From Tsukamurella conjunctivitidis (GTDB taxonomy: Bacteria > Actinomycetota > Actinomycetes > Mycobacteriales > Mycobacteriaceae), in the NCBI RefSeq assembly GCF_007858475.1, contig NZ_VIGX01000023.1, positions 1 to 56,954 of the forward strand: DNA of 56,954 nucleotides, read 5' to 3'. Position numbers and translations under genes: made by a program. Under the pieces are notes generated by a model. The model did not search any database and was not told the origin of the DNA. It saw only the letters and a list, made by a program, of their open reading frames with translations. Below, piece after piece: positions 1 to 56,954 of this stretch (its first letter is position 1; each line of letters begins with the position of its first letter).

Positions 1-133
1 TGAGCGCGCCCGCCGGCGGGTCGAATCCGAGGCCCGCGGCGATGCGGCGGGCCGTGTCGTGCGCGGCGAGGTAGGCGTCGCCCGCAGGGACGTACGGGCC
101 CGGCTCCTGCGGCCAGAACGCGGGCGCGGTCAC
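1..133 (-). CDS. Hypothetical protein, N-terminal part only (runs off left edge)
   Basis: The frame starts at a GTG at 133 that overlaps the stop of the upstream gene in a GTGA junction, so it is the third gene of a coupled minus-strand set. About 44 residues are visible. They begin with a Pro/Phe/Trp-rich stretch (VTAPAFWPQEPGPYV), followed by an Ala-rich helix. No family can be named from this fragment. Its position after a YbaB-like protein and a small helical protein resembles ESX/type VII-associated loci in Mycobacteriales, where the last gene is often a large effector, but that is only a contextual guess. Confidence 0.5.
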   Translation of the reverse strand, partial: MTAPAFWPQEPGPYVPAGDAYLAAHDTARRIAAGLGFDPPAGAL

Positions 134-408
134 CGGACGGCCTCGATCGATTCGGCCGCGGCGCGATCGGTCCCGGCCGCGCGGTGCGCTCGCCGCCGGA
201 TGCCTGCGGCGAGTACCCGCAGCTCGGCGACGGCGGCGGCGTGCAGCTCCCGCGCCGCGGCGTCGGACGCGGCGGGCACGTCCCCGAGGGCGCGGGCGTA
301 CCGATCCTCGGGCAGCGGAAGAGGTTCCGGGGCGGGCAGGGCGTCCGCCAGCGCGTCGACGGTGCGCGCCTGCCGCTCCCAGGCATCCGGGTCGAGTTCG
401 AAGATCAT
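130..408 (-). CDS. Small helical protein, possibly ESX/EspC-like
   Basis: A 92-residue, Ala-rich, predicted all-helical protein with no signal peptide and no cysteines. Its ATG (406-408) overlaps the stop of the YbaB-like gene (405-407) and its stop overlaps the GTG of the next gene, so all three genes are translationally coupled. The start VDAL/ADAL region and the long second helix (about residues 45-80) fit the size and shape of EspC-type or WXG100-like type VII secretion partners. There is no clear WXG motif, so the assignment is weak. Confidence 0.6.
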   Translation of the reverse strand: MIFELDPDAWERQARTVDALADALPAPEPLPLPEDRYARALGDVPAASDAAARELHAAAVAELRVLAAGIRRRAHRAAGTDRAAAESIEAVR

Positions 409-707
409 CGCGGCACCCGGGTCAGTTCGGCGCGCCGCTCGTAGTGCTCGCGCAGGCTGCCCGCCGCGCGGGCAGCGAGCTCGACGATCAAGGGCCCCAG
501 CCGTTCCGGTGGATGGGCGCGCGGGGCTCCCGGCGCCAGGTCGACGTCGACGACGTGCCCGCGCACGTCGACGGTGACGGTGACCGTCCGGTCCTGCGAC
601 CGCGCCGTCACGCGGGCCGTCCGGAACTCCTCGTCGAGCCGCGCGAGCTCCGCCTCGCGGCGTTGGACGTCGGCGAGCAGTGCGGCGGCGTCGCCGATCT
701 CAGTCAT
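405..707 (-). CDS. YbaB/EbfC-family DNA-binding-like protein
   Basis: 100 residues. An N-terminal coiled helix (about 8-35, rich in E, R and L) is followed by a beta segment with TVTVTVDVRGHVVDVDL (about 40-58) and a C-terminal helix. This is the layout of YbaB/EbfC nucleoid proteins and of the YbaB-like proteins that sit next to ESX substrates in mycobacteria. The ATG at 707 is preferred over the longer open frame because the upstream part has no family-like sequence. It heads the three-gene coupled set that leaves the window to the left. Confidence 0.7.
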   Translation of the reverse strand: MTEIGDAAALLADVQRREAELARLDEEFRTARVTARSQDRTVTVTVDVRGHVVDVDLAPGAPRAHPPERLGPLIVELAARAAGSLREHYERRAELTRVPR

Positions 708-807
708 GAATCCCCCGATTCCGCGGGCGCCCCCACGCCCGTTGGGATCATCATGCCGTGTGCCCGGCCCGGAGGTGCGGGTTCGGCGCGAACTCCCGTC
801 CGCTCGG

Positions 808-1833
808 TCACGCCTCCCAGTCCGGCAGGGTGTCGGCCGCCACCGCGGGCAGTTCGACACGCAGGCGCGATCCGCCTCGCGGCGAGTCCTCGATGCGCAC
901 CGAACCGCCGTGCGCGCGCACGATCTCGTCGATGATGACCAGCGCGAGCCCGGTGCCATCGGGGCGCCCGCGGTCGGGGTCCGCGAACGGCGCGAAGGCC
1001 CGCTCGCGCTCGGCGGCGGAGATGGGCGGGCCGTCGTCGTCGACGCGGAGGACGACGGCGTCGTCGAACGTGGCGATGCGCAGAGCGACGGCCGATTCCG
1101 CGTGGCGGGCGGCCTCGTCGACGAGGTACTGCATCAGCACGGCCAGATGGGTACGGGCGCCGAGCACCAGGGTCGCGAGGTCGCCGTCGACGGAGAAGGC
1201 GACCGCGGCCGGGACGCGGACGTCGGTCATCACCTCGAACCACGGGAGGATCTCCCGGCGCGGCCGCTCGCCGGCGCGGAGGCGCGCGAGGAGCAGCACG
1301 TCGGCGGCGGTGGCCTGCAGGCGTTCCGCGTCGGCGAGGCCCCGCTGGACGGCGTGCGCGGGGTCGGGCCCGCCCGGCCGGGTCGCGGCGGACAGGCCCG
1401 CTCGCACCGTGGCCAATGGGCCGCGCAGGGCGTCCGCGGCGTCGCCCACGAAGTCGAGGCGGCGCTCCGCACCGCGCTGGCGCCGGTCGAGGGCGTCGTT
1501 GAGGGTTCGGGCGAGCCGGGCGAGTTCGTCCTCGCCCCCGGGTTCGTCGACGCGCAGCCGCGGATCGCCGTCGGCGAGCGAGCCGAATCGCCGCTCCAGC
1601 GCGCCCACCCGGCGCAACACGCGGTCGGCGGTGATCCACGCGATCAGGCCGCCGAGCAGGCCCGCCAGGAGCGCGACCCCGAGCACCGCGACCGCCGGGC
1701 GGTCCGCGACGCCGCCGGTGAGCCACAGGAGCGTCCCCGCGACGGCGACGACGGGCACGACCACCGCCGCAGCGAGCAGTGACAGGCGGGTACGCACCCC
1801 GACGGACGTGCGCGGCACCGGGGTCCCAGCCAC
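808..1833 (-). CDS. Degenerate sensor histidine kinase (phospho-His replaced by Asp)
   Basis: 341 residues. Two N-terminal membrane segments (about 10-30 and 37-57) are followed by a HAMP-like linker, a dimerisation/H-box region around 126-140, and a C-terminal HATPase domain with G1 (DDDGPPI) and G2 (GTGLALVIIDEI) boxes. The GTG at 1833 was chosen because a strong GGAGGAGG ribosome site precedes it. In the H-box F-x4-s-H-E-L-R-x-P-L, the sequence reads FVGDAADALRGPL, so Asp134 (codon 1432-1434) occupies the His position and Glu is Ala. The N-box also lacks its Asn residues. No response regulator lies nearby. It may bind ATP or act as a scaffold but is unlikely to autophosphorylate on His. 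Confidence 0.8.
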   Translation of the reverse strand: MAGTPVPRTSVGVRTRLSLLAAAVVVPVVAVAGTLLWLTGGVADRPAVAVLGVALLAGLLGGLIAWITADRVLRRVGALERRFGSLADGDPRLRVDEPGGEDELARLARTLNDALDRRQRGAERRLDFVGDAADALRGPLATVRAGLSAATRPGGPDPAHAVQRGLADAERLQATAADVLLLARLRAGERPRREILPWFEVMTDVRVPAAVAFSVDGDLATLVLGARTHLAVLMQYLVDEAARHAESAVALRIATFDDAVVLRVDDDGPPISAAERERAFAPFADPDRGRPDGTGLALVIIDEIVRAHGGSVRIEDSPRGGSRLRVELPAVAADTLPDWEA

Positions 1834-1966
1834 TCGTCCTCCTCCCGGGCGCCGATCGCCACGTCCGCGGCGGTGCGATCGCGTCGGCACCGTTCCCCGG
1901 GTTGACGATACCGACCGGGGACGCCTTCCCGGCGCTGATCGCACCGTCGGCGTGCGGCGTGGCGGA

Positions 1967-2668
1967 CTAGCCGGCAGCGCCGGGCGGCAGCAGGTCCGGC
2001 CGACGGTCCGCCGTCCGCGCGAGGGACTGCTCGCGGCGCCACTGCGCGACCTTGGCGTGGTCGCCCGAGAGCAGGACCGGGGGGACGGTGAGCTCGCGCC
2101 AGGTCTCCGGGCGCGTGTACGAGGGCCCCTCGAGGAGGCCGCCGGCACCGTCGGAGAAGGAATCGTCCTGGTGGCTGAGCTTGTTGCCCAGCACGCCGGG
2201 GATGAGCCGGCCGAAGGCCTCGACCATGACGAGCACGGCGACCTCGCCGCCGATGAGCACGTAGTCGCCGATGGACACCTCGACGACGCGCACGCGGCGG
2301 GCGGCGTCGTCGAAGACGCGCTGGTCGATGCCCTCGTACCTGCCGCAGGCGAAGACGATGTGCTCCTCGCGGGCCCACTCGTGCGCCATGGCCTGGGTGA
2401 ACGGGACACCCGCGGGCGTGGGCACCACGAGCAGGGCGTCGTCGGGGCAGACCTCGTCGAGCGCGGGCCCCCAGACCGTGGGCTTCATGACCATGCCGGG
2501 CCCGCCGCCGTAGGGCGAGTCGTCGACGGCCTTGTGCACGTCGTGGGTCCAGTCGCGCAGATCGTGCACGCCGAACTCGAGGAGCCCCTTGTCGACGGCC
2601 TTGCCCAGCAGCGCCTGCCGCAGCGGCGCGAGGTACTCGGGGAAGATGGTGACCACGTCGATGCGCAT
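1967..2668 (-). CDS. trmD: tRNA (guanine37-N1)-methyltransferase TrmD
   Basis: 233 residues, close to the normal family length. It methylates N1 of G37 next to the anticodon of tRNAs reading CUN, CCN and CGG, using S-adenosylmethionine, and so prevents +1 frameshifting. The N-terminus ([12 protein letters not shown]), the substrate loop [13 protein letters not shown] (51-63) and the knot region with [11 protein letters not shown] are all clear. It is the last gene of the conserved rpsP-khpA-rimM-trmD operon, 3 bases after rimM. The C-terminal tail is Arg/Asp-rich and ends PPGAAG. Confidence 0.97.
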
Positions 2669-2671
2669 GCG

Positions 2672-3193
2672 CTACTCCGGGTCGAGGAGGCCTTCGGGGG
2701 CGTCCACGAGGACGAAACCGCCGGCGATGTCGATCTCGGGCACGATGGCGGTGACGAACGGGATGAGGATCTCGCGGCCGTCGGGCGCCTTCACCGACAG
2801 CAGTTCGCCACCGGGCGCGTGCAGCACCTCGGCGATCGTCCCGACGTCCTCGCCGGCGATCGTGCGCACGGCGAGCCCCTCGAGCTCGTGGTCGTAGAAC
2901 TCGTCGGGGTCCTCGCTCGGCGCGACGTCGGCGGAGTCGATGAGGAAGAGGGTGCCGCGCAGGTCGTCGGCGGCGGTGCGGTCGTTCACGCCCTCCAGAC
3001 GCACCAGCAGCCTCCCGGAATGATTCCGGGAGGCTGCCACGGTGTAGTTCTGCGTGCGCGTCTCGCGGGGGCGCCGGCCGGTGAGGACGGCGCCGTCCGC
3101 GAAGCGGAGCTCGGGTGAATCGGTGCGCACCTCCACGACGATCTCGCCGCGGATGCCGTGCGACTTGGCGACACGGCCGATCACGAGCTCCAT
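2672..3193 (-). CDS. rimM: 16S rRNA processing protein RimM
   Basis: 173 residues. RimM binds ribosomal protein S19 and helps mature the head of the 30S subunit. The N-terminal RimM domain (MELVIGRVAKSHGIRGEIVV, 1-20) and the C-terminal PRC-barrel (about 95-170, with FYDHELEGL and EILIPFV) are both present. The ATG at 3193 is the canonical start; the open frame extends upstream without family similarity. It sits 4 bases after khpA and 3 bases before trmD. The DNA at 3007-3037, inside the coding region, is a perfect 15-bp-arm palindrome (listed separately). Confidence 0.96.
   Translation of the reverse strand: MELVIGRVAKSHGIRGEIVVEVRTDSPELRFADGAVLTGRRPRETRTQNYTVAASRNHSGRLLVRLEGVNDRTAADDLRGTLFLIDSADVAPSEDPDEFYDHELEGLAVRTIAGEDVGTIAEVLHAPGGELLSVKAPDGREILIPFVTAIVPEIDIAGGFVLVDAPEGLLDPE
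3007..3037. repeat. Perfect 31-bp palindrome inside rimM
   Basis: Two 15-base arms, GCAGCCTCCCGGAAT (3007-3021) and its exact reverse complement (3023-3037), are separated by a single G. The segment encodes AASRNHSGRL, which still fits the RimM fold, so it is not an obvious insertion. It could form a very stable hairpin or cruciform in either strand, or serve as a dimer binding site. Confidence 0.8.
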
Positions 3194-3197
3194 CGGG

Positions 3198-3446
3198 TCA
3201 GCGGACCCGATCGGTGTCGACGACGTCGATCCGGATGCCCTTGCCGCCGATGCCGGTGACGAGGGTACGCAGGGCGGTGGCGGTCCGGCCGCTGCGGCCG
3301 ATGACCTTGCCCAGGTCGTCCGGGTTGACGTGGACCTCGATGACACGGCCGCGACGGCCGGTGATGAGGTCGACGCGGACGTCCTCCGGGTTCGACACGA
3401 TGCCGCGCACGAGGTGCTCGACGGCGTCGGCGACGACGGCGCTCAT
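3198..3446 (-). CDS. khpA: KH-domain RNA-binding protein KhpA
   Basis: 82 residues forming a single KH domain with the GxxG loop in KVIGRSGRTA (about 46-55). KhpA-type proteins bind structured RNAs, and in Gram-positives partner with KhpB/Jag in cell division and RNA regulation. It lies between rpsP and rimM, the standard place in actinobacteria. Its ATG (3444-3446) shares one base with the rpsP stop TAA, so translation is probably coupled. Confidence 0.93.
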   Translation of the reverse strand: MSAVVADAVEHLVRGIVSNPEDVRVDLITGRRGRVIEVHVNPDDLGKVIGRSGRTATALRTLVTGIGGKGIRIDVVDTDRVR

Positions 3447-3913
3447 TACTCGCCCTCGGCCGGAGCCTCGGCGGCGGCCTCGGCGGGAGCCTCAGCAGCC
3501 TCGGCGGGGGCCTCGTCGGCCTTCTTCTCCGCCTTCTTCTTGGGCGTGGTGGCGGCCGCGGCGGGCTCCTTGTCGGCCTCGGCGAGCGCGGCGTTGAAGA
3601 GGTCCAGCTTGGACGGCTTCTCAGCGGCGGTCTTCAGGGTGCCCTCGGCGCCGGGGAGACCCTTGAACTTCTGCCAGTCGCCGGTGATCTTCAGGAGAGC
3701 GAGAACCGGCTCGGTCGGCTGCGCGCCGACACCCAGCCAGTACTGCACGCGCTCCGAGTCGATCTGGATGAGCGACGGCTCCTCCTTGGGGTGGTACTTG
3801 CCGATCGACTCGATCGCGCGGCCGTTGCGGCGGGTGCGCGAGTCGGCGATGACGACGCGGTACTGGGGGTTGCGGATCTTGCCGAGCCGCGTGAGCTTGA
3901 TCTTGACAGCCAT
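3446..3913 (-). CDS. rpsP: 30S ribosomal protein S16 with long acidic/Ala-rich tail
   Basis: 155 residues. The first 85 or so are canonical S16 ([20 protein letters not shown]). The C-terminal ~50 residues are a low-complexity extension, first Lys-rich ([11 protein letters not shown]) then repeats of APAEAAE. Mycobacterial S16 proteins also carry Ala/Glu/Lys tails, so this is a lineage trait with no known function. It is the first gene of the rpsP-khpA-rimM-trmD operon; the upstream gap 3914-4139 must hold its promoter and, on the other strand, that of the decarboxylase. Confidence 0.97.
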
Positions 3914-4139
3914 GTGCTGTGGTTCCTTCGTTCGTAGTCACGTGTGCAATTCAGCGATGCGTCAGGATGAACGCACCCGGTTTTGCCGTCTGGTTGCGTG
4001 ACCGCCGGGCGGTATCTCAGCCGCTGCCGGTCAGCAGCGATCCATTCTGCCATGTCGCGCGGGCCGCACGAAATCGCCGGAGCACGGCCGCCTGCTCGCT
4101 CGGCCTGCCGCCCCCGGCGGGCGGCGGTAGCGTTCGGCC

Positions 4140-5522
4140 ATGAGCACGAATCCCCTCGACGACGACGCCGTTCTCATCCCCGCCTACGCGAGCCGCCTCG
4201 GGACGGATCCGCTCCCCCGCGCCCGGCTCGCCGATACGGAGACCACGCCGTCCGAGGCGTACCGCTTCATCCACGACGAGCTGATGCTCGACGGCCAGTC
4301 GCGCATGAACCTCGCGACCTTCGTCACCACGTGGATGGAGCCGCAGGGGCAGGCACTGATGGCGGAGTCCTTCGACAAGAACGCCATCGACCACGACGAG
4401 TATCCGGCCACGTCGGCGATCGACGCGCGGACGGTCGCGATCGTGGCGGACCTCTTCCATGCGCCGGGCCTGGACCCGGCCGACCCGGCATCGGCCACGG
4501 GCACCTCGACGATCGGCTCCTCCGAGGCCGTCATGCTGGCCGGGCTCGCCCTCAAGTGGCGCTGGCGCAAGGCCCGCACGGCCCGGGGCCTCGACGCGAG
4601 CGCCCCCAAGCTCGTGCTGGGTGCGAACGTCCAGGTGGTGTGGGAGAAGTTCTGCCGGTACTTCGACGTCGAGCCCGTCTACCTGCCGATCGAACCCGGC
4701 CGCTACGTGATCACGCCCGAGCAGGTGCGCGCCGCCGTCGATGAGAACACCATCGGTGCGGTCACCATCCTGGGCACCACCTTCACGGGCGAGTACGAGG
4801 ACGTCGCCGGGGTGTGCGCGACCCTCGACGACCTGGCGGCGCAGGGCGGCCCGGACGTCCCGGTGCACGTCGACGCCGCGAGCGGGGGTTTCGTGGCCCC
4901 GTTCCTCGATCCCGACCTCGTCTGGGACTTCCGGCTGCCCCGGGTCGCGTCGATCAACGCCTCGGGGCACAAGTACGGCCTCACCTACCCGGGTATCGGC
5001 TTCGTCGTCTTCCGGGATCGCGCGGCGCTGGACGAGGAACTGGTCTTCCGAGTCAACTATCTCGGCGGCGACATGCCGACCTTCACGCTCAACTTCTCGC
5101 GCCCGGGCGCGCAGATCATCGGGCAGTACTACAACTTCGTCCGGTTGGGCCGCGACGGCTACACGAAAGTCATGCGGGCGCTGCGCGGCACGGCGAGGTG
5201 GCTCGCGAAGGAACTCGGTGCAGTGGAGCACCTGCACGTGGTCACCGACGGTTCGGCACTGCCCGTGGTGACCCTGACGATCGACGACGACGCTCCGTTC
5301 ACCGCCTTCGACGTCTCGCACGATCTGCGCGCGTACGGCTGGCAGGTCCCCGCGTACACGATGCCGGCCGACGCACAGGAGGTCACGGTGCTCCGCATCG
5401 TGGTGCGCGAGGGCTTCTCGGGCGACCTCGCGGGCAAGCTGCGCGACGACCTCATCGCCACCCTGAACCGGCTGGGCCGCCCGGACGCGCCGCGCGAACC
5501 GCGGGTCGCTTTCCACTACTAG
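4140..5522 (+). CDS. gadB: Glutamate decarboxylase (PLP-dependent)
   Basis: 460 residues. It converts L-glutamate to gamma-aminobutyrate and CO2, consuming a proton, usually in acid resistance or GABA metabolism. The fold-type I signature is intact: SSEAVMLAGLALKW (127-140), the HVDAASGG stretch with PLP-binding Asp245, and the PLP Schiff-base Lys278 in NASGHKYGL. Length matches the bacterial Gad family. No glutamate/GABA antiporter is adjacent. It is divergent from rpsP over a 226-base gap; no regulator is obviously linked. Confidence 0.95.
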   Translation: MSTNPLDDDAVLIPAYASRLGTDPLPRARLADTETTPSEAYRFIHDELMLDGQSRMNLATFVTTWMEPQGQALMAESFDKNAIDHDEYPATSAIDARTVAIVADLFHAPGLDPADPASATGTSTIGSSEAVMLAGLALKWRWRKARTARGLDASAPKLVLGANVQVVWEKFCRYFDVEPVYLPIEPGRYVITPEQVRAAVDENTIGAVTILGTTFTGEYEDVAGVCATLDDLAAQGGPDVPVHVDAASGGFVAPFLDPDLVWDFRLPRVASINASGHKYGLTYPGIGFVVFRDRAALDEELVFRVNYLGGDMPTFTLNFSRPGAQIIGQYYNFVRLGRDGYTKVMRALRGTARWLAKELGAVEHLHVVTDGSALPVVTLTIDDDAPFTAFDVSHDLRAYGWQVPAYTMPADAQEVTVLRIVVREGFSGDLAGKLRDDLIATLNRLGRPDAPREPRVAFHY

Positions 5523-5759
5523 CGGCGTGGCCCGGACAAGCGGCTCCCGCCGTGGGGCCCGTGTGGCGGTTAGGCTCGGTGACGAGCACGGTCAGCGCCG
5601 CGTGACACGCGCCACTTCGGTGTCGATGTTGCGAAAGCAATGGTTACCGGCGGGTAAACTCAACCTGTCGTCGCCTGAGCGGTGCACCGTCAGCCCGGTG
5701 TAGACCACTGCCAGGCCGCATACAGCCACCTCGCAGGATCGGACCACAGACTCAGACAC

Positions 5760-7082
5760 ATGGCCACGCACCTGGACCGCACCACCCCGTCTCCGGCGAC
5801 CGCCGGAGCCGCCGGGGTCGCCCGTTCCCGCGGCGGCTACCTCTACCAGTTGGACTTCGTCCGCACGATCACGTTCCTGCTCGTGGTCTTCATCCACACG
5901 CTGACCAACACCAACGACGAGGTCAACGGCACCGTCACCAACGCGATCGCGATGAACCTGCACTTCACCCGCAACGCGTTCTTCGCGCTGACGGGACTCG
6001 TGCTGGCCTACGGCATCGTGGAGCGGGGCGCACGCCTGAGCCCGGTGCGGTTCTGGCGCAAGCGGCTCACCCTGGTGATCACCCCCTTCGTGCTGTGGGC
6101 GTTCGCCTACTGGGCGTACGACATGGTGGTCGGCGGCAACGCGGGTCTGATCCCGGGACAGCTGGGCGACTTCTGGAACAGCCTCAAGTGGGGCGGGACC
6201 AACGGCTATCAGCTGTACTTCATCTTCGTCACCCTGCAGATCTACCTGCTGTTCCCGTTGATCTTCGCGTTCGTCGAGCGGACCCGCCGGTTCCACGCCC
6301 CGATCCTCGCCGTCAGCGCCGTCCTGCAGGTGGGCATCTACGTCGCGGCCACGTACTGGAACCCGACGACCGGCTGGTGGGGCGAGAACTTCTGGCACCT
6401 GTACGCCACGTTCGTGCCGTACCAGTTCTTCATCCTGCTCGGCGTCATCGCAGCCTTCCACCGGGAGCGGATCGAGGGTGTCCTGCTGCGGCACGCTCCG
6501 CTGGTCTTCGCGGCCGCGGCGCTGACCGCCCTGGCGGCACAGGTCTTGTACCGGGTCCGCCTGAACGACGAGACGGCGCCGATCGTGGCGTCGGCGGTCT
6601 TCCAGCCCGCGAACTTCGTGCTGTACGTCGTGTTGGTGGCGGCGGTGTACACCGTGGGTCTGCTGCTCGCCCGCAACCGACATCGACTGCCGCGGCTCAC
6701 CCGCTTCGCGTCCTACGGCGCGAAGCGCTCCTTCGGCGTCTTCCTCGTGCACGTGATGGTCCTGTCCACCCTCCTGCTGCCCCGCACCGCCGACGGTGCG
6801 CCCTGGCTCACGACCGTGCTCCCCTCGCCGTTCGGCACCGCCGTGGCGTACGCGCTCACGCTCGCGATCACTCTCGGCATCGTCGAGGTGCTCAGCCGCG
6901 CGCCGAAGGCGCAGTGGTGGGTGGGCCGCCCGCGCCCGGTCGATCGGGGCCGTCGCGCGAGCGCCCCGGCCGGGCGGACGCGCCCCCGCGCGGAAGCCGC
7001 TGTGCCCGCACCGGCGGAGCCCGTACTCCCCGAGCCCGTGGACCGGAGCCTCGCCGGCATCGCCAGGACCAGCGTTTCTTGA
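5760..7082 (+). CDS. Membrane acyltransferase, acyltransferase-3 (OafA/YrhL) family
   Basis: About 440 residues with roughly ten membrane helices. It starts with the family signature: YLYQLDFVRTITFLLVVFIH, in which an R-x10-H pair brings the catalytic site to the membrane. Such proteins O-acylate cell-wall sugars, lipids or antibiotics. The C-terminal ~60 residues are a Pro/Arg/Ala-rich cytoplasmic tail. An upstream GTG at 5682 would add 26 residues; the ATG at 5760 is preferred because it starts just before the conserved domain, though no strong ribosome site is visible at either. The substrate is unknown. Confidence 0.85.
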   Translation: MATHLDRTTPSPATAGAAGVARSRGGYLYQLDFVRTITFLLVVFIHTLTNTNDEVNGTVTNAIAMNLHFTRNAFFALTGLVLAYGIVERGARLSPVRFWRKRLTLVITPFVLWAFAYWAYDMVVGGNAGLIPGQLGDFWNSLKWGGTNGYQLYFIFVTLQIYLLFPLIFAFVERTRRFHAPILAVSAVLQVGIYVAATYWNPTTGWWGENFWHLYATFVPYQFFILLGVIAAFHRERIEGVLLRHAPLVFAAAALTALAAQVLYRVRLNDETAPIVASAVFQPANFVLYVVLVAAVYTVGLLLARNRHRLPRLTRFASYGAKRSFGVFLVHVMVLSTLLLPRTADGAPWLTTVLPSPFGTAVAYALTLAITLGIVEVLSRAPKAQWWVGRPRPVDRGRRASAPAGRTRPRAEAAVPAPAEPVLPEPVDRSLAGIARTSVS

Positions 7083-7115
7083 CTCTCCCGCCGCTGGAGA
7101 CCGCAGGCTGATCCC

Positions 7116-8000
7116 GTGACCGACGACAGCGCACTGTTCTCCATCGGCGACGTCGCGGCCCGGACCGGCGCGTCGGTGAAGACGATCCGGTTCTGGTCCG
7201 ACGAGGGCCTCGTCCCCACCGTCCGCAGCGCGGCCGGCTACCGGCTGTACGACGTGGAATCGGTGGCGCGGCTCGAGCTGGTCCGGACCCTGCGCGCGCT
7301 GGGCCTCGACGTGAAGACGGTGCGCGCCGTCCTCGCCGAGCGGGTCGGCCTCGCCGCGGTGGCCGACGCCCACGCGAAGGCCCTCGATGCCGAGATCCGG
7401 ACCCTGCGGATCCGGCGGGCGGTGCTGCGGTCGGTCGCCACCAGGAACAGCACGACCGAGGAGTTGAGAATCATGCACGAGATGGCGAACCTGTCCGCGG
7501 CGGAGCGCCAGCGGGTCATCGACGCGTTCGTCGACGAGGCCTTCGCCGACATCGCCCCGGACGCCCCCGGCGCACACATCGCGAACGGCATGCGGTCGAT
7601 GCCCGCCGAGCTGCCCGACGATCCCTCGCCCGCTCAGGTGGACGCGTGGATCGAGCTGGCGGAGCTCGTCGCGGACGCGGGCTTCCGGGCCCGTGCCCGG
7701 GAGATGGCGGTGACCGGTGCGGCGGCGACCGAGCCGGCGGTGATGGTCGATCTCGAGGCCGCACGCGCGGCCGCTGAGGGCGGAACGGACCCGGCGTCGT
7801 CGGAGGCGGCGGCGCTGCTCGACACCCTGCTCCCCGGGGGAACGGACCGGGCCGCGATGGCGGAGCAGATGGCGACCTTCACCGACGCCCGGGTGGAGCG
7901 CTACTGGACGCTGCTGGGCGTGCTGAACGGCTGGCCGCGGCGCCCGGCGATGGTGCCGGCGGCGGAGTGGCTCATCGCCGCGCTCCGCGCGCACGCCTAG
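7116..8000 (+). CDS. MerR-family transcriptional regulator
   Basis: 294 residues. The N-terminal MerR winged helix (about 8-75: FSIGDVAARTGASVKTIRFW, then the YRLYD wing) is followed by a dimerisation helix and a long Ala-rich C-terminal domain (about 120-294) with no metal-binding cysteines. It therefore probably senses a drug or small organic molecule rather than a metal. The GTG at 7116 is 33 bases after the acyltransferase stop, so it may share that transcript. Confidence 0.9.
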   Translation: MTDDSALFSIGDVAARTGASVKTIRFWSDEGLVPTVRSAAGYRLYDVESVARLELVRTLRALGLDVKTVRAVLAERVGLAAVADAHAKALDAEIRTLRIRRAVLRSVATRNSTTEELRIMHEMANLSAAERQRVIDAFVDEAFADIAPDAPGAHIANGMRSMPAELPDDPSPAQVDAWIELAELVADAGFRARAREMAVTGAAATEPAVMVDLEAARAAAEGGTDPASSEAAALLDTLLPGGTDRAAMAEQMATFTDARVERYWTLLGVLNGWPRRPAMVPAAEWLIAALRAHA

Positions 8001-8003
8001 CGG

Positions 8004-9092
8004 CTACCGCCGCAGGTCGGCGAGCGCGCCCCGGACCACCACGGCCGACGGTGTCGGCAGGCCCCCGTGGGCGAGCGCGATGCGCGGGTCCTCGTCGTAG
8101 ATCACCAGGTCGGCGGGGGCACCGTCGTCGATGCCGGCGAAACCGAGCCAATGCCGGGCCCGCCAGGACGCGGCCGCGATGGCCTCCTCCGGCGGCATGA
8201 CCGCGGCGAGCGCCTCGATCTCGCGGGGCAGGGCGCCGTGCACGTTGAAGCCGCCGGCGTCGGTGCCCGCGTACATCGCGACGCCCGCCTCCCAGGCCGC
8301 GCGGAAGGTGGCCTTCCGGCGGTCGTACAGCGCCGACATGTGGCGGTGGTACGTGGGGAACTTCTCCGCGGCGGGCGCGGCGATGGACGGGAAGTTCTCG
8401 ATCTGGATCATGGTGGGCACGAGCCCGATCCCCTTCTCCACCATGGTCTCGATGGTGTCGGCCGTGAGGCCGGAGCCGTGCTCGATCGCGTCGACGCCCG
8501 CGGCCAACAGGCCCGGGAGGGCGTCCTCGCCGAAGACGTGCGCGGTGATCCTGGCGCCCGCGTCGTGGGCCACGGCGACGGCCTCGGCGAGCACGTCGTC
8601 CGGCCACAGCGGCGTCAGATCGCCGACCGACCGGTCGATCCAGTCCCCCACGAGTTTGATCCACGGGTGTCCCTCGGCGGCGCGGCGCCGGACGGCGTCG
8701 ACGAGCTGCGACGGGTCGTCGAGCTGCTCGCCGAGCCCGCGGGTGTACCGCTTGACCAGCGCGATGTGTCGGCCCATGCGCACGAAGCGCGGCAGCCCGG
8801 GCTGCCCGTCCAGGGGCGACGTGTCGAGGTCGGAACCGGGCTCGCGGATCACGGTGACACCGACGGCGACGTCCTCCAGCGCCAGCGCGCGGCCGCGCAC
8901 CAGGTCGGGTTCGCCGTCCTCCACGATGCCGACGTGGCAATGCGCGTCGACGTAGCCGGGCACCGCGAAGCCCGCCAGTTCGGTGCGTGGGCCCGCCGTC
9001 CCCGGATCGGCGAGGTGCACCGCACCGTCGGACACCCAGAATTCGCCCTCGCCACCGGGCAGGACGACGCCGGAGAAGTGCAGATCGCTCAC
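8004..9092 (-). CDS. Amidohydrolase (imidazolonepropionase/prolidase-like)
   Basis: 362 residues, TIM-barrel amidohydrolase. Metal-binding motifs are visible: the N-terminal HxH in VDAHCHVGI, a candidate carboxylated Lys in IKLVGDW, His in ITAHVFGEDA and AIEHGSG, and the terminal Asp in YAGTDAGG. The family cleaves dipeptides, cyclic amides or imidazolones; the substrate cannot be read from sequence. It starts at a GTG (9090-9092) and is convergent with the MerR gene, with 3 bases between stops. No pathway partner is adjacent. Confidence 0.88.
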   Translation of the reverse strand: MSDLHFSGVVLPGGEGEFWVSDGAVHLADPGTAGPRTELAGFAVPGYVDAHCHVGIVEDGEPDLVRGRALALEDVAVGVTVIREPGSDLDTSPLDGQPGLPRFVRMGRHIALVKRYTRGLGEQLDDPSQLVDAVRRRAAEGHPWIKLVGDWIDRSVGDLTPLWPDDVLAEAVAVAHDAGARITAHVFGEDALPGLLAAGVDAIEHGSGLTADTIETMVEKGIGLVPTMIQIENFPSIAAPAAEKFPTYHRHMSALYDRRKATFRAAWEAGVAMYAGTDAGGFNVHGALPREIEALAAVMPPEEAIAAASWRARHWLGFAGIDDGAPADLVIYDEDPRIALAHGGLPTPSAVVVRGALADLRR

Positions 9093-9183
9093 CCGGGCAA
9101 CCCTACGTCGTGAAACCGGGCGATTTCGACGTCACGATCGATATCCCCGCCGCGAACGAGAATTCTGCCGATCCCTCGACGCC

Positions 9184-10749
9184 TTACCGCTTCTTGCGGA
9201 GCTGCTCCTCGAGCGCGGCCATGTCGATGCCCTCGAGTCCCGGGGGCAACTGGTCGAGGCCCTTGGGCATGCCCGACAAGTCCATCCCGGCGGGCATGCC
9301 CGGGAACCCGCCACCCATCCGGGGCGCCGCCGGACCGGTCTGGCGGGCGCGGTTGTTCTTCTTGCCCTGCTTGCCCTTCTGCTTCCGCTTGGACAGGCGC
9401 TTGGGACCGCCGCCCCCGCCGAAGCCGGCCATCTGCGACATCATCTTGCGCGCCTCGAAGAATCGGTCGACGAGCTGGTTCACGTCGGTGACGGTGACGC
9501 CGGAGCCCTTGGCGATGCGCAGGCGACGGGAGGCGTTGATGATCTTCGGATCGGAGCGCTCGGCGGGCGTCATGCCGCGGATGATGGCCTGGATGCGGTC
9601 GAGCTGGCTGTCGTCGACGGCCGCGAGGGCGTCCTTCATCTGGCCCGCGCCGGGCAGCATGCCCAGCAGGTTCCCGATGGGGCCCATCTTCCGGATCATC
9701 AGCATCTGGTCGAGGAAGTCCTCGAGGGTCAGCTCGCCGGAAGTGATCTTGGCGGCCGCCTCCTCCGCCTTCTGCTGATCCATGTGCTGCTCGGCCTGCT
9801 CGATGAGCGAGAGCACGTCGCCCATACCGAGGATCCGCGAGCTCATTCGGTCCGGGTGGAAGACGTCGAAATCGTCGAGCTTCTCGCCGGTGGACGCGAA
9901 CAGGATCGGCTTGCCGGTGATCTCGCGGACCGAGAGCGCGGCGCCGCCGCGGGCGTCGCCGTCGAGCTTGGTGAGCACGACGCCGGTGAAGTCGACGCCG
10001 TCGGCGAAGGCCTGCGCGGTGGTCACCGCGTCCTGGCCGATCATGGCGTCGAGGACGAACAGCACCTCGTCGGGGTTCACGGCGTCGCGGATCGCTCGGG
10101 CCTGGCCCATCAGCTCCTCGTCGATGCCGAGGCGGCCGGCGGTGTCGACGATGACGACGTCGTGCTGCTTCGCCCTCGCCTCGGCGATGCCGCCGCGCGC
10201 GACCTCGACGGGATCGGCCGCGCTCACCCCGAGGGCGCCCTCGCCGCCGACGGAGGTGCCGGGGTGCGGGGCGAAGGTGGGCACGCCGGCGCGCTCGCCG
10301 ACGATCTTGAGCTGGTCGACGGCGCCGGGACGCTGCAGGTCGCAGGCCACCAGCATGGGCGTGTGGCCCTGCTTCTTGAGAAAGTTGGCGAGCTTTCCGG
10401 CGAGCGTGGTCTTACCGGCGCCCTGCAGACCCGCGAGCATGATCACGGTCGGCGGGGTCTTCGCCAGGTTCAGCCGCCGGGTCTCGCCGCCGAGAATCCC
10501 GACGAGTTCCTCGTTGACGATCTTGACGATCTGCTGGGCCGGGTTGAGCGCGGCCGAGACCTCGTGGCCCTTGGCCCGCTCCTTGACCCGGGCGACGAAG
10601 GCGCGCACCACGGGCAGCGCGACATCGGCCTCGAGCAGCGCGAGCCTGATCTCGCGGGCCGTCGAGTCGATGTCGGCATCGGTCAGCCGGCCCTTGCCGC
10701 GCAGGTCCTTGAGCGCGCCTGTGAGCCGATCGGAGAGGGATTCGAACAT
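9184..10749 (-). CDS. ffh: Signal recognition particle protein Ffh
   Basis: 521 residues. It binds 4.5S RNA and nascent signal peptides and delivers ribosomes to FtsY. The N domain (1-90), the GTPase G domain with P-loop GLQGAGKTT (107-115), DTAGR and TKLDGDARGG, and the Met-rich M domain (about 330-460) are all clear, followed by a basic Gly/Lys-rich tail typical of mycobacteria. It lies 9 bases downstream of glnD on the same strand. Its receptor FtsY is encoded at 23923-25473. Confidence 0.97.
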   Translation of the reverse strand: MFESLSDRLTGALKDLRGKGRLTDADIDSTAREIRLALLEADVALPVVRAFVARVKERAKGHEVSAALNPAQQIVKIVNEELVGILGGETRRLNLAKTPPTVIMLAGLQGAGKTTLAGKLANFLKKQGHTPMLVACDLQRPGAVDQLKIVGERAGVPTFAPHPGTSVGGEGALGVSAADPVEVARGGIAEARAKQHDVVIVDTAGRLGIDEELMGQARAIRDAVNPDEVLFVLDAMIGQDAVTTAQAFADGVDFTGVVLTKLDGDARGGAALSVREITGKPILFASTGEKLDDFDVFHPDRMSSRILGMGDVLSLIEQAEQHMDQQKAEEAAAKITSGELTLEDFLDQMLMIRKMGPIGNLLGMLPGAGQMKDALAAVDDSQLDRIQAIIRGMTPAERSDPKIINASRRLRIAKGSGVTVTDVNQLVDRFFEARKMMSQMAGFGGGGGPKRLSKRKQKGKQGKKNNRARQTGPAAPRMGGGFPGMPAGMDLSGMPKGLDQLPPGLEGIDMAALEEQLRKKR

Positions 10750-10758
10750 TGCTCCAGA

Positions 10759-13251
10759 CTATCGGGTCGGTTCGTCCTCCGGTGGCGCAGGCGGCGCGGC
10801 CTCCGGCAGAACGGCCAGGACCGCGCTCTCGGCGCTCGCCCGTAGCGCGGTCTCATCGCCGGGGACGCTCAGGCAGAAGACGTCGACGGCGGTCGCGCCG
10901 AGCGTGGCCACCTTCGCCCACCGCACGTCGATCCCGGTCTCGTCGAGCGCTCCGGCGACCCGCGCGAGCAGGCCGGGGGTGTCTCCGGCGCGGACCTCGA
11001 GGACGACGGTGCCGGGCGCACCGTCGAACCAGCGCAGCCGGGGCGGCGCCGCCACCCGCAGGGGCGGTGCGGCGGCGCTCCCGTCGACGGGGGCCGTCGC
11101 GGCGCGTTCGCGGCGGCGGAGCTCCGCGAGCACGTCGGCGCCGTCGAGAGCGGCGAGCAGCCGCTGCCGGACCAGCGCGGGGTCGGGCGGGTCGCCGAAG
11201 GTGGGGACCACGACGAAGGTGTTGACCGCGGACTCCCCCACGCCGGCCACGGACGCGCTGTGCACCCGCAGGCCCGCGAGAGCGAGCACCGCGGCCATCC
11301 GGGCGAGCACACCGCGCCGGTCGGGCCCGACGACGGCCACGGTGAAGGTGTGCGGTCCCAGCGCGGGCACCGGCGTGATCCGGACGTGCGTCCCCCCGGC
11401 GGCGGCCAGCGCGGCCACCTCCTCCGGGACGGGCCCCGGCTGCGGCGCGGGCGCGCCGTCCAGCACGCGGGCGGTGCGGCGGACGAGCTCACCGATGAGG
11501 CGCGACTTCCAGTCGCCCCAGACACCCGGGCCGGTCGCGAGGGAATCGGCCTCGGCGAGTGCGTGCAGCAGCTCCAGCAGGACGGGGTCGTGCCCGAGCT
11601 TCTCCGCGACCATCTCGATCGTCGCGGGATCGTCCAGGTCCCGGCGGGTGGCGACGGCCGGCAGCAGCAGGTGGTGCCGCACCATCGCCGCGAGCAACGC
11701 GGTGTCGGCGGCGGGCAGCCCGAGGCGGGCGGCGATGGCCTCGGCGAGTTCGGCGCCGATCACGCTGTGATCGCCCCCGCGGCCCTTGCCGAGGTCGTGC
11801 AGGAGGGCGCCGAGGACGAGCAGGTCAGGGCGGGCGACGTCCGTGGCGCGGTTGGCGGCGTGCGCGACCGTCTCGACGAGGTGCCGGTCGACGGTCCAGG
11901 TGTGCACGGCGTCGCGCGGGGGAAGATCGCGGACGGCGCCCCACTCGGGCAGCAGACGGCCCCACAGGCCGGTGCGGTCGAGGGCCTCGATGACGGGGAC
12001 GGCGCTGCGGCCGGAGCCGAGCAGCGCGAGCAGGTCGGCGACGGTCTCCGCGGGCCACGGGCTGCGCGGGGCGGGCGTCACCTCGGCGAGCCGAGCGAGC
12101 GTCGACGCCGACATGGGCAGCCCGGACGCAGCCGCCGCCGCGGCGACGCGGATCGTGAGGCCCGTGTCCCGGTCCGGCCGGGCGTCGCGGGCGAGGGTGA
12201 CCTCTCCCGCGTGCTCGACGACGCCCTCCGCGAGAGGCCGCCGGACGGGTGGGCGGCGCAGCCGGGAGAAGCCGCGGCGCGGCAGGGCGTTCTGCGCGGT
12301 GCGGATGCCCACGTCCACGGCGTACGCCACCGTGCGCCCGCTGTCGCTGATGGTGCGGGCCAGGTCGAACCGGTCGCCCAGCCGGAGCGCGGCCCCGATC
12401 TCATCGGCCTCCTGCGCGCGTACCTGGTCCCGCGCGCGGCCGGAGATGCGATGCAGCTCGGTCCGCACGTCGAGCAGCCGCGCGTACGCCGCGGCCAGGT
12501 CGTTCCCGGTGGTCCCGCTCGGGCTGGCCGACGGGGTCGGGATCCCGTCGGTGAGCTGGGCGAGGGAGAGCGCCTGGAGCAGTTGGACGTCGCGCATCCC
12601 GCCGCGGCCGTTCTTGAGGTCGGGCTCGGCGCGGTGCGCGATCTCGCCCGAGCGGCGCCACCGCTCGCGGGCCTGCTCGACGAGGTCGTCCACGCGGGAG
12701 CGGATGTCGGCGCGCCACTGCCGCCGTACGCCGCTGATGAGCAGATTCGTGATCTCCTCGTCGCCCACGATGTGCCGGGCGTCGAGCAGCCCGAGCGCGG
12801 CCGTGAGATCCGACTCCGCGACGCGGACGGCCTCGGGCACCGTGCGGACGCTGTGATCGAGCTTGATGTGGGCGTCCCACAGCGGGTACCAGATGCTCTC
12901 GGCGACCGCGGTCACGCGCGCCGGGTCGAGCCCATCGTCGTGCACGAGAAGCAGATCGAAGTCACTGTGGGGCAGCAACTCCCGCCGCCCCAGCCCTCCA
13001 ACGGCCACGAGGGCGAGCCCGCTGTCCGGGCCGATGCCGGCGGCGGCGCCGTGCGTGGTGAGCCACACCTCGGCGAGGTCGGCGAGGGCGCCGCGCAGGG
13101 CGGCGGGGTCGAGGCGGTGCGGGCCCGCCGCGCGGTCGAGCAGACGGGTGCGCGCGGCGACCAGTTCCTTCGCGCCGCCGTGGCCCGCGCTCTCGCTCTC
13201 GGGCGTCCCGCTCTCCGTGCCCGGCACGCTCACCCTCTCCGGCACCGTCAT
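10759..13251 (-). CDS. glnD: PII-modifying nucleotidyltransferase GlnD
   Basis: 830 residues. Domains in order: nucleotidyltransferase with GGLGRRELLPHSDFDL (85-100), an HD hydrolase domain with LLHDLGKGRGGDHS, and two C-terminal ACT domains that sense glutamine. In actinobacteria such as Corynebacterium and Mycobacterium the family member adenylylates (rather than uridylylates) PII at Tyr51; this is family knowledge, not visible here. It sits 9 bases after glnK in the amt-glnK-glnD set. Confidence 0.95.
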   Translation of the reverse strand: MTVPERVSVPGTESGTPESESAGHGGAKELVAARTRLLDRAAGPHRLDPAALRGALADLAEVWLTTHGAAAGIGPDSGLALVAVGGLGRRELLPHSDFDLLLVHDDGLDPARVTAVAESIWYPLWDAHIKLDHSVRTVPEAVRVAESDLTAALGLLDARHIVGDEEITNLLISGVRRQWRADIRSRVDDLVEQARERWRRSGEIAHRAEPDLKNGRGGMRDVQLLQALSLAQLTDGIPTPSASPSGTTGNDLAAAYARLLDVRTELHRISGRARDQVRAQEADEIGAALRLGDRFDLARTISDSGRTVAYAVDVGIRTAQNALPRRGFSRLRRPPVRRPLAEGVVEHAGEVTLARDARPDRDTGLTIRVAAAAAASGLPMSASTLARLAEVTPAPRSPWPAETVADLLALLGSGRSAVPVIEALDRTGLWGRLLPEWGAVRDLPPRDAVHTWTVDRHLVETVAHAANRATDVARPDLLVLGALLHDLGKGRGGDHSVIGAELAEAIAARLGLPAADTALLAAMVRHHLLLPAVATRRDLDDPATIEMVAEKLGHDPVLLELLHALAEADSLATGPGVWGDWKSRLIGELVRRTARVLDGAPAPQPGPVPEEVAALAAAGGTHVRITPVPALGPHTFTVAVVGPDRRGVLARMAAVLALAGLRVHSASVAGVGESAVNTFVVVPTFGDPPDPALVRQRLLAALDGADVLAELRRRERAATAPVDGSAAAPPLRVAAPPRLRWFDGAPGTVVLEVRAGDTPGLLARVAGALDETGIDVRWAKVATLGATAVDVFCLSVPGDETALRASAESAVLAVLPEAAPPAPPEDEPTR

Positions 13252-13260
13252 CGGCGTCTC

Positions 13261-14980
<1,720 letters not shown>

Positions 14981-15063
14981 GGGAAACCTCCTCGGGCGCG
15001 CCACCGTTGCGGCGCGAGTGAGAACAGCTTCTGCCGTGACCGTTTCCCGGCGGAGGCGCTCGT

Positions 15064-15079
15064 GTTGCCCGTGTGTAAC
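15064..15079 (-). promoter_or_regulatory. GlnR box 1 upstream of amt
   Basis: On the minus strand the sequence is GTTAC-N6-GCAAC, an exact match to the GlnR consensus GTnAC-N6-GnAAC, 84 bases before the amt start. GlnR is the global nitrogen regulator of actinobacteria and activates amt-glnK-glnD in mycobacteria. Seen by eye; binding is inferred. Confidence 0.7.
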
Positions 15080-15105
15080 CGGTGCGCCCGGCTTCGCGCC
15101 GTACG

Positions 15106-15121
15106 GTTACGCGCGTGTTTC
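15106..15121 (-). promoter_or_regulatory. GlnR box 2 upstream of amt
   Basis: On the minus strand GAAAC-N6-GTAAC fits the AC-N9-AC rule for GlnR half-sites. It lies 42 bp (four helical turns) upstream of box 1, on the same face of the DNA, as expected for cooperative GlnR binding. Confidence 0.6.
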
Positions 15122-15132
15122 CGACGGTGCCG

Positions 15133-15642
15133 CTACCGCACGTCGGTGTAGCGCGCGATCGGCGCGCCGACGCCGGTGGTCACGAGGGCGGGGATGCTGG
15201 TGGTCACGAAGAAGCTCCACCCGCGCGAGCAGGCCTCGAAGCACTCGGACTCCGCCGTGAGGCCCACGTGGGTCAAGCGCAGGTCGGTGCCCGCGGGTCC
15301 GGATGTGACCTCGAAGACCACGTCGGTGCCGGTCCACTCCCGATGGTCGTCGATGAAGGTGAGCTCGGCGTCGACCGCGTGCCACACCAGCCGATGCGGC
15401 GGCTGCACCTCGGTGAGTTGGAATCGGCAGAACCGGATACCGGTCTTCGCGCGCGCGGTCTTGCCCGGGTACCGGACGTCGTCGGTGAAGACGAACTCGT
15501 CGTCCAGGTCGGCGCTGTGCCCGATGAGGTTCCGGCTCCACCACTCCCGGACGTCGGTGAGCGCGTCGAACACCGCCTCGGGTGGGGCGTCGATCGTGGT
15601 GGTGGCGGTGAGGTAGTCGGTGCGCTGATCGGTGCTGGGCAT
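15133..15642 (-). CDS. SRPBCC (START-like/AHSA1) domain protein
   Basis: 169 residues. A START-like ligand-binding fold is indicated by the opening beta strand and loop (ATTTIDAPPEAVFDALTDVREWW, about 13-35) and the long C-terminal helix with CSRGWSFFVTTSIPAL. Members bind hydrophobic ligands or act as cyclases/chaperones, and many are stand-alone and uncharacterised. It is separate from the catabolic operon upstream, since a large inverted repeat (15723-15797) lies between. Confidence 0.8.
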   Translation of the reverse strand: MPSTDQRTDYLTATTTIDAPPEAVFDALTDVREWWSRNLIGHSADLDDEFVFTDDVRYPGKTARAKTGIRFCRFQLTEVQPPHRLVWHAVDAELTFIDDHREWTGTDVVFEVTSGPAGTDLRLTHVGLTAESECFEACSRGWSFFVTTSIPALVTTGVGAPIARYTDVR

Positions 15643-15722
15643 GATGTCGGCCTTTCGGTGAGGAGTCCTTCACCTCCTCGTCGAACGGCCGGGCCCGATT
15701 TCGACATCCGAGCCGGAGCAAT

Positions 15723-15797
15723 CTCACGATGTCGAGCTCTGCGGCAGTGCGTATGCCCGGAGAGGCGGTCCGAGGCCGCAGAAGTCGACATCGTGAG
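15723..15797. repeat. Large imperfect inverted repeat, possible terminator
   Basis: CTCACGATGTCGA (15723-15735) is repeated exactly inverted at 15785-15797. After a 2-base mismatch the pairing continues for TCTGCGGC, giving an approximately 23-bp stem and a loop of about 29 bases. It follows the stop of the hydrolase operon (minus strand) and precedes the SRPBCC gene, so termination is the simplest role. There is no U-tract, and the size is unusual. Confidence 0.6.
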
Positions 15798-15805
15798 GAG
15801 CATCG

Positions 15806-17071
15806 CTAGTGGGCGGCGTCTCCGATTCCGCGGGCCGTCAGCCAGCGCTCGATCTCGTCGCCCGCCAGGGCCGCCGCCGTGGGCTCACCCTCGGTCAGGG
15901 CGGCACCGAAATGCTTGCCCCGCACGCGCACGTGCTTCACGTCGTCGGTCCCCATGGCGGCGACCATGGCGCGGGCGTCGTCGGGGAAGCACGCCTGGTC
16001 GCCGGTGATCTCGATGAACAGCGTCGGCATGCTCACCGCGGGCGCGCAGCGCAGGAAGCCGGCGCGGCTGCTCAGCCCGGACCAGGTCGACAGCCACGCC
16101 TCTGGGGTGGTGAGCCGGCCGAAGCCGACGACGCCGTAGTCCGTGAGGTCCGGCCGCGAGCCGAACAGCGAGCCGTACGGCCGGTCGTTGGGGTCGAGCG
16201 ACGGGTCCATGCAGCGCAGGTCGGCGTCGGTGCGGTGGACCGTGACGAACTCGGTGGCCAGCGCGGCCCGACGGTCCGCCGGATCGCCGCTCTCCTTGAA
16301 CCGCTGCTGCGCCTCCCGCGCCGTCGCGACCCGCTCCCGGGCCACGGCGTCGAGCCGCTCCACCCGCGCGCGCTGCGCCGCGCGGTACCGCTCCACGAAC
16401 TCCGGCGGGTAGGACGACGCCTCGGGAGCCGGCCGGTAGCCGTTGGCGGGGCTGAACGGGTCCAGCTCCGGCACCACGGACAGCGGGTCGGCCTCGTCCG
16501 CCACCGACGGGTCGATCATCCGCAGCAGCAGCTCCCCCTGGCCGGGATGCGGCGCCATGAACACCGCATGGTCGGGCAGCGGCATCACGGCCTTCCGCAG
16601 TGCCACCGGCTTCCCGCCGGGAGTGCCGGCGAGCCGCTCCTGAGCCGGCAGGCTCGCCTGCTCGACGTAGAAGGCGGCCAGCGCCCCGCCGCCGGAGTGG
16701 CCGACGGCGATCACTGTCTCGAAGCCCTGTTCCCGCAGGTACACATGCCCCGCCGCCATGTCGAGCAGCGCCTGCTCGTGCAGCAGCGTCAGGTCGTTGC
16801 CCTGGGTGCGACTGCCCTGCGTCCACACCGCGACGCCACGCCGCAGGAACTCGGGCACGAGCACGTGGTGGGTGAAGTCCTGGCGGGGGTGCATGAGGAA
16901 GGCGACGGCCGTGGCCCCGGGCACGGTGCGCAGCACGCCGGCCACCTTGGCCCCGTCAACCGTGGTGAGCTCGACCGGCGTCGCGACGGTGCCCTCGGGC
17001 ACCGCCTCGGCGTCGAGGTACCGGCCCGCGCCGACGCCCGCGGTCGCGGTCGTGCGCTCGGCGGTGGTCAT
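15806..17071 (-). CDS. Alpha/beta hydrolase (about 420 residues)
   Basis: 421 residues. The nucleophile elbow GHSGGGALAAFY (Ser near residue 130) follows an FLMHPRQDF oxyanion-hole strand, and the last part has GDQACFPDDARA with a candidate acid and GKHFG with the catalytic His. A long insertion (about 190-300, Arg/Glu-rich) forms an unusual lid. The ATG at 17071 overlaps the stop of the preceding small gene. It is the last gene of the maleate isomerase operon, suggesting it hydrolyses an ester, amide or C-C bond in that pathway; the exact step is unknown. Confidence 0.8.
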   Translation of the reverse strand: MTTAERTTATAGVGAGRYLDAEAVPEGTVATPVELTTVDGAKVAGVLRTVPGATAVAFLMHPRQDFTHHVLVPEFLRRGVAVWTQGSRTQGNDLTLLHEQALLDMAAGHVYLREQGFETVIAVGHSGGGALAAFYVEQASLPAQERLAGTPGGKPVALRKAVMPLPDHAVFMAPHPGQGELLLRMIDPSVADEADPLSVVPELDPFSPANGYRPAPEASSYPPEFVERYRAAQRARVERLDAVARERVATAREAQQRFKESGDPADRRAALATEFVTVHRTDADLRCMDPSLDPNDRPYGSLFGSRPDLTDYGVVGFGRLTTPEAWLSTWSGLSSRAGFLRCAPAVSMPTLFIEITGDQACFPDDARAMVAAMGTDDVKHVRVRGKHFGAALTEGEPTAAALAGDEIERWLTARGIGDAAH

Positions 17072-17313
17072 CGGTCCACCACCCGCAGGGCGTCCTTGTC
17101 GTGCTGCGCGACGCGCGAGTCCTCGAGGCCCGCGAGGGAGCTGTACCAGACGGCGTGCCGGCAACCGGTGGCGCGCCGATCGATGACGATCTCCTCGGGC
17201 CGGGTGATCCGGAAGTACGGACCCACCTTCTCGATGTCGACGTCGGGCTCGGCGCCCGCGACCTTCACGACGCCCTCGTTCTCCGGGACGTCCAGGACGT
17301 ACATGCGGCTCAT
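17068..17313 (-). CDS. Small conserved-looking protein in catabolic operon
   Basis: 81 residues, no recognisable family. It is acidic in the first half, with one Cys and a CRHAVWYSSLAGLEDSRVAQ stretch in the second half, no signal peptide and no membrane segment. ATG (17311-17313) overlaps the VOC stop, and its own stop overlaps the hydrolase start, so it is translated in step with both. It may be an accessory subunit of the VOC enzyme, but this is inference from coupling alone. Confidence 0.65.
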   Translation of the reverse strand: MSRMYVLDVPENEGVVKVAGAEPDVDIEKVGPYFRITRPEEIVIDRRATGCRHAVWYSSLAGLEDSRVAQHDKDALRVVDR

Positions 17314-17942
17314 CGCACGGCCTCCTTCTCCCACGCCTCGGCGCGCTCGACGATCAGCTCGGCCTTCCGGACCAGCAGCGCGTCCATCGACGGTGCGCCG
17401 CCGCCGACCACGTCGCACAGCGCCTCGATGGTGAGCGCGGCGTCGAGATCCTCCTGCGGTGTCACCGGGCGCAGAGCCCGGGTGATCTCGATCATGTAGC
17501 CGTTGGGGTCGTGCGTATAGATCGACTCGATGGTCTCGTGCATCACCTGCATCTCGCAGGGCCACGCGGAATCGTCCAGGCGGCGGCGGTATTCGAGCAG
17601 GTCCTCCTCGCTCTCCACGTGGATCGCGAGGTGGCGCGAGTTGACGAAGTAGCCGGGCGTGCCCTGCGGCAGCCGTGCCCAGGAGTCGCCGGGGGCGCTC
17701 GGATCGCCGATCGGCTCGAGGCCGAAGTAGTAGAAGAAAGCCATCCGGTCGCCGTTGCCGATGTCGAAGAAGAAGTGGATGAAGTCCGGGTGATCCTCGG
17801 GGCCCCAGCCGGCGGCGCAGATCGAGTGGACGATGGGGAATTTCAGCACGCCGTTGTAGAACCGCACGGTGCCCACGGGGTCGAAGGTGGGGAAGGCGGC
17901 GTGGTCGACGCCCTGCACGCGGTGCTCGGTGTTCTCGGTCAT
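17310..17942 (-). CDS. VOC-family metalloenzyme (glyoxalase/extradiol dioxygenase superfamily)
   Basis: 210 residues with paired beta-alpha-beta-beta-beta modules: VDHAAFPTFDPVGTVRFYNG (about 12-31), HLAIHVES (about 103-110) and PNGYMIEITR (about 150-159), giving a His/His/Glu metal triad typical of the superfamily. Members include ring-cleaving dioxygenases, isomerases and hydrolases. A C-terminal helical tail of about 50 residues is extra. It lies 32 bases after the maleate isomerase and is coupled to the small gene downstream. A ring-cleaving or isomerising role is plausible but unproven. Confidence 0.8.
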   Translation of the reverse strand: MTENTEHRVQGVDHAAFPTFDPVGTVRFYNGVLKFPIVHSICAAGWGPEDHPDFIHFFFDIGNGDRMAFFYYFGLEPIGDPSAPGDSWARLPQGTPGYFVNSRHLAIHVESEEDLLEYRRRLDDSAWPCEMQVMHETIESIYTHDPNGYMIEITRALRPVTPQEDLDAALTIEALCDVVGGGAPSMDALLVRKAELIVERAEAWEKEAVR

Positions 17943-17974
17943 GGCGGTGCTCCTTTCGGGGACGGGTTCGGGTT

Positions 17975-18739
17975 CTAGGCGTCGACGGTGGCCGGGGCGT
18001 CGGCCCGCAGCAGCGAGCCGGCGCCGGGGATGTCGACGGTGGCACCCACCGCCCGCAGGATGCGGTACGCACCGGCGGTGGCGGCGGTGATGACGGGCAC
18101 GCCGAACTCGTCCTCGGCGGCCTGGACCAGGTCGAGCGACGGCATCTGCACGCAGGCGGAGAGGACGAGCGCGTCCACGCCGCTCAGGTCCATGCTGCGG
18201 GCGGCCTCCATGACCCGGTCGCCGGGGATGCAGCCGACCTCGGCGTTGTCGGCCACCTCGAGGGCGCGCCAGTCGGTCACCGTCAGTCCCTCGTGCTCGA
18301 GGTAGGCCATCACCTGTTCGGCGAGCGGGCGCAGGTACGGGGTGACGACGGCGATCCGCTTCGCCCCCATGTCCGCGAGGGCGTCCACCAGGGCACCGGC
18401 GCTGGAGAGCACCGACGCCTCGCTGCCGCCGGAGGCGAGCTGCTCGGCGATCGACAGTTCGACCTTGTGGTGCTCGCCGAGGCCGGTGGACATGATGGCG
18501 ACGAGGCAGGCGTAGAGCATCGCGTCGACACCGGCGTCACCGAGCTCGATGACGCACCGCTCGCGCTGCGCGTTCATCGCGGCGAGCTGCTCGGGCGAGA
18601 CCTTCTTCATGCGCATCCGGCTCGAGTGGAAGGTGAAGTCCTGCTCCGGATGCCGGGCCAGGATGAGCGGCATCTCGGTCTCGACGGTGACGTTCGAGCT
18701 GGGGACGACCAGTCCGATCCGAATGGGCTTGGCGCTCAT
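17975..18739 (-). CDS. Maleate cis-trans isomerase (Asp/Glu racemase superfamily)
   Basis: 254 residues. It begins with the family strand IRIGLVVPSSNVTVETEMP and has the two catalytic cysteines in MLYACLVAIMS and LVLSACVQMPS, as in maleate isomerase and arylmalonate decarboxylase relatives. Maleate isomerase turns maleate into fumarate at the end of nicotinate-type and gentisate-type pathways. It is the first gene of a four-gene minus-strand operon, and an operator-like palindrome shared with the ligase and hydrolase promoters lies 60 bases upstream (18799-18814). Confidence 0.85.
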   Translation of the reverse strand: MSAKPIRIGLVVPSSNVTVETEMPLILARHPEQDFTFHSSRMRMKKVSPEQLAAMNAQRERCVIELGDAGVDAMLYACLVAIMSTGLGEHHKVELSIAEQLASGGSEASVLSSAGALVDALADMGAKRIAVVTPYLRPLAEQVMAYLEHEGLTVTDWRALEVADNAEVGCIPGDRVMEAARSMDLSGVDALVLSACVQMPSLDLVQAAEDEFGVPVITAATAGAYRILRAVGATVDIPGAGSLLRADAPATVDA

Positions 18740-18798
18740 GGTTCTCCTCCGATGGGGTTTCGCCTTCCTCCCCAGTATTCGACGTCACCGTTCAAATG

Positions 18799-18814
18799 TC
18801 AACACTAATGTCAG
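18799..18814. promoter_or_regulatory. Operator-like palindrome A (TetR candidate) before maleate isomerase
   Basis: TCAACA-CTAA-TGTCAG. The same TCAACA-N4-TGT(C/T)(A/G)(A/G) pattern occurs at 22895-22910 and at 22936-22951 (minus strand), the two other promoters of this cluster. The TetR gene at 18899-19597 is the obvious candidate reader. Confidence 0.6.
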
Positions 18815-18846
18815 GTTCGTGACGACGATGTCACGACACAACGACG

Positions 18847-18878
18847 ACGCCCGCCCCGCCGGGAGGCGGAGCGGGCGT
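18847..18878 (-). terminator. Stem-loop downstream of tetR
   Basis: A 14-bp stem with one mismatch (ACGCCCGCCCCGCC paired with GGCGGAGCGGGCGT) and loop GGGA, 20 bases after the tetR stop on the minus strand. There is no U-tract, which is common in high-GC actinobacteria. Confidence 0.7.
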
Positions 18879-18898
18879 GACGCGCGCGGAAGATGCTC

Positions 18899-19597
18899 TC
18901 AGATCAGGGGTTCGAGCCGGTCCAGACGGCTGCGGATCTCGGCGAGCAGATCGGCCGGGCCGGCCACGGCACCGTCGACCTGCGGGACGCAGAGCATCTG
19001 TCGGGCGAGGGCACTGATGGTGTCGACGATGGCCTGCACCTCCACGCCGTTAGCGGGCTTTGCCCACCACGCCACCCAGTTGCACATGCCGAGCAGGCTC
19101 AGCGCGGCGGTGCGGGGGTCCACGGGCGTGAACTGACCCGCCTTGATGCCCTCCTCGATGATCGCGACCACCTCGCGCAGCACGCGGCGGCGCGCGGCGG
19201 CGTGGTCCTCCCCCGCCTCCTTCGGCAGCATCATCTCGGAGCGGTCGAGGATGCGGAACTGGCTCGGGTGCTCGGCGCGCTGTCGCACGAGCTGCTCGGT
19301 GAGGATGGTCAGCTTCTCAGTGGGCTCGAGGTCGGCGCGGGCGCTGAGCTCGGCGAAGACGTCGGCGAGCGCCTGCGAGACCCGCTCCACCAGCATCACC
19401 AGCAGGTCCTCCTTGCTGCCGATGTAGTGGTAGAGCGCGGGCCGCGACACCCCGACGGCGTCGGCGATGTCCTGCAGGCTGGTGGCGTCGTAGCCCTTGG
19501 CGGCGAACAGGTCCGTGGCCGCGTCGAGCACGTCGCCGATCACCAGATCGCGCCGTCGCTGTCCGCTCGCTCTACCCGTGCGTTCCGCCGTCGCCAT
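18899..19597 (-). CDS. TetR-family regulator of the catabolic cluster
   Basis: 232 residues. The N-terminal HTH (about 20-65) includes ATSLQDIADAVGVSRPALYHYIGSKEDLL, preceded by a basic tail; the C-terminal ligand domain is about 150 residues. The ATG at 19597 gives the usual TetR length; a GTG at 19615 would add six residues. It lies 27 bases after the aryl-CoA hydroxylase in the ligase-hydroxylase-tetR operon, so it is probably autoregulated with it. An aryl-CoA or acid intermediate would be the expected inducer. Confidence 0.9.
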   Translation of the reverse strand: MATAERTGRASGQRRRDLVIGDVLDAATDLFAAKGYDATSLQDIADAVGVSRPALYHYIGSKEDLLVMLVERVSQALADVFAELSARADLEPTEKLTILTEQLVRQRAEHPSQFRILDRSEMMLPKEAGEDHAAARRRVLREVVAIIEEGIKAGQFTPVDPRTAALSLLGMCNWVAWWAKPANGVEVQAIVDTISALARQMLCVPQVDGAVAGPADLLAEIRSRLDRLEPLI

Positions 19598-19624
19598 GGG
19601 TCGCAGTGTACGCACGCCTCCGGC

Positions 19625-21160
19625 TCACGCCGTGGTGACGACGGCGTCCGCCCGGCCCGCGCCCACCGCCGCGGCCCCCTCGGACCGCAGCGCCGCCGGT
19701 ACCTCGACGACGACAACCTTGCCGGCCCATCGCACCCGCTCGGCCAGGTCGATCCGGGCGCCCACGTCGGTCGGGCCCGACGGTCCGCCCAGCACCACGA
19801 GCGGCGCGTCGGCGCCGCGCAGCTCGGCGACGAGGTCGTCGTGCGCGGGACCCCACACCTCTCCGCCCGACCACTCGGCGCGGACGGCGTCGGCACCGTC
19901 GAGCCCGCCGGCCGGCAGTTCCCTCCCGGGCGCGGACAGCGCCTCGGTGGCGAGCGGACGGCTCAATACCCAGTCGTCGACGGTGCCGGGCGCCGCCACG
20001 GGCGCCTCCCCCAGGTCGCGCAGCGCGGCGGCGGCGACCTGCGGGTATTCGGCGGCGTAGTGCCCGAGACCCAGGTTGCCGGCGCGGGTCATGTACGACA
20101 GCGCGATCCGCTCGGGCGCCTCCACGGTGCGCTCACGGAAGCTGGACCACCAGTTCTGGGACCGGGCGGCGAGGTGCTTGAACCGGCTCACGTACGGGCG
20201 CCGGGCCGCCTCGTAGGCGGCGAAGGCCTCCGCGGTGTCGGCGTGCTCGGACAGCGCGCGGGCCAGGGCGATGGCGTCCTCGAGCGCCAGCTTGGTGCCG
20301 GACCCGATGGTGTAGTGCGCGGTGTGCGCGGCGTCGCCGATGAGCACCACGTTGCCGGTCGACCACCGGTCCAGCGAGACGGTCGGGAACTGCGCCCACC
20401 GGGTGCGGTTGGCGAGCAGCTTGCGCCCGCCGAGCTCCTCGATGAAGACGTCCTCGAGCAGCGCGAGGCTGCGCTCGTCGGACTCGCCGACGGGCGTCTC
20501 GTCGGCGAACCGGTCCAGGCCCGCCGCGCGGAAGGAGTGGTCGTCGGTCTCGATGAGGAAGGTGCTGCGGTCGTCGGCGTACGGGTAGGCGTGAACCACG
20601 AAGGTCGCGTCGCCCCGGGTGCGCCACGTGAAGTTCGCGTCGTCGACCGCGAAATCGGTGCCACACCACATGAAGTGGAGGCTGCCGTAGCTGACGGAAG
20701 CGCCCAGCTCGGCGGCGAAGCGCTCCCGGACGGCGCTGCGGGCGCCGTCGGCGGCGATGATCACGTCGGCCGCGATGTCATCGATCCCGGTCTTCGCGCC
20801 GAGCCGGATGTCCACGCCCACTTCGAGTGCCGACTTGGTGAGCACCTCGAGGAGCACGGCGCGGCCGATCGCGAGGTTCCGCGCGCCGTGCAACTCGACC
20901 TGGCGGTCGCCGGTGCGCAGCACCAGGCTGTGCCCGTCGTGACTGGCCTCGCGCAGCCGGTCCGCGGTGACCGGGTCGGCGGCGGCCATGTTGGACATGG
21001 TCGACTCCGTCAGCCCCACACCGAATCCGAAGGTCTCGCCGCTGGCGTCCGACCGCTCGTACACCGTGACCCGCGCTTGGGGGTCGCCGAGCTTGATCAG
21101 CCGCGCCGCGGCCAGTCCGGCGGGCCCGCCGCCGATGATCGCTACCGTCCTGTTGCTCAT
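19625..21160 (-). CDS. FAD monooxygenase of the salicylyl-CoA 5-hydroxylase type
   Basis: 511 residues. The N-terminus has the dinucleotide fold IIGGGPAGLAAARLIK (about 7-22), then FGFGVGLTESTMSNM, the signature that sets salicylyl-CoA 5-hydroxylase and anthraniloyl-CoA monooxygenase apart from ordinary aromatic hydroxylases. The FAD motif VVLIGDAAHTAHYTIGSGTKLALEDA is clear. The last ~120 residues resemble no reductase or thioesterase that I can name. It lies 26 bases after an AMP-forming aryl ligase, fitting hydroxylation of an aryl-CoA. The substrate may be salicylate-like or heteroaromatic. Confidence 0.85.
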   Translation of the reverse strand: MSNRTVAIIGGGPAGLAAARLIKLGDPQARVTVYERSDASGETFGFGVGLTESTMSNMAAADPVTADRLREASHDGHSLVLRTGDRQVELHGARNLAIGRAVLLEVLTKSALEVGVDIRLGAKTGIDDIAADVIIAADGARSAVRERFAAELGASVSYGSLHFMWCGTDFAVDDANFTWRTRGDATFVVHAYPYADDRSTFLIETDDHSFRAAGLDRFADETPVGESDERSLALLEDVFIEELGGRKLLANRTRWAQFPTVSLDRWSTGNVVLIGDAAHTAHYTIGSGTKLALEDAIALARALSEHADTAEAFAAYEAARRPYVSRFKHLAARSQNWWSSFRERTVEAPERIALSYMTRAGNLGLGHYAAEYPQVAAAALRDLGEAPVAAPGTVDDWVLSRPLATEALSAPGRELPAGGLDGADAVRAEWSGGEVWGPAHDDLVAELRGADAPLVVLGGPSGPTDVGARIDLAERVRWAGKVVVVEVPAALRSEGAAAVGAGRADAVVTTA

Positions 21161-21186
21161 GATCGTCTTCCTCGTGTTCGTGTCGG

Positions 21187-22881
21187 TCAACGCGCGGACT
21201 CGGCGCGCAGTGCTTCGGCGACCCGCTCGCGCAGGTCCTTCTTGGAGACCTTCCCCACGTTGGAGAGGGGGAACTGGTCGACGACCTCGATCCGCTCGGG
21301 GCGCTTGTAGCCGGCGAGGCCCTGCGCGGTGAGGAACTCGCCGATCGTCGTGACCGTCGGCGCGGGGCGCCCGTCCTCGACGATGAGGTACGCGCAGGCC
21401 TTCTCCCCCAGTACCGGGTCGGGCATGGCGACGAGCGCCGCGCTGACGATGTCCGGGTGCCGCAGCAGCACCTCCTCGACCTCCTCCGCATGGATCTTCT
21501 CGACGCCGCGGTTGATGACGTCCTTGATCCGCCCCTCGATCGAGTAGACGGTGACGCCGTCGATCACGTGGGCGCGAGCGAGATCGCCGGTGCGGTAGAA
21601 GCCGTCGGCGCTGAAGGCGTCCCGGTTGTGCTGTTCGGCGCGGTAGTAGCCGCGGATCGTGTACGGCCCGCGGGCGCAGAACTCGCCGATCTCGCCGACG
21701 GGAACCTCGGCGTCGCCGCCGATCTCGGCGATCCGTACCTCGTCGGCGGGCGAGACCGGGGCGCCCACGCTGTGGTGCCGGACGTCCTCGCCGGCGCCGT
21801 CGGGCGTGACCAGGAACATCCCCTCCGCCATGCCGAACATCTGCCGCACCGGGATGCCCAGCTCGTCGCGCAGCCGCTCTGAGACCTCCTCGGGGAGGGC
21901 CTGCCCGCCCACGATGAGATCCACGACGCTGGACAGGTCCGCAGTGGCGCTGCGCGGTTCCTCGAGCAGGCGCACCACGAGGGCGGGCGGCATGAGCGGC
22001 AGCACCGTCGGGCGCTCCGCCTCGATGAGATCGAGCAGTTCCGGGATCTTCGGCGTGGGCGCGAGGACCACCGTGGATCCGCTGAGCAGCGCCGGCTGCA
22101 GGGCGAGCGCGATGCCGGCGTTGTGCATCACCGGCAGCGGGTACAGGATCCGGGTCTCGGTGCCCCATCCCAGCGCACGCGCCCAGGCGCGGGCGTTGTG
22201 CACGTACTCCTCATGCAGCCGGGGCGCGACCTTCGGCAGGCCGGTGGTGCCGCCGGAGAGCTGGAACAGCGCGATCTGCTCGGGATCGACAGCAGGCGCC
22301 GCCGGTGCCGTGGCGCCCGCCGCGAGGAGGTCCTCGAAAGTCGGGGTCGCGCCGATCGCGGCGCCGCGAGCGACGATGACGACAGGGAGGGCACCGTCGG
22401 CATGCAGGGCGGAAGCGACGGCGATGGTCTCCCCCTTTCCGTAGTCGCCCTGGACGACGGTGGCCCGCGCGCCGACATGCTCGGCGAGCAGGCCGATCTC
22501 GCGGACGCCGTGCTGCGGCAGGGTGCAGACGGGACGCAGCCCGGCGATGAGCGCGCCGAGGTAGGCGACGACCGTCTCCGCGACGTTGCCCATCTGGAAC
22601 ATGATCGGCTCGCCGGGCGCGAGGTCGGTGCCGGCGAGGACGCCGCGAGCGAACCGGTCCGCGCGGTCGAACAGCTCCGCGTAGGTCCACCGGACCTCGG
22701 GCGTGATCAGGGCGGTCCGCTCGGCGAACACACCGGCGGCGGCGCGGAGTTCGTCCGGGAGCGCCGCCCCGCGCCACAGGCCGTCGGCCCGGTACCGCAG
22801 CACGACATCGTCCGGATAGGGAACGAGGCCTGGTTCCTGGAAGGGGCTGGTCATCTGCATCACCGCAATCGTCTCTGACAT
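21187..22881 (-). CDS. AMP-forming aryl-acid ligase (DhbE/SdgA-like)
   Basis: 564 residues. ANL-superfamily motifs: A3 region LSGGTTGLPKV (around 240), A5-type RQMFGMAEGMF, A7 FYRTGDLA and the A10 lysine in NVGKVSKKD near the C-terminus. It is closest in style to 2,3-dihydroxybenzoate-AMP and salicylate-CoA ligases. It would activate an aromatic acid to the CoA thioester for the hydroxylase downstream. The ATG at 22881 begins a 120-base divergent promoter region with two shared palindromes. Confidence 0.88.
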   Translation of the reverse strand: MSETIAVMQMTSPFQEPGLVPYPDDVVLRYRADGLWRGAALPDELRAAAGVFAERTALITPEVRWTYAELFDRADRFARGVLAGTDLAPGEPIMFQMGNVAETVVAYLGALIAGLRPVCTLPQHGVREIGLLAEHVGARATVVQGDYGKGETIAVASALHADGALPVVIVARGAAIGATPTFEDLLAAGATAPAAPAVDPEQIALFQLSGGTTGLPKVAPRLHEEYVHNARAWARALGWGTETRILYPLPVMHNAGIALALQPALLSGSTVVLAPTPKIPELLDLIEAERPTVLPLMPPALVVRLLEEPRSATADLSSVVDLIVGGQALPEEVSERLRDELGIPVRQMFGMAEGMFLVTPDGAGEDVRHHSVGAPVSPADEVRIAEIGGDAEVPVGEIGEFCARGPYTIRGYYRAEQHNRDAFSADGFYRTGDLARAHVIDGVTVYSIEGRIKDVINRGVEKIHAEEVEEVLLRHPDIVSAALVAMPDPVLGEKACAYLIVEDGRPAPTVTTIGEFLTAQGLAGYKRPERIEVVDQFPLSNVGKVSKKDLRERVAEALRAESAR

Positions 22882-22894
22882 AGAAGTCAAATTA

Positions 22895-22910
22895 TCAACA
22901 TGATTGTTGA
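22895..22910. promoter_or_regulatory. Operator-like palindrome B before the ligase
   Basis: TCAACA-TGAT-TGTTGA is a perfect palindrome with 6-bp arms, 14 bases from the ligase ATG and in a locally AT-rich stretch. It matches palindromes A and C. Confidence 0.65.
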
Positions 22911-22935
22911 CAAGCAAGGGGTTCGCGGAGTTTTC

Positions 22936-22951
22936 TTGACATCGATGTTGA
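22936..22951. promoter_or_regulatory. Operator-like palindrome C before the divergent hydrolase
   Basis: On the minus strand TCAACA-TCGA-TGTCAA; its TTGACA on the plus strand could double as a -35 element for the hydrolase at 23002. It is centred 41 bp (four turns) from palindrome B. Confidence 0.6.
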
Positions 22952-23001
22952 AATCTCGCCATCGACGTACTCTTGCCTCACCCGCACAAGGAGACCTCAC
23001 C

Positions 23002-23856
23002 ATGACCACCGCCACCGCCCCCGTGGAATCGATCACCCTCGTCGCCGACGGCGTCTCACTCGCCGCCCGCATCGCCCGGCCCGTTGGCACCTCGCGCGCC
23101 CTGATCCTCGCCGTGCACGGCGGCACCTACGACTCCGAGTACTTCCAGGTCAGCGACGATTCGCTGCTCACCATCGCGCCCGTCCTCGGCTACACCGTGG
23201 TCGCCGTGGACCGCCCGGGCTACGGCGGCAGCGCCGATGTCGCCGCAGACCGGCTGGGCTTCGACGAGCAGGCGAAGATCCTCACCGCCGCGATGGACGG
23301 CCTGGCCGCGAGCCTCGACCTACCGGTCGTGCTCGTGGGCCACTCGATCGGCGGCATGCTCGCGCTGCTCGTCGCAGCGTCGTCGAGCACCCCGCGCGGC
23401 ATCGAGGTCAGCGGCCTCGGCGAGCTGTGGCAGCCCGGCATCCGCGAGATGTGGGGCGGGCTGCGCGGCGACGCCCCGTCGATCGCGCTGCCGCCCGAGG
23501 CGCACGCCGGCGTCATGCTGGGCCCGGAGGGCACCTACCCCGCGTCCGCGATCGCGCGCGATGGGGAACTGTTGCGCCCCATGCCGATGCCCGAGCTCTA
23601 CGACGTCGTCGACTGGGCCGACCGGCTCCCCACCGTCGGCGCAGCCGTCACCGTCCAGGTGCGTCTCACCTTCGCCGAGCACGACCACATCTGGCGCGCC
23701 GACGACGAGGCGATGGCCGCCGTCGCGCGACACTTCACCGCCGCGCCCTTCGCCACCACTCTGATGACGGGCGTCGGACACTCCATCGAACTGCACCACC
23801 TGGCCCGCGCCTACGTGCTGAGCCAGCTCTCCTTCGTCGAGCAGGCCATCGCCTGA
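23002..23856 (+). CDS. Alpha/beta hydrolase, divergent member of catabolic cluster
   Basis: 284 residues. Oxyanion strand LILAVHGGTYDS, nucleophile elbow VVLVGHSIGGMLALL, candidate acid in LTFAEHDHIW and catalytic His in GVGHSIELHH. The ATG at 23002 is preceded by AAGGAG at 22988-22993. Size and motifs match N-formylmaleamate deformylase-like or meta-cleavage/thioester hydrolases, but no single reaction can be read. The shared operator ties it to the ligase, hydroxylase and maleate isomerase units. Confidence 0.85.
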   Translation: MTTATAPVESITLVADGVSLAARIARPVGTSRALILAVHGGTYDSEYFQVSDDSLLTIAPVLGYTVVAVDRPGYGGSADVAADRLGFDEQAKILTAAMDGLAASLDLPVVLVGHSIGGMLALLVAASSSTPRGIEVSGLGELWQPGIREMWGGLRGDAPSIALPPEAHAGVMLGPEGTYPASAIARDGELLRPMPMPELYDVVDWADRLPTVGAAVTVQVRLTFAEHDHIWRADDEAMAAVARHFTAAPFATTLMTGVGHSIELHHLARAYVLSQLSFVEQAIA

Positions 23857-23868
23857 TCGATCGCCAGG

Positions 23869-23913
23869 ACGCCTGTGCACCGCGGATCACGCGGATCCGC
23901 GGTGCACAGGCGT
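23869..23913. terminator. Bidirectional terminator, 20-bp perfect stem
   Basis: ACGCCTGTGCACCGCGGATC (23869-23888) pairs without mismatch with 23894-23913 around a 5-base loop. It lies exactly between the convergent stops of the hydrolase and ftsY, so it can stop both transcripts. Confidence 0.85.
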
Positions 23914-23922
23914 GAGAAGGAT

Positions 23923-25473
23923 CTAGCCCAGCAGGGCGTCGACGAACGCGGCCGGCTCGAACGGCGCCAGATCGTCGGCGCCCTCGCCGAGGCCGACGAG
24001 CTTCACCGGCACCCCCAGCTCGTGCTGCACGGCGTACACGATGCCGCCCTTGGCGGTGCCGTCCAGCTTGGTGAGTACGACGCCGGTGATCTCCACGACC
24101 TCGGCGAAGACCTTCGCCTGCGCGAGGCCGTTCTGGCCGATGGTGGCATCGAGGACCAGCAGCACCTCGTCGACCTTGGCCTTCTTCTCGACGACGCGCT
24201 TGACCTTGTCCAACTCGTCCATGAGGCCCGTCTTGGTGTGCAGGCGGCCGGCGGTGTCGATGAGGACCACGTCGACGCCCTCCTCGGTGCCCTTGGCGAC
24301 GGCGTCGAAGGCGACGGCGGCGGGGTCGGCGCCCTCCTTGCCGCGCACCACCTCGGCCCCGACCCGCTCACCCCAGGTCTGCAGCTGATCGGCCGCGGCG
24401 GCACGGAAGGTGTCCGCGGCGCCCAGGAGCACCCGACGGCCGTCGGCGACCAGAACGCGCGCCAGCTTGCCGGTGGTGGTGGTCTTGCCGGTGCCGTTGA
24501 CCCCGACGACCAGCAGCACCGACGGTGCTCCCGCGTGCGGCAGGGCCTTGATGCTCCGGTCGTACTCGGGGTGCAGCTCCTCGATCAGCACCTGACGCAG
24601 GAGCGCACGCGCCTCGGCGGCGCTGGAGACGCCCTGCGTCGCGATCCGGTCGCGCAGCTTCTCGACCACGGCCATGGTCGTGGGAGTGCCGAGGTCCGCC
24701 AGGAGCAGGGTGTCCTCGATCTCCTCCCAGGACTCCTCGTCCAGGTCGCCCGCGCCCAGCAGGCCGAGCAGCGACGCGCCCACCGTCGACTGCGAGCGCG
24801 CGAGCCGGCCCTTGAGCCGGTCCAGGCGGCCCGCCGTCGGCGCGATGTCGTCCAGCTCGGGCGCCGACGGTGCCGCCGCCTCCGCGGGAGCCTCCGCCGG
24901 GGCGGGAGCTTCCGCCGGGGCAGGCGCCTCCGGAGCGGCGGGCTCGACCCGCGCAGGCGTCTCGGTGGGGGCCTCCGGCGTGGCCGCCGTCTCGGGCACC
25001 GCGGAAGCATCGGGCGCGGGCGGCGCCTCAGGGGCGGCGGACGCGGCCGCGTCCTCGATGTGTTCGATCTCGGTGGGAGCCTCCGGGGCGACGTTCGCGA
25101 TCCCGGGATCGACGTCCTCGGCCTCGGCGAGGCGCGCGTCGGCCTGCGCCTGCGCGGCCTCGGCGGCCGCCTGCTCGGGCGTCTCCCGAAGGTCCTCGAG
25201 CGACGGTGCGGCATCGGGCGCGGGCACCGACGTCGGGGCGGAGGGCGCCTTCGGCACCAGCGGCACGGGCTCGGCCTCGCGTGTTCCCTCGCTGAAGATG
25301 AAGCCGCCGCCGGCCTTGTAACCGCCCGACTTGTCGAGGCTCTTCGGCTCCGGAGTCTCGTCCTTCAGCGACACCCGGCGGCGCTTGTTCAGGTAGAAGC
25401 CGGTGGCCAGAGCCACCAGGATCACGAGGACGGCGACGACGGCGATGAGGATCGCGATGGTGGAAGTGCTCAC
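23923..25473 (-). CDS. ftsY: Signal recognition particle receptor FtsY
   Basis: 516 residues. One N-terminal membrane helix (about 5-28) is followed by a basic patch NKRRR, a ~180-residue acidic Pro/Ala/Glu-rich linker, and the SRP-GTPase NG domain: P-loop GVNGTGKTTTTGKLA, DTAGRLHTK and TKLDGTAKGG. It receives Ffh-ribosome complexes at the membrane. The transmembrane anchor instead of the amphipathic E. coli A-domain is typical of actinobacteria. Confidence 0.97.
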   Translation of the reverse strand: MSTSTIAILIAVVAVLVILVALATGFYLNKRRRVSLKDETPEPKSLDKSGGYKAGGGFIFSEGTREAEPVPLVPKAPSAPTSVPAPDAAPSLEDLRETPEQAAAEAAQAQADARLAEAEDVDPGIANVAPEAPTEIEHIEDAAASAAPEAPPAPDASAVPETAATPEAPTETPARVEPAAPEAPAPAEAPAPAEAPAEAAAPSAPELDDIAPTAGRLDRLKGRLARSQSTVGASLLGLLGAGDLDEESWEEIEDTLLLADLGTPTTMAVVEKLRDRIATQGVSSAAEARALLRQVLIEELHPEYDRSIKALPHAGAPSVLLVVGVNGTGKTTTTGKLARVLVADGRRVLLGAADTFRAAAADQLQTWGERVGAEVVRGKEGADPAAVAFDAVAKGTEEGVDVVLIDTAGRLHTKTGLMDELDKVKRVVEKKAKVDEVLLVLDATIGQNGLAQAKVFAEVVEITGVVLTKLDGTAKGGIVYAVQHELGVPVKLVGLGEGADDLAPFEPAAFVDALLG

Positions 25474-25497
25474 GCCTCGACTGTAGTCAACGGCCGC

Positions 25498-26760
25498 TCA
25501 GCCACCGGCGGCGCTGCGCGCGGCGGGGCGGCGGGCCCACGGCGGCGCATGCTCGGGCAGGGGCCCGATCGCAACCATCCGGGCGGTCACGCCCTGCAGC
25601 GCGGGGAATCGTCGCAGCACGCGGAGCGCCTGCGGAAGGCGCGGTGCGGCGGGTGCGCGGGCCGGGGTCGCGGTGAGGGCCCGCGCGAGGATCGCGCGGT
25701 GGATCCCACGCTGCACTCCCTGGATCAGGGCGGTCGGCAGCCACCGTCGCCGCTGGACTCTCCGGAGCAGCCGGGGCGGAACGGCCCCATCGGACCGCAG
25801 GGCGGGGCCGACGATGCGGGCGGCGGCCACCGCGTCGGCGACGGCCAGGTTGATCCCGACGCCGCCGACGGGCGACATGGCGTGCGCGGCGTCGCCGAGG
25901 AGGAGCAGGCCGCCGGCGTACCAGCGACGCAGCCGGTTGAGCTCGACGTCGAGCAGCTTGACGTCGTCGAGCGAGGCGAGCGAATCGAGCCGGTCGGCCG
26001 TCCACGGCAGCAGCGCGGCCACGTCGCGGCGGAAGCCCTCGATCCCGGCGGACCGGAGCGCCGCGTCGCGCCCCTTGGGGATGACGTAGGCGCACTGCCA
26101 GTAGTCACCGCGGTCGATGGTGATCGCGAACCGCCCGGCGCTCAGGCGCCCGAAGACGCCGTCGGGGTCGGTGCGCTCGCGGGGCAGCCGGAACCACACC
26201 ACGTCCATGGGGACTCCGAAGCGGCGCGGCGCGAGCCCCGCAGCGGCGCGCACGGCGGACGAACGTCCGTCACAGGCGACGGTCAGCGCCGCGCCGAGGG
26301 TGTGCGCCTCACCGGTCTCCCGGTCGCGGTAGCGCACCCCGGCCACGGCACCGCGCTCCCGAAGGAGGCCGGTCACCTCGGCGTTCCGCACGAGAGTGAA
26401 CGTGGGCTCCTCGACGGCCGCGGCGGCGAGGAGGTCGAGTAGGTCCCACTGCGGAGCGAAGGCGATGTGCTTGTGCGCTCCGGGCAACCGGCGGAAGTCG
26501 GCGATCTGCGCCTCACCCGCATCGAGCCGGACCGCCATCCGCTCGACGTCGCGGTGCGGCATCGCGGCGAACCGCTCCCCCAGTCCGAGCTCGTCGAGGA
26601 GCGCCAGGGTCGAGGCGTGCACGGTGTCGCCGCGGAAGTCGCGGAGGAAGTCGGAGTGCTTCTCCAGCACCGTGACTCGTACCCCGCGGCGCGCGAGGAG
26701 CAGACCGAGGACCATGCCCGCGGGACCCCCGCCCACCACGACGCACTCGGTATTCATCAT
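25498..26760 (-). CDS. FAD-dependent monooxygenase (PHBH/UbiH type)
   Basis: 420 residues. FAD-binding VVGGGPAGMVLGLLLARRGV at the N-terminus, the middle DG motif in VACDGRSSAVR, and the second FAD motif LLLLGDAAHAMSPVGGVGINLA are intact. The C-terminal ~90 residues are Arg/Pro/Ala-rich. The start is ATG at 26760 (or 26757; two Met codons are adjacent). It ends 24 bases before the ftsY start on the same strand but is unlikely to be related in function. A TGTTGAAATCT stretch just upstream (26761 on) resembles half of palindrome C, but no full site is seen. Confidence 0.85.
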   Translation of the reverse strand: MMNTECVVVGGGPAGMVLGLLLARRGVRVTVLEKHSDFLRDFRGDTVHASTLALLDELGLGERFAAMPHRDVERMAVRLDAGEAQIADFRRLPGAHKHIAFAPQWDLLDLLAAAAVEEPTFTLVRNAEVTGLLRERGAVAGVRYRDRETGEAHTLGAALTVACDGRSSAVRAAAGLAPRRFGVPMDVVWFRLPRERTDPDGVFGRLSAGRFAITIDRGDYWQCAYVIPKGRDAALRSAGIEGFRRDVAALLPWTADRLDSLASLDDVKLLDVELNRLRRWYAGGLLLLGDAAHAMSPVGGVGINLAVADAVAAARIVGPALRSDGAVPPRLLRRVQRRRWLPTALIQGVQRGIHRAILARALTATPARAPAAPRLPQALRVLRRFPALQGVTARMVAIGPLPEHAPPWARRPAARSAAGG

Positions 26761-26940
26761 GTGTTGAAATCTACGCCGGCGACCGCGTTCCGGCAAGACC
26801 TCGCGGCACGGAACCGCCCGTGCGGCCGAGATCACGGATCCCGGATCGCGGTGATCGGAACTCTTCGCGGGCCGTACGACCGCAACTAGCGTTCAGCTTC
26901 CATCGGGCTCCTTCACCTCGACCGAAAGCGAGATCGCCCC

Positions 26941-27537
26941 ATGCGCACCACTCTTCCCCGCCGGACACTCGTCGCCGCGGTCGCCACGGCCGCAGCAGCC
27001 GCGGCCGGCGTCGTCGCCGCTCCCGCTGCGAACGCCGACACCCTCACGGGCACGTTCTCGATCGACTCGGGTTCCTACTTCCGGATGATCCTGCCCAGCG
27101 GCACCACCTCCGGCCCTTTCCTCGCGAACGGCAACTCGACCAACGCGGACAAGACCATCACTCCCCTGTCCGGGTCGCTGACCTCGGGCTCGTACCAGGG
27201 GCAGGTCACCTCGGCGCGCACCTTCTTCGGCTCCGACTTCGTCACGTCGACCAAGGCCACCGACCCGCAGACCGGCTCGAAGACGTCGGTCCCGACGATC
27301 ACGCGCAACGGCTCCTCGCTGTCCGGCGACCTCTCCGCGTTCGGCGTCGCGTGGAACGGGCAGGTCTTCAACCAGGGCGCGCCGAAGCCGGGCGGCGGCC
27401 TCCCCGGCAAGACCAGCCGCATCACGGGCTCGATCAACGGCTCCAGCTACAGCATCACGTGGACCAGCCAGATCGTCGGCGGGCCGTTCAACAACTTCAC
27501 CGGCTTGTGGCATCTCACCGGTACGTACAGCAAGTAG
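26941..27537 (+). CDS. Secreted protein, paralog of the lipoprotein at 28511
   Basis: 198 residues. A Sec signal peptide (twin-Arg-like RR at 7-8, hydrophobic Ala-rich core, cleavage near ANA-D) leads to a ~165-residue domain with no cysteines, rich in Gly, Ser and Thr. It shares blocks with the lipoprotein two genes on: YF(R/K)M with GPF, VDPQT, FNQGAPKP and GGPFN(N/D)FTG(L/V)WHL. It is not a family I can name. First gene of a plus-strand cluster leading to an ABC transporter. The upstream 180-base gap (26761-26940) is a divergent promoter region holding a weak GATCAC/GTGATC inverted repeat at 26830-26856. Confidence 0.8.
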   Translation: MRTTLPRRTLVAAVATAAAAAAGVVAAPAANADTLTGTFSIDSGSYFRMILPSGTTSGPFLANGNSTNADKTITPLSGSLTSGSYQGQVTSARTFFGSDFVTSTKATDPQTGSKTSVPTITRNGSSLSGDLSAFGVAWNGQVFNQGAPKPGGGLPGKTSRITGSINGSSYSITWTSQIVGGPFNNFTGLWHLTGTYSK

Positions 27538-28514
27538 CGGTTCCGGCGAGCCCGGCGGGAACGCTTCTCGGCGGTGTCCCGGGGCTCCGCGCCGTCGCGC
27601 CGCCGCGCACCGGTGCGACGGAGCCCGCGCGACGCGGTCCCGCGTGGCTCCTGCTCATCGCCGGTCTCGCCCTAGCACTCGGCGCGGTGGCGGGCGGCCT
27701 GCCCACTACCACCGCCGGCGCGACGAAGATGCTCGACGCCTTCGCCCCGCACCTGACGCCCGAATCGCTCGCCCGACTCGACGGTGACGTCGACGCGATC
27801 GCCCGGTTCGGGGCCGCCACCCGCGCGGAATCCGCTGCGGGACACCTCGCCCGGGCTCCGCGCACCGCCGACTACGCGAGCGGATCGGGTGCCGTCGAGA
27901 GCAACGCCCGCGAACTGCTCGCATCGGCGCGCGCGGCGAAGCCCGACGTCGACGCCCTCGCCGGGATCCGCGGGCTCGGCACGCTCCCCCAACTGCTTCT
28001 GCTCCTCGGGATCGTGCTGGCGGTCGCGGGCGCGGTGCTGGTGCGCTCACGGTCGGCGTCCCCGCGTCGGTGGGCGACCGCGGCCGCGGCGGTCTGCGCC
28101 GTCGTCCTGCTGGTGCATCCCTTCGCCTCCGGACTGGTGGGCGGCGCCGGATCGGCGGGACGCGTGATCGACCGGTTCGCGCCGATCATGACCGAGCAGC
28201 AGGTGGTACGCCTCCAGCACGACTTCCTCTCCCTGGTCGGCGCCGTCGGGGAGATCGATCGCGGCACGGCGGTCCGCCGCACGCCGGAGATCCGCGCCTT
28301 CACCGCCTCCTGGCAGACGGTGTCCTCCGACCTCGCGTCGCTCACCGGCGCCATCAACGACAACCTCCCCGACTACCGGCGCCTGGCATCCACCAACGCC
28401 GCCGTCCCGACACCCGGCGGAACCTTCGCCGTCCTGCCGTGGGCGGAACTCACCCTCGGCGTCGCCGTGGCGGGCGTGATCGCCGCCGGGACCCGACGAA
28501 AGGCCCTCCCATGA
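27507..28514 (+). CDS. Membrane protein with internal repeat; start uncertain
   Basis: About 335 residues if read from the GTG at 27507, which overlaps the previous gene by 31 bases. No ATG, GTG or TTG occurs in frame between 27510 and 27687, so either this overlap start or the internal GTG at 27687 is used, or there is a frame error. Four membrane helices are apparent, in two similar halves, each helix - loop - helix. The loops align: DAFAPHLTPESLARLDGDV and DRFAPIMTEQQVVRLQHDF. No family recognised. ATGA-coupled to the lipoprotein downstream. Confidence 0.7.
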   Translation: MASHRYVQQVAVPASPAGTLLGGVPGLRAVAPPRTGATEPARRGPAWLLLIAGLALALGAVAGGLPTTTAGATKMLDAFAPHLTPESLARLDGDVDAIARFGAATRAESAAGHLARAPRTADYASGSGAVESNARELLASARAAKPDVDALAGIRGLGTLPQLLLLLGIVLAVAGAVLVRSRSASPRRWATAAAAVCAVVLLVHPFASGLVGGAGSAGRVIDRFAPIMTEQQVVRLQHDFLSLVGAVGEIDRGTAVRRTPEIRAFTASWQTVSSDLASLTGAINDNLPDYRRLASTNAAVPTPGGTFAVLPWAELTLGVAVAGVIAAGTRRKALP

Positions 28515-29359
28515 CCGCGCTCCCGACTCCACGACGCACCATCGCAACGGCGCTCGTCGCGGTGATCGCGGCGGCGGCCGCAGCCTGTGGTTCGCCCGCT
28601 CCGTCGCAGCCGGAGACGCCCGAGCAACTCGTCGGGCTCTTCCGGTTCACGCCGGGCGGATTCGCCGACGGGAAGCCGACCGGCACCTACTTCAAGATGG
28701 CGATCGTCGGCGGCACGGCCGACGGGCCCTTCGTCAACAACGCCAACTCGGCGATCGACGAGGGCCGGGTCACCGCTCTGGCTCCCGGCACCGCGGGCGG
28801 CCTGCGTACCGGCGCCTACCAGTCCGAGGCGAGACCGGGCTTCCGCAACGGCGACTCGCTCTCCGGCTCGGTGATCACGCCGACGAAGTTCTTCGACGTG
28901 CTGTTCGGGATCTCCACCAATGCCGTCGACCCGCAGACCCGCGCGCCCCTCCCGACGCCCTCCGTGACACGCACCGGCACGCGGCTGACCGCGGACGTCT
29001 CCGCCTGGGCCGCGTCGTGGAACAACCAGGAGTTCAACCAGGGCGCGCCGAAACCGTTGCCCCGCACCGCCGCCGCCGCGGCCGGCCAGGAGCAGGTGGC
29101 GAAGGCGTGGGACGTCGTCTCCCAACGTTGGCTCGCGCAGCCCGCCGCCGCGAAGTCCACCGGCCCCACCGCGACGGGCACCTTCGACCCCGCCACCCGG
29201 CGCTTCACGCTCGACTGGACCAGCCACATCCAGGGCGGGCCGTTCAACGACTTCACCGGCGTCTGGCACCTCGAGGGCGTCTTCGAGCCCGGCCTCCCGC
29301 CCACCGCCGCCGGTGTGCCCGCGTCCCCCGATTCCTCCGCACCGAAGAAGGCCTCATGA
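28511..29359 (+). CDS. Lipoprotein paralog of the secreted protein at 26941
   Basis: 282 residues. Signal peptide with lipobox AAAAC (Cys near residue 27), so it is probably lipid-anchored to the cell surface. The domain repeats the blocks of the secreted paralog (YFKM...GPF, VDPQT, FNQGAPKP, GGPFNDFTGVWHLEG), with an extra ~35-residue Ala/Gln-rich insert after the FNQGAPKP block and a Pro/Ser/Ala tail. Its ATG overlaps the membrane-protein stop and its stop overlaps the next ATG. Function unknown. Confidence 0.82.
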   Translation: MTALPTPRRTIATALVAVIAAAAAACGSPAPSQPETPEQLVGLFRFTPGGFADGKPTGTYFKMAIVGGTADGPFVNNANSAIDEGRVTALAPGTAGGLRTGAYQSEARPGFRNGDSLSGSVITPTKFFDVLFGISTNAVDPQTRAPLPTPSVTRTGTRLTADVSAWAASWNNQEFNQGAPKPLPRTAAAAAGQEQVAKAWDVVSQRWLAQPAAAKSTGPTATGTFDPATRRFTLDWTSHIQGGPFNDFTGVWHLEGVFEPGLPPTAAGVPASPDSSAPKKAS

Positions 29360-30147
29360 CTCGCATTCCGCGCGCGCTCGCTCGCACCGTCGCCGCCGCC
29401 GCCCTTGTGGTCGCGGTCCCCGTCGCGGGCACCGCGACGGCGGCCCCGACTCCGAAGCCGGCACCGGCGCCGGGCAGTTCGACCGCGCCTCCGTCCGCTG
29501 CTGCGAAGCCGACCGGGCCGGTGGCGTCGCCGGCGCAGCCGACCGGGGCGGTATCCACCGTCACGCCGGGCGTGAACCCGGCCGACATCCAGTGCCCGCT
29601 CGGCTGGCCGAAGCCGCGGGAGAAGGGCGGACTGGCCTCGCTCATCCTGCTGGCGCCCGCGGCAGGAGCCTTCACCGACGAGGCCTTCGCCGCCGGCCAG
29701 GCCTACGACCCGATTCTCAGCCTGCTCGGCCCCTTTCTGGCCGCGATCAAGCCCGTGATCGAGCAGTCCCAGCCCGCGCTCGCGGGCCCCGTCGGCGCGC
29801 TCAACGCCGCCGAACAGGCCGTCTACGACGCGATCAAGCCCCTCTACGCGCAGTACCGGCCCAAGGTCATCGAGGCCCTGACCAGGGCCGGCGACGACCT
29901 CGCGCCCGCCCTCCAGGAGCTCGCCGCCACCCCCGCCGCCGCGTGCCTCGTGGCGTGGGAGGACCAGGTGCTCATCGGCCTGCAGACCGGCAAGTGGTCG
30001 CCCATCGCCACCGGCGGATTGGCCGCGCTCGGCGAGCTCGCCGCGAGCGGCAAGGGCGGCGCGCCCGCGAAAACCGCAACGCCCGTGAAGCCTTCCGCGA
30101 AAGCCACACCGAAGCCCGGCACGATCGTCGCCGCGAAGCCGCGGTGA
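29356..30147 (+). CDS. Exported protein with Pro-rich linker
   Basis: 263 residues. Sec signal peptide (core AAAALVVAVPVAGTATA, cleavage near ATA-AP), then a Pro/Ala/Thr-rich linker to about residue 70, then a helical domain with two cysteines (DIQCPLGW and AACLVAWED) that could form a disulfide. The C-terminal tail is Lys/Pro/Ala-rich. No family recognised. ATGA-coupled to the lipoprotein and GTGA-coupled to the ABC transporter gene. Confidence 0.78.
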   Translation: MTRIPRALARTVAAAALVVAVPVAGTATAAPTPKPAPAPGSSTAPPSAAAKPTGPVASPAQPTGAVSTVTPGVNPADIQCPLGWPKPREKGGLASLILLAPAAGAFTDEAFAAGQAYDPILSLLGPFLAAIKPVIEQSQPALAGPVGALNAAEQAVYDAIKPLYAQYRPKVIEALTRAGDDLAPALQELAATPAAACLVAWEDQVLIGLQTGKWSPIATGGLAALGELAASGKGGAPAKTATPVKPSAKATPKPGTIVAAKPR

Positions 30148-31619
30148 TCGAACTCTCCGGGGTCACGGTCCGCTACGGCGGGGCGGTGGCCGTCGACGAC
30201 GTGTCCTTCACCGCACCGTCGGGCGAGGTCACGGGACTGATCGGACCGAACGGCGCGGGAAAGTCGACCACTCTTCGGCTCATCGCGGGGCTGGAGACGC
30301 CCTCTGCCGGGACGGTGACGATCGACGGCCGGCACTACGGGGATCTTCCGAACCCCGGCACCGCGATCGGTGTCCTGCTCGACGCCGGATGGGCGTCGCC
30401 GACGCGGACCGCACACGAGCACCTGCGGTGGATGGCGGCGGCGATCGGCCTGCCGGACGACCGCGTCGAGGCGGCGCTGGCACTGGTCGGCCTGCAGGAC
30501 GTGGCCGACAGGCCCGTCGGCGGATTCTCGTTGGGCATGCGGCAGCGCCTCGCGATCGCGGGTGCCGTCCTCGGTGACCCGCCGGTCATCGTCCTCGACG
30601 AGCCCGTCAACGGCCTCGATCCCGAGGCCATCGCGTGGATCCGCCGTACGCTGCGCGCCCTCGCCGACGGCGGACGGACGGTCCTCCTGTCGTCGCACCT
30701 GCTGAGCGAGCTCGAGCAGACCGCCGATCGGATCGTCGCGCTGCACCAGGGGCGGGTGGTCGCGGACGCACCGCTCGCCGAACTCGTCGAGCCCGCGCCG
30801 CCGGGCCGTTCCGGGCTCGAGGAGCTCTACTTCCGGCTCACGGACGACGATGGCGGCGACGCTCCTGTGCGCGCAGAGGCCCCCGCGCGGCCGCCCGGGG
30901 TCGTTCGACGGTCCGTCGCCGCGGAGACCCGGAAGGCGTTGACCTCCCGCGGATTCCGGGCGGCACTCGGCGGCGCGCTCGGCATCTCCGTCGCGGTCGC
31001 CGTGGTGGTGGGCGTCTTCGCGGCGGTCTTCCGCGACGCGTCGGTGACCACCGCGGCGTACGGTGCTGGGCTCGTCGGCGGCGCGCTCCTCGCGGTGGCC
31101 GGGGCCGTGCTGATCGGCCTCGACCGCGAGCACGGCACCCTGGCGCTGACGCGGATCCTGCTGCCCCGGCCGTTGCTCGGCTACGGCGCGAAGTCGCTGG
31201 TGGTCGGCGTATCGGGCGCCGCGACCGGGCTGTTGAGCGCGGTTCTGGCCGTCGCGATCGCACTCGTCACCGGCCTCCCGGCCCCCGGTTCCCAGACACT
31301 GCACCTCCTCATCAGCGTCCCGGTCGCCGGTGCCCTCCTGGGGATGCTGGGGCTCGCGGTCGGGCATCTCGTCCCGTCCACCACGGCGGCGGTCGGCGTC
31401 GTGCTCGGCTGGTGGTTCCTGGTGGAGGCGATCGCGGTGCCCGCGCTGCCCTTCGGTCGTGCGCTGGCGGCGTGGCTGCCCGCGACCAGCGCCCAGTTCG
31501 CGACGATCGGCGTCCCCGCGCAGACGGTGACGTGGTCGCCGTGGGTCGCGCTGGCGATGCTCGCCGCATGGGCGGTCGCCCTCAGCGCGATCGCCGCGGT
31601 CCGGGAACGCCGGGCCTGA
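30144..31619 (+). CDS. ABC transporter, ATPase fused to ABC-2-type permease
   Basis: 491 residues. N-terminal ABC ATPase (about 1-225): Walker A GPNGAGKST, signature FSLGMRQRLAIAG, Walker B VIVLDEPVNGLDP and the switch His in LLSSHLLSEL. After a linker come about six membrane helices (about 265-490). ATPases of this kind (CcmA/NatA-like, gliding/export type) usually pair with a separate permease; here both are in one chain, so a homodimer would make a full exporter. It is coupled to the exported-protein genes upstream, suggesting it assembles or exports something they act on. Confidence 0.88.
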   Translation: MIELSGVTVRYGGAVAVDDVSFTAPSGEVTGLIGPNGAGKSTTLRLIAGLETPSAGTVTIDGRHYGDLPNPGTAIGVLLDAGWASPTRTAHEHLRWMAAAIGLPDDRVEAALALVGLQDVADRPVGGFSLGMRQRLAIAGAVLGDPPVIVLDEPVNGLDPEAIAWIRRTLRALADGGRTVLLSSHLLSELEQTADRIVALHQGRVVADAPLAELVEPAPPGRSGLEELYFRLTDDDGGDAPVRAEAPARPPGVVRRSVAAETRKALTSRGFRAALGGALGISVAVAVVVGVFAAVFRDASVTTAAYGAGLVGGALLAVAGAVLIGLDREHGTLALTRILLPRPLLGYGAKSLVVGVSGAATGLLSAVLAVAIALVTGLPAPGSQTLHLLISVPVAGALLGMLGLAVGHLVPSTTAAVGVVLGWWFLVEAIAVPALPFGRALAAWLPATSAQFATIGVPAQTVTWSPWVALAMLAAWAVALSAIAAVRERRA

Positions 31620-31649
31620 CGCCGCCGTCGGCCGCCGTGCCGCCTGCTA

Positions 31650-31760
31650 ACGTCGGAGTCCGATTCGGTCCGGGGAACCCGGTGGGATTCCGGGACTGGC
31701 GCGCAACGGTGTGGGGTGGTGACGCCCCGAGTCCGATACCCGGCCGACTCGGATGTGTCC
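31650..31760 (+). promoter_or_regulatory. Cobalamin (B12) riboswitch
   Basis: The conserved cobalamin-aptamer core is readable: GGGGAACCCGGTGGGATTCC (31672-31691), ACTGGCGCGCAACGGT (31695-31710), and a B12 box GAGTCCGATACCCGGCCGA (31729-31747). A short P1 stem pairs GAGTC (31656-31660) with GACTC (31746-31750). It lies about 50 bases before a B12-type binding lipoprotein, which it should repress when adenosyl- or methylcobalamin is bound. Confidence 0.9.
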
Positions 31761-31806
31761 ATCGCCGCCCCCGCGCACGGGGAGGCCGACGAAACGAGTC
31801 CCTGCC

Positions 31807-32790
31807 ATGCGGCCCCGTACCCTCCTCTCCTGCCTCGCCCTCCCCATCACTGCGACCGCCCTCGTCGCGGGGTGCGGCACGGCACCGTCGAATCCGACTG
31901 CCGCGAGTGCCTCCGAGCGCTTCCCCGTGCGCGTCACCACCTGCGACTTCGCCTCCGAGGTGAGGGCCGAACCGCGACGGATCGTGACGATGAATCAGGG
32001 CGCGACCGAGGTGGCGCTCGCACTCGGCGTCGCCGACCGGATGGTGGGCACCGCCTACCTCGATGACGCCGTCGCAGCGCGATTCGCGGCGGACTACGCG
32101 AAGGTCCCGGTGCTCGCGGCGAAGTACCCGACGCAGGAGAAGATGCTGTCGGTGCGGCCCGACCTGGTCTACGGCTCGTACAACTCGGCATTCAGTGAGA
32201 AGAACGCCGGGGATCGCGCACGGCTGCAGGGGCAGGGCATTGCGACGTTGCTCGCCCCGGCGGGCTGCGCGCGCAAGCCCGAACGCGCGTCGTGGGACCT
32301 GGTCTGGGACGAGCTCACCGCGGCGGGCACGGCGTTCGGGACCGACGCCGCGGCGCAGAAGCTGATCGACGAGCAGAAGGCCGAGCTGCGAAGTCCCGCG
32401 CTCACGGGCGCCGCGCGCGGCCAGCGGATCCTGTGGTGGGACTTCGGCGCGCAAGCCGGGTTGAACGTCGGCGCGGGTAAGGGCACGCCGCAGCTGCTGA
32501 TCGAGTCGGTCGGCGGCGTGAACGTCTTCGCACACCTCCCGGGCAATTGGGCCGAGGTCTCGCTGGAGAACGTCGTCGGCACGGACCCCGACGTCATCGT
32601 GGTGGCGGATGCTGCCGGCCACCCGGCGCAGGAGCGGATCGACCAGGCGCGCAAGGACCCCGCGCTGAGCCAGCTGCGTGCGGTCCGCGAGAACCGGTTC
32701 GTCGTGATCCCCTTCTCGGAGACCACCTCCGGCGTGCGGTTGCTCGACGGTGCGCGTCGCGTCGCCGACGGCATCCGGGCGCTCCCGTGA
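31807..32790 (+). CDS. Periplasmic-binding lipoprotein, BtuF/FecB type, B12-controlled
   Basis: 327 residues. Lipoprotein signal with LVAGCG (Cys near 23), then the helical-backbone type III binding fold (PF01497): RRIVTMNQGATEVALALGVADRMVG, the middle helix, and VSLENVVGTDPDVIVVAD. Family members bind cobalamin, corrinoids or ferric siderophores; the riboswitch argues for a corrinoid. No BtuC/BtuD partner genes follow, so the permease must be elsewhere. The ATG at 31807 is chosen because it places the signal peptide correctly; an upstream ATG at 31753 would add 18 hydrophilic residues. Confidence 0.88.
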   Translation: MRPRTLLSCLALPITATALVAGCGTAPSNPTAASASERFPVRVTTCDFASEVRAEPRRIVTMNQGATEVALALGVADRMVGTAYLDDAVAARFAADYAKVPVLAAKYPTQEKMLSVRPDLVYGSYNSAFSEKNAGDRARLQGQGIATLLAPAGCARKPERASWDLVWDELTAAGTAFGTDAAAQKLIDEQKAELRSPALTGAARGQRILWWDFGAQAGLNVGAGKGTPQLLIESVGGVNVFAHLPGNWAEVSLENVVGTDPDVIVVADAAGHPAQERIDQARKDPALSQLRAVRENRFVVIPFSETTSGVRLLDGARRVADGIRALP

Positions 32791-33524
32791 CCGCGATTCT
32801 CGTCGGCATGTCCGCGGGCGTGGATCCCGACGAACTCGCCGCGCTCGCCGACGGCGCCGAGGCGGTTCCCGCCTTCCTGCAGGTCCACGACCCGGCGCTC
32901 GTCGACGTCCTGACGGCGGTCGCGGATCGCGGCGCCTCGGACATGCTGCTGATCGGCACGGGGTGGGCGCAACCGGGACCCAGGCGGTCGTGGCTGCGCC
33001 GGGTGGCCGCGCACTGGCTCCGGGGCTACGACGGTGCGCCGACCGTCCGGCTCTCGCCGCAGCTTTTGGCCGCGCCCGATGCCGGGCTGCTCGCCGCCGC
33101 GATCGCCGCGGGTGGGTCGCCGATGACGGACGATGCCGCCCCGCTGCATTCCCCCGCGTGGGAGGACGTGCCGCAGCACCGCCACCAGGTGCTGATCTGC
33201 CGCGGCCCGCGCTGCTCCGCGCTCGGGGCGTCCACACTGACCTCGGCGTTCGGCGACGAGCTGCGCCGCACCGGGCTCGGTGACGACGATGCACTCATCA
33301 CGGTCACGGGCTGTCAGTTCCCGTGCAATCACGCACCCGTCGTCACGGTACAGCCGGACGACGCCTGGTACGGACGGGTCACCGTCGACGACGTTCCCGG
33401 GCTGGTCGACGCACACCTGGTCCGCGAAGAGCCCTCCCCTCGACTGGCCCTGCCCCGGCGCCGTTCCCCGACGCGGCGACCCGAGGAATATTCGGACCGC
33501 AGTCCGGAGTTGAAGCGGCCATGA
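32787..33524 (+). CDS. Thioredoxin-like 2Fe-2S ferredoxin with CbiX-like N-terminus
   Basis: 245 residues. The C-terminal domain (about 130-212) has the thioredoxin-like ferredoxin pattern C138-x4-C143 ... C176-x3-C180, suited to a [2Fe-2S] cluster. The N-terminal ~110 residues resemble the small cobalt-chelatase (CbiX) fold, with ILVGMS at the place of the usual GHGSR, so the metal-binding His is absent; this half is a tentative call. A charged Pro/Arg tail ends the protein. Its GTG overlaps the lipoprotein stop (GTGA), so it is under the same B12 riboswitch. A role in cobalt or corrinoid reduction is inferred. Confidence 0.75.
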   Translation: MTAILVGMSAGVDPDELAALADGAEAVPAFLQVHDPALVDVLTAVADRGASDMLLIGTGWAQPGPRRSWLRRVAAHWLRGYDGAPTVRLSPQLLAAPDAGLLAAAIAAGGSPMTDDAAPLHSPAWEDVPQHRHQVLICRGPRCSALGASTLTSAFGDELRRTGLGDDDALITVTGCQFPCNHAPVVTVQPDDAWYGRVTVDDVPGLVDAHLVREEPSPRLALPRRRSPTRRPEEYSDRSPELKRP

Positions 33525-34540
33525 AGAAGATCGGCTTCCTGTCTTTCGGCCACTGGTCCGACTCGCCCGGCTCGCGGACGCGTACTGCGGCCGATGTCCT
33601 GCACCAGTCGATCGATCTCGCGGTGGCGGCCGAGGAGGTGGGCGCCGACGGCGCCTACTTCCGCGTGCACCACTTCGCGCGGCAGCTGGGCTCCCCGTTC
33701 CCGCTGCTCGCCGCGATCGGCGCGCGGACCTCGCGGATCGAGATCGGCACCGGCGTGATCGACATGCGCTACGAGAACCCGCTGTACATGGCGGAGGACG
33801 CGGGCGCCGCCGATCTCATTGCGGGCGAACGGCTCCAGCTCGGCGTGAGCCGGGGATCGCCCGAGCAGGTGATCGAGGGCTACAAGTACTTCGGCTACCA
33901 GCCGTCCGAGGGGAAGACCGACGCCGACATGGGCCGCGAGCACACCGAGGTGCTGCTCACGGTGCTCGAGGGCGGCGGCTTCGCGCAGCCGAACCCGCGC
34001 CCGATGTTCCCCAACCCGCCGGGGCTGCTGCGCGTGGAGCCGCACTCCCCCACGCTGCGGGACCGGATCTGGTGGGGCGCCGCGTCCGACGCGACCGCGG
34101 AGTGGGCCGCCAAGCTCGGCATGAACCTCATGAGCTCGACGCTCAAGACGGACGAGTCGGGCGAGCCCTTCCACGTGCAGCAGGCGAACCAGATCCGGAA
34201 GTTCCGCGCGGCCTGGACCGAGGCGGGGCACGATCACGAGCCACGGGTCTCCGTGAGCCGCAGCATCATGCCGATCATCGATGACGAGAGCCGCGCCTAC
34301 TTCGGCCACGAGCGCTCCAGCGACGACCAATTCGGCGTGATCGACGACTTCCGCGCCGTCTTCGGCCGCACCTACGCGGGCGAACCGGACGAGCTCGTCG
34401 AGCAGCTGCGCGACGACGAGGGCATCGCCGAGGCCGACACCGTGCTGGTGACGGTGCCCAATCAGCTGGGCGTGGAGTACAACACCCGCCTGCTCGAGTC
34501 GCTGGTCAAGGATGTGGCCCCGGCCCTCGGCTGGCGCTGA
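33521..34540 (+). CDS. Luciferase-like (LLM-class) flavin or F420 monooxygenase
   Basis: 339 residues with the LLM TIM-barrel features: an N-terminal beta strand MKKIGFLSFGHW, VGADGAYFRVHHF, and RIEIGTGVIDMRYENPLYMAEDAGAADLIAGERLQLGVSRG regions. Such enzymes use FMNH2 or reduced F420. ATGA overlap with the 2Fe-2S protein makes it the third gene of the B12-riboswitch operon, a combination I do not know; it might dealkylate or oxidise a corrinoid-related substrate, which is only a guess. Confidence 0.85.
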   Translation: MKKIGFLSFGHWSDSPGSRTRTAADVLHQSIDLAVAAEEVGADGAYFRVHHFARQLGSPFPLLAAIGARTSRIEIGTGVIDMRYENPLYMAEDAGAADLIAGERLQLGVSRGSPEQVIEGYKYFGYQPSEGKTDADMGREHTEVLLTVLEGGGFAQPNPRPMFPNPPGLLRVEPHSPTLRDRIWWGAASDATAEWAAKLGMNLMSSTLKTDESGEPFHVQQANQIRKFRAAWTEAGHDHEPRVSVSRSIMPIIDDESRAYFGHERSSDDQFGVIDDFRAVFGRTYAGEPDELVEQLRDDEGIAEADTVLVTVPNQLGVEYNTRLLESLVKDVAPALGWR

Positions 34541-34543
34541 CGC

Positions 34544-35125
34544 CTACGCGGCGATCCGGTAGCGCATCAGCACCCGCGTGAAGCCGTTCAGCACCGACGT
34601 GGTGTCCATGACGTACTCGAAGCCCGCGCGCTCGAACAGGGCGCGGGTGCCGACGTAGGCCATCGTCAGATCGACCTTGGCGCCCTGGTTGTCCACGGGG
34701 TACGCCTCCACCACGGAGGCGCCGTGGGACCGGGCGAACTCCACGGCCCCGGCGACAAGGTGATGACTGATCCCCTGCTTGCGGTGACCGGGGCGCACTC
34801 GCACGCACCACAACGACCACGGGTCCTCGTGTCCCTCGACGTGCGGGATGCGACGGTTCTTTGCGAAGCTGGTGTCCGACCGCGGATGGATCGCCGCCCA
34901 GCCGACGGGGTCGGCACCGTCGTAGGCGACGACGCCGGGCGGCGGGTCCTCCGCGCAGAGGCCCCGGACCCGGTCGAATCGCGCGGGCCCGCGCAGCGTC
35001 TGATTCTCCACGGAGCCGATGCGGTACGAGAGGCAGAAGCAGTTGCTGGAGGTCTCCTTCTTCGGCCCCAGGATCTGCCTCACGTCCTCGAAGACGTCCG
35101 CCGCGCGCACCTCGATACCGGTCAC
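34544..35125 (-). CDS. GNAT-family N-acetyltransferase
   Basis: 193 residues. The acetyl-CoA loop lies in VRVRPGHRKQGISHHLVAGAVEFARSHG (about 113-140), with the preceding strand WSLWCVRV. The substrate is unknown. The N-terminal part has CFCLSYRIG, a feature of a GNAT subgroup in actinobacteria. It starts at a GTG (35125), converges with the LLM gene with three bases between stops, and lies downstream of the nickel permease gene on the same strand. Confidence 0.85.
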   Translation of the reverse strand: MTGIEVRAADVFEDVRQILGPKKETSSNCFCLSYRIGSVENQTLRGPARFDRVRGLCAEDPPPGVVAYDGADPVGWAAIHPRSDTSFAKNRRIPHVEGHEDPWSLWCVRVRPGHRKQGISHHLVAGAVEFARSHGASVVEAYPVDNQGAKVDLTMAYVGTRALFERAGFEYVMDTTSVLNGFTRVLMRYRIAA

Positions 35126-35139
35126 GCGGATACGCTAGC

Positions 35140-36270
35140 TCAGCGCGCGGTCCAGCGGTCCTCGATCCGTCCGTAGCGCCAGATCAGCAGTGCCACGGCC
35201 CATACCGCGACGAACAGGCCCACGATCACGAACCCCGCATAGTCCAGATTGATCGACGCGATCCAGCCGAGCGGCCCGGAGTCGACGTGCGCCCGCTCGG
35301 CGAGTACCCCCAGCAGTTCGACGGTGCCGATCGCGAGCGCGACGGCGACGGACAGCGAGGTGATCGTGATGTTGTAGTACACCTTCCGCACCGGCTTCGC
35401 GAACGCCCAGCCGTACGCGGCGTTCATGAAGACACCGTCGATGGTGTCCAGGAGCGACATCCCCGCCGCGAACAAGATCGGCAGCACGAGGATACAGTAG
35501 AAGGGCAGGGTGAACGCGGCCATGCCGCCCGCGAGCACCAGGAGGCCCACCTCGGTCGCGGTGTCGAAGCCGAGGCCGAACAGCACACCGACGGGATAGA
35601 TGTGCCAGGGCTTGCGGACCGAGCCGGACACCCCGCGCAGCAGACGGTTCATGAGGCCGCGCTTGTTCAGCCGGTCCTCGAGTTCGGCCTCGTCGTAGTG
35701 CCCCGAGCGCATGTCGCGGAACACCTTCACGATGCCGATGAGCACCACCAAGTTGATGATCCCGAGGATCCACAGGAAGACGCCGGACACCGAGGTGCCG
35801 ATGAAGCCGAGCACCGTCTGCATCGTCGAGTTCTCGTCCTCCACGGGCCCGACGAGGGCGCGCACGCCCAGCGCGAGGAGGGCGGCGAGGCCGAAGACGA
35901 CCGTCGAGTGTCCGAGCGAGAACCAGAAGCCCACCGACAGCGGCCGCCGCGGGTTGCACTCGCCTGCGGCGATCCGGCTCCCCCGATCGGCGAGCAGCTT
36001 GCGGGTGGTGTTGTCGATCGCGGCGATGTGGTCGGCGTCGAAGGCGTGCCGCAGGCCGAAGGTGTAGGCGAGCAGCCCGATGCCGATGGTGAACTCGCCG
36101 CCGTCGCCGATCCGGTAGTGCCCGGGCGCGATCAGCAGGACGAGGGCGCCGAAGCCCACCACGTGCAGCGCGACCACCGTCGCGGTCATGCCGAACAGCG
36201 ATCGCCGGTCGCCCGGGCCCAGTGCGGACCACGCCGTCCGCAGGCGCTGCGCGGTGCTCGGCTTCGTCAT
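35140..36270 (-). CDS. nicT: Nickel/cobalt permease (NiCoT, HoxN/NicT family)
   Basis: 376 residues, about eight membrane helices. The family signature RHAFDADHIAAIDNTTRK (HX4DH, helix II) and the motifs SLGHSTVVF and LGFDTATEV are intact. It imports Ni2+ (or Co2+) with high affinity. The start is ATG 36270, preceded by AAGGTGG. Placed directly after ureD, it supplies nickel for urease. Confidence 0.93.
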   Translation of the reverse strand: MTKPSTAQRLRTAWSALGPGDRRSLFGMTATVVALHVVGFGALVLLIAPGHYRIGDGGEFTIGIGLLAYTFGLRHAFDADHIAAIDNTTRKLLADRGSRIAAGECNPRRPLSVGFWFSLGHSTVVFGLAALLALGVRALVGPVEDENSTMQTVLGFIGTSVSGVFLWILGIINLVVLIGIVKVFRDMRSGHYDEAELEDRLNKRGLMNRLLRGVSGSVRKPWHIYPVGVLFGLGFDTATEVGLLVLAGGMAAFTLPFYCILVLPILFAAGMSLLDTIDGVFMNAAYGWAFAKPVRKVYYNITITSLSVAVALAIGTVELLGVLAERAHVDSGPLGWIASINLDYAGFVIVGLFVAVWAVALLIWRYGRIEDRWTAR

Positions 36271-36281
36271 GGATTCCACCT

Positions 36282-37103
36282 TCAGTACTTTCGCAGGTTC
36301 AGGGGCGCCTGTCCGGTCCATCGGGACCGGAGCAGCGCGATGACGGCGTCGAACAGGCCGGCGAGCTCGGCGGTGTCGTCGCCGAGGCAGCGGAGCACGA
36401 ACCCGGGGCCGGCGAGCGCGGTGAGCCCACTCCGGACGCCATCGACGGTCCCGGTCAGCGCGTGCACCTCGTCGAGCAGGGCGTCGTCGATCCGCGGATC
36501 GACCGCGGTCAACGAGCCGACGTGGGTGTGCCCGTCGAGGAAGCCGATCCCCGACGGGTCTGCCCGGCCCGGCTCGATGAGCAGGTTGTCCACCGCGAAC
36601 AGGGTGCCGCCGCGATGGATCTCCGTCCGCATCCGCAACTCGTCGTAGCGGAACCGCGCACCGTCAGGCGACCAACCGGGCGTCACGATCTCCGCCAGGA
36701 CCAGCGACGCGGACTCGTCCATCGCGACGGTGCAGGTCTGCCGATAGGTGGCCTCGCGGTAGAGGATCAGTGCGTCCGGGACGTACTCGAGGACACTGTG
36801 CGGCCCCAGCCGGATCCGCATGTCTTGCGCGGCGGCTCCGTCGGGCGTGCGGTACACCTTGGTCGCCGATTGCGTGGTCACCACGGCGTGGGCGTCAGCC
36901 TCCAACTCGAGGTCGATCGCGTACGTGTCGCCGCGCAAGCAGCCGCCGCCGGGGTTCACCACGTGGTAGGTGACCTGCCCGGAATCGTCAAGGTACATGG
37001 GGCGCAGGGTCTGCAGGGTGCCCGCGTGCCGCTGTGCCACGGCGACGGTGCGCCGACCCCGCGGCGCGAGGGTCAGGGCCAGTTCGCCGGTGAGTCCACT
37101 CAC
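36282..37103 (-). CDS. ureD: Urease accessory protein UreD (UreH)
   Basis: 273 residues. UreD is the scaffold that holds apo-urease with UreF and UreG during nickel insertion and channels Ni. Family blocks: [28 protein letters not shown] and [14 protein letters not shown]. The start GTG (37101-37103) overlaps the ureG stop in a GTGA junction; longer frames lack similarity. Last accessory gene before nicT, 11 bases apart. Confidence 0.93.
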
Positions 37104-37711
37104 GCGAGGTCGAGCATGAGGACGTCGCGGCGGATCCACTCCAGCACGCCGTCCAGGCCCTCGTCGGTCTTGAGGTTGGTCATGCAGAACGGACGGTCGC
37201 CGCGGAAGACCTTGGAGTCGGCGGCCATGACGGACAGGTCCGCGCCCACGTACGGCGCGAGGTCGGTCTTGTTGATCACGAACAGGTCCGACTTGATCAT
37301 GCCCTGGCCGGCCTTGCGCGGGATCTCCTCGCCCTGGGCCACATCGATGAGGTAGATCGAGAAGTCCACGAGCTCGGGGCTGAACGTGGCGGAGAGGTTG
37401 TCGCCGCCGCTCTCGATGAAGACGATCTGCAGATCGGGGTGCGCGGCGACGAGGCGGGTCACCGCGGCCTCGTTCATCGACGTGTCCTCGCGGATCGCCG
37501 TGTGCGGGCAGCCGCCGGTCTCGATACCGACGATGCGGTCGCCGGGCAGGACGCTGTTGCGCGCCAAGATCTTCGCGTCCTCGGTGGTGTAGATGTCGTT
37601 GGTGATGGCGGCCATCGACACCTCGTCGGCGAGGTGGCGGGTGATGCGCTCCACGAGTTGCGTCTTGCCGGCGCCCACGGGGCCGCCGACACCGATCCGG
37701 ATCGTCGTCAT
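37100..37711 (-). CDS. ureG: Urease accessory GTPase UreG
   Basis: 203 residues. P-loop [14 protein letters not shown] at the N-terminus, the nickel-binding Cys-Pro-His ([15 protein letters not shown]), [15 protein letters not shown] and the [13 protein letters not shown] guanine motif are all present. GTP hydrolysis drives transfer of Ni2+ into UreC. Ten bases after ureF and coupled to ureD. It lacks an N-terminal His-rich Ni store. Confidence 0.97.
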
Positions 37712-37721
37712 GGAATTCCTC

Positions 37722-38480
37722 CTAGCTCATGAACATCCGCGCGCGCTGGCGCCTGTGCCGCATCTGGGCGATCTCCAGGCCCGGCGATGCGGCGCCCAGG
37801 TCGTCGTCGGTCAGGGTCATCGCGGTGGCGACGGCGTCGGCCACCACCTCGTGCATCGCGCGCTGCACCCGCTGGCCCGCGGTCTGCCCGATGGGGATGG
37901 CGCGCACGGCGTTCTGCGTCAGCGAGGTGACAGCCGCGAAGAGGTGCGCCTCGATCGCGGCGGCCGGCGGGGCGTCCACCGCGTGGGCGAACAGGGCGAA
38001 GGCGACCGCGGGGTGGCCGTGGCAGCGGCCCGCGTCCAGCTCGGCGAGGTAGTCGCCGAGGAAGGACTCGGGCGTCACCACGGCACCGACCTCGGCGGTG
38101 CGCCGCCCGATCGTCGCCGCGGCGGTACGCACCTGTTCGGGCAGGGTCAGCGCGGCGAGGAGGCGGTCGAGCCGCCATACCGCGTCGAGGTCGCCGAGGT
38201 GCAGGGCGTCGTAGACCATGCGGATCGCGAGGCCGTCCGTGTACGCGAGTTGGCGGGCGACGTAGGCCCGCAACCACGCTGCGAACGTGTGCTCATCGGT
38301 GATCGCGCCGTCGGCGAGGTAGGACTCCATGCCGAAGGAGTGGCTGAAGGCCCCCGTCGGCAGGGCGGAATCGCTCAGCTGCAGCAGCGGGAGCAGGTAT
38401 CCCGGCGACGCCCCCGCCCCGATTGAACACTGTTTCGGTACGGCGCGACCTGGGCTTTCCCTGACAGAAACAGTGTTCAA
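37722..38480 (-). CDS. ureF: Urease accessory protein UreF
   Basis: 252 residues if started at the TTG 38480, which overlaps the ureE stop (TTGA). No ATG or GTG occurs before Met51 (in GMESYLAD), so the TTG start seems real, giving about 30 extra residues before the family start [21 protein letters not shown]. UreF acts as a GTPase-gating protein for UreG in the UreDFG complex. The first codons lie in a 15-bp-arm inverted repeat (38422-38481). Confidence 0.9.
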
Positions 38481-38481
38481 T
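38422..38481. repeat. Inverted repeat at the ureE/ureF junction
   Basis: ATTGAACACTGTTTC (38422-38436) recurs exactly inverted at 38467-38481, with a 30-base loop. The right arm contains both the ureE stop and the TTG start of ureF; the left arm is in the ureF N-terminal extension. Each arm is itself near-palindromic (GAACAC-TGTTTC). It could sequester the ureF start or be a remnant of a small mobile repeat. Confidence 0.75.
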
Positions 38482-38962
38482 GCGTGTGCTCCGCGTGCCG
38501 GAAGGGCGTGGGTAGGACGCGGTCCTGGCGGTCGTACGGCACGCCGTGGTGGGCGAGGTAGTCCTCGACGGTGTGGTCGTACTGCACCACCATGACCTCG
38601 GCGCCGTACTCGGAGTCGGCGTCGAAGAACTGCGCCTGCAGGTGCCGGTTGCCGAGCCCGTGTGCGGTGCGTCCCATCTCGGTGACGGTGCGCGGGGCGA
38701 TCACCAGAACGTCGGTCGCGAGCACCTGGACGGCGATGATGTTCTTCTCGTCGCGGTGCAGGATGTCGCCGTCGCGCAGGTCGCCGTCCGGGCCGGCGGG
38801 GGCGGCGAGCCGCAGCCCGATCTCCCGGTCGTGGTCGGTCCGCACCCGCTGGATCCGCTTGACGAGGTCGGCGCCGGCGAGGGGCACGCGCTCCAGGTGC
38901 AGCCCCGCCCGGTCGGCGGGGTCGAGGTCGGCGAGGTTGCCGAGAACGGTCTCGATGATCAT
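38477..38962 (-). CDS. ureE: Urease nickel metallochaperone UreE
   Basis: 161 residues. N-terminal peptide-binding domain, then the metal-binding domain with GLGNRHLQAQF (conserved His) and a C-terminal tail FRHAEHTH containing only three histidines, unlike the His-rich tail of Klebsiella UreE. It delivers Ni2+ to UreG. ATG 38962 lies 10 bases after ureC with GGCGAGAG upstream; its stop overlaps ureF. Confidence 0.92.
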   Translation of the reverse strand: MIIETVLGNLADLDPADRAGLHLERVPLAGADLVKRIQRVRTDHDREIGLRLAAPAGPDGDLRDGDILHRDEKNIIAVQVLATDVLVIAPRTVTEMGRTAHGLGNRHLQAQFFDADSEYGAEVMVVQYDHTVEDYLAHHGVPYDRQDRVLPTPFRHAEHTH

Positions 38963-38972
38963 CTCTCGCCTC

Positions 38973-40696
<1,724 letters not shown>

Positions 40697-40700
<4 letters not shown>

Positions 40701-41038
40701 TGCACTCCCCTGTTCCCGGCGTTCTCGGCACCGTCGAGCGGGCCGTTGACGCGGTTGGCCAGGCCGTGGACCTCGCGGGCGCCGGCGAGGGCGACGAGCC
40801 GCACCGTCTTGCCGTCGCCGGGCTCGAACCGGACGGCGGTCCCGGACGGGATGTCCAGGCGGTGCCCGTACGCCTCGGCGCGGTCGAAGTCGAGGGCGCG
40901 GTTGACCTCGGCGAAGTGGAAGTGCGAGCCCACCTGGATGGGGCGGTCGCCGGTGTTGACGACGCGGACGGTGCGCGTGGGCCGGCCGTCGTTGCACAGG
41001 ATCGGCGTGGCGGCGAGGCGGAGTTCTCCGGGGATCAC
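40697..41038 (-). CDS. ureB: Urease beta subunit UreB
   Basis: 113 residues. Starts [21 protein letters not shown] and has the conserved [19 protein letters not shown] and [25 protein letters not shown] segments. Structural subunit of urease. Seven bases after ureA; GTGA overlap with ureC. Confidence 0.97.
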
Positions 41039-41045
41039 GATGCGC

Positions 41046-41348
41046 CTACCGAATCGGGTGGTGGACGGTGACGAGCTTGGTGCCGTCGGGGAAGGTGGCT
41101 TCGACCTGCACGTCGTGGATCATCTCGGGCACGCCCTCCATGACATCGTCGCGGGTGAGGACGGTGGCCCCGTAAGCCATGAGATCCGCGACGCTGCGAC
41201 CGTCCCGGGCGCCCTCGACCAGCTCGTACGTGATGATCGCGATCGCCTCGGGATGGTTCAGCTTGAGCCCACGGGCCTGGCGGCGGCGCGCCAGATCGGC
41301 GGCGACGACGATGAGCAGTTTGTCCTGCTCGCGGGGCAAGAGGTGCAT
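41046..41348 (-). CDS. ureA: Urease gamma subunit UreA
   Basis: 100 residues, exactly the family length. [20 protein letters not shown] and the [19 protein letters not shown] end are diagnostic. First gene of ureABCEFGD-nicT. The upstream 239 bases (41349-41587) carry no gene; they hold the GlnR half-site array and must hold the promoter. Confidence 0.97.
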
Positions 41349-41401
41349 GAGGATTCATGCAAATCCCTTGCCCCGGCGGCCGTCAAGCCAGATCGTCAGG
41401 C

Positions 41402-41428
41402 GCAACAGGCTCGAAACACGAAGTTAAC
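41402..41428. promoter_or_regulatory. Triple GlnR half-site array upstream of ureA
   Basis: GCAAC (41402-41406), GAAAC (41413-41417) and TTAAC (41424-41428) follow each other with exactly 6 bases between, giving two overlapping AC-N9-AC GlnR sites. It lies 54-80 bases upstream of the ureA ATG, a normal activator position. GlnR controls urease in Streptomyces; binding here is inferred. Confidence 0.65.
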
Positions 41429-41587
41429 GCACTGTCCTGCTGGGGCGACATCGACGTCGGGGTGCCGACTGTCGCACCCGATCGTCCCGTGGTTCGACGG
41501 TGCCGTCTGTCGCCGGCCAGCGACGGCCGGCTCGGTAGTGAACGCGGATCGATCGGGCAAGTCAGCGGGTGATCGCGCAGAGGCTGG

Positions 41588-42187
41588 TCACGGCGCCTTC
41601 GAGATCGCCAGCGTCGCCCACTCGATAGCCTTGTTGCACTCCGAGACGAGGCCCGGCGACGGCGTGCCGAACACGGCAACAGAGTAGGCGGAGTGGACAA
41701 TCGCCTTCTCAGACATGAACGACGCGAAGCAACCATCACGGTCCTCCGTCGTCACGATCACTCGACGACCATTGATCACGCGATCAGGCTGCCACGGGCG
41801 GTAGCTCTGCTTGGCCTTATACGCGTCTAGCGACTTCTCGTTTCCGAGCGTCTGACTGAACGATGCGATGCCGTCGCCTGACTGCCAGTGACAGCCTCGG
41901 TAGTTCGGCGAGACCGAAATAGCTGCGTCCTTCAACGTGCGTGGCTCCGCGCCGAGATTGCGCATCTCCTCATCCGTATACGCCGTGCAGGGCTCGAAGC
42001 TTGTCCCATCGTTCCGTTCGTTGGTCCGACCCGCGTGTTGAGGCGTGAATGGCAGTGGCTGCGCCGGTGCGAGCACCGATCGCTTCACCACACTTTCTTC
42101 GACTACCGCCTCGCCCTCCACCGCGACAGCGCAGCCGGAAAGCAACAGCGCCATCAGGACAAGTCGGAGCTCGCGGGCTACTCCCAT
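41588..42187 (-). CDS. DUF3558-type lipoprotein, left copy
   Basis: 199 residues. Lipoprotein signal with LLLSGC (Cys near 19), then a globular domain with conserved cysteines in EPCTAYTDEEM, RGCHWQS, DGCFASF and SECNKAIEWA, the pattern of mycobacterial DUF3558 lipoproteins of unknown function. It is highly similar to the right copy (53857-54444), most so in the C-terminal half. Its ATG lies inside the upstream helical gene (10-base overlap). Confidence 0.85.
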   Translation of the reverse strand: MGVARELRLVLMALLLSGCAVAVEGEAVVEESVVKRSVLAPAQPLPFTPQHAGRTNERNDGTSFEPCTAYTDEEMRNLGAEPRTLKDAAISVSPNYRGCHWQSGDGIASFSQTLGNEKSLDAYKAKQSYRPWQPDRVINGRRVIVTTEDRDGCFASFMSEKAIVHSAYSVAVFGTPSPGLVSECNKAIEWATLAISKAP

Positions 42188-42555
42188 CGAACCATGATCC
42201 CCTCGGCGCTAGCGAGCTCTGTGTCTCCGATGTCCTTAGCAATCTGCCTCAGAGCAGCGGCGATACTCAGCGCCTCAGCTGCCTCTCGCTGAAAGTTCTG
42301 GACCACGGAGTGCTCGTGGTCATGCACGGCCACGCCCAGGTTGTAGGTCGCCGCACGCCCTTCAATCGTGTCACCCAAGTAGTTGGTTCGGCAAACGTCA
42401 CGGAGAGTCACCATCAGTTGTTTGAGCCTCGCTGCATGGCGCTCATGCGCCTTCGCGAGCTCCTCGATCGGATCGCCCTTGAGCACCATGTTCGGCCGAT
42501 CGGCGATACGCTGCACCGCCTCCTCGCGAATCTTGTCCGCGTCGGGATTGCTCAC
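42178..42555 (-). CDS. Small helical protein, left copy of duplicated pair
   Basis: 125 residues, soluble, all-helical, no signal. Starts at a GTG with GGAGGAATC upstream. Begins VSNPDADKIREEAVQRIADRP; it is closely similar to the 54435-54815 protein along its length. Conserved TNYLGDT(I/V)EGRAATYN(L/I)GVAVHDHE is its strongest block. The long antiparallel helices and pairing with a lipoprotein suggest a WXG100/ESX-like partner, but no WXG motif is seen. Confidence 0.8.
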   Translation of the reverse strand: MSNPDADKIREEAVQRIADRPNMVLKGDPIEELAKAHERHAARLKQLMVTLRDVCRTNYLGDTIEGRAATYNLGVAVHDHEHSVVQNFQREAAEALSIAAALRQIAKDIGDTELASAEGIMVRWE

Positions 42556-42653
42556 GATTCCTCCGATCGTCACCGGCAGGCGTGCAAGCGCCCTCAATCA
42601 TTGGACGCACCAGCTGGGTGATCGGTTCCCGGAACTTCGCCGAGAGCGACGAA

Positions 42654-42680
42654 GGGGCGCGACCGTGGCGGTCGCGCCCC
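42654..42680 (-). terminator. Terminator copied with the gnd fragment
   Basis: GGGGCGCGACC-GTGGC-GGTCGCGCCCC, an 11-bp perfect stem just after the gnd fragment stop (42696). The equivalent hairpin follows intact gnd at 54914-54940. Confidence 0.8.
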
Positions 42681-42695
42681 TCACGTCGTTCGTGC

Positions 42696-42851
42696 TCAGT
42701 CCGTCTGGACCTCGCTGCGGTCACCCGACCACAGCGTGTGGAACGTGCCCGACTTGTCGACGCGCTTGTAGGTGTGCGCGCCGAAGAAGTCACGCTGTCC
42801 CTGGACGAGCGCGGCTACAGGCGATCGGCAACTGCGCACGTCGAACTAGCT
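42696..42851 (-). pseudogene. 3' fragment of gnd (6-phosphogluconate dehydrogenase)
   Basis: The last ~38 codons are nearly identical to intact gnd (ALVQGQRDFFGAHTYKRVDK, then GTFHTLWSGDRSEVQTD and stop). Further upstream the reading decays: the Tyr codon of SYFD is a TAG stop, and the next eight codons are altered. Similarity ends at 42851, nine bases before the universal stress protein stop. Confidence 0.9.
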
Positions 42852-42859
42852 GTCGCCGG

Positions 42860-43222
42860 CTACCCCTGGGCGACCTTCACCGCCAGCACGGGGCATGTGG
42901 CGTCGAGCAGGATCCGCTGCGCCGACGAGCCGAACAGCAGCTTGCCGGTCGCGGTGCGGTGCTTGATGCCGATCACCAGGACGGAGGCGTCCACGGCGGT
43001 AGCGGCGTCGACGACGCCGCCCACCGGGTCCTTCTCGAACTCCTTCGGTCGTTCGATGCTGACGGTGAGGCCGCGTGCGGTGGCCTCCGAGACGTCCGGG
43101 GCGTCACCGTCGAGCAGGAAGACGACGATGGGCTCCCCGGGCCTGCGCTCCGCTTCGCGATAGGCGGCCTCCAATGCGGCGGCGCTCTCGGGAGTGGTCG
43201 AGTGGGCGACGAGAATCGTCAT
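42860..43222 (-). CDS. Universal stress protein (UspA family)
   Basis: 120 residues, single Usp domain: N-terminal strand MTILVAHSTTPESAAALEAA, the strand VIGIKHRTATGKLLFGSSAQRIL (ATP-binding loop) and CPVLAVKV at the end. It lies 2 bases after tctA and looks like the fourth gene of the tct operon. Usp genes often accompany transporters in actinobacteria, modulating them by nucleotide binding. Confidence 0.88.
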   Translation of the reverse strand: MTILVAHSTTPESAAALEAAYREAERRPGEPIVVFLLDGDAPDVSEATARGLTVSIERPKEFEKDPVGGVVDAATAVDASVLVIGIKHRTATGKLLFGSSAQRILLDATCPVLAVKVAQG

Positions 43223-43224
43223 GG

Positions 43225-44733
43225 TCAGATGTCCTTTCCGGTGCGGGCGGTGACGACCTGGCGCGCCTTGACGAGGAGCACGGCGATCAGCAGGCCGTAG
43301 AGGGTGATCGAGATCGGCGAGGAGACGAGGACGGAGTAGTCGCCGTCGGACGAGAGCAGGGCGTCCCGCAGGCTGGTCTCGGCGAGCGGGCCCAGCACCA
43401 TGCCGATGAGCAGCGGCGCGATGGGGATGTCGTAGCGCTTGAAGACGAAGGCCAGGAGACCGATCGCGAGGAACAGCAGCAGGTCGAACGTCGTCGGCGA
43501 GGTCGCGTAGATGCCGAGCCCGCAGAAGACCACGATGCTGCCGTACAGGTACGGAGCCGGGATCAGGAGGAGCTTCGCCCACAACTGCGCGAAGGGCAGG
43601 TTGATGATGAGCAGCACGACCATCGCTATGAAGAAGCTGGCGAGTAGTGCCCACACCAGATCCGGCGAGTTGTCGAACAGCAGCGGCCCCGGCTGGAGGC
43701 CGTACTGGCGGAAGGCGGCGAGCATGATCGCCGCGGTCGCCGAGACCGGGAGGCCCAGCGAGAGCAGCGCCCCCATCGCCATGCCGGTGGTCGAGTTGCC
43801 CGCGGCCTCGGGGGCGGCGAGGCCGCGCGGGGCGCCCTTGCCGAACATCGGGAACTTCCGGCGGCGGTCCAGTCGCCGTTCGACGTCGTAGGCGAGGAAG
43901 GTCGGGACCTCGGAGCCGCCGACCGGGATCACGCCGAAGGGCAGGCCGATCGCGGTGCCACGACCCCACGCCGGGAGCGCCTCCTTGAACTCCGCCTTGG
44001 AGAGCCAGGCGCGGCCGGCCTTGGCGCCGAGTGCCTTCGGGGCCGGATCGCGGCGAATCCGCGAGGCGACGATGATGATCTCGCCGAGGGCCAGCATGCC
44101 GACCGCGACGATCACCAGCGAGATCCCGTCGAAGAGGTTCGCCGAGCCGAACGTGAATCGCTCGGTGCCGGAGATCTGGTCGATGCCGACGGTCGCGAAC
44201 ATCAGGCCCATCACGAGTGAGGCGAGCCCCTTGAGTACCGATTCGGAGACCACCGAGGAGATCGCGCCGAAAGCCAGGAGCGAGAGGGCGAAGTACTCGG
44301 CCGGGCCGAACTTCGTGGAGAGCTCCGCCATGAACGGCGCGAGGAAGACCACGAGGATCGAGGCGATCATGCCGCCGATGAAGGCGCCGATCGCGGCGAT
44401 GGCGAGCGCCTGGGGCGCCTTGCCGTTCTTCGCCATCTGGTGGCCCTCGAAGGTCGACGCGATCGACGAGGCCTGCCCCGGCGTGTTCATGAGGATCGCC
44501 ATCGTCGAGTCGCCGAACAAGCCTCCGAAGTAGACGCCCGAGAACAGGATGAAGGCGGCGGTCGGGTTGAGCGCGAAGGTCATCGGGAGCAGCAGCGCCA
44601 CCGCCATCGAGGAGCCGAGGCCGGGCAGCACGCCCACCGCGGTGCCGATGAGACAGCCGATGACGACCCACATGAGGTTCTCGGGCGACAATGCGCCGCC
44701 GAACCCGTCGAGCAGTAGTCCGAACTGTTCCAT
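43225..44733 (-). CDS. tctA: Tripartite tricarboxylate transporter, large permease TctA
   Basis: 502 residues, about 11-12 membrane helices. Opening segment with GVLPGLGSSMAVALLLPMTF and the repeat GDSTMAILMNTPGQASS are TctA signatures, as is the middle FGVIPVGGSEVPTFLAYDVE and GNSTTGMAMGALLSLGLPVSAT. With TctB and TctC it takes up citrate-like or other carboxylates, driven by ion gradients. The start ATG is 44733; gene order tctC-tctB-tctA-usp is compact, with 2-base gaps or overlaps. Confidence 0.93.
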   Translation of the reverse strand: MEQFGLLLDGFGGALSPENLMWVVIGCLIGTAVGVLPGLGSSMAVALLLPMTFALNPTAAFILFSGVYFGGLFGDSTMAILMNTPGQASSIASTFEGHQMAKNGKAPQALAIAAIGAFIGGMIASILVVFLAPFMAELSTKFGPAEYFALSLLAFGAISSVVSESVLKGLASLVMGLMFATVGIDQISGTERFTFGSANLFDGISLVIVAVGMLALGEIIIVASRIRRDPAPKALGAKAGRAWLSKAEFKEALPAWGRGTAIGLPFGVIPVGGSEVPTFLAYDVERRLDRRRKFPMFGKGAPRGLAAPEAAGNSTTGMAMGALLSLGLPVSATAAIMLAAFRQYGLQPGPLLFDNSPDLVWALLASFFIAMVVLLIINLPFAQLWAKLLLIPAPYLYGSIVVFCGLGIYATSPTTFDLLLFLAIGLLAFVFKRYDIPIAPLLIGMVLGPLAETSLRDALLSSDGDYSVLVSSPISITLYGLLIAVLLVKARQVVTARTGKDI

Positions 44734-44735
44734 GG

Positions 44736-45248
44736 TCACAGCCCTCCCAGGATTCCGGACGGGAGCGGGACGTCCAGCAGGACGCCGAAGATCAGGAAGA
44801 CGAGGCTGGACAGCAGCAGCCCGGCGGAAACATCGAAGAGGGGCCGCTTGCTGTTGAACGCCCGCGTGACGCACCAGAACAGGAGCGCGGCGGCGAGGAT
44901 CCAGCCGAGGACGTCGAGGAGCACCGCGAAGGCGACGAGTCCACCGATGAGCCAGCCTGCGGCCGCCCAATCGGTGTAGGTGCGGAACCTCGTCTCCGAG
45001 CGCGCCGACTCGTCCGGGTTGCGGACGAAGTGCACCGCGAGCGCGGCGGCCAGCGCGTAGCCGACGATCGCGAGCAACCACGGGAAGAAGGTCGGTCCGG
45101 GGCTGTCGTCGGACTGCACGTCCATGGTGAGGTTGCCGATCACCACCAGCGTGCTGGCGATCGCGAGGATCGCCGGGACGACGAGCGCACCGAGACCGTT
45201 CCCCGTGCCCGGGGCCGCGGCGTGCGGCTCTTCTACCTGCGCAGTCAT
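44736..45248 (-). CDS. tctB: Tripartite tricarboxylate transporter, small subunit TctB
   Basis: 170 residues, four membrane helices with GPTFFPWLLAIVGYALA (second helix), DWAAAGWLIGGLVAFAVLLDVLGW and a C-terminal GVLLDVPLPSGI, as in TctB. Start overlaps the tctC stop; ends 2 bases before tctA. Confidence 0.9.
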   Translation of the reverse strand: MTAQVEEPHAAAPGTGNGLGALVVPAILAIASTLVVIGNLTMDVQSDDSPGPTFFPWLLAIVGYALAAALAVHFVRNPDESARSETRFRTYTDWAAAGWLIGGLVAFAVLLDVLGWILAAALLFWCVTRAFNSKRPLFDVSAGLLLSSLVFLIFGVLLDVPLPSGILGGL

Positions 45249-46285
45249 TTGCCCAGCTCCTTGTACAGGCCGGCGATGACGCGGTCCTCGTCGGCGATGA
45301 AGGTGGTCAGGTCAGGGCCCTCGAGCCAGGCGCGCGTCCACTTGTTGGTGTGCTCCGCATCGGCCCAGTCCCGGGTGCGCATGGCCTCGTCGAAGACATC
45401 GCGGATGTTCTTCACGTCCGACGGGGAGATGCCGGGCGGGCCGAACAGTGCGCGCCAGTTGGCGAGCGTCACGTCGTACCCGAGCTGGCGGAGCGTCGGG
45501 AAGTCCACGCCGTCGATCGGCTCCTTCGCGGCCATGGCGAGGCCCCTCAGGCGCCCGGACTGGATCTGGTCGATGAGGTCGGCGTAGCCCGAGAAGGCGG
45601 CCTTCGCGGTGCCGGTCACGAGCGCCTGCGCCACCTCGCCGCCGCCGGCCTTGGGGATGTAGGTGGTGTTCTTCGGGTCGATCCCGGCGGCCTTGGCGAA
45701 TTGGGCCATGACGAGCTGGTCGAAGCTGCCGCCGCCGGTGAACGGGATCGAGTGCGGGTTGCTCTTCCACGCCGCGACGAGGTCATCGACGGACTTGTAG
45801 GGTGAATTCGCGGGGACGACGAGAACGTCGTACTCCTCGAAGATCCGCGCGATCGGCGTCACGTCGGTCATGGTCACGGCGGACTTGGTCTGCTGGACGC
45901 CCGCGACGAGGCCGGTTCCGCCGACCATCACGACGTCGGCGCGGCCCGGCATCGAGTGCAGGCGGGAGAGGCCGATGGTGCCGGCCGCGCCGGGCACGTT
46001 GACGACCTGGATGTTGGTGGCGATCTTCTGCTCCCGCATGATCGCCTGCGCCTCGCGCATCACGAGGTCCCAGCCGCCACCCGCGCCCGCGGGGGCGATC
46101 AGCGTCGCCTTGTTGCGGATGTCGGCGGAGAGGCCGCCGCGTTGGAAGGAGAAGAAGACCGCCAGGGAAATCACCACGATCGCGACGACGGCGTAGATCG
46201 CCAGAGCGAGCATGCTGCGTTCTCCCGGTGGCGCTTCCGCCGGCCCTGCTTCGTCGGAGCTGTCCGTCACGACCCTGACCTCCAT
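45245..46285 (-). CDS. tctC: Tripartite tricarboxylate transporter, membrane-anchored binding protein TctC
   Basis: 346 residues. Instead of a cleavable signal it has ~25 cytoplasmic residues and one helix (about 26-48), so it is anchored. Then the Bug/TctC domain: LIAPAGAGGGWDLVMREAQAIM, VNVPGAAGTIGLSRL, GGGSFDQLVMAQFAKAAGIDP and YIPKAGGGEVAQALVTG. The ligand is probably a carboxylate. First gene of tctC-tctB-tctA-usp. A GCGC hairpin at 46366-46380 separates it from allophanate hydrolase. Confidence 0.9.
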   Translation of the reverse strand: MEVRVVTDSSDEAGPAEAPPGERSMLALAIYAVVAIVVISLAVFFSFQRGGLSADIRNKATLIAPAGAGGGWDLVMREAQAIMREQKIATNIQVVNVPGAAGTIGLSRLHSMPGRADVVMVGGTGLVAGVQQTKSAVTMTDVTPIARIFEEYDVLVVPANSPYKSVDDLVAAWKSNPHSIPFTGGGSFDQLVMAQFAKAAGIDPKNTTYIPKAGGGEVAQALVTGTAKAAFSGYADLIDQIQSGRLRGLAMAAKEPIDGVDFPTLRQLGYDVTLANWRALFGPPGISPSDVKNIRDVFDEAMRTRDWADAEHTNKWTRAWLEGPDLTTFIADEDRVIAGLYKELGK

Positions 46286-46365
46286 CGTCGAGCTGATGAG
46301 GCCGCCAGATTATCGCCGTGCCAACACCGTCTGACTCGAATGGAAAATCCAGGTAAAGAGCAGAA

Positions 46366-46380
46366 TGCGCGAAAAGCGCA
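46366..46380 (-). terminator. Short hairpin after allophanate hydrolase
   Basis: TGCGC-GAAAA-GCGCA, 46 bases after the stop of the guanidine-type operon on the minus strand. The stem is only 5 bp, so termination is weak or uncertain. Confidence 0.4.
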
Positions 46381-46425
46381 GAACTTCGTGGGCAGATCTC
46401 CTCGTTGACCCGCAGTCGATTCCGA

Positions 46426-48072
46426 TCAACGGTCGAGCCAGTACTCCACGTCGAGGTCGCGGGCGTCGCTCAGCGCCGAGGCCTGACAGCCGAACCCCAC
46501 CACGGCCCGGCCGTCGTCGAGATTCACGGACCCGAGGGTCATGGGCGCGGGCAGCCGGGCGAGGAACGTCCCCAGCGCGGCGGGTGGGAGTCGCCAGAGC
46601 TCGCCGCGAATGCCGCGGCCGTGTTCGGTGTCGTGGACGAGGCCGGGCTTGGGCGGCGTCGTCGCCAGTGCGACCAGCCGATATTCATCGGCCGTCCGGA
46701 TCTCCCCCGCCCAGTATGCGCCGAGCGACGTCAGCTCATGCTCGAGCGGCTGGTTGCGCAGGTGCGCCCCGAAGACCGCCAGGTCCACTGCACCGGCGAG
46801 ATCGAGGTTCCACGGCGTCACGGACGGCACGCCCGTGATTCGCGCCGCGAGCTCGAACGCGAGTCCGTCGTGTCCGGCGGGCGCGAGCAACGTGATCCCG
46901 AACTGCGCGCCGTCGGCGGTCTCCCCGGCCGGGACGGCGACGCCGCACAGGTCGAGGAGGTTGCAGAAGTTGGTGTACGTCCCCATCTCCGCGTTCACCC
47001 CGACCGGGTCGGCCGCCACCTCGGCGAGCGTCGGGTGCCGCGGCGCGGTGGGCACCATCAGGCCGACGAAGTCCTCGAAGAGCGCCGCGGCCCGTGCGGC
47101 GACGGCGCGGAGCTCGGCGTGGTCGGAGGCCAGACGGTGCGCGGGAACGTCGCCCGCGGCGCCGACGATGCCGGCCACCGTCGGGTCGAGGCCCGCCTCG
47201 TCGCCCGCCGCGATGACGAACTCCCCCACCGCGCTGTACCGCTCGGCGACCAGGGCACCGTCGTAGAGGAGCTTCGCGGCGGCGAGCAGCTCGGAGACGT
47301 CGACGGGCTTGACCCGCAGCCCGGCCGCCTCGGCGCGGGCGACGGCACCGTCGAAGGCCTCGCGCCAGGCGGCCGGCAGAGCGGGGAGCTCGGCGGGGAT
47401 CGCGAGCGCCGCGTCGGACGCGGCGGCGAACGGGGTGTCCGCAGCCCAGCGGCGGGTGCCCGTCGTGCCCATGACCGCCATCGCGCGGCCGGCCGTGACG
47501 AGGTCGCGGGCGAAGACCGTGACGCAGTCGTACGACGCACACGCGGGCACGACCCCGTCGGTGCTGACGGCGCCGATCGTCGGCTTGATGCCGACAATGC
47601 CCTGCAGCCCGGCGGGCACGCGGCCCGACCCCGCGGTATCGGTGCCGATCGCGATGTCGGCGTAGTCGAGGGCCACGGCGACGGCGGAGCCCGAGCTCGA
47701 TCCGCCGGAGATGCGGTCGGGTCGCCGGGAGTCGCGCACCGCGCCGTAGGGGCTCCGGGTGCCGACGAGGCCGGTGGCGAACTGGTCGAGGTTCGTCTTG
47801 CCGATCACCACCGCGCCGGCGGCGCGCAGGGCTGCGACGGCGGCGGCGTCGGCCACGGGACGGTAGGCGTAGCCGGGGCAGGCGGCGGTGGTCGGGAGGC
47901 CGGCCACGTCGACGTTGTCCTTGACCGCCAGGACCAGGCCCGCGAGCGGCCCGCCCGCAGCCAGGGACTCCACGTACTCGGCGGCGACCTCGGGCTCCGG
48001 CCGCAGGGCGAGGAAGACCTCGCAGCGATCGTCGGCGGCGATGCGCCGGTAGATGTCGGCGATGCGGGTCAT
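46426..48072 (-). CDS. atzF: Allophanate hydrolase (AtzF type)
   Basis: 548 residues. Amidase-signature domain with the Ser-cisSer-Lys triad: Lys in VKDNVDVAG, Ser in GGSSSGSAVAVAL and Ser in GTDTAGSGRVPAG. The C-terminal ~120-residue domain (GHDGLAFELAARITG and later TPPKPGLVHD) is the AtzF C-domain that decarboxylates N-carboxycarbamate. Converts allophanate to ammonia and CO2. ATGA overlap with the carboxyltransferase gene. Last step of the operon. Confidence 0.93.
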   Translation of the reverse strand: MTRIADIYRRIAADDRCEVFLALRPEPEVAAEYVESLAAGGPLAGLVLAVKDNVDVAGLPTTAACPGYAYRPVADAAAVAALRAAGAVVIGKTNLDQFATGLVGTRSPYGAVRDSRRPDRISGGSSSGSAVAVALDYADIAIGTDTAGSGRVPAGLQGIVGIKPTIGAVSTDGVVPACASYDCVTVFARDLVTAGRAMAVMGTTGTRRWAADTPFAAASDAALAIPAELPALPAAWREAFDGAVARAEAAGLRVKPVDVSELLAAAKLLYDGALVAERYSAVGEFVIAAGDEAGLDPTVAGIVGAAGDVPAHRLASDHAELRAVAARAAALFEDFVGLMVPTAPRHPTLAEVAADPVGVNAEMGTYTNFCNLLDLCGVAVPAGETADGAQFGITLLAPAGHDGLAFELAARITGVPSVTPWNLDLAGAVDLAVFGAHLRNQPLEHELTSLGAYWAGEIRTADEYRLVALATTPPKPGLVHDTEHGRGIRGELWRLPPAALGTFLARLPAPMTLGSVNLDDGRAVVGFGCQASALSDARDLDVEYWLDR

Positions 48073-50060
48073 GCTGCGCTCCTCGTGAACTCGCCGGCGG
48101 CCGCCCAGCGGCCGCGCTCCTCGGCGCGGGCGATCTCCATTGCGGACCGCACCCGGGCGATGTCGTCGGCCTCGCGGGCGAGGAACGCACGGTGCGCGGA
48201 GAGCGAGAAGGATCCGGGCGTGATGTCCACCGAACCGCGGCCGGCGGCCGTGTCGGCGCGCAGGTCCGCGAGCTCCTCGGTGCTCACGGGGTACCAGCTG
48301 ATCCGGTCGAAGTGCCGCAGCAGCCAGGGATGTTCGGGCTCGAAGCCACCTGCCGTAAGGGGGTGCCGGTGGTTCCACACCTGCGTGGTGCGACCGACGA
48401 ACTGGTAGCCACCGGGCCCTTCCATGCCGTAGATGCACAGGTAGGCGCCGCCGATGCCGACGGCGTTCTCCGGCGTCCAGGTGCGGGCCGGGTTGTACTT
48501 GGTGGTCACCAGCCGGTGGCGCGGGTCGAGCGGGACCGCCACGGGCGCACCGAGGTACACGTCCCCGAGGCCGAGCACGAGGTACGAGGCGTCGAAGACG
48601 ATCCGCTGCACGTCCTCGACCGAGCCGAGGCCGTTCATGCGGCGGATGAACTCGATGTTCCAGGGGCACCACGGGGCGTCGCCGCGGACGCCGAGGACGT
48701 AGCGCTCGATCGCCTCGCGCGTACTGGGGTCGTCCCAGGACAGCGGCAGGGAGACGGTGCGGCTGGGGACGATCATGTCGTCGGCGGCGGGGAGCTGCGA
48801 CTCCGCCTCGCGGATCCAGTCGAGGGCCGCGGGCTGCCCCAGCGCGGTCGGGTCGAACTTCACCTGCAGGCTGCGTACGCCGGCGGTGAGGTCGATCAGG
48901 CCGCGCGGCGACTCCGCCCGGAGCCTTTGCTCGAGCGCGTGGACGCGGGCACGGGACTCCAGGTCGAGCGTCATGGCGCCGTACTCGACGAGGATGTTGT
49001 CGTCACCCGACCGGCGGTAGGTGATGGTGGTCTCGCCGTCCGCGGTCATCGACCGGGCGAGGACGCCGTCGTCGGAGTCTCCCCCGGCGGACAGCACGAC
49101 GGGCAGGTTCGCACGGCGGGCCGTTCCGACAGTGCCGGGCGAGGCCGCCGCGGCCGCACGCAGGGGAACGAATCGCACGGCGTCGCCGGGGCGCAGCTGC
49201 CCCAGCTTCCAGCGGTCGGCCGTGGTCACCGTGACGGGGCAGACGAAACCGCCCAGGCTAGGACCGTCGGGGCCGAGCAGGATCGGGGTGTCGCCGGTGA
49301 AGTCGAGTGCGCCCACGGAGTAGGCGTTGTCGTGGATGTTCGACGGGTGCAGGCCGGCCTCGCCGCCGTCGGGGCGGGCCCACTCGGGCTTGGGCCCGAT
49401 GAGCCGGACGCCGGTGCGGTCGGAGTTGAAGTGCACCTCGTAGGCGGTGTCGTACAGGGTCGCGATGTCGGCGTCGGTGAAGTACTCGGGCGCGGAGTGC
49501 GGCCCGACGGTGACGGCGAGCTGCCACTGGCTGGTGAACGCGGGCACCTCGTCGTCGAGGATGCGGCGCGGGGCGGCGACAGCGCCGGTGCCGACGGGCA
49601 TTTCGTCGCCGGCGGCGAGGGTCCGGCCGTCGTGGCCGCCGAACCTACCCAGCGTGAACGTGGCGGCGCTGCCCAGATAGTCGGGCACCACCACGCCGCC
49701 GCGGACAGCGAGGTAGACGCGCATGCCGAGCGATCCGGTGGTGCCGATGGCGAGTTGCTGGCCGGAGTGGAGTTCGACCGGGCACCAGGTGGGGACGGGC
49801 GTCCCGTCGACGGTCACCGCAACAGGCGCGCCCGTGACCGCGACAGTGGTGGCCTCATCGACGGTGACGGCGAGGCCGCCGAGGGTGCACTCGAACCCCG
49901 GTGCACCCTCGTCGTTGCCGACGGCCAGGTTGGCGAGGCGGAAGGAGAGGTCGTCCATCGGGCCCGACGGCGGGACCCCGATCGACCAGTAGCCGGCGCG
50001 GCCGGGCCAGTCCTGCACGGTGGTCATCGGGCCGGGGCGGACGACGGTGAGGGTGGTCAT
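48069..50060 (-). CDS. Urea/guanidine carboxylase, carboxyltransferase domains only
   Basis: 663 residues covering AHS2 (PxpC-like: LTVVRPGPMTTVQDWPGRAG, GVPPSGPMDD at the N-terminus) and AHS1 (PxpB-like: NILVEYGAMTLDLESR, then the GVRSLQVKFDP block). Full urea or guanidine carboxylases are about 1200 residues and have biotin carboxylase in front and a biotinyl domain behind; both are absent here, and the protein ends EFTRSAA with no MKM biotin site. ATG 50060 overlaps the stop of the upstream DUF1989 gene and its stop overlaps atzF, so the gene is a complete operon member. Biotin carboxylase/BCCP would have to come from elsewhere. Confidence 0.88.
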   Translation of the reverse strand: MTTLTVVRPGPMTTVQDWPGRAGYWSIGVPPSGPMDDLSFRLANLAVGNDEGAPGFECTLGGLAVTVDEATTVAVTGAPVAVTVDGTPVPTWCPVELHSGQQLAIGTTGSLGMRVYLAVRGGVVVPDYLGSAATFTLGRFGGHDGRTLAAGDEMPVGTGAVAAPRRILDDEVPAFTSQWQLAVTVGPHSAPEYFTDADIATLYDTAYEVHFNSDRTGVRLIGPKPEWARPDGGEAGLHPSNIHDNAYSVGALDFTGDTPILLGPDGPSLGGFVCPVTVTTADRWKLGQLRPGDAVRFVPLRAAAAASPGTVGTARRANLPVVLSAGGDSDDGVLARSMTADGETTITYRRSGDDNILVEYGAMTLDLESRARVHALEQRLRAESPRGLIDLTAGVRSLQVKFDPTALGQPAALDWIREAESQLPAADDMIVPSRTVSLPLSWDDPSTREAIERYVLGVRGDAPWCPWNIEFIRRMNGLGSVEDVQRIVFDASYLVLGLGDVYLGAPVAVPLDPRHRLVTTKYNPARTWTPENAVGIGGAYLCIYGMEGPGGYQFVGRTTQVWNHRHPLTAGGFEPEHPWLLRHFDRISWYPVSTEELADLRADTAAGRGSVDITPGSFSLSAHRAFLAREADDIARVRSAMEIARAEERGRWAAAGEFTRSAA

Positions 50061-50656
50061 GCGGCGGCCTCCGAGATCTCGAGCTCGACGGCGGTGGGGT
50101 CGAAGCCGTTGCAGGGGTTGTTGATCTGCGGGCAGTTGGAGATCAGCACCAGGGTGTCGATCTCGGCGCGCAGCACCACTTTCTTCCCCGGAGCGGAGAG
50201 GCCGTCGACGATGCCTAGTGTGCCGTCGGGGTCGACGGGGACGTACATGTAGAAGTTGACGTTGCCCACCAGGTCGCGCTTGCCGAGGCCGTGCCGGCTG
50301 CCCTCGATGAGGAAGTTCTCGACGCAGGCGTGCTGATGTTTGGTGTGGTGGCCGTAGCGCAGCGTGTTGGACTCCTGGGAACAGGCGCCGCCGAGGGTGT
50401 CGTGATGACCGACCTCGTCGTCGACGATGGTCATCATGGGGCGCGACTCCTGATCGCGGATAACGGTTCCGGTGCCGAGGAAGATGCTGCGCTGGCCGAG
50501 GATCGTCTGCTGGGCGCTGTAGCGGATGGTGTGGTCGTGCGCGCCGTAGAAGAGGGTGTCGACGGCCTGGTTGCCGTGCAGGTCGGTCATGGTGAGGGTC
50601 TGGCCGGCGGGGACGATGCCCGACCAGGGCGCCCGCGGGGTGACGGTGGCGTTCAT
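50057..50656 (-). CDS. DUF1989 urea-carboxylase-associated protein (CgdB-like)
   Basis: 199 residues. DUF1989 blocks: LTMTDLHGNQAVDTLFYGA, MTIVDDEVGHHDTLGGACSQ, and NFYMYVPVDPDGTLGIVDGLS with a conserved Cys pair near the C-terminus (NCPQINNPCNGF). DUF1989 pairs next to carboxylases have been shown to be carboxyguanidine deiminase (CgdAB), which points to guanidine rather than urea as substrate. 24 bases after its partner gene; coupled to the carboxyltransferase. Confidence 0.88.
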   Translation of the reverse strand: MNATVTPRAPWSGIVPAGQTLTMTDLHGNQAVDTLFYGAHDHTIRYSAQQTILGQRSIFLGTGTVIRDQESRPMMTIVDDEVGHHDTLGGACSQESNTLRYGHHTKHQHACVENFLIEGSRHGLGKRDLVGNVNFYMYVPVDPDGTLGIVDGLSAPGKKVVLRAEIDTLVLISNCPQINNPCNGFDPTAVELEISEAAA

Positions 50657-50680
50657 GGGAGCTCCTTCTGGGGCTGGCGG

Positions 50681-51523
50681 TCAGTGCGCCGCGCGGTGGG
50701 CGTCTTCGGAATTGGCGACGGCGCGGAGGTATTCGGGGTCGGCGTCCGGGTCGGCGACGAGCGCGGCCAGATCGTCGTCGGCGCGCCAGGCCAGCACTTC
50801 GAGGAGGCCGGTGTCGAAGGTCGGCGACGGGTCGAGCGGGTGGGCGGTGTTCGCGACGGCGACGATGCACGGCAGGTGCAGCACCAGCTCCACGGCCTTC
50901 CCCGCCCCCGCGCTGCCGATGGAGGCGAGGGCACCGTCGGCCTCCACGGTGACGCCGTGGAAGAAGGAGACGGACGGGGCGACGTCGGTGGGCGTGAGGC
51001 CGTGCTTGGCGGCGGCGAGCACGAGCAGTTCCCGGCCGGCGGGGCTGTCCGAATGCGCCTCCCCCGCGCCGTACTTGGCGGTGTTGGTGGCGAGCGTGGT
51101 GGTGCCGCACAGGGCGTCGTGGTGGCCGGAGTCGTCGGCGACGACGGTGGCGAGTACGCGCCCCTGGTCGGAGAGCAGCGGGTGGCCCGCGCCGAGGTAG
51201 GCCTGCCACGGCACCTTGACGGTGTCGGCGACGTTGAGCCGTTCCCAGGGGGCGTCGGCGCGCCAGAGCAGGACGTTCGCGCAGGCGGTGCCGACGGTGT
51301 CGGTCAGGCGGATTCGGGTGCCGCGCGCCAGCACCTTCGACGTGTAGCGGCCGCCCGGGACGGTCTCCGCCCAGGTGAGAGCGGCGGCGGGCACGCCCGC
51401 GGGCGGGTCGGGCCAGGCGGTGGCGGGCACCGTCGGCATGCCTTCGACGCGGGTGTCGGCCTGGGCGCGGGCGTGCTCGCGGGCGCCCTGGGTGGTAGCG
51501 GTGGTCTCAGCGATGGCGGTCAC
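50681..51523 (-). CDS. DUF1989 urea-carboxylase-associated protein (CgdA-like)
   Basis: 280 residues: an N-terminal ~50-residue leader, then a DUF1989 domain with ARGTRIRLTDTVGTACANVLLW, VADDSGHHDALCGTT and VSFFHGVTVEADG. It probably forms a heteromer with the 199-residue partner. Starts at a GTG immediately (1 base) after the permease stop. Family knowledge (carboxyguanidine deiminase) is the basis for the substrate guess. Confidence 0.87.
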   Translation of the reverse strand: MTAIAETTATTQGAREHARAQADTRVEGMPTVPATAWPDPPAGVPAAALTWAETVPGGRYTSKVLARGTRIRLTDTVGTACANVLLWRADAPWERLNVADTVKVPWQAYLGAGHPLLSDQGRVLATVVADDSGHHDALCGTTTLATNTAKYGAGEAHSDSPAGRELLVLAAAKHGLTPTDVAPSVSFFHGVTVEADGALASIGSAGAGKAVELVLHLPCIVAVANTAHPLDPSPTFDTGLLEVLAWRADDDLAALVADPDADPEYLRAVANSEDAHRAAH

Positions 51524-51524
51524 G

Positions 51525-53069
51525 TCAGATGCCTTTCGTGGCGGGGAGGTTCGGGAGGACGGCGGCGACGGGGCGCGGGTGTGCGCGGCGCGGGAAGCAG
51601 GCGATGCCCGCGATGACGACGACCGCGATGGTGATCGGTCCGGCCCACTGCAGCAGCGGGGATTGGCCGGTGGGGTCGTAGATCTCGGCGCGCGGCCAGG
51701 CGAGGTTGATCACCATCGCTCCGCCGTAGAGGACGGCGGCGGCGTTGATCGGTACGCCCCAGCGGCCCAGGGTGAAGACCGGCTTTCCCTCGGAGTCGCG
51801 GACGGTGGCGCCGTGCGGCCATCCGCGGAGCCGCTGGTAGAGCATCGGCACCGTCACCGAGAGGTAGGCGAGGTAGATGAGCACGATGCACACGCTGGCA
51901 AGGGTGGCGAAGATCGCGGGATTACCGACGTTCACCAGCAGGACGGCGACGCAGAGGATTCCGATGAGCACTGCCGGGGCGACCGGCGCCTGGGTGCGCG
52001 GGTTCACGCGGGAGAGCTGCTCCGAGAACGGGAGCCGGTGATCGCGGGCCATGGAGAAGATGAGGCGGCTGCACGCGGTCTGGATCGCGAGGGTGCAGAT
52101 GAACACGGCCACGGCGACGTCAGCCAGGAGGACCTTGCCCCAGAACGAGCCGAGGACGGACTGGAGGACGTAGGGCAGGCCGCCGGCGGCGAGCTCCTCC
52201 CCCAGTGTCGGCGCGGCCATGAGGGCGGTGATCAGCATGAGGCCGCCGCCGACCGCCGAGGCCGTGAGCGCGAATCGGATGGTACGCGGGGCGACCCGGC
52301 GGGGGTTGACGGTCTCCTCGGCGAGCTCGCCCGCCGAGCCGAAGCCGACCATGACGTACGCGGCCATGAGACCGGAGACGATGAACGCGCCGAGGTAGCC
52401 GCCCGAGCCGGTCGTGGTCGCGTGGGAGGTGTCGAAGACGACCTGGGGCCCGCGCTGGGCGTGCATCGCGAGGGCACCGATGACGGCGACCACGCCGACG
52501 AGCTCGCAGGTGACGCCGATGGCGTTGATGCGGCTCATCCAGTGCACGCCGATGCAGTTGATCGTGGTGGTGACGATGAGGAGGACCGTGCCGAGCAGGA
52601 CGGCGTTGGCCGCACCGCTGGAGCTGGTGAGGGACGGGTCGTCGCCGATGAACTGGAAGCCCGACCACACGGTGGGCAGGACCACCTGCAGCGCGATCGC
52701 GGCCGCCGCGGCGGTGACGATCTGCGCGAGGATCATGAACCAGCCACCGAACCAGCCGATCACCTCCCCGCCGAGGCGCCGCGACCACTGGTAGATCGCG
52801 CCGGAGATCGGGTAGCGGGCGGCCATCTCGGCGAAGCACAGAGCCACGAGGAACTGGCCGAGGTAGACGAGGGGCCAGGTCCAGAAGAAGGCGGCCCCGC
52901 CGAGCGAGTAGCCCAGGCCGAACAGCTGGAAGATGGTGGTGAGGATGGACACGAAGGAGAACCCGGCGGCGAACGACGCGAACGTCCCGAGCGAGCGGCG
53001 CAGCTGCGGCTGGTAGCCGAGCTGGGCCAGATCATCCGAATCATGGTGTCGGGGTTGGGTGGTTGTCAT
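51525..53069 (-). CDS. APC-superfamily permease (amino-acid/guanidine-type)
   Basis: 514 residues, 12 membrane helices. First helices with FAAGFSFVSILTTIFQLFGLG and then AARYPISGAIYQWSRRLGG are those of the amino acid-polyamine-organocation family found next to urea-carboxylase genes. It presumably imports the operon substrate (guanidine, urea or an amine). First gene of the five-gene operon; an 18-bp palindrome lies 24 bases upstream of its ATG. Confidence 0.9.
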   Translation of the reverse strand: MTTTQPRHHDSDDLAQLGYQPQLRRSLGTFASFAAGFSFVSILTTIFQLFGLGYSLGGAAFFWTWPLVYLGQFLVALCFAEMAARYPISGAIYQWSRRLGGEVIGWFGGWFMILAQIVTAAAAAIALQVVLPTVWSGFQFIGDDPSLTSSSGAANAVLLGTVLLIVTTTINCIGVHWMSRINAIGVTCELVGVVAVIGALAMHAQRGPQVVFDTSHATTTGSGGYLGAFIVSGLMAAYVMVGFGSAGELAEETVNPRRVAPRTIRFALTASAVGGGLMLITALMAAPTLGEELAAGGLPYVLQSVLGSFWGKVLLADVAVAVFICTLAIQTACSRLIFSMARDHRLPFSEQLSRVNPRTQAPVAPAVLIGILCVAVLLVNVGNPAIFATLASVCIVLIYLAYLSVTVPMLYQRLRGWPHGATVRDSEGKPVFTLGRWGVPINAAAVLYGGAMVINLAWPRAEIYDPTGQSPLLQWAGPITIAVVVIAGIACFPRRAHPRPVAAVLPNLPATKGI

Positions 53070-53092
53070 GCGGCGGCTTCCCTGTCGGAGCT

Positions 53093-53110
53093 CTATCTGT
53101 CAGTTGATAG
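53093..53110. promoter_or_regulatory. Operator-like palindrome between permease and TetR genes
   Basis: CTATC-TGTCAGTT-GATAG: 5-bp perfect arms in the 114-base divergent gap, 24 bases from the permease start and 74 from the TetR start. Fits a TetR-family operator for the adjacent regulator. Confidence 0.55.
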
Positions 53111-53183
53111 AAAACCGTTCTCCGGGGTCACCCGGATTGCCCCGCGGTAAGGACTGGGAAAACCAGCGCTACGAACATGTTTC

Positions 53184-53849
53184 GTGGCGGGTAGCCTGGC
53201 CGCTGTGACGGAGGCGAACGGCGGGGGCGGCGGTGGAGCCGGCGGCGGGGCGGAAACCGCAGGTAGGCGGGGGCGCCCGCGCGCGAACGATCCGCGCCGG
53301 CCCGGCGCTACGGCCGTCGACGAGATCCTCGACGCCGCCGCCGAGCTGTTCACCCAGCGTGGGTACGCGGCCACCTCGACGCGGCAGATCGCCGAGGCCG
53401 TGGGCATCCGGCAGGCCTCGCTGTACCACTACTTCCCCACCAAGGGCGAGATCCTGACCGCGCTGTTGGAGGCGACGGTGCAGGCGCCACTCGCGCTCGC
53501 ACGCTCGGTCGTAGCCGCCGACGGGGCGCCTCTCGACCGGCTACTGCAATTGGCCCGGTCCGACGCCGGCCAGTTGCTGGCGGCGCAGTACAACCTGGGC
53601 GCGCTCTACCACCTGCCCGAGCTGGCGGCCGACGAGTTCGCCGAGTTCCGCGCCGACCGGGCGGAGCTGGCCTCGCATTACCGTTCCCTGGCCGCTGCTG
53701 TTCTGGGCGACGACAGCGACCCGCGCGTGCTCCTGCCGTTCCGGCTCGTGGAGTCCGTCATCGGCCTGCGGTCCGACGTTGCCGTCGGGCTTAACGGTGA
53801 TGACCTGGTCGACGCGATCTGCCGGGCGATTCAGCAGGTGCTGGCGTAG
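53184..53849 (+). CDS. TetR-family regulator, divergent from the permease operon
   Basis: 221 residues. A Gly/Arg-rich N-terminal tail (to about 45) precedes the HTH (about 46-90: VDEILDAAAELFTQRGYAAT, then TRQIAEAVGIRQASLYHYF). The C-terminal domain is a ligand pocket of unknown specificity. Starts at GTG 53184; a second GTG at 53205 is possible. Divergent placement suggests it represses the permease-carboxylase operon. Confidence 0.88.
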   Translation: MAGSLAAVTEANGGGGGGAGGGAETAGRRGRPRANDPRRPGATAVDEILDAAAELFTQRGYAATSTRQIAEAVGIRQASLYHYFPTKGEILTALLEATVQAPLALARSVVAADGAPLDRLLQLARSDAGQLLAAQYNLGALYHLPELAADEFAEFRADRAELASHYRSLAAAVLGDDSDPRVLLPFRLVESVIGLRSDVAVGLNGDDLVDAICRAIQQVLA

Positions 53850-53856
53850 ACGTCGG

Positions 53857-54444
53857 TCACGGCGCCTTCGAGATCGCCAGCGTCGCCCACTCGATCGCCT
53901 TGTTGCACTCGGCCACCAAGCCAGGCGATGGCTTCGCATCCTTACCGTCCGCATGGAACACCGAATGGATAATCGCGCCCTCCGACATGAACGAGGCGAA
54001 ACACCCGCTGTCGCGCTCGGTCGTCACAATTACAGTTCGCCCGCTGATGGTTCGATCTCGTTGCCACGGGCGACGGCTCTGCTTCGCCTTGTACACCTCG
54101 ACCGAGACTTCGTTGCCCAACTCCTGGCTGAAGTAGCCCGTGCGGTCGGGCGATTGCCACTGACAACCGCGATAGTTCGGAGAGTCCGAAATCATCACGT
54201 CTTGCAGAGTCGCCGGATCCGCACCCAACGCACGCATCTCTTCAGCGGAGTATGCAGTGCACGGCTCGAAGCTGGTCCCATTGTTCCTCTCGTTCGTACG
54301 TTCCTTGTACTTCGGAACGAACGGCAGCGGGCGGGCGCTCACGCCTGCAGCACGCCCCTCAGGGACTGCTTGCCCCTCGACAGACACTGCGCAAGCGGAG
54401 AGCAGCATCGCGATCGTGACTAGGCCCAACGCTTTCAGCGCCAT
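53857..54444 (-). CDS. DUF3558-type lipoprotein, right copy
   Basis: 195 residues. Lipobox MLLSAC (Cys near 18) and the same cysteine pattern as its paralog (EPCTAYSAEEM, RGCQWQS, SGCFASF, AECNKAIEWA). The C-terminal residues ECNKAIEWATLAISKAP are identical in both copies. Overlaps the upstream helical gene by 10 bases. Function unknown; surface lipoprotein. Confidence 0.85.
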   Translation of the reverse strand: MALKALGLVTIAMLLSACAVSVEGQAVPEGRAAGVSARPLPFVPKYKERTNERNNGTSFEPCTAYSAEEMRALGADPATLQDVMISDSPNYRGCQWQSPDRTGYFSQELGNEVSVEVYKAKQSRRPWQRDRTISGRTVIVTTERDSGCFASFMSEGAIIHSVFHADGKDAKPSPGLVAECNKAIEWATLAISKAP

Positions 54445-54815
54445 CTGACCTTTCCGATCCCCTCAGCGTTCTCCAGCTCAGTGTCGCCGATATCCTTGGC
54501 GATCTGGCGCAACGCAGCGGCGATGACTTCCGCCTCTTGCACCTCGCGCGTGAAATTCTGTACCACCGAGTTTTCATGGTCGTGCACTGCGACCCCGATG
54601 TTGTACGTCGCCGCCCGTCCCTCCACCGTGTCCCCGAGATAGTTGGTGCGACCAACGTGATCGAGCGAGCGGATCGCCACTCTCAGCCGTTCGGCGTGGC
54701 GATCGTGCGCCTTGGCCAGTTCCTCGATTGGGTCACCATCGAGAACCATGTTCGGGCGGTCGGCGATCCGCTGCTCCGCCTCCTGGCGAATCTTGTCCGC
54801 GTCAGGATTCCCCAT
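54435..54815 (-). CDS. Small helical protein, right copy of duplicated pair
   Basis: 126 residues, closest relative the protein at 42178-42555. ATG 54815 is preceded by the same GGAGGAATC ribosome site. Conserved Asp/Arg-rich opening (NPDADKIRQEAEQRIADRPN) and IAAALRQIAKDIGDTELENAEGI near the end. No known family; soluble and helical. Lies 100 bases after the gnd terminator, so it probably has its own promoter in 54816-54913. Confidence 0.8.
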   Translation of the reverse strand: MGNPDADKIRQEAEQRIADRPNMVLDGDPIEELAKAHDRHAERLRVAIRSLDHVGRTNYLGDTVEGRAATYNIGVAVHDHENSVVQNFTREVQEAEVIAAALRQIAKDIGDTELENAEGIGKVRWR

Positions 54816-54913
54816 GATTCCTCCGATCGTCACCGGCAGGAGAGCACGCGCCCTCATCAATTGGACGCACCAGCTCGGCGATCGGTTCCCCCCTCGTTCA
54901 CCGAACACGGAAG

Positions 54914-54940
54914 GGGGCGCGACCGTGGCGGCCGCGCCCC
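54914..54940 (-). terminator. Terminator of gnd
   Basis: 11-bp stem (one mismatch) GGGGCGCGACC-GTGGC-GGCCGCGCCCC, 16 bases after the gnd stop. Confidence 0.8.
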
Positions 54941-54955
54941 TCACGTCGTCCGTGC

Positions 54956-56398
54956 TCAGTCCGTCTGGACCTCGCTGCGGTCACCCGACCACAGCGTGTG
55001 GAAGGTGCCCGGCTTGTCGACGCGCTTGTAGGTGTGCGCGCCGAAGAAGTCGCGCTGCCCCTGGACGAGCGCGGCGGGCAGGCGATCGACATTAAGCGAG
55101 TCGAAGTAGCTCAAGGCGGTCGCGAAGCCCGGAACCGGGACGGCCGCCTGGGTGGCGGTGATGACGACGCGGCGCCAGGCATCCTCGCCGTCGCGGATGG
55201 CCTGGGCGAAGTACGGGGCCTCGAGAAGGGTCGCGAGGTTCGGGTTCGTCTCGTAGGCGTCGGCGAGGACGTTGAGGAACTGCGCGCGGATGATGCAACC
55301 GCCGCGCCAGATCTTGGCGACGGCGCCCTTGTCGATGTTCCAGCCGTACTTCTCCGCGCCGGCGATGATCGCGTCGAAGCCCTGCGCGTAGGCGACGATC
55401 TTGGAGGCGTAGAGGGCCTTGGCGACGTCGTCGACGAAGGAATCGTCGACCCGCGGTGCGGTGGGGCGCTCGATGCCGAGCGCGCGGACCGCGTCGCGCT
55501 GGTTCCGCTTGGACGAGACGGCGCGGCCGAAGACGGCCTCGGCGACGCCGCCGACCGGCACGCCCAGGTCGAGCGCGGTCTGCACGGTCCAGACGCCGGT
55601 GCCCTTGCTGCCTGCCTGGTCGGTGACGATATCGACGAAGGGCTTGCCCGTCTCCGCGTCGACGTGCTTGAGGATGTCGATGGTGATCTCGATGAGGTAG
55701 CTGTTGAGCGGCCCCTCGTTCCACGTGGCGAAGAGGTCGGAGATCTGGGCGGGCGTGTAGCCGGCGACGTTGCGCAGCAGGTCGTAGGCCTCGCCGATGA
55801 GCTCCATATCGGCGTACTCGATGCCGTTGTGGATCATCTTGACGAAGTGGCCGGCGCCGTCGGTGCCCACGTGGGTCACGCACGGCTCCCCCTCGGCGAC
55901 CGCGGCGATCGACGCGAGGATCGGGCCGAGGGTCTCGTAGGACTCCACGGTGCCGCCGGGCATGATCGACGGGCCCTTGAGCGCGCCCTCCTCGCCGCCG
56001 GAGATGCCGGCGCCGACGAAGTGGATGCCGGTCGGGGCGATCTTCGCCTCGCGGGCGATGGTGTCATGGAAGTTGGCGTTGCCGCCGTCGACGATGATGT
56101 CGCCCGGCTCGAACCGCTCCTTGAGCTGCTCGATCACCGCATCAGTGCCCGCGCCGGCCTGCACCATGATGATCGCGGTGCGCGGCTTCGCCAGGCTCGC
56201 GACGAACTCGTCGATGGTGTCGCTGGCAACGAAGTTCGCCTCGGGGTGGTTCTTGGCGACCTCGTGCGTCTTCTCCGGCGAGCGGTTGTAGATCGCGACG
56301 GTGTTGCCCTCCCGGGACGCCAGGTTGCGGGCCAGGTTGGAGCCCATCACCGCCATCCCCACCACTCCGATGTTCGCCTTGGCATCGTTGCTGCTCAT
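54956..56398 (-). CDS. gnd: 6-phosphogluconate dehydrogenase (decarboxylating)
   Basis: 480 residues, full length. NADP-binding GVVGMAVMGSNLARNLASR, GAGISGGEEGALKGPSIMPGG (substrate loop) and the signature with DQAGSKGTGVWTVQTALDLG, where Ser replaces the usual Gln and Val the usual Lys; the catalytic Lys and Glu positions elsewhere look normal. Oxidises 6-phosphogluconate to ribulose-5-phosphate with NADPH production. Its 3' end is duplicated at 42696-42851. Confidence 0.95.
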   Translation of the reverse strand: MSSNDAKANIGVVGMAVMGSNLARNLASREGNTVAIYNRSPEKTHEVAKNHPEANFVASDTIDEFVASLAKPRTAIIMVQAGAGTDAVIEQLKERFEPGDIIVDGGNANFHDTIAREAKIAPTGIHFVGAGISGGEEGALKGPSIMPGGTVESYETLGPILASIAAVAEGEPCVTHVGTDGAGHFVKMIHNGIEYADMELIGEAYDLLRNVAGYTPAQISDLFATWNEGPLNSYLIEITIDILKHVDAETGKPFVDIVTDQAGSKGTGVWTVQTALDLGVPVGGVAEAVFGRAVSSKRNQRDAVRALGIERPTAPRVDDSFVDDVAKALYASKIVAYAQGFDAIIAGAEKYGWNIDKGAVAKIWRGGCIIRAQFLNVLADAYETNPNLATLLEAPYFAQAIRDGEDAWRRVVITATQAAVPVPGFATALSYFDSLNVDRLPAALVQGQRDFFGAHTYKRVDKPGTFHTLWSGDRSEVQTD

Positions 56399-56531
56399 CG
56401 CTTGTTCGTCCCTCTTCCTCGTGGTGGTTCACACTCGGCCCCTACGTTACGTCCCCATGCCCGACGGTGCCCCCACCTCACCCGCGAGTTCCTACTGTCA
56501 CCCTCTCCGTGAGGGTTTGTACCCTTGAGCG

Positions 56532-56826
56532 GTGCCAAATAGGTCGCAGCCGGAATCCTGGGCATCCAGTCCTGCGCGGCGCCGCAATATGCAGGCCAAT
56601 CGATCACAAGACACCAAGCCTGAACTCCGTGTCCGCCGCGCTCTTCACGCACTCGGCCTCCGCTACCGAGTGGGGATCGCCCCCGAACCGACGCTGCGCC
56701 GACGGGCCGACATCGTCTTCACCCGTGCGCGCGTCGCTGTGTTCATCGACGGTTGCTTCTGGCACGGCTGCCCGGAACATGGGCGCTCAACGTTCAATCA
56801 CAACGCCGACTACTGGCCTGAAAAGA
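56532..56826 (+). pseudogene. vsr: Very short patch repair endonuclease Vsr, truncated by an IS
   Basis: The N-terminal ~95 residues match Vsr (MQANRSQDTKPELRVRRALHALG, ADIVFTRARVAVFIDGCFWHGCPEHG), including the conserved Asp in the D-I-V-F strand and the FIDGCFWHGC zinc/active-site region. After ADYWPEK the frame changes to unrelated residues and stops at 56873, about 40 residues short. The sequence then becomes an IS3-family end. Vsr repairs T:G mismatches at 5-methylcytosine sites, so a cytosine methylase should have been nearby; none is seen in the window. Start GTG 56532; ATG 56589 is an alternative. Confidence 0.85.
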
Positions 56827-56954
56827 TGGGACTGCTGCACGATCGGGTGACAGTGTCGGTGTCATGCCGCTGAGGCGGCTGTGTTGATGATCGTCTCGTA
56901 TTCGACGGGCGTCAACCGGCCGAGGCGGACCTGACGGCGTCGGCGGTGGTAGGT
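56827..56954 (-). mobile_element. End of an IS3-family insertion sequence (runs off right edge)
   Basis: The change from Vsr to foreign sequence is near 56827-56830, and TGGGACTGCTGCACGATCGG (56827-56846) is the probable terminal inverted repeat beginning with TG as in the IS3 family. Only one end is visible, so the repeat and target duplication cannot be confirmed. Confidence 0.7.
56862..56954 (-). CDS. IS3-family transposase (OrfB), C-terminal 30 residues
   Basis: Reverse-strand reading ends with YHRRRRQVRLGRLTPVEYE then ETIINTAASAA and stop. The R-L-G-x-L-T-P-x-E-Y-E motif is the standard C-terminus of IS3-group integrase-type transposases. The rest lies beyond the window. Confidence 0.85.
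   Translation of the reverse strand, partial: TYHRRRRQVRLGRLTPVEYETIINTAASAA

What the first reader, a model, noticed from the sequence alone, without database searches (positions are those of the whole stretch)
46426..53069. Guanidine/urea carboxylase operon whose carboxylase lacks biotin carboxylase and biotinyl domains
Permease, two DUF1989 proteins (carboxyguanidine deiminase type), a 663-residue AHS2-AHS1 carboxyltransferase and allophanate hydrolase are tightly coupled, but the usual ~1200-residue carboxylase is reduced to its middle. Either a separate biotin carboxylase/BCCP (for example from the acyl-CoA carboxylase family) is shared, giving a split guanidine carboxylase, or the carboxyltransferase does a different reaction. 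No guanidine riboswitch is present; a TetR seems to control it instead.
Basis: partly seen in the sequence, partly recalled or inferred. Interest (0 to 1): 0.7.

Follow-up and report, generated by a model that had tools for sequence, protein, structure and literature searches.

The report
Guanidine carboxylase lacking its biotin half
A nitrogen-scavenging operon in Tsukamurella and many relatives of Mycobacterium encodes only the carboxyl-transferring middle of a guanidine carboxylase, so the enzyme probably borrows its biotin-loading half from another carboxylase in the cell, which would be a new way to build this enzyme.

Summary
A tight minus-strand operon encodes permease, UAAP1, UAAP2, a 663-aa carboxyltransferase (CT) and allophanate hydrolase; the CT covers positions 448-1113 of the 1201-position urea carboxylase model, without biotin carboxylase or carrier. 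It is no frame error: 79 of 80 named relatives are equally CT-only, the 80th (Arthrobacter) is full-length. The group is nested among full-length enzymes, so the biotin parts were probably lost. The active site was not: the guanidine-type Asp, second Asp and catalytic Lys are kept in 86 of 86 rows, with dN far below dS. No dedicated biotin carboxylase turned up in the genomes tested; an AccA3-type subunit matches in 50 of 50. Best reading: a split guanidine carboxylase fed in trans, most likely by AccA3. The partner is inferred, not shown. The TetR is AmtR-like: CTNTC-N4-GANAG lies upstream in 76 of 79 promoter regions. A published AmtR/GlnR target operon of the same gene content was read there as urea carboxylase. 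The split form was not described in the papers searched.

The parts
51525..53069 (-). APC-type permease, TIGR03428 'permease, urea carboxylase system' (514 aa)
   Evidence: 820.2 bits, cut-off 740.45
50681..51523 (-). UAAP1-type DUF1989 protein (280 aa), putative carboxyguanidine deiminase subunit
   Evidence: TIGR03425, 287.6 bits, cut-off 205.95; deiminase role by homology, not tested
50057..50656 (-). UAAP2-type DUF1989 protein (199 aa), putative carboxyguanidine deiminase subunit
   Evidence: TIGR03424, 312.7 bits, cut-off 284.7; deiminase role by homology, not tested
48069..50060 (-). CT-only guanidine carboxylase (663 aa): CT_A_B + CT_C_D, no BC, no BCCP; Asp253, Asp500, Lys521 at K. lactis 1330, 1584, 1605
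46426..48072 (-). allophanate hydrolase (548 aa), amidase + AH_C domains; ATG start chosen by me at the ATGA overlap
   Evidence: TIGR02713, 597 bits, cut-off 511.05
53097..53110 (-). AmtR-type box CTATC-AACT-GACAG upstream of the permease
   Evidence: pattern CTNTCNNNNGANAG in 76 of 79 promoter regions, 0.2 expected from base shuffles; position read
53184..53849 (+). TetR-family regulator, AmtR-like by position, conservation and operator (221 aa)
   Evidence: PF00440; AmtR-like gene in 67 of the 79 CT-only loci (36 + 17 + 14); literature

Best explanation
The operon is a guanidine-assimilation pathway whose carboxylase has become a two-component enzyme. The permease brings in guanidine (inferred). 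A BC-BCCP subunit encoded elsewhere uses ATP and bicarbonate to make carboxybiotin, and its swinging BCCP delivers this to the stand-alone CT, which carboxylates guanidine (inferred). UAAP1/UAAP2 deiminate carboxyguanidine to allophanate and the allophanate hydrolase releases ammonia and CO2 (by homology to the known pathway). The most likely donor is AccA3, the alpha subunit that Actinobacteria already share among several acyl-CoA carboxylases; AccA1 or AccA2 are less likely. AmtR represses the operon and GlnR probably activates it (from published work on M. smegmatis). Shown here: the CT-only architecture, its conservation, its nesting among full-length enzymes, the intact active site and the AmtR-type box. 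Inferred: trans carboxybiotin supply and the identity of the donor. Within the confidence below, AccA3 specifically is about 0.45.
For: CT-only in 79 of 80 named loci; no BC hit in the CT frame and little room for one: UAAP2-to-CT gap at most 315 nt in 79. Nested among full-length enzymes, sister to the Arthrobacter full-length one (SH-aLRT 99); one single clade of the sampled BC-less CTs rejected, p-AU 0.002 (quick tree). Guanidine-type Asp (Kl1330), Asp Kl1584 and catalytic Lys Kl1605 in 86 of 86 rows; of 205 positions invariant in 12 full-length enzymes, 178 are the same in at least 97% of the 86 rows. dN 0.007-0.063 against dS 0.16-0.54 in 6 pairs. In 6 of 7 window-group genomes the best BC is only 48-52% identical to the urea-carboxylase type, as in 7 same-family genomes lacking the operon (49-53%); a full-length enzyme is present in only 6 of 50. 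AccA3-type match in 50 of 50, 74-98% identity, one of them cut by a contig end. Williamsia CHRR-6 (draft genome) shows only three BC genes, closest to AccA3, AccA1 and AccA2, so pyruvate carboxylase, the long-chain enzyme and a dedicated BC seem not needed there. AccA3 of the window's genome has BC and BCCP but no match to the methylcrotonyl-type BT domain that its AccA1 carries. G219 has no BC gene found and its CT has lost Asp and Lys. Sharing of AccA3 among carboxylases is published (abstract and passages).
Against: No tool here shows contact or activity. AccA-type BCs are also present in genomes without the operon, so co-occurrence names no partner. I found no example of this CT fold taking carboxybiotin from an AccA-type alpha subunit. 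The related PxpB/PxpC are assumed to phosphorylate their substrate with ATP (introduction passage). Eight of 30 genomes keep UAAP1-UAAP2-CT without a full allophanate hydrolase match at E <= 1e-60, although two of them (G095, G007) have AH_C-domain hits in other frames; this does not suit a simple three-step pathway. In M. smegmatis urea and amino acids did not release AmtR; guanidine is not named among the ligands there.
Confidence: 0.65

Rival explanations
1. The CT works without biotin. Like PxpB/PxpC it uses ATP directly to activate its substrate (or uses carboxyphosphate or another CO2 donor), and UAAP1/UAAP2 act on that product.
For: Loss of BC and BCCP together; PxpB/PxpC precedent; BC-less CTs form more than one lineage; G219 keeps a CT-like protein in a genome in which no BC was found.
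Against: The active site is that of full-length biotin enzymes and the window CT scores far below the PxpC cut-off (139.8 against 500). In G219, where no BC was found, the catalytic Asp and Lys are replaced, unlike in the window's group.
Confidence: 0.17
2. The BC-BCCP donor is a full-length urea carboxylase encoded elsewhere in the genome.
For: 6 of 50 genomes have one; G021 has both forms.
Against: 44 of 50 show none, nor does the window's genome.
Confidence: 0.04
3. The CT uses its site on another substrate (urea, methylguanidine or a related compound), still with a borrowed BC-BCCP.
For: Published annotation calls it urea carboxylase. The substrate is inferred from one residue and the neighbouring UAAP genes only.
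Against: Asp at Kl1330 in 86 of 86. The three full-length enzymes with Asn there (L060-L062) have no UAAP genes detected in the fetched stretches, while the nine Asp-type ones do.
Confidence: 0.1
4. The CT gene is a relic without carboxylase function.
For: Loss of two domains; the gene is missing from many relatives (95 of 121 genomes of the order sample have no match at E <= 1e-100).
Against: Strong purifying selection, invariant active site, conserved operator.
Confidence: 0.04

Closest known systems
Bacterial guanidine carboxylase (urea carboxylase family, TIGR02712) with carboxyguanidine deiminase and allophanate hydrolase
   Same: CT domain, guanidine-type Asp, catalytic Asp and Lys, neighbouring UAAP1, UAAP2, permease and allophanate hydrolase
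   Different: No BC and no BCCP; no riboswitch found; AmtR-type box instead
AmtR/GlnR-controlled 'urea carboxylase' operon of Actinobacteria (Tsukamurella paurometabola Tpau_1590-1595, M. smegmatis msmeg_2184-2189)
   Same: Same gene set and regulator, by the gene table; very probably the same operon (section read)
   Different: Their sequences were not compared here. The section read calls the functions of urea carboxylase, amidase, urf1 and urf2 'highly speculative' and does not mention a missing BC/BCCP or guanidine
Actinobacterial acyl-CoA carboxylases with shared alpha subunit AccA3
   Same: A separate CT protein served by a shared BC-BCCP subunit (proposed here by analogy)
   Different: Their CT is of the acyl-CoA type; the window CT matches only CT_A_B and CT_C_D in Pfam
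5-oxoprolinase PxpABC
   Same: PxpC and PxpB correspond to CT_A_B and CT_C_D as separate proteins; one cluster here has a lone AccC-type BC beside PxpC-like and PxpB-like genes
   Different: No PxpA among the window operon proteins; different substrate; scores below the PxpB and PxpC cut-offs

Membership tests
Urea/guanidine carboxylase (TIGR02712) | Biotin carboxylase domain | tested here: not met
   Absent from protein and window
Urea/guanidine carboxylase (TIGR02712) | C-terminal biotinyl carrier domain | tested here: not met
Urea/guanidine carboxylase (TIGR02712) | CT domain, subdomains A-D | tested here: met
   PF02626 308.9 bits, PF02682 130.9 bits; matches K. lactis enzyme 3va7/5i8i, E 9e-166 and 2e-165
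Urea/guanidine carboxylase (TIGR02712) | Model cut-off 1303.85 bits | tested here: not met
   942.8 bits
Guanidine carboxylase | Asp at K. lactis 1330 and 1584 (criterion in PMC11410670, passages) | tested here: met
   Asp253 and Asp500 of the window CT; 86 of 86 rows
Guanidine carboxylase | General-base Lys1605 (PMC5770610, passages) | tested here: met
   Lys521; 86 of 86 rows
Guanidine carboxylase | Biotin- and ATP-dependent carboxylation of guanidine | not testable with these tools
   needs enzyme assay
5-oxoprolinase PxpABC | PxpC/PxpB equivalog scores and neighbouring PxpA | tested here: not met
   PxpC 139.8 against 500, PxpB 31.9 against 145.55; no PxpA among the operon proteins scanned; the broader domain model TIGR00724 (5-oxoprolinase/urea amidolyase family) is passed, 285.8 against 230.2
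Acyl-CoA carboxylase beta subunit | Acyl-CoA-type CT domain (PF01039) | tested here: not met
   Only CT_A_B and CT_C_D found
AmtR regulon | AmtR gene and operator upstream of the operon | tested here: met
   Box in 76 of 79 promoter regions; the name AmtR rests on operator, position and literature, since no NCBIfam TetR model passed its cut-off

The most novel reading that the evidence does not exclude
A biotin-free guanidine carboxylase: the CT alone, or with UAAP1/UAAP2, carboxylates or otherwise ATP-activates guanidine without any carboxybiotin, which would make the CT fold a catalyst in its own right in nitrogen metabolism.
Probability: 0.13. Interest if true: 0.85.

Novelty: new variant of a known kind. 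Interest (0 to 1): 0.62.

Why it matters
In the papers seen here urea and guanidine carboxylases are single chains carrying BC, CT and BCCP. A lineage-wide form with only the CT, still under strict selection, says that this carboxylase can run as a separable module, probably on a shared biotin subunit. If the donor is AccA3, nitrogen scavenging would draw on the same carboxybiotin pool as fatty and mycolic acid synthesis. It would also move the annotation of the AmtR/GlnR-controlled 'urea amidolyase' operon of mycobacteria and rhodococci towards guanidine use, and it is directly testable with purified proteins.

Tried and rejected
Frame error or assembly error: rejected, 79 of 80 named loci agree. 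A BC elsewhere in the window: none found. A dedicated urea-carboxylase-type BC elsewhere: six of seven window-group genomes had only BCs of 52% identity or less to that type; the seventh (G021) has a full-length enzyme. An extra BC gene in operon-bearing genomes: not seen; 4-7 matches in the 7 window-group genomes against 4-6 in 7 same-family genomes without the operon (hits split in pieces inflate G021 and others). A lone carrier gene near the operon: none; the nine biotin/lipoyl-domain matches of the window's genome lie on other contigs. Naming the donor from presence alone: failed, because AccA-type BCs are also in genomes without the operon. All BC-less CTs as one group: rejected, with the cautions that the tree is a quick one, that L228 is a long branch and that I had seen a first tree before the test; L064-L068, L229 and L230 form another lineage and L228 stands alone. 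PxpBC-type enzyme: rejected on scores.

Kinds of operon were counted by phmmer score only.
Full report
What is there. On the minus strand the window carries permease (53069-51525), UAAP1 (51523-50681), UAAP2 (50656-50057), a 663-aa carboxyltransferase (50060-48069) and allophanate hydrolase (48072-46426), with a divergent TetR gene at 53184-53849. The 663-aa protein shows CT_A_B and CT_C_D only in Pfam; it covers positions 448-1113 of the 1201-position urea carboxylase model and the CT part of the K. lactis enzymes of PDB 3va7 and 5i8i. No BC or BCCP piece was found in the window, and no guanidine riboswitch in 42000-56954. The nearest named relative is Tsukamurella asaccharolytica (95% identity), so the window is from Tsukamurella or close to it.

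The truncation is general. Of 80 loci fetched from named species genomes (which kept the best 80 of 549 encoding stretches), 79 are CT-only and one, Arthrobacter, is full-length. They cover Tsukamurella, Williamsia, Gordonia, Mycobacterium/Mycolicibacterium, Rhodococcus/Rhodococcoides, Nocardia, Dietzia, Skermania, Prescottella, Antrihabitans and Corynebacterium sputi, plus one record labelled Kitasatospora. By operon: 47 have permease, UAAP1, UAAP2 and allophanate hydrolase (36 of them with an AmtR-like gene in the stretch), 17 lack the adjacent hydrolase, 14 lack hydrolase and permease, and 1 is a contig fragment. One locus, L166, has part of an AccA-like BC at its far edge, about 6 kb beyond AmtR. 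In an even sample of the order, 26 of 121 genomes have a CT match at E <= 1e-100; among 20 stretches read from these, full-length and CT-only forms both occur. In a sample of the phylum (396 genomes, two candidates scored in each, capped list) 7 genomes pass the full-length cut-off and 10, the window's genome included, show a CT-only-type match, G021 being in both sets.

It looks like a loss. In a tree of 38 CT sequences (18 of 86 of the window's group, 12 full-length, 8 others) the window's group is one clade (98), sister to the Arthrobacter full-length enzyme (99), inside a set of full-length enzymes; the tree needs three changes between full and CT-only, and one clade of all CT-only rows is rejected (p-AU 0.002). 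The tree is a quick one, its root is a midpoint root, and L228 is a long branch; the other BC-less lineages could be old or derived.

The active site is intact. PMC11410670 (passages) requires Asp at K. lactis 1584 and separates guanidine from urea carboxylases by Asp at 1330; PMC5770610 (passages) names Lys1605 as the probable general base. The window CT has Asp253, Asp500 and Lys521 at these places, and so do 86 of 86 rows of its group. Among 12 full-length enzymes, 9 have Asp and 3 Asn at 1330; the three with Asn (L060-L062) showed no UAAP genes in the stretches fetched, the nine others did. Of 205 positions invariant in the 12 full-length enzymes, 178 are the same in at least 97% and 198 in at least 80% of the 86 rows. 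Six close pairs give dN 0.007-0.063 and dS 0.16-0.54. A structure prediction of the CT was too poor to use (mean pLDDT 51.2).

Where could carboxybiotin come from? The window's genome has six BC genes: a pyruvate carboxylase-length one, AccA3, AccA1 beside a carboxyltransferase and an acyl-CoA dehydrogenase-like gene, an AccA2-like gene, a long-chain-type enzyme and a single-chain carboxylase; these names are mine, from length, neighbours and recall, and only the domains of three were scanned. Its only other CT_A_B gene is a 552-aa frame elsewhere. In 6 of 7 window-group genomes the best BC is 48-52% identical to the urea-carboxylase type, against 49-53% in 7 same-family genomes without the operon; the seventh, G021, also has a full-length enzyme. 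A full-length enzyme is present in 6 of 50 named genomes. The 29 CT-only genomes have 3-8 BC matches; Williamsia CHRR-6, a draft genome, has three, closest to AccA3 (86%), AccA1 (58%) and AccA2 (56%). An AccA3-type match is found in 50 of 50. AccA3 is known to be shared by several acyl-CoA carboxylases (abstract and passages of PMC4064979 and PMC11001197). AccA1 of the window's genome and of G095 carry a BT domain of the methylcrotonyl-CoA type, AccA3 does not match it; this suits a dedicated role for AccA1 and leaves AccA3 as the likelier generalist, which is inference.

A contrast helps. G219 carries a distant CT-only protein (L228), and no BC gene was found in its genome (94% complete); its residues at 1330, 1584 and 1605 are Ala, Glu and Arg. 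Where no BC was found the catalytic residues are gone; the CT-only genomes that keep them and were searched all have BCs. G219 is one case only.

Regulation. The pattern CTNTC-N4-GANAG lies upstream of the first gene in 76 of 79 promoter regions (the window and 78 loci), 0.2 expected from base shuffles; GTNAC-N6-GNNAC, a loose GlnR-like pattern, in 41 of 79 (1.4 expected), and the tighter GNNAC-N6-GNAACA in 13 of 79 (0.5 expected). PMC4222082 (section on the AmtR regulon read; passages) lists this gene set in ten Actinobacteria including Tsukamurella paurometabola, shows AmtR binding upstream of msmeg_2184 and dependence on GlnR, and treats the gene as urea carboxylase of speculative function. 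PMC3662644 (passages) reports GlnR binding there.

Against the simple picture. Eight of 30 genomes searched, all with the AmtR-UAAP1-UAAP2-CT form, have no allophanate hydrolase match at E <= 1e-60; two of them, G095 and G007, have AH_C-domain hits in other frames. Either another amidase serves, or allophanate falls apart to urea and is used by urease (recalled chemistry, not tested), or the pathway differs there.

Novelty. Searches for urea carboxylase with biotin carboxylase domain, urea carboxylase with guanidine and carboxyltransferase, guanidine carboxylase with carboxyguanidine deiminase, AmtR with urea and guanidine, urea carboxylase or guanidine with these genera and DUF1989 terms gave listings, capped where many papers matched; neither the listings nor the passages read describe a CT-only form. 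PMC3199775 (section 8 read; passages) mentions BC-CT-BCCP enzymes, their fungal fusions and a separate pair of CT-like genes. Most subscription papers are not in this library.

Noticed in passing
L064-L068, L229, L230: A second BC-less CT lineage in similar operons has Met (5 of 5) or Ile (2 of 2) at the urea/guanidine specificity position, neither Asp nor Asn, but keeps Asp1584 and Lys1605: probably another substrate.
   Followed up: partly
L228 (G219): A CT-only protein in a genome in which no biotin carboxylase gene was found (94% complete); catalytic Asp and Lys replaced.
   Followed up: partly
L054, L055, L170, L171, L173, L179, L185, L186: Eight genomes (six named Mycobacterium or Mycolicibacterium, two unnamed) keep AmtR, UAAP1, UAAP2 and CT but have no full allophanate hydrolase match; the two unnamed ones have AH_C-domain hits in other frames.
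   Followed up: partly
L112: A record labelled Kitasatospora arboriphila carries a Williamsia-like operon (73% CT identity); the record may be mislabelled or contaminated.
   Followed up: no
window 42860-46285: TctC (46285-45245), TctB (45248-44736) and TctA (within 45081-43225) of a tripartite tricarboxylate transporter and a universal stress protein domain (within 43243-42860) lie downstream of the operon on the same strand; TctC also in T. asaccharolytica L110.
   Followed up: partly
L194 (G051): PxpA, PxpB-like and PxpC-like genes stand beside a lone AccC-type biotin carboxylase, suggesting that some Pxp-type CT homologues may have a BC partner.
   Followed up: partly
L018 6104-9421: The window's genome encodes a single-chain carboxylase with BC, weak BCCP and acyl-CoA-type CT domains (frame of 1105 aa) beside an AMP-binding (acyl-CoA synthetase-like) gene.
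   Followed up: partly
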